Shown piece after piece: positions 1 to 32,498 of a stretch of DNA of 32,498 nucleotides; position 1 is the first letter of the stretch, and every line of letters starts with the position of its first letter. The stretch is taken from positions 1-32,498 of the forward strand of contig JAOAPT010000096.1 in NCBI GenBank assembly GCA_025463045.1, read 5' to 3'. The stretch is from Candidatus Solibacter sp. Lineage in GTDB: Bacteria; Acidobacteriota; Terriglobia; Bryobacterales; Bryobacteraceae. The notes below the pieces were generated by a model. That model worked only from the letters and a program-made list of their open reading frames with translations. It made no database searches and was not told the origin of the DNA. The translations under genes were made by a program, and so were the position numbers.

Positions 1-2
1 AC

Positions 3-305
3 CGCCGCGCCACCGCATTCCTCTATCCCAGTCTCTTCGAAGGCTTCGGCCTGCCCGTGCTCGAAGCGCTGGCCGCCGGCGTTCCCACTGCGTGCTCGTC
101 GATCCAGCCGCTCAACGAAATCGCCGGCGACGCCGCGCTCAAGTTCGATCCGCGCGATCCTGCCGCGATCGCCGCCGCCCTGCGCGGCCTTGTCGACGAC
201 CAACCGCTGCGCGCGCAACTCGCCTGCGCGGGTCCGCTCCGTGCGGCGAAATTCGATGGGCGTACCACCGCGCGACTCATGCTCGAAGCGTTCCTCGGGG
301 AATAG
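3..305 (+). CDS. Glycosyltransferase (GT4-type), C-terminal part
   Basis: This is the C-terminal fragment of a gene that begins before the window; the frame is open from base 3 to the TAG at 303-305. The visible 100 residues carry the hallmark of retaining GT4/GT1-type glycosyltransferases, FEGFGLPVLEALAAGVP, in which the two glutamates of the E-x7-E motif contact the nucleotide-sugar donor. A Rossmann-type C-terminal tail follows, with a DPRDPAAIAAAL segment typical of these enzymes (the helix after the donor site). A cytoplasmic or membrane-peripheral sugar transferase for surface polysaccharide is likely from the family. Acceptor and sugar cannot be told from this piece. The next gene starts 51 bases later and is unrelated, so operon membership is unclear. 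Confidence 0.85.
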   Translation, partial: RRATAFLYPSLFEGFGLPVLEALAAGVPTACSSIQPLNEIAGDAALKFDPRDPAAIAAALRGLVDDQPLRAQLACAGPLRAAKFDGRTTARLMLEAFLGE

Positions 306-356
306 CCCGATGGAGCTATGGCACTTCGCGTGCTGTCAGTCACCGTGGGGTGAATT

Positions 357-1409
357 ATGAAACGTTGGATTCTTTTCGCGGGCTTAACTGCCTTGTTTGC
401 ATCGCTCGCGGGCGCGCAGCAGTACCAGCGCCGCGCAACAATCACCGGCGGCGGTGACCGGGATCATGGAAAATGTACCATCGAAGTCGTTGTCGATGGG
501 GCGGCCGAGATCGACATTCGCGGGGATCAGGGGACCATCCGCAATCTCTCCGGCCAGCCTGCCCAATGGCGCCGCTTCGAGTGTACCAGCGCGATGCCGC
601 CGAACGCCGCGAACTTCCGTTTCGCCGGTGTGGACGGTCGCGGGAGGCAGGAACTGCTTCGCGCTCCCGATGGCGGCGGCACGGCGGTAATTCGAATTGA
701 AGATCCGCAGGGCGGATCCGAAGGCTATACCTTCGATATGACTTGGGGCGGCAATTTCAGCTATCCCGGACCGGTAACCCGTGGGCCGGATCAACGGTAC
801 CCCGACCAGCGTGGGGCGGAGCAGCGTCCGCCTGATCAGCGCTACCCGGAACGGATTGCACCGGACGATCGCTATCGCGGAGGCAACCGCCGCTTTACCG
901 CCGAACAGGCAGTCAACGTTTGCCAGGACTCCGTACGCCGTCAGGCGCTCACCACGTATCGTGGACGCGACATCCAATTCCGCGAGACGCGGCTCGACGA
1001 CCAGCCCGGCCGAAATGATTGGGTCGTCGGCATGGTCGATATCATGCGCCGCGGCAATGCTCCCGAGCAGCGCATGCGCTTTTCCTGCTCGGTCAACTTC
1101 GACACTGGTCAGGTGCGCTCTGTCGACTTGCAGCCAGTGGGTGATCGCTTCCGCGGCGGCTCCGACCGCGTGGGTACGCAGCGCGCCATCGATTCCTGCC
1201 AGCAGGCCGTCCGCTCGCGCATTCTACGCGACGGCGATGCTCGCCTCGAATTTACATCGATCCGCATGGACGATAATCCCGGCCGGAATGATTGGGTAAT
1301 CGGTAGCGTGCGCGCCGACCGCGGACGCGGCTTCGATAGCTTCAATTTCTCCTGCTCGGTCAATCTTCGTGACGGCGACGTGCGCTCCGTCGACGTCACG
1401 CGGCGGTAA
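357..1409 (+). CDS. Secreted protein with two copies of a C-terminal domain
   Basis: A 350-residue protein with a clear Sec signal peptide (residues 1-20, cleavage after SLAGA). A GGGGTG ribosome site precedes the ATG. Residues about 21-135 form a first domain with two cysteines. Residues 140-176 are a proline/glutamine/arginine-rich linker with repeated PDQRYP units. Two homologous domains follow, about 181-258 and 274-348. Each begins with an alpha-helical segment containing one Cys (VCQDSVRR, SCQQAVRS), then a shared PGRNDWV motif, and ends in FSCSVN plus a G-x-VRSVD strand. The paired cysteines in each copy could form a disulfide outside the cytoplasm. I do not recognise a named family; the layout suggests a periplasmic or exported binding protein. 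No enzyme motif is visible. Confidence 0.8.
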   Translation: MKRWILFAGLTALFASLAGAQQYQRRATITGGGDRDHGKCTIEVVVDGAAEIDIRGDQGTIRNLSGQPAQWRRFECTSAMPPNAANFRFAGVDGRGRQELLRAPDGGGTAVIRIEDPQGGSEGYTFDMTWGGNFSYPGPVTRGPDQRYPDQRGAEQRPPDQRYPERIAPDDRYRGGNRRFTAEQAVNVCQDSVRRQALTTYRGRDIQFRETRLDDQPGRNDWVVGMVDIMRRGNAPEQRMRFSCSVNFDTGQVRSVDLQPVGDRFRGGSDRVGTQRAIDSCQQAVRSRILRDGDARLEFTSIRMDDNPGRNDWVIGSVRADRGRGFDSFNFSCSVNLRDGDVRSVDVTRR

Positions 1410-1451
1410 CCTCCGTTACCTCCAGCGGCTGGCGGCGTCTTATCCTGTGGC

Positions 1452-2513
1452 TTGGTACTTGCAATCCTCAGGGCACTCGCCGCCAGCGTCCGTCGTGACC
1501 TAAACACTTATGGCGCCCTCAAGACCAATAACTTTTTCCTGTTCGTCGCGCTCCTGATCTGGGGCGCGGTGGTCAGCGGTGTCGAACCGGTTAGCGCCTA
1601 TCCTTTCCTCTTACTCCTCGCCGTGCTCATGCTGTTTCCCATTTCCAGCGATCCGCTGGATAAGGTTCCGCCTACTCGTCTGTCTCTTTGGCCGCTTACT
1701 CGTGCGCAACGCGTAACCCTTCGGCTCGCGAGTCTCGCCTTCAGTCCGATTCTCTGGCTCACGGTCGTGCTACTCTCCTTCCGTGCGAGTGTCCTACTGG
1801 CCGTGGGCTTCGTGGCGATCGCCGTCGCGGTCCAGGCAATTACGGCGGTCACCCGTGGACCCGCGTGGAACGTCGCCCGCGTAGTCCCGCGATTTCCCGG
1901 CCGCATCGGTGGACTGGTCAGCGCGAACTTGCGCGAAATGCTGTCGCTGCTCGATCCGTACCTCGCCTTTGTCATTGCGCTTGGCGGTACCGCGTGGCGA
2001 ATCTTCGCAAATGCCGATCCGGGCGCCTTTCCGATTCTCGCGATGCTTGCCGCCGTCGCGATGAGCACCTACGCGCAATGCCTGTTCGCGCTCGAATCGG
2101 GCGCCGGCATGACGCGTTATCGGCTGCTCCCGCTCCGTGGCTGGCAGATCCTGCTCGCCAAGGACATCTCGTTTCTCGGATTGCTCACGTTGTTGACGTT
2201 GCCCCTCGATGCACCCGCCGGCCTGGCGTTCGGCCTGGCCGCGCTCGCCATCGGACGCTATCCGTCGATGAAAGTCCACCTGCCCCAACGGCGCTGGCGA
2301 TTCTCCAGCGGACGCGTGCTCTTCGGCGTACTCCAAGGCTTCGTGGGCGTGACCCTCGCCTTTCACGCGACCAGCGGCGGCTTTCTCATCGCGCTCGTGC
2401 TATACGCCGCCGCCCTTTACCTCGGCGGCCGTGCGTGGGACGCGCCGGTCTCCCGCTCCGTCGCGACCAAAGTTCCGCTGACGAACACACTTCAATCGGA
2501 GCCGCGCGCGTGA
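1452..2513 (+). CDS. Polytopic membrane protein of unknown function
   Basis: A 353-residue hydrophobic protein with about eight to ten predicted membrane segments, beginning with one near residues 27-45 and ending in a hydrophobic pair near residues 300-330. The chosen TTG at 1452 is the first start codon that keeps the basic N-terminus (RALAASVRRDLNTYG) ahead of the first membrane segment; no strong ribosome site precedes it, so the start is uncertain. Its general pattern (short basic N-terminus, hydrophobic hairpins, a cytoplasmic PPTRLSLWPLTRAQR loop) recalls the membrane subunits of ABC-2 type exporters. The adjacent minus-strand ABC-2 exporter genes point the same way, but no diagnostic motif is present. 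It ends 52 bases before the convergent permease gene. Confidence 0.7.
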   Translation: MVLAILRALAASVRRDLNTYGALKTNNFFLFVALLIWGAVVSGVEPVSAYPFLLLLAVLMLFPISSDPLDKVPPTRLSLWPLTRAQRVTLRLASLAFSPILWLTVVLLSFRASVLLAVGFVAIAVAVQAITAVTRGPAWNVARVVPRFPGRIGGLVSANLREMLSLLDPYLAFVIALGGTAWRIFANADPGAFPILAMLAAVAMSTYAQCLFALESGAGMTRYRLLPLRGWQILLAKDISFLGLLTLLTLPLDAPAGLAFGLAALAIGRYPSMKVHLPQRRWRFSSGRVLFGVLQGFVGVTLAFHATSGGFLIALVLYAAALYLGGRAWDAPVSRSVATKVPLTNTLQSEPRA

Positions 2514-2565
2514 CTCGCGCTTTGGCGAGCAAGCAAGCGGTGGCCGCCGACGCCGGCCCACCCTT

Positions 2566-3870
2566 CTACGATTCCCAGCGAAATCGCCATGCCGCAATCG
2601 CGCCGAACACCGCCGCAAACATCAGCAGCGCGCCGATCGGAGCCAGCGCCTCCTGCATTCCCCACCCGCGCCACACCAGCCCGTCCAGCCCGTCAACCGC
2701 CCAGCGCGTCGGCACCGCGAAGCTCGCCTGCTGCAGCCACTGCGGAAACAGGAAGGCCGGCACCCAACTTCCTCCGAGCATCACCAAAATCAGCGTCACC
2801 AGGATCGCGATCCCGCGCGTCGCCTCCGGAGTTTTTCCGAGCACCGACACCAGCAGTCCGAACGTCGCCGTCATCAGCGCGAACGCCAGGCACACGCCGA
2901 GAAAGCCTGCGTAACTGCCTTCGATCTTCACCCCGAACACCACGCGCGCGAACCCGAAGACCACCAGCATGATGATCATCGCGACAATCGCCGCACTCGC
3001 CGCCCGGCTGCCGACCATCGTCCATCGCGAAGTCGGCGACGCCTGCAGCCGCTTCCATAAGCCCGTGCGCCGCTGCTGCAAAACCACCATTCCCGCATCG
3101 ATCCCCATGAACAGAATGAACTGCACGCACATTCCCGCAAACGAGTGCGCCATGCTGTTGTAAGCCACGCCCTTGCGCGCCGTCACCGCTTCTTCTTTCA
3201 CTTCATACGGCATGCTGAAGACCCCGGCAGTCGCGCCCGTGGACGCGCCCGCGGTAGCCGCCGTCGGCCGCTGATTCCAATCCCCGATGCTGTCCAACAT
3301 TTTGCTCAGCGATTTTCGATCGCTCTCGCTCATCCCGGTCGCCCGCGCCACTTCCTTACGCGATTCGTCGAGGTACCTGCGCGCCCCCGTCCCGCTGAAA
3401 GCCTCGCCGCTCACCGCTTCCATCACGTGCTGCATCAGCATCCCGCGCACCATCTGCAATTCGGGTCCGTGCGAAGGATCGTACAGCAACTCGATTTGTG
3501 GCTTGTTCGTGCCGCGAAACAAAGCGCGCGCCGCTTCATCGCCAAAGCCCTTGGGAATGACCGCCGCCACCGTGATCTTGCCGCCGCGCACCAACTCGCG
3601 CGCCTCATCCAGACCGCGCGCACTCACATCGAGCGTCTTGTCCGTCGTGAGCGACGCCACCACGCGTTTCGAAATCGCGCTGCCATCCTGGTCCACGGAC
3701 GCCACCTTGATCTTCGACATCTCGCGATCGTTGTTTACCCCACCGAACAGATAACCGAAGAAGCTCCCGATCACGATCGGCGCCACAAAACTCATCGTGA
3801 CCGCGCGCCGGTCCTGAAAGAACAGCCGCAGGTCGCGTTTCACCAGTGCCTGAAATGCGGTGTAGCTCAT
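2566..3870 (-). CDS. ABC-2 type exporter permease
   Basis: A 434-residue inner-membrane permease. One membrane segment lies near residues 25-45, then a long extracytoplasmic domain (about 46-220), then five or six membrane segments in the C-terminal half; this is the classic ABC-2 (YbhR/DrrB-like) topology. The start is the ATG at 3870, because it overlaps the TGA of the upstream ATPase gene as ATGA (3867-3870), a sign of translational coupling. A longer open frame upstream is only the shadow of the ATPase gene. Together with that ATPase it would form an exporter. Substrate is unknown; drugs, lipids or polysaccharide intermediates are typical for the family. The C-terminal half contains a conserved-looking GGSWVPAFLFPQWLQ segment found in many ABC-2 permeases. 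Confidence 0.9.
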   Translation of the reverse strand: MSYTAFQALVKRDLRLFFQDRRAVTMSFVAPIVIGSFFGYLFGGVNNDREMSKIKVASVDQDGSAISKRVVASLTTDKTLDVSARGLDEARELVRGGKITVAAVIPKGFGDEAARALFRGTNKPQIELLYDPSHGPELQMVRGMLMQHVMEAVSGEAFSGTGARRYLDESRKEVARATGMSESDRKSLSKMLDSIGDWNQRPTAATAGASTGATAGVFSMPYEVKEEAVTARKGVAYNSMAHSFAGMCVQFILFMGIDAGMVVLQQRRTGLWKRLQASPTSRWTMVGSRAASAAIVAMIIMLVVFGFARVVFGVKIEGSYAGFLGVCLAFALMTATFGLLVSVLGKTPEATRGIAILVTLILVMLGGSWVPAFLFPQWLQQASFAVPTRWAVDGLDGLVWRGWGMQEALAPIGALLMFAAVFGAIAAWRFRWES

Positions 3871-4802
3871 GCGTTGCGTACGCTCCTTCCCGTCAATGTC
3901 AGGAACACCGTCTCCAGATCCGCGCGCTGGCTCGCGATATGTGTGCAGCGATAATCGTGCGCGTGCAGCCACATCAGCACAGCAGGCGAATCCTCCAGCA
4001 GATGCTTCACTGTGACGCTGAGCGCCGCACCGTCCCACTCCACCGCGACCACGCCGGCAACCGTGCGCAGGCCGCCCATCCATCCGTCGCGCCCCGGATT
4101 CTCCACGCCGATCTCCAGGATATTGACGCTCGGCACCATTCGCCGCACCGCCGCCAGGCTGTCATTCGCGATCACCTTGCCGTGGTCGATTATGATGATC
4201 CGATCGCAGAGACGCTCCGCCTCTTCCATATAATGCGTCGTATAAACCAGCGTCTTGCCTTGTCGCTTGAGTTCTTCGAGGTTGGAGAAAATCTGATTGC
4301 GGCTCTGCGGATCCACCCCCACCGTCGGCTCGTCCAGCAGCAGAATTGCCGGAGCATGCAGCAGTGCCGCCGCCAGGTTCAGCCGCCGCTTCATCCCGCC
4401 GCTGAAGGTCGCGACCTTGTCCTGCGCGCGGTCCGTCAATCCCGCGACGTCGAACGCAGCGTCCATCGCAGCGGCCAGTGGTTTGCCGCGCAAGCTGTAG
4501 AGCGCGCCGAAGAGCGCCAGATTCTCGCGCGCCGAAAGCTCGTCGTGCAGCGCGATATCCTGCGGCACCAGCCCGATCCGCCGCTTCACGTCGTCGGTTT
4601 CCGAGCGCACCAAGCCGCCTTCGATCAGCACTTCGCCGCGGTCCGGCTTCAGCAATCCGGCAATCATCGAAACGCTCGTCGTCTTGCCCGCGCCGTTCGG
4701 CCCGAGCAATCCGACCATCTCACCGGGTCGCGCCGTAAACGAGACTTCTTCCACCGCGACCAGGTCGCCGTATCGCTTATGGAGCCCTTTTACTTCAAGC
4801 AT
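3867..4802 (-). CDS. ABC transporter ATP-binding protein
   Basis: A 311-residue cytoplasmic ATPase that powers the permease encoded immediately downstream. Walker A is GPNGAGKT (34-41), the Q-loop is near Q81, the signature is FSGGMKRRL (133-141), Walker B ends at ILLLDEP with catalytic E158, and the H-loop is H190 in TTHYMEEAE. After residue 215 comes a C-terminal extension resembling the DUF4162 domain of NatA/DrrA-like ATPases. The start at 4802 (MLEVKGLHKRYG) fits the family N-terminus; the open frame continues 37 codons upstream, but that part is not family-like. The gene diverges from lexA across 104 bases. A TATACT hexamer lies at 4814-4819 (minus strand), too close to the ATG for a normal leader, so promoter placement is uncertain. 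Confidence 0.92.
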   Translation of the reverse strand: MLEVKGLHKRYGDLVAVEEVSFTARPGEMVGLLGPNGAGKTTSVSMIAGLLKPDRGEVLIEGGLVRSETDDVKRRIGLVPQDIALHDELSARENLALFGALYSLRGKPLAAAMDAAFDVAGLTDRAQDKVATFSGGMKRRLNLAAALLHAPAILLLDEPTVGVDPQSRNQIFSNLEELKRQGKTLVYTTHYMEEAERLCDRIIIIDHGKVIANDSLAAVRRMVPSVNILEIGVENPGRDGWMGGLRTVAGVVAVEWDGAALSVTVKHLLEDSPAVLMWLHAHDYRCTHIASQRADLETVFLTLTGRSVRNA

Positions 4803-4906
4803 GCAGTCCGCCGAGTATACGAGATCTGCGGCCCGTTCGTTCCGTAGTTGCTGATTTCGCTTGATTTTCCCTTTTTGTTCGCCCAGAATAGGGGGCAGAG
4901 GTTTGC
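4803..4906. promoter_or_regulatory. Divergent promoter region between ABC exporter and lexA
   Basis: These 104 bases must hold the start signals of two divergent genes. On the plus strand, TTGATT followed 18 bases later by AGAATA is a weak candidate for the lexA promoter, and a GGGGG run precedes the lexA ATG. On the minus strand TATACT stands out. I looked for a dyad that could be a LexA operator and found none that convinced me. The GTTCGTTC direct repeat near 4833-4840 is the closest thing to a known LexA half-site (GTTC of the alphaproteobacterial type), but its spacing is wrong. Confidence 0.35.
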
Positions 4907-5530
4907 ATGGCACTGACGAAACGGCAAAAGCAGGTGCTGGATTTCATCGGCAACTTCGTCGACGACAACGGTTACTGCCCAAGCTACGAGGAAATCGCGC
5001 GCGGCTTGGAACTCGCATCGCTCGCCACGGTGCACAAACACATCTCGGTGCTCGAAGCCAAGAGCTACCTCAAGCGCGGCTTCAACCAGAGCCGCTCGCT
5101 CGAGCTCACACCGAAATACGTGCAGGAGCAGCGGCGCGTCCGTCCCGCGATGGCGGAGATTCCGATGCTCGGGCGCATCGCCGCCGGCATGCCGGTCGAG
5201 GCCGTCGAGCAGCGCGAGATGTTGAACTTCGCCGATTTCGCAGGCGACGGCAACACCTTCGCACTCGAAGTGCGCGGCAATTCCATGATCGACGATCACA
5301 TCTGCGATGGCGACGTGATTCTGCTCGAGCGCGTCACGCAGGCGCGCGACGGCGATATCGTGGTGGCGCTGGTGGCCGGCACCGATACCACTCTCAAACG
5401 TTTTTATCGCGAGTCCGCGGACACGGTCCGGCTACAGCCGGCCAATGCAGCGCTCAAACCGATCTTGGTTCCTGCCAGGGATGTACAGATTCAGGGCCGG
5501 TTGCTCGCCGTCCTGCGAAAGTATAAGTAA
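4907..5530 (+). CDS. lexA: LexA, SOS repressor and autopeptidase
   Basis: A 207-residue LexA, normal length. The N-terminal winged helix-turn-helix spans residues 1-65, with YEEIARGLELASLATVHKHI as the DNA-reading region. The linker carries the self-cleavage bond Ala93-Gly94 in GRIAAGMPVEA. The peptidase domain has nucleophile Ser126 (RGNSM) and general base Lys164 (TTLKRFY). RecA filament binding triggers autocleavage, which lifts repression of DNA-repair genes. The ATG is preceded by a GGGGGCAGAGG stretch. The gene is divergent from the ABC exporter and its TAA lies only 6 bases from the end of the convergent DUF2934 gene, with no visible terminator in between. LexA normally represses itself, but no operator is recognisable here. 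Confidence 0.97.
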   Translation: MALTKRQKQVLDFIGNFVDDNGYCPSYEEIARGLELASLATVHKHISVLEAKSYLKRGFNQSRSLELTPKYVQEQRRVRPAMAEIPMLGRIAAGMPVEAVEQREMLNFADFAGDGNTFALEVRGNSMIDDHICDGDVILLERVTQARDGDIVVALVAGTDTTLKRFYRESADTVRLQPANAALKPILVPARDVQIQGRLLAVLRKYK

Positions 5531-5536
5531 GCGGAA

Positions 5537-5830
5537 TTACTTCGAGGCGGTAGCGGCGCGCAATTCCTGTTCGGCGTGCAGCCAATCTTCTTCGGGGGAG
5601 CCGCCCTGATAGCCGCGCGCCACCCAATACGAATAGGCGAGTTGCGCTACTGCGTCCGTGGTGATTCCCACGGTCTGCACGGACTCTGCGACGGACACGA
5701 CTTCGGGAGTGCTGGACACTTCTACAGCGGACGCGGGACGAGCCGTACGAACCGATTTGCGGCGGGCCGGTACTGCGGCCGCACCCGTGGACATAACGAC
5801 TTTCTTCTCGGAGACACGCTTATTTGCCAT
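5537..5830 (-). CDS. DUF2934 small protein
   Basis: A 97-residue protein. Residues 1-50 are a low-complexity, basic and Ala/Val/Ser-rich tail with several lysines and arginines, while residues 57-93 match the DUF2934 pattern: IT-x-DAVAQLAYSYWVARGY followed by GSPEEDWLHAEQELR. DUF2934 is a short helical domain of unknown function common in soil bacteria and acidobacteria, often several copies per genome. The ATG at 5830 is the only plausible start; its ribosome site is weak (AAAGAAA). The gene converges on lexA with 6 bases between stops. The basic tail could bind nucleic acid, but that is a guess. Confidence 0.85.
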   Translation of the reverse strand: MANKRVSEKKVVMSTGAAAVPARRKSVRTARPASAVEVSSTPEVVSVAESVQTVGITTDAVAQLAYSYWVARGYQGGSPEEDWLHAEQELRAATASK

Positions 5831-6072
5831 AATATTTCTTTACTTTCTGGGAATGCGAATTTCACTCTATTTTACACCGGGACTACGTCACAATCGCATC
5901 AAAAGTTTCTATCGTTTGAATCACCAGCGTCACTCAACTAACATCGCCGAACGCCACGCTGACGCTTACCAAAACGTGCTTCTTTAGATACACTGCGCCG
6001 CTCTTGAACGGTTACGAAGCGGTCGCGCGGCGCGGATCTGTACCCCACCCAAGGCGGTCAAAAGCTGAGCCC

Positions 6073-6143
6073 CAATCGGAGCCGCGACCGTTAGGGAGCG
6101 GTGGTCGCGCGACCACCGCTCCGTAACCGTCGCGGCTCGGATT
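6073..6143. repeat. Long near-perfect palindrome, copy 1
   Basis: A 71-base inverted repeat. The arms pair over about 34 bases each with three mismatches, all C against G, around a short centre at GCGC. Each arm contains GAGCCGCGAC and GGAGCGGTGGTCG, the latter inverted as CGACCACCGCTCC. The same palindrome occurs at 32318-32391 with only a few differences. The right flank GTTCTTCATGGCC (6150-6162) also matches, apart from one base, the inverted left flank of copy 2, so the conserved unit is longer than the stem. It behaves like a dispersed intergenic REP/MITE-type element. It lies directly upstream of the nfeD-slipin operon. Confidence 0.85.
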
Positions 6144-6204
6144 AAGCGTGTTCTTCATGGCCCCCTTACCGCACCAGAGGGATGAAATGCACGATCGTTT
6201 TGTT

Positions 6205-6210
6205 GGGGAG
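6205..6210 (+). promoter_or_regulatory. Ribosome site deciding the NfeD-type protease start
   Basis: GGGGAG lies 6 bases before the GTG at 6217. That GTG opens directly onto a normal signal peptide (basic MYSEKRLRVR, then a hydrophobic core). A second in-frame candidate, ATG 6187, has AGAGGG ahead of it but adds ten polar residues before the signal sequence. Confidence 0.55.
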
Positions 6211-6216
6211 AACAAG

Positions 6217-7506
6217 GTGTATAGTGAAAAAAGATTGCGAGTACGCGCGGTTTTTACGCTGGCGCTTGCGCTAGCGACCCGGGCCGTTGCGGCATCGCCG
6301 AGAGTCATCGCGGTGGATGTCGATGGGATGGTCCATCCCATCACCACGGAAATCATCAGCGGCGCACTGTCGCAAGCCAAGAACGAAAACGCCGCCCTTG
6401 TCGTTATTCGCCTGAATACACCCGGCGGACTGATGGAAGCAATGCGCGCCTCGATCGAGAAGATCGTCGCATCCCCCGTCCCCGTCGTCACCTACGTCGC
6501 GCCCGCCGGAGCGCGCGCCGCATCCGCCGGATTCTTTCTCCTCGAAGCCGGCGACGTCGCCGCCATGTCGCCCGCTACCGCCACCGGCGCCGCGCACCCC
6601 GTCCTCCTCACCGGCGAAATGGATCCCGCCATGAAGCAGAAGGTCGAAAATGACGCCGCCGCGTACCTCCGCAGCATCACCGAAAAGCACGGACGCAACA
6701 GCGCACTCGCCGAAACCGCCGTCCGGGAAAGCCGCTCGTTCACCGAGCGCGAGGCGCTCGATCAGAAGCTCATCGACCTGATCGCGCCCGGCGATCGCCA
6801 GTTGCTCGCCTCGCTCGAGGGACGCGTCATCACGCGCTTCGACGGCTCCACCGCCGCCCTTCACACCGCCGGCGCCGCAATCGTCGAGTATCAACGAACC
6901 CTGCGCCAGAAGATCATCTCCGCCATTGCCGACCCAAACATCGCGCTCATCCTGCTCTTCATTGGCGCCCTCGGCCTCTACGTGGAATTCTCTTCTCCCG
7001 GGTTAATCTTGCCTGGCGTGCTCGGAGGCATCCTCGTACTCCTCGGACTCTCCGCGCTCTCGGTTCTGCCGCTCAATTGGCTGGGTGCAGCTCTCATGGT
7101 TCTTGCTTTCGCGCTCTTCGTGCTGGAGGTGAAGTTCACCTCGCACGGAATTCTCGGAGCGGGCGGCGCACTCGCCCTGGTGCTCGGCGCCGTCATGCTG
7201 GTCGATAGCCCGGTGCCCGAACTCCGCATTCACTGGAGTACGGCGATCGGCCTCGCCCTGCCCTGGGCCGCGATCACCATTTTCCTGCTCACGATCGCCG
7301 CACGCGCGCGCCGCAATAAAGTCGAGACCGGCAGTGAGGGCATGATCGGGCTGACCGGAACCGCGATGACGAACCTCGCCCCAATGGGCAAGGTCTTCGT
7401 TCACGGCGAATATTGGGACGCAATCGCCGTCCGCCCGGCGGATGCCGGCGCGCATGTCCGGGTCACCGCGATCGATGGGTTGAAACTCACGGTGGAACCC
7501 GAGTAA
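6217..7506 (+). CDS. NfeD-type membrane-bound serine protease (NfeD1b/ClpP class)
   Basis: A 429-residue membrane protease (ATG 6187 would add 10 residues). Domains in order: signal peptide (about 1-27), ClpP-fold protease (about 30-230), five or six membrane segments (about 240-362), and a C-terminal NfeD OB-fold domain (about 374-427). The protease has the NTPGG oxyanion motif at 67-71, nucleophile Ser103 in GARAASAG, and a likely catalytic Lys142 (QKVENDAAAYLRS), matching the Ser/Lys dyad known from the archaeal PH1510 protease. Such proteins are partners of slipins and cleave hydrophobic stretches of membrane substrates. A slipin gene follows 31 bases downstream, the canonical pairing, and this gene leads a five-gene run. 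No promoter is obvious; the long palindrome lies 75 bases upstream. Confidence 0.93.
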   Translation: MYSEKRLRVRAVFTLALALATRAVAASPRVIAVDVDGMVHPITTEIISGALSQAKNENAALVVIRLNTPGGLMEAMRASIEKIVASPVPVVTYVAPAGARAASAGFFLLEAGDVAAMSPATATGAAHPVLLTGEMDPAMKQKVENDAAAYLRSITEKHGRNSALAETAVRESRSFTEREALDQKLIDLIAPGDRQLLASLEGRVITRFDGSTAALHTAGAAIVEYQRTLRQKIISAIADPNIALILLFIGALGLYVEFSSPGLILPGVLGGILVLLGLSALSVLPLNWLGAALMVLAFALFVLEVKFTSHGILGAGGALALVLGAVMLVDSPVPELRIHWSTAIGLALPWAAITIFLLTIAARARRNKVETGSEGMIGLTGTAMTNLAPMGKVFVHGEYWDAIAVRPADAGAHVRVTAIDGLKLTVEPE

Positions 7507-7537
7507 ACAACCCGAGTAAGGAAACCAGGAGCCTCCT

Positions 7538-8332
7538 ATGAACGACCTGAGTCCAATCGTGCTGCTGTTCGTCGTAATCGTTGCCATCTGGCTGTTGAAC
7601 TCCATCAAGGTCCTGCGCGAGTACGAGCGCGGCGTCATCTTCCGTCTCGGCCGCCTGCTGCCCCAACCCAAAGGTCCCGGCCTGATCTTCGTCTTCGCGC
7701 CTTTTGACCGCATGGTGCGCGTCTCCCTCCGCCTCGAAACGCTCGAAGTCCCCGCGCAGGACGTCGTCACGCGCGACAACGTCACCGTCAAAGTGAACGC
7801 CGTCATCTACTCGCGCGTCATCGATCCGCGCCTCGCCGTCGTCGAGGTCTCGAACTTCGTCTACGCCACGTCGCAACTCGCGCAGACCACGCTGCGTAGT
7901 GTGCTCGGCGAAGTCGAGCTCGACGAACTCCTCAGTCAGCGCGAAAAACTCAACGTCCGCCTGCAATCGATTCTCGACCAGCACACCTCGCCCTGGGGCG
8001 TGAAGGTAACCATGGTCGAAGTCAAACAGGTGGATCTCGCCGAGCAGATGATCCGCGCCCTCTCCCGCCAGGCCGAAGCCGAGCGCGAACGCCGCGCCAA
8101 AATAATCCATGCCGAGGGTGAGTACACTGCCGCCGAAAAGCTGGCCATGGCCGCCGCAGTAATTCAGCAGGAGCCGGTCGCCATTCAGTTACGCTATCTT
8201 CAGACGTTGGTGGAAATCGGCGCTGAGAAGAATACCACCATCGTTTTCCCCTTGCCAGTCGATATAATTGCTTCTTTAGGGCGCGCGCTCGATCGGACCG
8301 GGAATGGGGGAGCAGCCGCTGGACACCCGTAA
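7538..8332 (+). CDS. Slipin, SPFH/band 7 membrane scaffold
   Basis: A 264-residue slipin. One membrane anchor lies at about residues 5-21, followed by the SPFH domain (about 25-190) with the family signature [12 protein letters not shown] and [13 protein letters not shown] coiled, charged stretch [19 protein letters not shown] links to a C-terminal helix. The length is normal for bacterial slipins. AGGAG at 7527-7531 lies 6 bases before the ATG. In this family the slipin oligomerises into membrane microdomains and is the partner, and in archaea the substrate, of the NfeD protease encoded just upstream. Its stop is 3 bases from the next start, so it is co-translated with the SPOR gene. Confidence 0.95.
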
Positions 8333-8335
8333 ATC

Positions 8336-8953
8336 ATGAGAAACAACGAAACCGGCGAATTTGAACTGGTAGTAGGCAATAAGCAACTCCTGAGCGGTTT
8401 TTTCATCGTGGTGCTGCTCTTCGCAGTCGCCTTCGCGATGGGCTACGTCGTAGGTCAGAACGCGCCGCGTTCCGCCAAGATGGCGTCGGAGGGCGGCTCC
8501 TCTCCCGCGCCCCTCACCAGCACCGCCGACGCGCGGCCGCAACCCTCGACGCCCACGCCCGTCCCCGTCTCCACTCCCACACCCACGGGCGAGCAGCCGC
8601 CTGCCGATTCGCAGCCGCAGCCAACGACCAAGGCCGCGCAGGACCCGCAGTCTCCCGTCACCGACAAGCCCGCCGGTAAGCCGGCCGAAGCTCCAGCCAC
8701 GGATTCAGGCATAGTCGCCGCCGCCGACCTGCCCGCGGGAAATTACTGGCAGGTTGTCGCCGTCAAAGCCGAAGTCACCGACGCGGTCGTTCAAACCTTG
8801 CATGGCAAGGGATTTCATGTCGTCCTCACCCCGGGGACCAGCAACCTGATTCGCGTCCTGGCAGGCCCGTACAACGACAACCCGTCCATGGGCCGCGCCA
8901 AGACCGATCTTGAGAATGCGGGGTTCAAGCCGTGGCGGTACAAGCGTGATTGA
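8336..8953 (+). CDS. SPOR-domain inner-membrane protein
   Basis: A 205-residue bitopic protein. It has a short cytoplasmic tail (1-18), one membrane helix (about 19-40, FFIVVLLFAVAFAMGYVVG), a long Pro/Thr/Ala-rich periplasmic linker (about 45-125) and a C-terminal SPOR domain (about 130-205). The SPOR domain shows YWQVVAVKAEVTDAVVQTLHGKGF and a later LIRVLAGPYNDNPSMGRAKTDLENAGF, the usual two-repeat pattern. SPOR domains bind glycan strands lacking stem peptides and typically act at division sites or in envelope remodelling. The linker is of the length needed to span towards peptidoglycan. The gene lies 3 bases after the slipin gene and overlaps lipA by 8 bases, placing it inside the operon. 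Confidence 0.92.
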   Translation: MRNNETGEFELVVGNKQLLSGFFIVVLLFAVAFAMGYVVGQNAPRSAKMASEGGSSPAPLTSTADARPQPSTPTPVPVSTPTPTGEQPPADSQPQPTTKAAQDPQSPVTDKPAGKPAEAPATDSGIVAAADLPAGNYWQVVAVKAEVTDAVVQTLHGKGFHVVLTPGTSNLIRVLAGPYNDNPSMGRAKTDLENAGFKPWRYKRD

Positions 8954-9872
8954 TTCCCTGGTCCAGATCGGCGATTCAGCACCGCCCCCCAAACGTCCCC
9001 GCCTGCCCGAGTGGGCGCGCAGGAGCAAGACGCATTTCCAGTCGCTCAACCACCTGAAGCGCGGATTGCGCGAGCTCAACCTCCACACCGTCTGCGAAGA
9101 GGCGCGCTGCCCCAACATTCACGAGTGCTTCCATCGCGGCGCTGCCACGTTCATGATTCTCGGCGAGCTCTGCACGCGCGGCTGCGGCTTCTGCAGCGTG
9201 CGCAAACTCAACCCGCGCAAGCACGATGTCCGCCTCGACGCCGCCGAGCCCGCCAACGTCGCCCGCATGGCCCGCGAGATGAAGCTGCGCTACGTCGTCA
9301 TCACCAGCGTGAATCGCGACGACCTGCCCGATGGCGGCTCGCATCACTTCGCCGAAACCGTCCGCGAAGTCCGCGCCGAGCTCCCCGATGCGCGCGTTGA
9401 AGTCCTCACGCCCGATTTCTGCGGCGATCTCGATGCCGTCGCCCGCGTGCTCGATGCCGGACCGCACGTCTTCAACCACAACATGGAAACCGTGCCGCGC
9501 CTCTACGCGCGCGTCCGTCCGCAGGCGATCTATCGGCAGTCGCTCGACGTGCTCGCGTTCGCGCGCCGCCACTCCCCCTCCGTGCTCACGAAGTCCGGCT
9601 TCATGGCCGGACTCGGCGAAGCCTCCGACGAAGTCCACGCGCTCCTCCGCGATCTCCGCGACGCCGGCACCCAGATCGCGACCATCGGCCAGTACCTCCA
9701 GCCCACGCGCCGCAATCTTCCCGTCGAAGCATTCGTCACGCCCGAGCAGTTCGACGCCTGGCGCGATTACGGCCTCTCGCTCGGCTTTCAGGCGGTCTTC
9801 AGCGGACCGCTCGTACGCAGCTCCTACATGGCCGACCTCGTCAGCGAGGAAGCCCAGCGGGGACTGTGCTGA
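8946..9872 (+). CDS. lipA: Lipoyl synthase, radical SAM
   Basis: A 308-residue lipoyl synthase, which inserts two sulfurs into protein-bound octanoyl groups to make the lipoyl cofactor of 2-oxoacid dehydrogenases and the glycine cleavage system. Auxiliary cluster ligands are Cys50, Cys55 and Cys61 (CEEARCPNIHEC), with the conserved RSSY serine near 292-293. The radical-SAM cluster is Cys76, Cys80 and Cys83 (CTRGCGFC). ITSVNRDDLPDGG and NHNMETVPRLY are diagnostic. GTG 8946 is chosen because it gives a normal N-terminus and overlaps the SPOR stop by 8 bases; a TTG 12 codons earlier is less likely. lipB is not in the window. Confidence 0.97.
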   Translation: MIDSLVQIGDSAPPPKRPRLPEWARRSKTHFQSLNHLKRGLRELNLHTVCEEARCPNIHECFHRGAATFMILGELCTRGCGFCSVRKLNPRKHDVRLDAAEPANVARMAREMKLRYVVITSVNRDDLPDGGSHHFAETVREVRAELPDARVEVLTPDFCGDLDAVARVLDAGPHVFNHNMETVPRLYARVRPQAIYRQSLDVLAFARRHSPSVLTKSGFMAGLGEASDEVHALLRDLRDAGTQIATIGQYLQPTRRNLPVEAFVTPEQFDAWRDYGLSLGFQAVFSGPLVRSSYMADLVSEEAQRGLC

Positions 9873-11317
9873 GCTGGATTCTCGCGCTGCTCTCGGCCGC
9901 GCTCCTGATCTTCACGTTCCCTAAATTCTCATTCGTGTGGCTCGCCCCCATCGCGCTCGCACCCTTGCTGATCGCGCTCGCCCGCGAGCCGCGATGGCCC
10001 CGCCGCTTCCTCCTCGGCTGGACCGCCGGCGTCGTCTACTGGTTCGGCGTCTGCTACTGGATTCAGTTCGTGCTCTCCTTCCACGGCGGCCTCGGCGACG
10101 TCGCAGGATGGGCCGTCTTTGTGCTCTTCTGCGTCGCCAAAGCCATCCACCTCGGCGCCTTCTCCGCGTTCGCCGGACCTCTCATGCAGCGCTGGTGGGC
10201 CGTCCCTGCGGTCGCCGCCCTCTGGGTCGCGGTCGAGGCCACGCACGGCTCGCTCGGCTTCGCATGGCTCGCGCTCGGCAACGCCGGCATCGATATGGGA
10301 ATCCCACTGCGCCTCGCTCCGTTCACCGGCGTCTACGGAATCTCGTTCGTCTTCGCGATGATGTCCGCCGCGCTCGCCATCGCGATTCTCCGCCGCCCGC
10401 GCCGTGAGCTCCTCTGGCTCGCCCCGATCCTGCTCCTCCCGCTGCTCCCCGAAATGCCGCCCGCCGAGCGTGGCCGCGCCGCCGCCCTGCTCCTCCAGCC
10501 CAACATCTCCGAGACCGAGCAGTGGACCGAAGAGAGTCTCTCCAAGGAGAAGCAGCGTCTCGTCATGCTCTCGCTGCAAGGCGCGCTCGCCGAATCGCAG
10601 CCGCCCTCGATCATCGTCTGGCCCGAGGTACCCGCGCCCTTCTACTACGCGGAGGACCCCATCTTCCGCGGCTATCTCAACAACCTCGCGCGCACCGCCC
10701 GCGCCTACGTGCTCGCCGGCATCGTCGCCCACACACCCGGCGGAGCGCCGCTCAATTCCGCCGTACTCATCTCCCCGGAAGGCGCGCTGCTCAGCCGTTA
10801 CGACAAGGTGAATCTTGTCCCCTTCGGCGAGTTCGTCCCGTGGCCTTTCGGCTTCGCCAACAAGATCTCCACCGAGGTCGGCGATTTCGCCGCAGGCACG
10901 CACGTCGTCGTCTCACAGGCCGGCGGCCACAAACTCGGCACCTTCATCTGTTACGAAAGTGTCTTCCCGAACTTCGTCCGAAAATTCGCCAACGGCGGCG
11001 CCGAGGTGCTCTTCAATATTTCGAACGATGGATGGTTCGGCAAGAGCGCCGCCCGCTGGCAGCACCTCAGCATGGTCCGCATGCGGGCCGCCGAAAATCG
11101 CCGCTGGATTCTCCGCTCCACCAACGACGGCATCACGGCGACCATCGATTCCGCCGGTCGCCTCCGCGGCACGCTGCAGCCCTACGAGGAGGCCGCCTCC
11201 TATACGGGCTATAACTACGAGTCCACCCGTACTATTTATACCCGTTTCGGCGATTGGTTCGCACTCTTATGTGCTGTCCTAGCGATTCTCGGCTTAGTCG
11301 CAGCACGCATCGTCTAA
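9866..11317 (+). CDS. lnt: Apolipoprotein N-acyltransferase
   Basis: A 483-residue integral membrane enzyme that adds the third acyl chain to the N-terminal cysteine of lipoproteins. The N-terminal half (about 1-195) has six or so membrane helices, the nitrilase-like catalytic domain spans about 205-440, and a last helix lies at about 463-480. The catalytic triad is Glu254 (VWPEVPAPF), Lys314 (YDKVNLVPFGEFVP) and Cys362 (TFICYE). NISNDGWFG is also a family hallmark. The GTG at 9866 overlaps the lipA stop by 7 bases. It is the last gene of the five-gene run and is followed by an AT-rich dyad at 11358-11376. Its presence implies a Gram-negative type envelope with triacylated lipoproteins. Confidence 0.96.
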   Translation: MLSWILALLSAALLIFTFPKFSFVWLAPIALAPLLIALAREPRWPRRFLLGWTAGVVYWFGVCYWIQFVLSFHGGLGDVAGWAVFVLFCVAKAIHLGAFSAFAGPLMQRWWAVPAVAALWVAVEATHGSLGFAWLALGNAGIDMGIPLRLAPFTGVYGISFVFAMMSAALAIAILRRPRRELLWLAPILLLPLLPEMPPAERGRAAALLLQPNISETEQWTEESLSKEKQRLVMLSLQGALAESQPPSIIVWPEVPAPFYYAEDPIFRGYLNNLARTARAYVLAGIVAHTPGGAPLNSAVLISPEGALLSRYDKVNLVPFGEFVPWPFGFANKISTEVGDFAAGTHVVVSQAGGHKLGTFICYESVFPNFVRKFANGGAEVLFNISNDGWFGKSAARWQHLSMVRMRAAENRRWILRSTNDGITATIDSAGRLRGTLQPYEEAASYTGYNYESTRTIYTRFGDWFALLCAVLAILGLVAARIV

Positions 11318-11357
11318 CACTCCCTCCCGCCCAAGCTTTTACAAGTACTCCCGCCGG

Positions 11358-11376
11358 CTTATGAAGAAGTCATAAG
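11358..11376. promoter_or_regulatory. Perfect dyad CTTATGA-n5-TCATAAG
   Basis: A perfect 7-base inverted repeat with a 5-base centre, 41 bases after the lnt stop and about 200 bases before the PEP-CTERM gene. It is AT-rich against a GC-rich background, and no T-run follows, so it fits an operator better than a terminator. Its binder is unknown. Confidence 0.4.
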
Positions 11377-11485
11377 AATGTAATCGCCCGAATCGACCGC
11401 CGCGGACAGTTATACCGTCGATTTCGTTCGGCTCTTCACGACGCCCGCGGGCCTGGGGTAAGATCGCTTGCGAACATACGGCGAA

Positions 11486-11501
11486 GGTCTAATTTTAGAC
11501 C
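11486..11501. promoter_or_regulatory. Perfect dyad GGTCTAATTTTAGACC
   Basis: A 7-base perfect inverted repeat (GGTCTAA/TTAGACC) separated by two bases, about 75 bases upstream of the PEP-CTERM ATG. Position and symmetry suggest an operator or the edge of a promoter for that gene. I did not find a matching copy elsewhere in the window. Confidence 0.4.
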
Positions 11502-11574
11502 GATTCCAAACTAAAGGCACCGCAGAATAAGTCGAGCCGCGGAGGAAGCGGTGAACTTATCTCCGGAGGAGCAG

Positions 11575-12306
11575 ATGATTAGTCGCTTGATACCGACGTG
11601 TTTACTCTTAGCCGCCGCCACTCATGCAGGTCCAATTACCGGATCGTTCAACATTGCGGGAACAATCACGGTTACAACCAACACCATTACGTGGGTTCTG
11701 AACGACCCACCGTTTCCGCCGGACAAAGCTACGATTGGTCCGGGCACCACGGGATCCTTTTCCCTTCCGGGTATCGCGGGCTCGACCGTAACGATTCGTG
11801 ATCTAAACAGGACTACGGCTCCGGTGGGTTCGACCTTCGGTCCGCTCCCGTTTATTTCTTTCGACTCGCCGGCCGCGATCGCCGCCGGATTTCCGGCGTT
11901 GAACATCAACTTCATTTTCAACGGGATCTTTTCGAACGCGGCTTGCGCCACTCTGCCGCCCGCCGTCGGACAGTCGTGCACCCCCAGCGCACCGGGGGCA
12001 CCTTCGCCGTTCAACTTCGTCAATAATCCGCCTGGACCTCCCGATGGGCCGCAGGCCACGGGAACTTTCGTATTTCAGGGAGTGACCAGCGACGGCCTTG
12101 AAAACTGGCGCGGCAATTTCACTTCGTCGTTCAACGTGCCATTCCAAACCGTCCTGGCAGCGCTCGCTGCTAATGGTTCCGTCACTCAGACATTCGCGGC
12201 GACCTTCACCCTCAGTCCCGCGATCGTGCCTGAACCAATCACGCTCTCGCTAGTCGGCATAGCTCTTTCCGGTCTGTCTTTGATCGGAAGAAGGAAAACC
12301 AGCTAG
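11575..12306 (+). CDS. PEP-CTERM sorting-signal protein
   Basis: A 243-residue exported protein. The start at ATG 11575 is set by GGAGGA at 11565-11570; the open frame extends to GTG 11551 but without a ribosome site. A short signal peptide (about 1-18, LLLAAATHA) leads into a beta-rich, Thr/Ser/Gly/Pro-rich body with little charge. The C-terminus (about 218-243) is a textbook PEP-CTERM tag: VPEP, a hydrophobic helix, then RRK. Such proteins are processed by an exosortase and are linked to exopolysaccharide or biofilm matrix. No exosortase is present in this window. Two cysteines (about residues 126 and 135) might form a disulfide. No specific function can be given for the body of the protein. 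Confidence 0.9.
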   Translation: MISRLIPTCLLLAAATHAGPITGSFNIAGTITVTTNTITWVLNDPPFPPDKATIGPGTTGSFSLPGIAGSTVTIRDLNRTTAPVGSTFGPLPFISFDSPAAIAAGFPALNINFIFNGIFSNAACATLPPAVGQSCTPSAPGAPSPFNFVNNPPGPPDGPQATGTFVFQGVTSDGLENWRGNFTSSFNVPFQTVLAALAANGSVTQTFAATFTLSPAIVPEPITLSLVGIALSGLSLIGRRKTS

Positions 12307-12319
12307 CGGGCTGCCGCGT

Positions 12320-12395
12320 CTGCCCGCTCACCGAATCAAACTCCCGTCGGCATCGGATGCCCCGCTGTCTTTCGGTAGTCTGATTCGGTGGGCAG
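12320..12395. terminator. Foldback structure between convergent genes
   Basis: Arms at 12320-12342 and 12377-12395 pair over about 18 positions (CTGCCC, then CACCGAATCA, ACT) with one small bulge and one mismatch. A second perfect hairpin, GCATC-G-GATGC (12350-12360), lies inside the loop. It is placed just after the PEP-CTERM stop and before the converging membrane-protein gene, so a bidirectional transcription stop is plausible. There is no clear T-run, and a small mobile repeat is the alternative. Confidence 0.45.
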
Positions 12396-12454
12396 CGCGG
12401 CGCTGCCTTACGAAGAGCCCGCCTTCAATCGGCGGCTTCAGCTACCGTCCGCAC

Positions 12455-12961
12455 TCACCGTTGTTTCGGCGATTGATTCGCGCTCTGATGTGCCGCCCTC
12501 GGGGTCTTCGACAAACGTCGGATGGAAAAGGCGATCGACGGCCCGATCACGACCATACTTACCACCAGAAAAGCCACGAAGCTTTGCAGCACGAACGGCC
12601 TGCGCCCGATTGCCGACATTGGTATCACGACGAATGTCATGAACAGGTGCACCGCGACGCCGAATGCGATGCCGCAGGCAAGTGCCTGGTCGATCAGAAT
12701 CGGAAATTGCCGGCTCGCGAAGTAGTAAACGGCGGCCGCTCCCGTAGCGACGACAAAATGCAAGATCAGCCCCAACAAGGCCGTGCTCGCGCCTCCCTGG
12801 AATGCGCTGCGGCCAAGCAGTCCGCTGGCGATCCCCTGAAACACTCGCATCGGACCCGCGCCAAAGTATCCGGAGACGACGACAGCGCTAAGCGCATCCA
12901 ACACGCCGCAAATCAGCCCGGCGAATACGATTGTGCGGAACGCGCTCTGCCCCTGCATCAT
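12455..12961 (-). CDS. Small four-helix membrane protein
   Basis: A 168-residue protein with four predicted membrane helices (about 10-30, 58-80, 92-110, 122-145) and a polar, Gln/Ser/Lys-rich cytoplasmic tail. The pattern, including GLICGVLDALSAVV near the N-terminus and FGVAVHLFMTFVVIPMSAIG in the third helix region, resembles DUF1440/YagU-like inner-membrane proteins, but this assignment is tentative. AGGGGAG precedes the ATG at 12961 and overlaps the end of the ychF-like gene 7 bases upstream, so the two are likely co-transcribed. Confidence 0.75.
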   Translation of the reverse strand: MMQGQSAFRTIVFAGLICGVLDALSAVVVSGYFGAGPMRVFQGIASGLLGRSAFQGGASTALLGLILHFVVATGAAAVYYFASRQFPILIDQALACGIAFGVAVHLFMTFVVIPMSAIGRRPFVLQSFVAFLVVSMVVIGPSIAFSIRRLSKTPRAAHQSANQSPKQR

Positions 12962-12968
12962 TTCTCCC

Positions 12969-14042
12969 CTACGAGTGTCTGATCACCAGTACATCGCCGT
13001 CCTTCACGATGTACTCCTTCCCTTCCAGCCGCAACTGTCCCTTGTCACGCGCCCCCGAGTATCCGCCGAGATCGATCAGCGTCTTCCAGTTCACCACTTC
13101 CGCGCGAATGAACTTCTTCTCGAAATCCGAATGGATCGCCCCCGCCGCCTTCACCGCCGTACTATTCATCGGGATCGTCCACGCGCGGCACTCGTCCTCG
13201 CCCGCCGTCAAAAAGCTCATCAGTCCGAGCAGCGAGTACGTCGCCGAAATCAGCCGCTCGAGCCCCGAGTCCGTCAGCCCGTAGCTCTTCAAATACTCGG
13301 TCTGCTCTTCGCGCGGCAACTCCGCGAGCTCCGCCTCGACCTGCCCGCACACCGCGCTCACCGCCGTCCGCGCGCGCCCCGCCAGCGGACCGTTGCGATA
13401 CTCCTCTTCCCGTTCCCGCAGCCGAGACGCATCCTCTTCACCGAGATTCAGCACGTACAACATCGGCTTCTGCGACAGGAACTGAAATCCGCGAATCCGC
13501 TTCTCGTCCTCCACATCCAGCTCGAGTTGCCGCAGCGGCTGATTCGCCTCAATCAGCGCCTTGCACTTCATCAGCAATTCGTACTCGCGATCGAGCTCCG
13601 GATTCTTGATCTTCTTGCGATCCTTTTCCAGCCGCTCCAGCCGTTTCTCCACCACCGCGAAATCGCTGAGGATGAGTTCCATCTCCAGATCTTCCATGTC
13701 GCGGATCGGGTCCACGGACCCCTTCTCATGCGGAATCGTGTCCGACGCGAATAGCCGCAGCACATGCACGAACGCATCCACGTTGCGCAGGCTCGCCATC
13801 GCGCCCGCATCGCGCAGCGTCTCCTTCGAAATCGACGGCATGTCGACGTATTCCACCGTCGCGTGCGTCACCTTCGGCGGTTCGAAAAGTTTGCCGAGAG
13901 CTTCCAGCCGGGCGTCCGGCACCTTCGCCACTCCTTGCCGAACGGCGGTGGACCCGATGCGCGTTTCCTGATGTACGCCGGTCAAAATCGTAAAAAGCGA
14001 GGTCTTGCCCGTCATGGGCAGCCCGATGATTGCTGTTCTCAT
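12969..14042 (-). CDS. ychF: Divergent YchF/Obg-family GTPase (ATPase)
   Basis: A 357-residue P-loop NTPase of the YchF branch. G1 is GLPMTGKT (7-14), where classic YchF has GLPNVGKS. The G3 region reads VDMPSIS (66-72), lacking the glycine that normally follows the DxPG/DxAG switch II motif. A charged coiled-coil insertion spans roughly 115-165 (EKRLERLEKDRKKIKN). NLGEED marks the adenine-specifying NxxE region, and residues about 270-357 are the C-terminal TGS domain ending in GKEYIVKDGDVLVIRHS. YchF proteins bind ATP rather than GTP and associate with ribosomes. The changed G3 suggests an altered or weak hydrolase; a paralogue besides a standard YchF is likely. It lies 15 bases after the MoxR gene and 7 bases before the membrane-protein gene. 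Confidence 0.88.
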   Translation of the reverse strand: MRTAIIGLPMTGKTSLFTILTGVHQETRIGSTAVRQGVAKVPDARLEALGKLFEPPKVTHATVEYVDMPSISKETLRDAGAMASLRNVDAFVHVLRLFASDTIPHEKGSVDPIRDMEDLEMELILSDFAVVEKRLERLEKDRKKIKNPELDREYELLMKCKALIEANQPLRQLELDVEDEKRIRGFQFLSQKPMLYVLNLGEEDASRLREREEEYRNGPLAGRARTAVSAVCGQVEAELAELPREEQTEYLKSYGLTDSGLERLISATYSLLGLMSFLTAGEDECRAWTIPMNSTAVKAAGAIHSDFEKKFIRAEVVNWKTLIDLGGYSGARDKGQLRLEGKEYIVKDGDVLVIRHS

Positions 14043-14057
14043 AATAAGGAGCGATTT

Positions 14058-15041
14058 CTACAGGGGAACTTCCACCTGGCTGAGTATTTCTTCGATGATG
14101 CGCTCGCCGGCTTCGCCCCGCCGCTGCACCAGGGTGCTGCGCGTGTTGACGACCACCCGGTGCGCAAAGAGCGGCGCCGCCAGGCGCTTCACATCGTCCG
14201 GAATCGCGTAGTCGCGGCCTTCCATCAAAGCCAGCGCCTGCACCGCGCGGAACAACGCCTGGCTGCCGCGCGGACTCACGCCCAGCGCCAGCGATTCGTG
14301 CGTGCGCGTGCGCTCGACAATCGCGAGCATGTAATCCACCAGCGTTTCCTCGACCGTCACCCGCCCGACCGCGTCCTGCAGTTGGATCACGTCGTCCGCC
14401 GATAGCCCGGTCTTCACCGGCTGCGAATTATCGCGCTCCGAATTCCGCAGAATCTGACGTTCGCTCGCCGCGTCCGGATAGCCGATCCGCAGCCGCATCA
14501 AAAAGCGATCGAGCTGCGACTCCGGCAGCGGATACGTTCCGTGATGCTCCACCGGATTCTGTGTCGCGATCACCATGAACGGCCGCGGCAGCGAATGCGA
14601 CTTTCCGTCGATCGTCACCTGGCTTTCGTTCATCGCCTCCAGCAGCGCCGATTGCGTCTTCGGCGTCGTCCGATTGATTTCATCTGCCAGCAGGAAGTTG
14701 CTGAAGATCGGTCCCGGCTTGAATTCGAATGCCTCCGAGTGCGCGTTGTAGATCGTCACGCCGAGAACGTCGCTCGGCAGCATGTCGCTCGTGAACTGCA
14801 GCCGGTGGAACCGGCAGGATGCCGACCGCGCCAGCGCCTGCGCAAGCGTCGTCTTTCCCACTCCGGGGACGTCCTCGATCAACAGGTGCCCGCGCGCGAG
14901 CAGGCTGACGAGGGACAGCCGCACCACTTCAGGCTTGCCGCGAATCGCCGCACCGACGGCCGTCTCCAGTTCCGCGAGCTTTTGGAGAATATCGGGCGAA
15001 AACCCAACCGGCGGGGCCACGATTGTTTCCCGCTGGGACAT
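14058..15041 (-). CDS. MoxR-family AAA+ ATPase
   Basis: A 327-residue MoxR ATPase of normal length. Walker A is GVGKTT in EDVPGVGKTTL (about 57-66), Walker B is LLADEINR (about 127), sensor 1 is VIATQNPVEHHGTYPLPE, and a sensor-2-like SPRGSQAL lies near residue 265. MoxR proteins act as chaperones that fit metal cofactors or assemble complexes, usually with VWA-domain proteins. The usual neighbours, a DUF58 protein and VWA or transglutaminase proteins, are absent; downstream are a YchF-like GTPase and a small membrane protein. The ATG at 15041 lacks a good ribosome site but the N-terminus matches the family. Confidence 0.93.
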   Translation of the reverse strand: MSQRETIVAPPVGFSPDILQKLAELETAVGAAIRGKPEVVRLSLVSLLARGHLLIEDVPGVGKTTLAQALARSASCRFHRLQFTSDMLPSDVLGVTIYNAHSEAFEFKPGPIFSNFLLADEINRTTPKTQSALLEAMNESQVTIDGKSHSLPRPFMVIATQNPVEHHGTYPLPESQLDRFLMRLRIGYPDAASERQILRNSERDNSQPVKTGLSADDVIQLQDAVGRVTVEETLVDYMLAIVERTRTHESLALGVSPRGSQALFRAVQALALMEGRDYAIPDDVKRLAAPLFAHRVVVNTRSTLVQRRGEAGERIIEEILSQVEVPL

Positions 15042-15205
15042 TACAAGTTAATGATACTAAACATCCGGCCATTTCCCTCAATTCGTCCTGGAAACCCACC
15101 GACCGTAATTCAACGTTAAATTCAAGCTAATTAACCAACTGTAATGTATTAGAACCTACGATTTAGCGGCCAAATTGTATAAAATTGACCCATGGAGACC
15201 CTTTG
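15042..15205. promoter_or_regulatory. Divergent, AT-rich intergenic region
   Basis: This 164-base gap separates the MoxR operon (leftward) from the sulfatase-like gene (rightward) and is clearly more AT-rich than its surroundings. TATAAA near 15178 is a candidate -10 for the rightward gene, but no good -35 lies at 16-18 bases. The region should contain both promoters; I cannot assign them firmly. Confidence 0.35.
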
Positions 15206-17308
15206 ATGGCGGCTCAAAGCCAAGCGATTTTTTCCGAGGCAAACCCCAGTATCGCGCTGCCCCGCTCCATTCTTGCCGGCCTCGGCTGGGGCCTCGCAAT
15301 GTGGTGGTCTTACGCCGTAATCGAATACGCACTTCTATCTGCACTTCCCTTATTTCAATCCCCCCAGGGTGTATTCAATGGCGCTCATTGGCGTTTGAGC
15401 GGCCTGCTCTTCGACGCGTACTGGTTCCTCGGAGCCCTTTCCGGCGCCGCAGCCGGAACGCTGGTCAGGAACTGGAACGTGCGAGGCCCTCGGTCCGGCA
15501 GGCGAGACCTCCATTGCGGCCGCCTGCCCGGTACCTTCAGCCTCCTCGTCGCAATCCAGGTCAATCTCTGTCTCGCGCTGCCGGCCGGAGCGTTCGCAAT
15601 GTTCACGCTCGCGCTCGCTTTCGTAATGAGTGTGGGGATCCTCTGGGTTCTGCGACACCCCGACTCACGCATCCTCGACTTTGTTGATTTCAATCCCTTT
15701 CTTCTTGCATTTCTGCTCATCGGCCCTACCTGGTTCGGCACGGAGGCACTGGCCGACACCGCGGTTCCCACCAAAGTCGAGGTCGTGGTTCTGGTCACGG
15801 GCCTTCTTTTCGGCGGCAACTGGCTCTTGAGAAAAGCGCCCCGCTGGACTGCCGGATCGCATTTCCTCAGTGGGGTCGGCATCATGGCCCTCATCGTCCT
15901 GGCCTGTGGCTTCCGCAGCGGCACTAACAAGGCGGTCGCACCATATACCCGTCCCTCCACCTCGAACCCGGGCCGAGCGCCGGTCATCATGATCGTTCTG
16001 GACACCACCAGGGCGGACCACCTGTCGCTCAGCGGCTACTCTCGGCGCACCACGCCCCACCTCTCGGAATTCGCCGCTGGCGCTACCACGTACACCAACG
16101 TCATGGCCGCCGGAGATCTCACGCTGTCCACGCACGCAACCATGTTCACCGGAGTCTACCCCAGTTGGCACGGCGCGAGAGTCTACCCCTATCCCGGGGG
16201 ACCGGCTCCCCTCGACGGTAGGCTGCCCACACTCGCCGGAATCCTGTCCGCGAATGGCTATGCCAGCCTGGCGGCCTGCTCCAACAGCGTCTATCTTAGC
16301 CGTCAGTGGGGCCTCGGTCGCGGCTTTGACCGCTTCTCCGTCCAACGGCAGGTCGAAGTGATTCAGGCCAGCCGCCGCTTCGAGTTGCGGCTCGGCCTAC
16401 GCTCCCTGTTGGGGTGGACGCTGCGGACCCCCGAATTCGAACGCCTGTATCGCAACGCCGAGGAAGTGAACGATCAAGCCATCAGCATGATCTCCCAGCC
16501 CGACGCCCGCAATCGCTCGTTCTTCCTCTACGTGAACTACATGGACGCCCACGTGCCGTACCTCCCCGAGGCGCCGTACGACCAGATGTTTACCAACGGC
16601 GCGCCGGCCCTCTCGTACGCCCGTCACCGGGAGATGGTCACGCGCCTCTACAAGGCTAATGACATCAGCGAAGAGGACCGCGCAAGCCTGATCGCCCAGT
16701 ACGATGGCGGAATCGCTTATGCGGACTTCGCGCTTAGCCGGCTCATCAAAAAGCTCAAGAGCATGGAACTGTACGACCGTTCCATGATCATCATCACCAG
16801 CGATCATGGGGAAAGCTTCGGCGAGCACGGCGTCTGGTTCCACGGCAACTCCATTCACCAGAACGAAGTCGGCGTGCCGCTGCTCATCAAGTACCCCGGC
16901 CAGACTACCGCCTCGGTCGTCCAGACCCCCGCGTCGCAGGTCGATCTGATGCCGACCATTCTCGCCACGCTCGGCTATCCGATTCCAGGCCACGTGCAAG
17001 GGCACAGCCTGCGCAACCTCGACGCGATCGAGAATCGCCAGTTGATTGCCGAGTCGGTTAGCGGCCGCGCCTTCCGTTGGGGCTCCCTGAAGCTGATCGT
17101 CTCCGCCGCCGGCAAACGCGAACTCTACGACCTCGGCAAAGATCCGAACGAAAATCACAACATGTATTCTCCCCTCGATCCCGAGTCGAAGACAATGGAC
17201 GAAGCCTACGCACAGTGGCTGAAAACGCTCCCCGTCACCCACCGCGCCGTTCCCCAGACCGACCGCGAGGAGTTGAAACACCTTCGCGGACTCGGCTACG
17301 TGCAGTAG
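15206..17308 (+). CDS. Membrane-anchored sulfatase-like phosphohydrolase/transferase
   Basis: A 700-residue protein with two halves. Residues 1-235 carry about six membrane helices; residues 258-690 form an alkaline-phosphatase-superfamily (sulfatase PF00884-like) domain. Metal ligands appear as IVLDTTRADH (Asp266) and TSDHGESFGEHG. At the nucleophile position the sequence reads TLSTHATMFTG; counting back from the TG, Thr306 replaces the Cys or Ser of the C-x-P-S-R sulfatase motif. That makes a formylglycine sulfatase unlikely and fits the Thr-nucleophile subgroup that includes phosphoethanolamine transferases and phosphodiesterases. The ATG has GGAGA 7 bases upstream (15194-15198). The topology suggests action on the outer face of the inner membrane, perhaps on a lipid or glycan; substrate unknown. 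Confidence 0.85.
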   Translation: MAAQSQAIFSEANPSIALPRSILAGLGWGLAMWWSYAVIEYALLSALPLFQSPQGVFNGAHWRLSGLLFDAYWFLGALSGAAAGTLVRNWNVRGPRSGRRDLHCGRLPGTFSLLVAIQVNLCLALPAGAFAMFTLALAFVMSVGILWVLRHPDSRILDFVDFNPFLLAFLLIGPTWFGTEALADTAVPTKVEVVVLVTGLLFGGNWLLRKAPRWTAGSHFLSGVGIMALIVLACGFRSGTNKAVAPYTRPSTSNPGRAPVIMIVLDTTRADHLSLSGYSRRTTPHLSEFAAGATTYTNVMAAGDLTLSTHATMFTGVYPSWHGARVYPYPGGPAPLDGRLPTLAGILSANGYASLAACSNSVYLSRQWGLGRGFDRFSVQRQVEVIQASRRFELRLGLRSLLGWTLRTPEFERLYRNAEEVNDQAISMISQPDARNRSFFLYVNYMDAHVPYLPEAPYDQMFTNGAPALSYARHREMVTRLYKANDISEEDRASLIAQYDGGIAYADFALSRLIKKLKSMELYDRSMIIITSDHGESFGEHGVWFHGNSIHQNEVGVPLLIKYPGQTTASVVQTPASQVDLMPTILATLGYPIPGHVQGHSLRNLDAIENRQLIAESVSGRAFRWGSLKLIVSAAGKRELYDLGKDPNENHNMYSPLDPESKTMDEAYAQWLKTLPVTHRAVPQTDREELKHLRGLGYVQ

Positions 17309-17319
17309 TTCACACGCCC

Positions 17320-17358
17320 GGTGGCCGATATCGGCCAGGCTGGTGATCTTCAGCCACC
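17320..17358 (+). terminator. Possible terminator with a 16-base palindrome
   Basis: Just after the sulfatase-like gene, GGTGGC and GCCACC enclose smaller hairpins: a perfect palindrome TGGCCGATATCGGCCA (17322-17337) and GGCTG...CAGCC. No T-run follows. Either a structured transcript end or a binding site is possible. Confidence 0.4.
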
Positions 17359-17426
17359 TGCCGCACGTGAACCCATTGCGTCCAAAGCACTTCCGCTCTG
17401 GCAAGAGGATTGCTTGGATTACAGGC

Positions 17427-17432
17427 GGAGGT
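17427..17432 (+). promoter_or_regulatory. Strong ribosome site for the PEGA gene
   Basis: GGAGGT lies 4 bases before the ATG at 17437 and fixes the start 9 codons downstream of the longest open frame. It is among the strongest ribosome sites in the window, suggesting an abundant product. Confidence 0.7.
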
Positions 17433-17436
17433 CGAT

Positions 17437-17817
17437 ATGAAAAAAGGATTGCTGACTCTGGCCGCTGCCCTGATGACCTTGGCGCCGATTAGCGCTCCGG
17501 CAGCGGTACGCGGTTTCGTCTCCGTAGGCCGGCCCTACTATGGTGGCTTCTACCGCCCGTACTGGGGGCCCTATTGGGGACCGTACTACGGAATGGGCGC
17601 CTACCCCAACTCCGGGGAAGTGAAGCTCGATACCAAGGTGAAGGACGCGCAGGTATTCATCAACGGCGCCTACGCCGGCACCACTCACGACAACAAGACG
17701 ATGCACCTGCGGCCGGGCAGCTACAACATCGAAATCAGGGAAGCCGGCCACACGCCGTACGCTGAGCGCATCTACGTTGTGAGGGATAAAACCCTGCATC
17801 TGCATCCCGAACTATAG
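17437..17817 (+). CDS. Exported PEGA-domain protein
   Basis: A 126-residue protein. The signal peptide is residues 1-22 (MKKGLLTLAAALMTLAPISA). A tyrosine/glycine/proline-rich segment (about 30-57) contains repeated PYWGP/GPYYG units. A PEGA domain follows (about 61-126): EVKLDTKVKDAQVFINGAYAG, then LRPGSYNIEIREAGH. PEGA domains are small beta-sandwiches found on surface proteins of many bacteria, generally at the envelope. No enzyme motif is present. It is a single gene between the sulfatase-like gene and a hairpin at 17829-17870. Confidence 0.9.
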   Translation: MKKGLLTLAAALMTLAPISAPAAVRGFVSVGRPYYGGFYRPYWGPYWGPYYGMGAYPNSGEVKLDTKVKDAQVFINGAYAGTTHDNKTMHLRPGSYNIEIREAGHTPYAERIYVVRDKTLHLHPEL

Positions 17818-17828
17818 TAATCTCCAGG

Positions 17829-17870
17829 CAGTGCGTGGGCCCGCCTCCGTGCGGGTCCCGCCCCTGACTG
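17829..17870 (+). terminator. Hairpin after the PEGA gene
   Basis: GGGCCCGC (17837-17844) pairs with GCGGGTCCC (17851-17859), with one bulge and a 6-base loop; CAGT and ACTG close the outer end. It starts 12 bases after the PEGA stop. A T-run is missing, so this is a terminator by position more than by form. Confidence 0.4.
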
Positions 17871-17872
17871 TT

Positions 17873-18133
17873 ATGTGTTCGACCTGCGTCGTCGTTACCC
17901 CAGCCGTCGCCCATCGCGGCAAACAAGCTCTCGAATATTTTGAAGGTGTGTCCGCGCAAACCGCTGGATCGCACGGGCTCTGCATGCACCTCGTCACCAT
18001 CCCGCCCCGCGCCCGCGCCAAGCCCCACCTTCACGAACACCACGAAAGCGCCGTTTACGTGATCTCCGGCGAGGCCGGTATGTGGTACGGCGAAGGACTC
18101 CGCGAGCACGTAGGCGCCGAAGTTGAAGAATGA
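17873..18133 (+). pseudogene. Truncated cupin-domain protein
   Basis: The 86-residue reading frame (ATG 17873; an upstream GTG at 17831 is less likely) is clearly the first half of a single-domain cupin. GKQALEYFEGVSAQ and GLCMHLVTIPP are followed by the metal-binding HLHEHHESAVYVISGE motif, in which the histidines and glutamate would bind a metal ion. After YGEGLREH the family sequence stops: the second cupin motif, with its proline-rich turn and last histidine, is missing. The frame instead ends in GAEVEE and a TGA at 18131. I find no remnant of the rest in other frames downstream. The break falls where plus-strand base bias flips. The same frame stays open past the TGA into the next ORF. 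Confidence 0.75.
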
Positions 18134-18135
18134 GG

Positions 18136-18177
18136 GCAAGGCCCGAGCGATCAAGGCTCGCTGGGAAGGACCCTTGC
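18136..18177 (+). other. Hairpin immediately after the in-frame TGA
   Basis: GCAAGG (18136-18141) pairs with CCTTGC (18172-18177). Within it CGAGC and GCTCG form a second perfect stem with a 7-base loop. It begins 2 bases after the TGA that ends the cupin frame. It could be a simple terminator or junction debris; placement just after a UGA and near selB makes a bacterial SECIS conceivable but unproven. Confidence 0.4.
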
Positions 18178-18193
18178 GCCAGGCGTTCTCCGG

Positions 18194-18628
18194 ATGAGCG
18201 GCGTGGACGCTACCGTGATCGATGCGATTGGCGTCGGAACGATTGAGGATCCTCAGCGAATACGGTCCCGACTGAGCCGTTTTCAAGCGGAAAAACAGAC
18301 CCTGCCGGTGGCGCTGCTCTACTGTTTCGGCGCTTTCGCAGTTGCCCGGGTGATCTGGCGGCGGTATCCGGAGGCTGAGAATGGCTGGATTCCGGGGGCG
18401 GCGATGGGTCTGTTCGTGTCACTCGCGTTGGCGGTGGGAGTCCTGATGGTGGGAGAACTCTGGTGCTGGAACGTGGAGACCATGCGGGTGGGCAACAGCC
18501 ATATGAGCTACCGCGTGAACCGACTCTGGTGGGCGCGGCACCGGTTCGAATTATTCGCGAGCGGCGCGATCGTGTTCTGGCTCGCGGGCGTTAAAGAATT
18601 ACGCGCTGATCGCCGTCGCGTCGGGTGA
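18194..18628 (+). CDS. Small membrane protein, unknown function
   Basis: A 144-residue protein with an N-terminal polar region (1-35) and three predicted membrane helices (about 36-53, 68-92, 118-135). A WWARHRFELF segment with basic and aromatic residues precedes the last helix. I do not recognise the family. The ATG at 18194 has no obvious ribosome site. The frame is continuous with the truncated cupin frame upstream apart from one TGA, so the true start may be different or the protein may be a C-terminal remnant. Its 3' end overlaps the convergent selB by 38 bases. Base bias is G-rich, like everything to its right. Confidence 0.55.
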   Translation: MSGVDATVIDAIGVGTIEDPQRIRSRLSRFQAEKQTLPVALLYCFGAFAVARVIWRRYPEAENGWIPGAAMGLFVSLALAVGVLMVGELWCWNVETMRVGNSHMSYRVNRLWWARHRFELFASGAIVFWLAGVKELRADRRRVG

Positions 18629-20450
18629 GCCGTTCGCGATCGAGAAATTCCAGCAAGGGGATGGCGTACTTGCGGGAGATGTTGGTCCACTCCTTGAATG
18701 CGGGCACGGCGAAGCGCTCGCCCTTGTGGACGGCGAGCGTCGCGCGCAGTTGATCGATCGCAGTCGCGTGAAAGACGAGGTCTTCGCTGACGCGGACGAG
18801 GCGTTTTTCGCGGAGGAGGATCTGGAGGAGCGAGCGGGCGCGGGCGGGCTCGACTCCGGAATTCGCGAGGACCTCGGCGACGGCGGGGACGGCGAGTCCG
18901 GCGGACTCGAAGGCGGTTTCGATTTTGGCGCGAGCCTGCGTTTCGTCTTCCTTGAGAACGAGTTTGTGCGCGCGGGAGCGGACCAGGTCGGCGTCGGCGA
19001 CGATCTCCTTCGCATCGGCGATCAGCGCATCGAGTAGGAAGGGCGGAGCTCCGGCGCGGAGGTCCTGGCGGGCAATGCCGGGCAGCAGGGGATTCTTCTG
19101 GTGGAACTCGCGGACGGTTTTGACGATGCGATCGCGAGCGGACTGCATCCACGCTCGGTCGACGTACCAGGGGCGCGGCTGAGGGATGGCGACAATGGGC
19201 GCGCCGGCCGCGGCGGCGACGATGGCGGACTCGGTGAGTCCGGTGCGCGCGATCAGATCGTCGAGAGACATGCCGAAGGGAGACTCGCGGACGAGCAGGG
19301 AGACGCGCGCGGAATTGTCGGCGCCGGCGAGCGTGTCGAGCCGCGCGGCGAGGTCGTCCGACTTGCGATAGCGGCGTGCGCCGATGTCGACGACGGCGCC
19401 TCCGCCGATCGTGACGACGGGCGAGAACATGCGGATGATGAAGCGATCGCCGGGCAGGAGCAGGGCGGGTTCGCGGAGGATGAGGCGCGCGTAGGTAGTC
19501 GTGCCGGGACGCATGGCGGCGGTGGATTGGAGCAGGCGAACCTCGGCCTCGATCTCGGCGGTGCCGGAGTGAAAGTGAACGGGCGCGCGGTGCTTGAGGG
19601 GTTTGGCGGAGGGCAGCAGCGTGAGGCGGCAATCAAGCTGCGTGACGGCGTGAAAGCGGTCGGGCACGCTGAGAACGTCGCCGCGGTGGAGGTCGGCAGG
19701 CTCGATGTCGGCGAGGTTGACGGCGGTGCGCTGGCCGGCGAGGGCGCGGTCGGATTTGCTGCCGTGGACTTGCACGCCGCGCACGCGGAGGCGACGGGAG
19801 GCGGGGTAGAGCTCGACTTCGTCGTCCTTCGCGACGGTGCCAGAGATGAGGGTGCCGGTGGCGACGGTGCCGAAGCCTTTGACGGTGAAGACGCGGTCGA
19901 TGGGGAGACGGAAGTGCCCGGCGGCGTTTTTCTCGGGGACGGTGGAAGCGACTCGGGCGAGTTCACGACGGAGATCGTCGAGGCCGGCGCCGGTGACGGA
20001 ACTGACGGGGACGATGGGCGCGGATTCGAGGAACGAGCCGGCGACGAGCTCTTCGACTTCCATGCGGACGAGGCCGAGGATATCGGGATCGACGAGGTCG
20101 GATTTCGTGAGGGCGATGATGCCGCGCGGAATGTCGAGGAGGCGGCAAATATCGAAGTGCTCGCGGGTTTGCGGCTTGATGGATTCGTCGGCGGCGACGA
20201 CGAAGAGGACGAGGTCGATGCCGCCCACCCCGGCCAGCATGTTCTTTACGAAACGTTCGTGGCCGGGGACGTCGACGAAGCCGAGGCGGAGAGCGGGAGT
20301 GAGGTTGAGGTGAGCGAAGCCGAGATCGATGGTGATACCGCGGCGTTTTTCTTCTTCGAGACGGTCGGCGTCGATGCCGGTGAGGGCTTTGACGAGCGCG
20401 GTTTTGCCGTGATCGATGTGTCCTGCGGTGCCGACGATGATGTGCTTCAT
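18591..20450 (-). CDS. selB: Selenocysteine-specific elongation factor SelB
   Basis: A 619-residue SelB, normal length. The N-terminal EF-Tu-like GTPase has G1 GHIDHGKT (10-17), the switch [11 protein letters not shown]3 [13 protein letters not shown] and G4 TKSDLV. Beta-barrel domains follow to about residue 340. The C-terminal part (about 375-619) contains winged-helix repeats that bind the SECIS hairpin, ending in [22 protein letters not shown]. SelB delivers Sec-tRNA to UGA codons. selA, selD and tRNA-Sec are not in the window, so their presence elsewhere is implied. The ATG at 20450 lies 20 bases from the divergent glycosyltransferase start. Confidence 0.97.
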
Positions 20451-20470
20451 GGGCTTGTTACAGTGTAGAA

Positions 20471-21595
20471 GTGCTTGCCTGGCTTCTGCTAGCCCTGGTC
20501 ACGGGCTCGGCAGTCTACTGCGTGCTTACCATCATCGCGGCGATTCGATATCGTGCGGTGTGTCCGCCGGAATTGCGTGCGGGAATGCCGATCAGCGTGC
20601 TCAAACCGCTGGCGGGCGTGGATGACGGGCTCGAGCAGAATCTGCGAAGTTTCTTCGAGCAGAAGTACTGGCAGTTCGAGATTCTGTTCGCGGTGCGGAA
20701 TGCGGACGATCCGGCGATCGCGGTGGCGGAGCGGCTGCGGGCGCAATATCCGGCGGTGCCTTCACGGATGATCGTGACGGGCGAGCCGCCGTATGCGAAC
20801 GCGAAGGTGTACAGCCTGGACTTGATGCTCGTGGCGGCGCGGCACGATTTGCTGGTGATGGCGGACAGCGATATTCGCGTGACGCCGACGATGCTGGCGA
20901 CGATCGCGGCGGAGTTTCAGGATGAGCGGCTCGGCCTGGCGACGTGTCCGTATCGCGCGGTGCCGGGGCGGAGTTTCTGGAACACGCTGGAGGCGCTCGG
21001 GCTGAACACGGAATTCATCGGCGGCGTGTTGGTGGCGCGGATGCTGGACGGGATGAAGTTCGCGCTCGGGCCGACGATCGCGGCGCGGCGGGCGACGCTC
21101 GCGGGAATCGGCGGGTTCGACGCGGTGAAGGATTTTCTGGCGGAGGATTTCGTAATGGGGAAGCTCGCGGCGGAGCGCGGCGATGGCGTGATCCTGTCGT
21201 CGTACGTGATCGAGCATCGGATCGGGGCGCAGTCGCTGGCGGCGAATTTGCGGCACAGGCTGCGGTGGAATCGGAGTACGCGGCGGTCGCGTCCGGCGGG
21301 GTATGTGGGGCAGTTGTTCACCAATCCTCTGCCGCTCGCGTTGATGTTGTGGGCGGTGCGTCCGGAATGGTGGGCGGTGGTCGCGGGGGTCGTCCTGTTG
21401 CGCGCGGCGGCGGGATGGGCGACGGCGGGGCATGTGCTGCGCGACGGGTTGACGGCGCGATTGTTTTTTCTGGTGCCCGTGCAGGATGTGCTGAGCTTCG
21501 CGATGTGGGTCGGCGGATTTTTCGGGAATACGATTCTATGGCGCGGGCGGAAATATTATTTGCAGAGTGATGGGCGGTTTGAGTTGGTGAGGTGA
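20471..21595 (+). CDS. hpnI: GT21-type glycosyltransferase, HpnI/ceramide glucosyltransferase-like
   Basis: A 374-residue membrane glycosyltransferase. The N-terminal helix is at about 3-24. The GT2-fold domain has [20 protein letters not shown] (nucleotide-sugar binding), the DSD metal motif (132-134), the catalytic region LAEDFVMG (Asp226) and HRLRW (262-266) in place of the usual (Q/R)xxRW. Two or three C-terminal membrane helices follow. This pattern belongs to ceramide glucosyltransferases and HpnI, which adds N-acetylglucosamine to bacteriohopanetetrol. No other hopanoid gene is nearby, so a sphingolipid or hopanoid acceptor cannot be decided. The start is GTG 20471, leaving only 20 bases to selB; no clear ribosome site is seen. 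Confidence 0.88.
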
Positions 21596-21617
21596 GGGGC
21601 CAGTACAATGGAGCACG

Positions 21618-23159
21618 ATGAATCGGCTTGATGAATTACGACGGCGGCACGAGGCCGCGGAGCAGGGCGGCGGGCCGGAGCGGAAGGCGCGGCAGCACAA
21701 AGAAGGCAAGCTGAGCGCGCGGGAGCGGATCGATTTGCTGCTCGACGAGGGGTCGTTCGAGGAGCTCGATAAGCTGGTCACGCACCGGTGCCGCGACTTC
21801 GGAATGGAAGAGCAGGTGGTGCCGGGCGACGGGTTCGTCACGGGGTACGGGCGGATCGAAGGGCGCCTCGCGTACGTGTTCGCGCAGGACTTCACGGTGT
21901 TCGGCGGATCGCTCTCGGAAACGAACGCGCTGAAGATCTGCAAGATCATGGACCTCGCGATGAAGACGGGGGCTCCGGTGATCGGGCTCAATGATTCGGG
22001 CGGCGCGCGGATTCAGGAGGGCGTCGTTTCGCTGGCGGGGTACGCGGATATTTTCTTGCGCAATACGCTGGCGAGTGGAGTGGTGCCGCAGATCTCGGCG
22101 ATCATGGGGCCGTGCGCGGGCGGTGCGGTTTACTCGCCGGCCATCACGGACTTCGTGTTCATGGTGGATCACACGAGCTACATGTTCGTCACGGGGCCGG
22201 ACGTGATCAAGACGGTGACGCACGAGGACGTGACGAAGGAGACGCTGGGCGGGTCGATGACGCACAACTCGGTGAGCGGAGTCGGGCACTTCATCGCGGC
22301 GGACGATGCGGAGTGCTGCCGGATGATTCGCGAGCTGATGACGTACCTGCCGCAGAATAATCGCGAGGACGCACCGCGTCGGGCGACCAACGATCCGGCG
22401 GACCGGATGGATGCGGCGCTTGATTCGATCGTGCCCGCAGAATCGAACATGCCGTACGACATCAAGGACGTGATTCATCGCGTGGTGGATGACGGCGAAT
22501 TCTTCGAGGTGCACGAGCACTTTGCGAAGAATCTGGTGGTGGGGTTCGCGCACATCGACGGGCGGTCGGTGGGGATCGTGGGGAATCAGCCGGCGTTTCT
22601 CGCGGGGTGCCTGGATATCAACTCGTCGACGAAGGGCGCGCGGTTCGTGCGGTTTTGCGATGCGTTCAACATTCCGATTCTGACGTTCGAAGACGTGCCG
22701 GGATTTCTTCCGGGGACGGCACAGGAGTTCGGCGGCATCATCCGGCATGGGGCGAAGCTGCTTTACGCGTATGCGGAGGCAACGGTGCCGAAGATCACGG
22801 TGATCACGCGGAAGGCGTACGGCGGGGCGTATTGCGTGATGGGGTCGAAGCACATTCGCACGGACGTGAACCTGGCGTGGCCGACGGCGGAGATCGCGGT
22901 TATGGGGCCGGAGGGCGCGGTGAACATCGTGTACCGGCGCGAACTGGCGGCGGCGGACGATCAGGCGGCAGTGCGGAAACAGAAGACGGAGGAGTTTCGC
23001 GAGCGGTTCGCGAACCCGTTCGTGGCGGCGGAGCGCGGCTACGTGGATGACGTGATCGAGCCGCGGGAAACGCGGCCGCGGGTGATCCGCGCGCTTCGGA
23101 TGCTGGAGAACAAAGTCGACACGATGCCGCGCAAGAAGCATGGGAATATTCCCTTATGA
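21618..23159 (+). CDS. pccB: Acyl-CoA carboxylase beta subunit (propionyl-CoA carboxylase type)
   Basis: A 513-residue carboxyltransferase subunit. Two crotonase-like halves are visible. The N-half has [40 protein letters not shown] and [12 protein letters not shown] (oxyanion region); the C-half has [40 protein letters not shown] and [15 protein letters not shown]. This domain order and length match PccB and methylmalonyl-CoA decarboxylase alpha subunits, which move a carboxyl group between biotin and propionyl-CoA or methylmalonyl-CoA. No biotin carboxylase, biotin carrier or mutase gene is adjacent. The gene starts 22 bases after the glycosyltransferase and overlaps the next gene by 4 bases (ATGA). 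Confidence 0.94.
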
Positions 23160-24550
23160 GAGTGATCGCGTGTTGGGTGTTGCTGGCGGCCGCTGCGGCG
23201 GCGCAGGAGCGATATGCGGTGGACTGGCATAAGCTCGAGCCGGAGGTGCTGGCGAACTTCACGGCGCTGTTGAAGATCGACACGAGCAATCCGCCGGGCA
23301 ATGAGACGGCGGCGGCGAAGGCGATCCAGGCGGTGCTGGAGCGCGAGGGGATCCCGTGCAAGCTGTTCGCGCTAGATCCGGCGCGGGCGAATCTGGTGGC
23401 GCGGATCAAGGGCAGCGGGGCGAAACGGCCGCTGCTGTTGATGGGGCACACGGACGTGGTCGGCGTGCAGCGCGAGAAGTGGAGCTTCGATCCGTTCGCG
23501 GCGATCAATAAGAACGGTGTGATCTACGCACGCGGGTCGCGCGATGATAAGCCGCACGTGGTCGCGGGCATGATGACGCTGCTGTTGCTGAAGCGGATGA
23601 ACGTGAAGCTGGATCGCGACGTGATCTTCCTCGCCGAGGCGGGGGAAGAGGGCACGAGCACGTACGGCATCGATTACATGGTGAAGGAGCATTGGCCGGA
23701 GATCGACGCGGAGTTCGCGATGGCGGAGGGCGGATCGATCGTGGAGCGGAGCGGCAAGCCGCACTACGTGTCGATTGCGACGACGGAGAAATCGCCGCAG
23801 CGGACGCGGCTGGTGGCGCACGGTCCGGCGGGGCACGCGTCGCGGCCGGAGATGGCGAACGCGGTGGTGCACCTGGCGGCGGCGGTGGAGCGCGCGGGCA
23901 ACTGGCAGACGCCGATGCGGCTGAACGAGACGACGCGGGTCTACTTTCAGCGGTTGGCGGAGATTTCGCCGCCGGCGCTGGCGGCGCGGTATCGCGACAT
24001 CTTGAATCCGGCGAAGGCGGCGGAGGTCGACAAGTATTTTCGGAAGAACGAAGCGGGGCACTACTCGATCTTGCGAACAAGCGTGGTGCCGACGATCGTC
24101 AACATCGGATTCCGGTCCAACGTGATTCCGTCGGAGGGCGAGGCGATGCTGGATATTCGCGCGCTGCCGGACGAGGACATGACGAAGTTCGTGGCGGAAC
24201 TGCGGAAGGTGATCAACGATCCGGCGATCGAGGTGATTCCGCCGAAGTCGAGCGCGCGGCCGGTGGCGGCGCCGTCGCGGATCGATACGGAGATGTTCCG
24301 CGTGCTGGAGGAAGTGGGGCAGCGGATGTTTCACGTCCCGACACTACCGAACATGATGACGGGCGCGACGGACAACGCGCAGTTGCGCGCGAAGGGCGTG
24401 CAGGCGTACGGCACGGGGCCGATCGTGTCGCCGGAGGAAGGACCGCTGGGCGGGGCGCATACGGACGACGAACACATTCCGGTGCGCGCGCTGATGGGGT
24501 TGATGGAGTACCAGTGGAACGCGGTGATCGGGGTCGCGGCGGCGAAATGA
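23156..24550 (+). CDS. Secreted M20-family metallopeptidase
   Basis: A 464-residue zinc peptidase with a signal peptide (1-16, cleavage before QERYAVD). Metal ligands follow the M20 pattern: His98 in MGHTDVV, bridging Asp130 in RGSRDDK, catalytic Glu164 and ligand Glu165 in EAGEEGTS, and a final histidine in GGAHTDDEH. The dimerisation lid domain sits between about 205 and 330 ([18 protein letters not shown]). M20 enzymes of this type (ArgE/DapE/CPG2-like) trim dipeptides, N-acyl amino acids or similar; the exported location suggests peptide scavenging. The ATG overlaps the pccB stop as ATGA, so it is co-translated. It also shares a reading frame with the AraC remnant just downstream. Confidence 0.93.
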
Positions 24551-25102
24551 GGCGAAGCATCAGGCGGACTGCGGCGGTTCGCAGGGGCATTGTGCGCGCA
24601 GGCTCCGGAATTCGCTCCGTATCGGTTGAGCGAGGCGGCGGTGCGCCTGCTGGAGTGTTTGCCTGATCCTGCGGACGCGCGTATTCTCGGGCCGCAGCTC
24701 GTCAGGGAGATCATGTACCGCGTACTGTGCGGCGAACAGGGCGGAGCGCTGCGAGCGGCGGCGGCGCTGCACAGCCGCTTCGGGCAGGTGAACCGCGCGC
24801 TGCAGCGGATCCATGCGGACTTGGCAGAGACGGCCGGAATGAGCGCGTCGGCGTTCCACCGGAATTTCAAGGCGGTGACGTCGAACTCGCCGCTGCAATA
24901 TCTGAAGACGATCCGCCTCCACAAGGCGCGCATGCTGATGGTCTACGAAGGGTTGCGCGCGGGTGTGGCGGCCGAACGCGTAGGGTACGAGAGTCCTTCG
25001 CAATTCAGCCGCGAGTTCAAGCGCCTATTCGGCGAGAGCCCGGTGGAAAGCGCGGCGGCACTAGCCGGCGCTTTGTGTCGCGGCGTTCCAGTAAGTGTTT
25101 AG
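24551..25102 (+). pseudogene. Decayed AraC-family regulator
   Basis: The frame from 24551 to the TAG at 25100 encodes the C-terminal half of an AraC regulator with no ATG or GTG to start it; TTG 24590 is the first possible start. Residues LLECLPDPADARILGPQLVREIMYRVL are the end of the AraC_N ligand domain (PF06719 type), whose first 100 or so residues are missing. The DNA-binding part retains GMSASAFHRNFKAVTSNSPLQYLK and VGYESPSQFSREFKRLFG. Just before it, RIHAD runs straight into LAETAGMS, skipping about nine residues that usually form the first HTH helix. Two losses make it probably inactive. Its end overlaps the convergent reductase gene by 42 bases, the usual AraC-reductase neighbourhood. 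Confidence 0.8.
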
Positions 25103-25939
25103 CCACGGGGCCAGTTTCATGAGCTCGGGGTTTTCCTGGCGGACGGATGCGACGTCAACGTGGTATCCGGTGTCCTGAAACCAGCGGTACATCGTGGTGA
25201 TTTCCTTGCCGGCCTTCTCCTCGAATTCGTCCCACGGGATCTGCACGTAGCGGACTTCATGGCCGGAGGTGACGCTGAGAGCCTGCGCGAGTTCGGTCAT
25301 CGAGAGTTCGTCGCCCGCGAGTTCAATCGTGCGGCCCTGCCACTTGCCGGGCTTCTCGAAAGCCATCGCGACGACGCCGCCGATATCGGTGACGGCGATC
25401 ATCTGCAGGCGCGTCTCGGGATCGAGCGGGAGGTGGAGCGTGCCGCTGTCGATATCCTGCCGCATCGAGAGCCAGTTCTCCATGAAGAAGGCCGGGCGCA
25501 CGATGGTGTACGGCATGCCGGTGCCGCGGATATGTTCTTCGATTCGGTACTTGCTCTCGAAGTGGGGGATGCCGGTGTGCTGGTCGGCGCTGGCTACCGA
25601 GCTGTACACGAAGTGGGCGATGCCCGAGCGCTTGGCGGAATCGGCGAGATTGGTCCCCATTTTCACCTCGGCCTCGGGTCCGGCTTTCGAGTCTTGTACG
25701 GAGTGCACGCCGTGAACTTCGTCCATAGCACGGGTCAGGGTGGCGGGGTCGTTGAGATCGCCGCGCACGACTTCGACGCCGTGTCCTGGAAGCGCGCGTG
25801 CTTGGGGCTGGTCGGGATCGCGGGTCATGACACGGACGGGGAATCCGCGCTCGCGCAGGTGACGCATGGAGGCTCCGCCCTGGTGTCCGGTCGCACCGGT
25901 GACCAGGATCGTTTTGTTCTTTGTCTTACTTGTCGGCAT
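25061..25939 (-). CDS. NmrA-like NAD(P)-binding protein
   Basis: A 292-residue atypical short-chain dehydrogenase. The N-terminal Rossmann motif is TGATGHQGG (about 14-22); RVMTRDPDQP (35-44) reads the adenosine ribose, and YSSVASADQH stands where SDRs keep the active-site region. FESKYRIEEHIRGTGMPYTIVRPAFFMENW is the NmrA hallmark, with the YxxxK-type tyrosine and lysine partly altered. Such proteins act as NADP sensors or quinone reductases. The start at 25939 (MPTSKTKNKTILVTGATG) is natural. Its end overlaps the broken AraC gene, which probably once regulated it, as AraC_N-type regulators often flank such reductases. Confidence 0.9.
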   Translation of the reverse strand: MPTSKTKNKTILVTGATGHQGGASMRHLRERGFPVRVMTRDPDQPQARALPGHGVEVVRGDLNDPATLTRAMDEVHGVHSVQDSKAGPEAEVKMGTNLADSAKRSGIAHFVYSSVASADQHTGIPHFESKYRIEEHIRGTGMPYTIVRPAFFMENWLSMRQDIDSGTLHLPLDPETRLQMIAVTDIGGVVAMAFEKPGKWQGRTIELAGDELSMTELAQALSVTSGHEVRYVQIPWDEFEEKAGKEITTMYRWFQDTGYHVDVASVRQENPELMKLAPWLNTYWNAATQSAG

Positions 25940-25982
25940 GTGAGGTTAGCAGCACCTCGAGGGCCAACGTGCGGAGTCAACC

Positions 25983-27407
25983 CTAAGCGGGATGCCGTTT
26001 GTGCCAATCGGTGTGGGATTGGAATTCGCGGCCGATCGCGAGCAGCGTATTTTCGGAATACGGCACGCCGACGAGTTGCAGGGCGATGGGCATGTTTTCG
26101 GCGAAGCCGCAGGGGAGGACGAGCGCGGGAAGTCCGGCGAGATTGCCCATCGGAATGATGGAGCGGAAGCCGGGATCCTTGGGTGCGGGGCCGGCAGCGG
26201 CGCGGTCGAGAGGCTGATCGATCTTGGGCGCGATGCCGGCGCGCCCGGGGGCGAGCAGGACGTCGACCGTGCCGAAGAGTTTGGCGATCTCCTCCTGGAT
26301 GAGGCGGCGCATGCGCATCGCCTTGAGGTAGTCCTTCGCGGGAAGCTCGAGGCTGGCCTTCAGGCCGGCGATCTGCGGCGGGTCGGCGAGCTCGTCGACT
26401 TTGCCGCTGGCGATCAGGGGTTCGAAGATCGAGCCCATCTCGCCGTTGAGGATGGTGGCGAGCGCGGGCCCGTAGGGAAAATCGGGCAGCTTGGTTTCGA
26501 CGAGCTGGATGCCGCTGGCTTTGAGTACGGCGATCGCGGCTTCGAAGGCGGGGCGCGTCGCGGGCTCGACCCACTCGGCGAAATCCGAGGGCGCGTAGCC
26601 GACCTTGAGATCTTTCACGGGACGCGCGTATTGCGGCGTGTAGTAGAAGCTCTTGCCCGCGGAGCCGGGATCGCGCGAATCCTTGCCGGCGATAGCCTGG
26701 AGAATGATGCCGCACTCTTCGGCGGTGTGTGCGAAGGGGCCGAGTTTATCGAGCGTCCAGGAGAGCGCCATGGCGCCGTAGCGGCTGACCAGACCGTATG
26801 TCGGCCGCAGCGCGGTCACGCCGCAGAAGCTTGCGGGAGTGACGATGGAGCCCGACGTTTCCGAGCCGATCGCGTAGGGCACGAGGCCGGCGGCGACGGC
26901 GGCGGCCGAGCCGCTGGACGATCCGCCGGACCAGCGCGTCTTGTCCCAGGGATTGAGGCCGGGGCCGGTGAGGGAGGCCGAAGGGAAGCGGTATCCGCCG
27001 CCGCCCGCGAGCTCCACCATCGAGAGCTTGCCGGTGAGTACGCCCCCGAGCGCGGCGATTTTGTCGATGACGGCTGCGTTGTAATCGAAGACCTGCGCGG
27101 CGTACGGCTTCGCGCCCCAGGTGGTAGGCAGCTTCGCGTACGACAGAAGATCCTTCACGCCGTATGGGATGCCCTGCAGCGGGCCGCGATAGCGCTCGCG
27201 CTTGAATTCCTTGTCGACTTCCTTGGCCTGTTTCAGCGCCGCCTGATGCAGAGAGAGGGCGAGCGCGTTGTAGGTCGGGCCGAGCTGTTGGAGGCGCAGC
27301 GAGAAGGCGCGCACCAGATCCTCGACGGAGAATTCCTTGGCCTTGAGGCGCGCGTTCAACTCCGGGATAGGGGCGAAGAAAACGTCGTTGGGAACCGTGG
27401 CGGCCAT
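25983..27407 (-). CDS. Amidase signature family hydrolase
   Basis: A 474-residue amidase of the GatA/AmiE-signature (AS) type. The Ser-cisSer-Lys triad is Lys85 (GIPYGVKDLL), a serine of GGSSSGS (163-165) and nucleophile Ser187 in GSETSGSIVTP. The family P-x-x-GL-(N/D)PWD-x-TR segment precedes it. The C-terminal half holds the usual insertion and a PMGNLAGLPALVLPCG segment. It is not GatA, since no gatB or gatC is adjacent and the C-terminal region differs. Substrate unknown. No signal peptide is visible, so it is probably cytoplasmic, yet the gene 9 bases upstream encodes a Tat-like exported peptide. Confidence 0.92.
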   Translation of the reverse strand: MAATVPNDVFFAPIPELNARLKAKEFSVEDLVRAFSLRLQQLGPTYNALALSLHQAALKQAKEVDKEFKRERYRGPLQGIPYGVKDLLSYAKLPTTWGAKPYAAQVFDYNAAVIDKIAALGGVLTGKLSMVELAGGGGYRFPSASLTGPGLNPWDKTRWSGGSSSGSAAAVAAGLVPYAIGSETSGSIVTPASFCGVTALRPTYGLVSRYGAMALSWTLDKLGPFAHTAEECGIILQAIAGKDSRDPGSAGKSFYYTPQYARPVKDLKVGYAPSDFAEWVEPATRPAFEAAIAVLKASGIQLVETKLPDFPYGPALATILNGEMGSIFEPLIASGKVDELADPPQIAGLKASLELPAKDYLKAMRMRRLIQEEIAKLFGTVDVLLAPGRAGIAPKIDQPLDRAAAGPAPKDPGFRSIIPMGNLAGLPALVLPCGFAENMPIALQLVGVPYSENTLLAIGREFQSHTDWHKRHPA

Positions 27408-27416
27408 GGCAACTCC

Positions 27417-27611
27417 TCAGGCCTTGAACTGGAAGGCGGGTTCGGTAGCCATCGGGATGTCGGGTTTGGAGAGTGCGGCGGCGTTGGCCTTCATGCGGTC
27501 GCGGGCGGCCTGGACCAGATCGGTCGCGGGCGGCGGCGAAGCCTGCTGTGCGGCGGCGACGGCGGTAGAAGCGAGGACCGTAGCGAGTTTGCGTCGAGTA
27601 ATCGTCGTCAT
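27417..27611 (-). CDS. Tiny Tat-signal protein beside the amidase
   Basis: A 64-residue protein beginning MTTITRRKLATVLASTAVAAAQQ, a twin-arginine type signal (TRRKLA, then an Ala-rich core and an A-x-A end). Only about 40 residues remain after it, with a polar helical segment (DLVQAARDRMKANAAALSK) and a C-terminal EPAFQFKA. It ends 9 bases before the amidase start and 36 bases after the aroDE stop, all on the same strand, so it is likely co-transcribed with the amidase. I know of no named family. It could be an exported partner or inhibitor, or a remnant of a larger Tat protein. Confidence 0.6.
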   Translation of the reverse strand: MTTITRRKLATVLASTAVAAAQQASPPPATDLVQAARDRMKANAAALSKPDIPMATEPAFQFKA

Positions 27612-27647
27612 CTGCTCACCTCCAGGTTCACTTGCACCAGCCGGGAT

Positions 27648-29174
27648 CTACTTCGGCGCCGGAGCGTGGCCGGCGCCGCGCAGCGCCTCGAGCGCGGCCT
27701 TCTGCATGACGGCGCGTGGGGCGGTTTCCCCGGTCCAGATTTCGAACTGGCGGACGGCCTGTTCGATGAACATATCCAGGCCCGGGACGACCGTCTTGCC
27801 CTGCTCCTTGGCGCGCTGTACCAGCAGAGTCTCAAGCGGATTATAGACCATGTCGAAGACGATGTCGGCGGGGATCTTGTCTTCGAAGAAGCATTCGTTG
27901 ACGTGCGGGAACATGCCGAGCGGAGTGGCATGGACGACGGCGTCGAAGTGGCGCGAATCGAGCTGCTCGCGGAGCAGCGGTTCGGCGCCGCAGACTTTGC
28001 TGAGCGCGCGGACGCGATCTGGATTGCGGCCGACGAGGGAGATCTTCGCGCCCGCGTCGGAGAGGGCGCAGGCCGCGCTACGCGCCGCTCCGCCGTTGCC
28101 GACGATGAGCACGCTCGCCTTGGAAATCTTCAGCATGCGCGAGAGCGGACCGGTGACGCCGGCGGCGTCGGTATTGGTACCGCGCCATTTCCCGGCCTTT
28201 CGCCAGACGGTGTTGACGGCGCCGATGCGGCGCGCCAGTGGATCCACGATATCCAGGTAGCGGATGATTTTCTGCTTGTGCGGGATGGTGACGCTGAAGC
28301 CGGAAAGCGGGAGCTTGGCGGCCAGCGAAAAGAAATCGCGGAGGCAGGCGGGTGCCACCAGGAAGGGCAGATATACGGCGTCCACGCGGCGCGATTGGAA
28401 GGCGCGATTGTGAACGGCGGGCGAGATGGAATGGCGGATCGGGTCGGCAATCACGCCGTAGATCTTAGCGGATTTTCCGAGCTTCTCGACGCGATAGAGG
28501 TGGCGCAGATAGCGCGCGCTGACCTGTCCGGCGGCGGTGCCTTCGGCGTACATCGGCGCGGCGTACGTGTAGACGCCGCCGAAGACCGGAGAGAGCACGC
28601 GCGTGGGGAAGCCGAGTTCGCCCATGGCGAGCACGATGACGCGATGTTTGGTGAGCGCCTTGGCGACGGCGAGGACGCGCACGTTGTCGCTGGGCTTGCG
28701 GGCGGTGCTGACGATTTTGTACGCGTCGGCCTGCACCTTCATGACGCGGTTGACCACCGTGTCCATGGGGGGAGTGGCTTCGAAATTGTGATACGAAACG
28801 ATGACCTGGGTGCGGCCGCGGAAGTGATTCAGGCGGTCCTGCGCGATCTCGGCGGTCTCGATCTCGATATCGATGGCGTGGGCGCCATTGCGCACGGCGA
28901 GATCCAGCACGGCGAGCTGTTCTTCGATGCTGCCGTTGAACTTGCCATGGTTCTGATGCCGGCGGCAGGTGGCCAGCAGAATGCAATCGGGGAACTGCTC
29001 GAGGAACTTGCCGATCGCCTCGGCGCCCTTGCAGGGATTGCTGAGGTAATCCAGTCGAAATTCGAGAAAGAGTTCTCCCGCCTCGGCCTCACGGCGGGCG
29101 TGGTCAAGCAGTGTTGGAACGTCTGGCAGGCCCAACGCGATGCATATGCGGGGGAGCGATCTGGTCTGCGACAT
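27648..29174 (-). CDS. aroDE: Bifunctional 3-dehydroquinate dehydratase/shikimate dehydrogenase
   Basis: A 508-residue fusion of two consecutive shikimate-pathway steps. Residues 1-235 are a type I dehydroquinate dehydratase: EFRLDYL, His129 (VSYHNFEATP) and the Schiff-base Lys153 (AYKIVSTARKPSD). Residues 236-508 are a shikimate dehydrogenase: YGVIADPIRHSISPAVHN, Lys300 (SVTIPHK), Asp336 (GTNTDAAG), the NADP loop GNGGAAR (359-365) and GLDMFIEQAVRQFEIWTG. The ATG at 29174 matches the family start; 38 more codons upstream are open but repeat-poor noise. Plants carry the same domain order; in bacteria it is less common. The gene is divergent from the glycosyltransferase fusion by 122 bases. Confidence 0.96.
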   Translation of the reverse strand: MSQTRSLPRICIALGLPDVPTLLDHARREAEAGELFLEFRLDYLSNPCKGAEAIGKFLEQFPDCILLATCRRHQNHGKFNGSIEEQLAVLDLAVRNGAHAIDIEIETAEIAQDRLNHFRGRTQVIVSYHNFEATPPMDTVVNRVMKVQADAYKIVSTARKPSDNVRVLAVAKALTKHRVIVLAMGELGFPTRVLSPVFGGVYTYAAPMYAEGTAAGQVSARYLRHLYRVEKLGKSAKIYGVIADPIRHSISPAVHNRAFQSRRVDAVYLPFLVAPACLRDFFSLAAKLPLSGFSVTIPHKQKIIRYLDIVDPLARRIGAVNTVWRKAGKWRGTNTDAAGVTGPLSRMLKISKASVLIVGNGGAARSAACALSDAGAKISLVGRNPDRVRALSKVCGAEPLLREQLDSRHFDAVVHATPLGMFPHVNECFFEDKIPADIVFDMVYNPLETLLVQRAKEQGKTVVPGLDMFIEQAVRQFEIWTGETAPRAVMQKAALEALRGAGHAPAPK

Positions 29175-29296
29175 TGGAACGATAAGAAGATCCAGAATAG
29201 CACGGCTTTGCCCGATTTCCGGACGGTGATTTCCTGCCCCGTCCGGCCTCCGCACGGCGCTCCCGTACCGCCGTTTGGTAAACTGCATAGACTAGG

Positions 29297-30763
29297 ATGA
29301 AGCTCTCCATTTTAATGCCGGTCTACAACGAACGTACCGTTGTAGAGCGTTGCATCTCCCTTGTGCTGACCGCTCCCGTGCCTGAAAACATGGAGCGCGA
29401 ACTGGTGATCGTGGACGATTGCTCCACCGACGGCACGTTCGCGATCCTGCAGCGCATGGCTGCGGCATTTCCACAGATTCGTCTTTTTCAGCACCCCGCG
29501 AATCGCGGTAAGGGCGCTGCGGTGCGCACGGCGATCCAGCAGGCCACGGGGGACTTCTCGCTGATTCAGGACGCGGACCTGGAGTACGATCCGAGTGAAT
29601 ATCCGCGGCTGCTCCGTCCGCTGCTCGACGGGCATGCCGACGCGGTCTTCGGTTCGCGGTATCTCGCGGGCGAGCAATCGCGCGTGCTGCCGTTCTGGCA
29701 CTCGATGATCAACAAGGGGCTCACGCTGGTTTCCAACATGTTCTGCAACCTGAACCTCACGGACATGGAAACCTGCTACAAGGTCTTCCGCACGGATCTT
29801 TTGAAGAGCATTCCGATTCGCTCCGACCGGTTCGGTTTTGAACCCGAGATCGTGATGAAGAGCGCGAAACGAAAGTTCCGCATCTACGAAGTGCCGATCA
29901 GCTATCACGGGCGCACGTATGAGGAAGGAAAAAAGATCGGCTGGAAGGACGGCATCAAAGCCTTCGCGGTGATTTTGAAGTTCTGGCTGATCGACGATCT
30001 GTATGCCGTGCCGTACGGCCGCGGCGTACTGAATAATCTCACGGGGACTCCGCAGTACCTGAGCTGGCTGGCGCTGAAGTTGCGGTCGCACGTGGGCGAC
30101 GAAGTGCTGGAAGTAGGCGCCGGAATCGGGAATCTGACCGGGCGATTGATGTCGCGGCGCGTGCTGTATGTCGCGGCGGAAAAAGATCCGCTGCACCTGC
30201 ATGCTCTGCGCAATCGCTTTCTGCGCACCCCGAATGTGGCGGTGCAGCGCATCGATCCGGAAGTGGCGGGCGACCTGGCCGGCCTGGAGAACTGCTTCGA
30301 CACGGTGCTCTGTCTGAATGTCCTGGAGCAACTGGACGATCCGGGCGTAGTGCTGGATAATCTCGCGAGCGCGCTCCGGCCGGGCGGTGCAATGGTGGTG
30401 CTGGTGCCGAACGTGCCGGGGTTGTACGGCTCGCTCGATCGCAGCCTGGGGCACAAGCGGCGCTACGATAACGCGTCGATTCGCGAACTGCTTGCGGCGC
30501 GCGGTTTTCAAGTGGAATCCGTGGAGAGCCTGAATAAGATCGCACTCGTGCCGTGGTGGGCATACGGCAGAATCTTTAACGCGGGGAATATCACGAAGCT
30601 GGTGCTGAAGATTTTCGACAAGTCGGTGTGGTTCTGGCGGCGATTGGATGTCCTGATCCCGTGGCCCGGGCTTTCGCTGGTGGTGGTGGCGCGCAAGCCC
30701 GCCGCGGGCGAATCCGGAACGCGTTCGCACAGCCGCATTGAGTCGGCGCAAAATGCCGACTGA
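29297..30763 (+). CDS. Glycosyltransferase family 2 - SAM methyltransferase fusion
   Basis: A 488-residue two-domain protein. Residues 1-240 are a GT2 transferase of the dolichyl/polyprenyl-phosphate sugar type: SILMPVYNERTVVERC, VIVDDCSTDGT, RGKGAAVRTAI, the DAD metal motif (92-94), and FGFEPEIVMKSAKR with EVPISYHGRTYEEGKKI. Residues 250-480 are a class I methyltransferase: motif I VLEVGAGIGNLTG (270-282), an acidic strand end (AEKDPLH) and the FDTVLCLNVLEQLDDP motif. A single chain that moves a sugar and also methylates is plausible for surface glycan or lipid carriers; the acceptor is unknown. The start has a weak site (AGG). The stop overlaps the next gene by 11 bases. Confidence 0.92.
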   Translation: MKLSILMPVYNERTVVERCISLVLTAPVPENMERELVIVDDCSTDGTFAILQRMAAAFPQIRLFQHPANRGKGAAVRTAIQQATGDFSLIQDADLEYDPSEYPRLLRPLLDGHADAVFGSRYLAGEQSRVLPFWHSMINKGLTLVSNMFCNLNLTDMETCYKVFRTDLLKSIPIRSDRFGFEPEIVMKSAKRKFRIYEVPISYHGRTYEEGKKIGWKDGIKAFAVILKFWLIDDLYAVPYGRGVLNNLTGTPQYLSWLALKLRSHVGDEVLEVGAGIGNLTGRLMSRRVLYVAAEKDPLHLHALRNRFLRTPNVAVQRIDPEVAGDLAGLENCFDTVLCLNVLEQLDDPGVVLDNLASALRPGGAMVVLVPNVPGLYGSLDRSLGHKRRYDNASIRELLAARGFQVESVESLNKIALVPWWAYGRIFNAGNITKLVLKIFDKSVWFWRRLDVLIPWPGLSLVVVARKPAAGESGTRSHSRIESAQNAD

Positions 30764-31739
30764 CGGCCTGATCGCGCGCTTCGGCGGACTGCGCATTCTG
30801 GTGATCGGCGATCTCATGCTCGATGAGTTCATCTGGGGCAAGGTGTCGCGGATCTCGCCCGAAGCTCCGGTGCCCGTGGTCAACGTGACGGGCGAAACGT
30901 ACTATCCGGGCGGGGCGGCGAATGTGGCGCGCAATCTTCGCGAGTTCAGTGGGCGAACGGCGCTGATGGGGATCGCGGGTACCGATGAAGCGGGCGGGCG
31001 ATTGTGCGGACTGCTGGCGTCGTGCGGCATCGACACCAGCGGCGTGCAGTGCGAGGCGTCGCACTCGACGACGGTGAAGACGCGGATCATCGCGCGCAAT
31101 CAGCAGGTGGTGCGGGTGGATCGCGAGCGTCCCGCGGCGTTGACCGCGGCGCAGATGGCAGCGGCGCGAGATTACCTGGCGGGCACGATCGCGGCGGTGG
31201 ATGGCATTGTGGTCGCGGATTACGGGAAGGGATTTCTCACGCAGGAACTCGCGGATTACATCTCGGGCGAAGCGCGGGCGCATGGCAAAGTGCTGACGGT
31301 GGATCCGCACCCGCATACGTCGCTGGTGTGGCGCGGCGCGACGGCGATCAAGCCGAATCGGATCGAGGCGTTCAACGCGGCGGGGCTGCCGCTGTCGGCG
31401 CCGGTCGAGCCGGCGACTGCGGATCAGCCGCTGCTGACGGCGGCGCGCCGCCTGATGAGTGCGTGGACACCGGGCTGCCTGCTGGTGACGCTCGGCGAGC
31501 AGGGCATGCTGTTGTTCGAAGGCGCGGGCGAGCCCTATCACATCCCGACGCGCGCCAAGGAAGTGTTCGACGTGTCGGGCGCGGGCGACACGGCGATCGC
31601 GGTGTTCACGCTCGGGCTGGCGGCAGGCGCGTCGCGTCGCGAGGCGGCGGAGCTTGCGAATCACGCGAGCGGGATCGCGGTGGGCAAACTGGGGACGGCA
31701 ACCGTCACGCCGGCGGAACTGGAAGCGAGCTTCGCCTGA
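30753..31739 (+). CDS. rfaE1: PfkB kinase, probable heptose-7-phosphate kinase
   Basis: A 328-residue ribokinase-fold sugar kinase. N-terminal VIGDLMLDEFIWGKVSRISPEAPVPV and YPGGAANVARNL are characteristic of the kinase half of HldE/RfaE (D-glycero-beta-D-manno-heptose 7-phosphate 1-kinase). VVADYGKG, VDPHPHTSLVWRGATAIKPN and the catalytic Asp279 in VSGAGDTAIAVF follow. The nucleotidyltransferase half of HldE is absent, so this is the separate RfaE1 form. ATG 30753 is chosen over TTG 30738; it overlaps the upstream gene by 11 bases. The heptose bisphosphatase gene begins one base after its stop, which supports the assignment. Confidence 0.92.
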   Translation: MPTDGLIARFGGLRILVIGDLMLDEFIWGKVSRISPEAPVPVVNVTGETYYPGGAANVARNLREFSGRTALMGIAGTDEAGGRLCGLLASCGIDTSGVQCEASHSTTVKTRIIARNQQVVRVDRERPAALTAAQMAAARDYLAGTIAAVDGIVVADYGKGFLTQELADYISGEARAHGKVLTVDPHPHTSLVWRGATAIKPNRIEAFNAAGLPLSAPVEPATADQPLLTAARRLMSAWTPGCLLVTLGEQGMLLFEGAGEPYHIPTRAKEVFDVSGAGDTAIAVFTLGLAAGASRREAAELANHASGIAVGKLGTATVTPAELEASFA

Positions 31740-31740
31740 A

Positions 31741-32256
31741 ATGCGCGCCGTGTTTTTCGATCGTGACGGCACGTTGATGGAAGAGGTCGAGTACTGCGCG
31801 GATCCCGCTCTCGTGCGCGTGTTCCCCGGCGTGCCGGCAGCACTCGGGCGGTTGAAGGATGCGGGGTTCGGCGTGTTCGTGGTGACCAATCAGAGCGGGA
31901 TCGGGCGCGGATATTTTAGCGAGCATCAGTACGCGGCGGTGCAGGCTGAGTTCTTGCGGCAGGCGGGCGCGATCGACGGGAGTTACTATTGCCCCGACGC
32001 TCCGGGAGTGCCTTCGCGATGCCGCAAGCCGGAGACCGGGATGGTGATACAGGCGGCGGTGGAGCACGCGATCGATCTGGGCGCGTCGTACTTTGTCGGC
32101 GACAAGGCGGCGGATATCGAATGCGGGCGTCGTGCGGGGACGCGGACGATTCTCGTGCGGACGGGTTACGGGCCGGCGCAGAAGTGCGAGGCGGATTTCA
32201 CGTGCGCGGATGCGGTGGCGGCGGTGGACTGGATCCTGGAGAAAGACAAATCGTAA
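31741..32256 (+). CDS. gmhB: D,D-heptose 1,7-bisphosphate phosphatase
   Basis: A 171-residue HAD-superfamily phosphatase that would remove the C7 phosphate between the kinase and ADP-transfer steps of ADP-heptose synthesis. FFDRDGT holds nucleophile Asp7 and Asp9; TNQSGIGRG is motif II; KPETGM and GDKAADIECGRRAG (Asp121) complete the core. Compared with E. coli GmhB the zinc loop is shortened: Cys84 and Cys94 remain in CPDAPGVPSRC, but the His and one Cys ligand are replaced and about seven residues are missing, so the structural zinc is probably lost. ATG 31741 follows the kinase stop by one base. The gene is followed closely by the long repeat. Confidence 0.92.
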   Translation: MRAVFFDRDGTLMEEVEYCADPALVRVFPGVPAALGRLKDAGFGVFVVTNQSGIGRGYFSEHQYAAVQAEFLRQAGAIDGSYYCPDAPGVPSRCRKPETGMVIQAAVEHAIDLGASYFVGDKAADIECGRRAGTRTILVRTGYGPAQKCEADFTCADAVAAVDWILEKDKS

Positions 32257-32267
32257 TTGCGACCGTT

Positions 32268-32432
32268 AGGAGTCCCACGGGCCTGCCGGCCCGCCAAAGG
32301 CGATGAAGAACCGAATGCCAATCGGAGCCGCGACCGTAAGGGAGCGGTGGTCGCGTGACCACCGCTCCGTAACCGTCGCGGCTCCGATTGGTGTGTGTTC
32401 TTAGCGCTGGGTCGCAGGCCCATCGGACTCCT
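32268..32432. repeat. Nested inverted-repeat element with long palindrome, copy 2
   Basis: Three nested layers of symmetry. The core 32318-32391 is a 74-base palindrome (35-base arms, three mismatches, centre GCGT) almost identical to 6073-6143. Outside it AAGAAC (32306-32311) pairs with GTTCTT (32397-32402). The outermost arms AGGAGTCCCACGGGCCTGC (32268-32286) and its partner ending GGACTCCT (32414-32432) match with three mismatches. The element lies 11 bases after the gmhB stop. No open frame of note occurs inside, so it is a non-coding mobile or structural element (MITE/REP-like). A clear target duplication is not visible. Confidence 0.8.
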
Positions 32433-32498
32433 TTCTGAACGCCCGCGAACTTTCACCGCTCTCCCTGAGTTTGACCCGGACTGTGAATGCTGTAACAT
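32403..32498. other. Window edge, no gene recognised
   Basis: The last bases after the repeat core contain the right outer arm of the element and then about 65 bases without a recognisable gene or signal. The missing heptose nucleotidyltransferase (RfaE2) and isomerase (GmhA) genes may lie beyond the window. Confidence 0.5.

Follow-up and report, generated by a model that had tools for sequence, protein, structure and literature searches.

A sharp GC-skew flip at a scar of gene fragments in a Candidatus Solibacter contig, probably a rearrangement seam

In the contig analysed here, the plus strand turns abruptly from C-rich to G-rich at about 18.1 kb, and the turn coincides with a scar in which pieces of three genes lie end to end. 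We consider the flip to be most probably a rearrangement seam, i.e., an inversion or translocation breakpoint, at which segments of opposite replication polarity have been joined (probability about 0.7). The window is the entire contig C927 of 32,498 bp, which belongs to a 7.7-Mb draft genome of 1038 contigs that is approximately 92% complete.

Results

The cumulative G-C count over the contig showed a sharp turn with its lowest value at 18,067, a local minimum on this one contig. A two-rate model of the skew, applied to 12.0-24.6 kb, placed the changepoint at 18,068 with a 95% credible interval of 18,035-18,178 and a log-likelihood gain of 134 nats. The plus-strand value of (G-C) per base was -0.078 left of the flip and +0.114 right of it; in 1-kb sliding windows it ranged from -0.03 to -0.24 on the left and from +0.02 to +0.29 on the right. 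These values confirmed that the flip is real, sharp and well beyond chance.

The genes on the two sides are oriented in both directions. The left block with its C-rich plus strand (4850-15,060) carries genes for NfeD, band-7, SPOR and Lnt on the plus strand and for YchF and MoxR on the minus strand. It is followed by two plus-strand genes, a sulfatase-domain gene at 15,185-17,308 (PF00884, 4.5e-45) and a PEGA-domain gene at 17,437-17,817 (PF08308), which has homologs in the family and is the complete gene closest to the flip on its left side. The first complete gene to the right, where the plus strand is G-rich, is selB on the minus strand (18,591-20,450); the closest named relatives of its product are from MAGs labelled Candidatus Solibacter, Bryobacterales or Terriglobia. 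Together with a glycosyltransferase 21, a carboxyltransferase and an M20 peptidase it makes up the right block (18,601-24,540), which is collinear in a relative (G005:C133). As a control for coding bias, plus-strand skew was calculated gene by gene at fourfold-degenerate sites. The clear left genes gave about -0.27 to -0.53 on both coding strands, while values on the right were +0.64 to +0.70 for selB (minus strand, +0.68) and for the glycosyltransferase, carboxyltransferase and M20 peptidase genes (all plus strand), and +0.3 to +0.5 for genes of both strands further right. Only the PEGA gene beside the flip was near zero (-0.08). Since the sign at these sites was the same on either coding strand, the flip is not a coding bias. 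The initial annotation had described a turn of strand bias at about 18.06-18.19 kb, independent of the coding strand, and both parts of this description held.

Approximately 0.6 Mb of contigs were sampled from the same genome, 0.3 Mb of which were long enough for a test on blocks of 3 kb. None of the 104 adjacent 3-kb pairs on the other sampled contigs matched the flip in opposite-sign strength, and it is the strongest seen among them. Adjacent blocks were strongly correlated in this genome (r = 0.83), and when blocks were paired at random, a flip of such strength arose 3% of the time. In about 1.46 Mb of relatives, a value of 0.075 on both sides was reached at one place. Nearly all other sampled flips, in its own genome and in relatives, are weaker, which is a point against reading this one as a rearrangement.

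Between the PEGA gene and selB three gene pieces follow each other on the plus strand, separated by two seams at about 18,113 and 18,300. The first piece is the 5' part of a cupin gene (17,873-18,117), cut at about 18,112-18,117 and covering positions 2-35 of the 70 in the Cupin_2 profile. A cupin gene that lacks its second half had been noted at the turn, and this proved correct: the matching of family homologs ends at 18,109-18,117. The annotation did not mention the decayed IS110-family transposase fragment right of the cut, nor the second truncated gene behind it. The IS110 piece (18,113-18,303) corresponds to an internal part, approximately residues 307-368 of 491, of a transposase in the same-genus genome G004 (L096), which has an open frame of 491 codons with both IS110 domains, DEDD and Transposase_20. 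About 62 codons are left in the window, disrupted by three small frame-breaking indels; no intact transposase with these two domains was present at the junction, where the pieces gave no Pfam match. The third piece is the 3' part of a small membrane-protein gene (18,304-18,628), lying tail to tail with selB. Its 5' part is missing, and in the matching DNA of another genome (G011:C19:10026-10134) the reading frame extends further 5' than in the window.

The start of the IS110 homologs, located independently of the ends of the cupin homologs, fell at 18,112-18,116, and the two homologies have at most about 5 bp in common where they meet. The credible interval of the changepoint includes this first seam, flip and seam agreeing within about 50 bp. 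Homologs of each piece of the scar occur separately in the family, and among 237 family genomes compared by DNA match none had a match crossing either seam. The repeats found at the junction were short and chance-like, and the junction was found on no plasmid. The cupin fragment itself was rare in near relatives and showed 68-75% DNA identity to plasmid-borne cupin genes of rhizobia and Streptomyces, suggesting that it may derive from a mobile gene.

The disrupted genes meeting at one point, i.e., a cut cupin gene, a frameshifted IS fragment and a membrane-protein gene truncated at its 5' end, argue for a rearrangement. The fact that two gene fragments meet at a single point would also be expected if the assembler had fused two pieces of opposite polarity, from the same genome or from a close species, at or near 18.1 kb. 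The source is a draft metagenome assembly, the junction was found in no other genome, neighbouring blocks elsewhere in the genome are strongly correlated in skew, and breaks in GC skew are recognised as a sign of misassembly (PMC7717575). We nevertheless regard such a join as unlikely. The few base pairs shared by the cupin and IS110 homologies are too little for an overlap-based join, and searching the own genome revealed neither a shared repeat or overlap at the junction nor a second match of the stretch. There are no Ns, both halves match the same relatives at similar identity, the tetranucleotide distance between the two sides of the seam is unremarkable, and the decayed content comes with two seams, not one. 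A join with DNA from a different genus was rejected on the same matches and tetranucleotide distances.

Comparison with relatives gave two observations. Firstly, the gene order of the left block was largely kept in relatives such as G005, G006, G008 and G009, and in these the homologs of the left block and of the selB block were located on different contigs. As expected of a breakpoint, what adjoins at the seam in the window lies apart in relatives. The neighbours downstream of selB varied, and none of those compared resembled the neighbour in the window. A preference for an inversion breakpoint or an assembly join over an origin had been expressed in the initial annotation; both indeed rank above an origin, and a genuine rearrangement is now judged likelier than a join. 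That reading could be sharpened because the flip lies within about 50 bp of a cupin/IS110 seam that is crossed in none of the 237 genomes.

The second observation was that the left block is opposite in polarity to its counterparts. The coding-strand fourfold skew of ychF was +0.52 in the window versus -0.38 in G006, -0.51 in G008 and -0.39 in G005, and moxR and Lnt were likewise reversed relative to same-genus relatives. The right block has the same polarity as in G005, where the same sign runs on beyond selB. The coding skew of selB was -0.68 in the window and ranged from -0.53 to +0.82 across relatives. An inversion alone leaves a gene's own coding-strand skew unchanged. With the block opposite in skew to the same-genus relatives compared, we infer that it has long been on the other replication strand, and the seam may postdate this change of strand. 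In G006 a sharp positive-to-negative flip was observed at about 6.0-6.3 kb of locus L079 (G006:C121), immediately beyond the moxR homolog; in this second species, too, the block ends at a break.

Horizontal acquisition of the segment left of the seam, carried in with a skew of its own, could be suspected from the sparse cupin fragment, with two weak protein matches among 60 relatives, and from its DNA matches to the plasmid-borne rhizobial and Streptomyces genes. We consider this very unlikely, since most of the left block has retained its gene order and shares 73-80% DNA identity with genomes of the same genus, i.e., it is native, and DNA homologs of the cupin were also found in other genera of the family.

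Milder flips are frequent in the family. With a threshold of 0.03 per base for opposite-sign blocks of 3 kb, 21 origin-like and 22 terminus-like flips were recorded in the 1.46 Mb of relatives, a balance that could not arise from a single origin and a single terminus in each genome. This bears on whether the flip at 18.1 kb could be a true replication origin with the two sides as chromosome arms. The polarity fits, the turn from negative to positive being sharp and strong on both sides whichever strand is coding. DnaA boxes, parS, an AT-rich dip, origin-linked genes and the skew around dnaA in relatives were all checked, with mostly negative outcome. No DnaA box within one mismatch was found near the flip, let alone a cluster, and the window as a whole contains 7 boxes versus 13.9 expected by chance. 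No parS was detected with up to 4 mismatches. The best 60-bp windows at 17.3-18.7 kb do not exceed 53% AT, compared to 67% elsewhere in the window. A scar of gene fragments stands in place of a conserved origin neighbourhood, relatives do not carry the left and right blocks side by side, and the two types of flip are equally common in the family. We therefore find an origin at this position very unlikely.

The genes dnaA, dnaN and gyrB are located on another contig, C976 (dnaN and gyrB named from their translations). The annotation was right that dnaA, dnaN and a DnaA-box cluster are lacking at the turn. As an argument against an origin, the missing dnaA is weak evidence, because dnaA lies inside an unbroken skew block in the own genome, in G005 and in G012, and does not mark the skew origin in any of the three. 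On C976 and in G005 (L071, G005:C233:41000-53908) the block around dnaA is strong and unbroken, and in G012 (G012:C2:360000-480000) there is no skew inflection for about 90 kb upstream of the gene. Such displacement leaves room for an origin elsewhere. A functional origin at about 18.1 kb, remote from dnaA and lacking standard DnaA boxes, in a lineage in which dnaA has ceased to mark the origin, is likewise very unlikely in our view.

The counterparts of the rearrangement were searched for in the same assembly. The reciprocal junction was not found in the approximately 92% complete, 1038-piece assembly with PF01548, Cupin_2 and the full IS110 protein as queries. This counts against the preferred reading, as far as so incomplete a draft allows, and for the same reason inversion and translocation are indistinguishable. 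The search for the missing half of the cupin gene, which the annotation had proposed, yielded no clear orphan 3' half but four weak partial matches (C482, C926, C107 and C787). Another part of the same IS110 type was not found in the assembly. An IS110 gene that runs to the end of contig C59 was considered as the matching part and rejected, as it belongs to another subtype (27% identity).

Elsewhere in the window, two copies of a near-perfect palindrome of approximately 75 bp were observed at 6074-6143 and 32,318-32,394. The first copy is predicted to fold with -62.8 kcal/mol (z -8.1). The palindrome has many matches in relatives on both strands, above all in G028, and no Rfam match in the window. 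It looks like a dispersed repeat of the REP or MITE type.

Discussion

The preferred reading, a rearrangement seam, would imply that non-homologous recombination joined segments long equilibrated to opposite replication directions, and that mutation has not yet levelled their skew. The IS fragment may then be the mark of a region struck by mobile-element activity. The fragment is homologous to the IS110-family transposase of G004, a family with DEDD and Transposase_20 domains and a bridge-RNA system (PMC11208160), but is a frameshifted remnant of about 62 codons and not a working element. That DNA can be inverted with an IS110 recombinase has been published (PMC11208160). The relic in the window gives no evidence that such a recombinase inverted DNA or made the join here, and too little of it is left to tell.

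The case resembles the skew breaks that mark the breakpoints of inversions and translocations, the principle used by SkewIT (PMC7717575), in that a sharp sign change occurs where gene order departs from that of relatives; it differs in that a single breakpoint is visible on the contig. With oriC the flip shares the polarity of the skew, from C-rich to G-rich along the plus strand, but lacks a DnaA-box cluster, an AT-rich unwinding region and origin-linked genes. For the related Candidatus Solibacter usitatus Ellin6076, the genome paper reports a lack of strand bias, counts 123-126 mobile-element genes and describes recombination mediated by repeats, and it proposes recombination linked to mobile elements (PMC3174227). 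Those statements are genome-wide, while the present case concerns one seam and the IS110 remnant lying at it. A rearrangement scar of this sort is fairly ordinary in kind for genomes that are often reshuffled.

Where a break in skew carries a scar of gene fragments, it can serve to locate points of rearrangement or to flag draft contigs for checking. In acidobacteria of the Solibacter type, an origin is not identified by a local minimum of the skew, and polarity is a mosaic: a gene with a strong leading-strand bias in one species may have a strong lagging-strand bias in another, and dnaA may lie away from any inflection.
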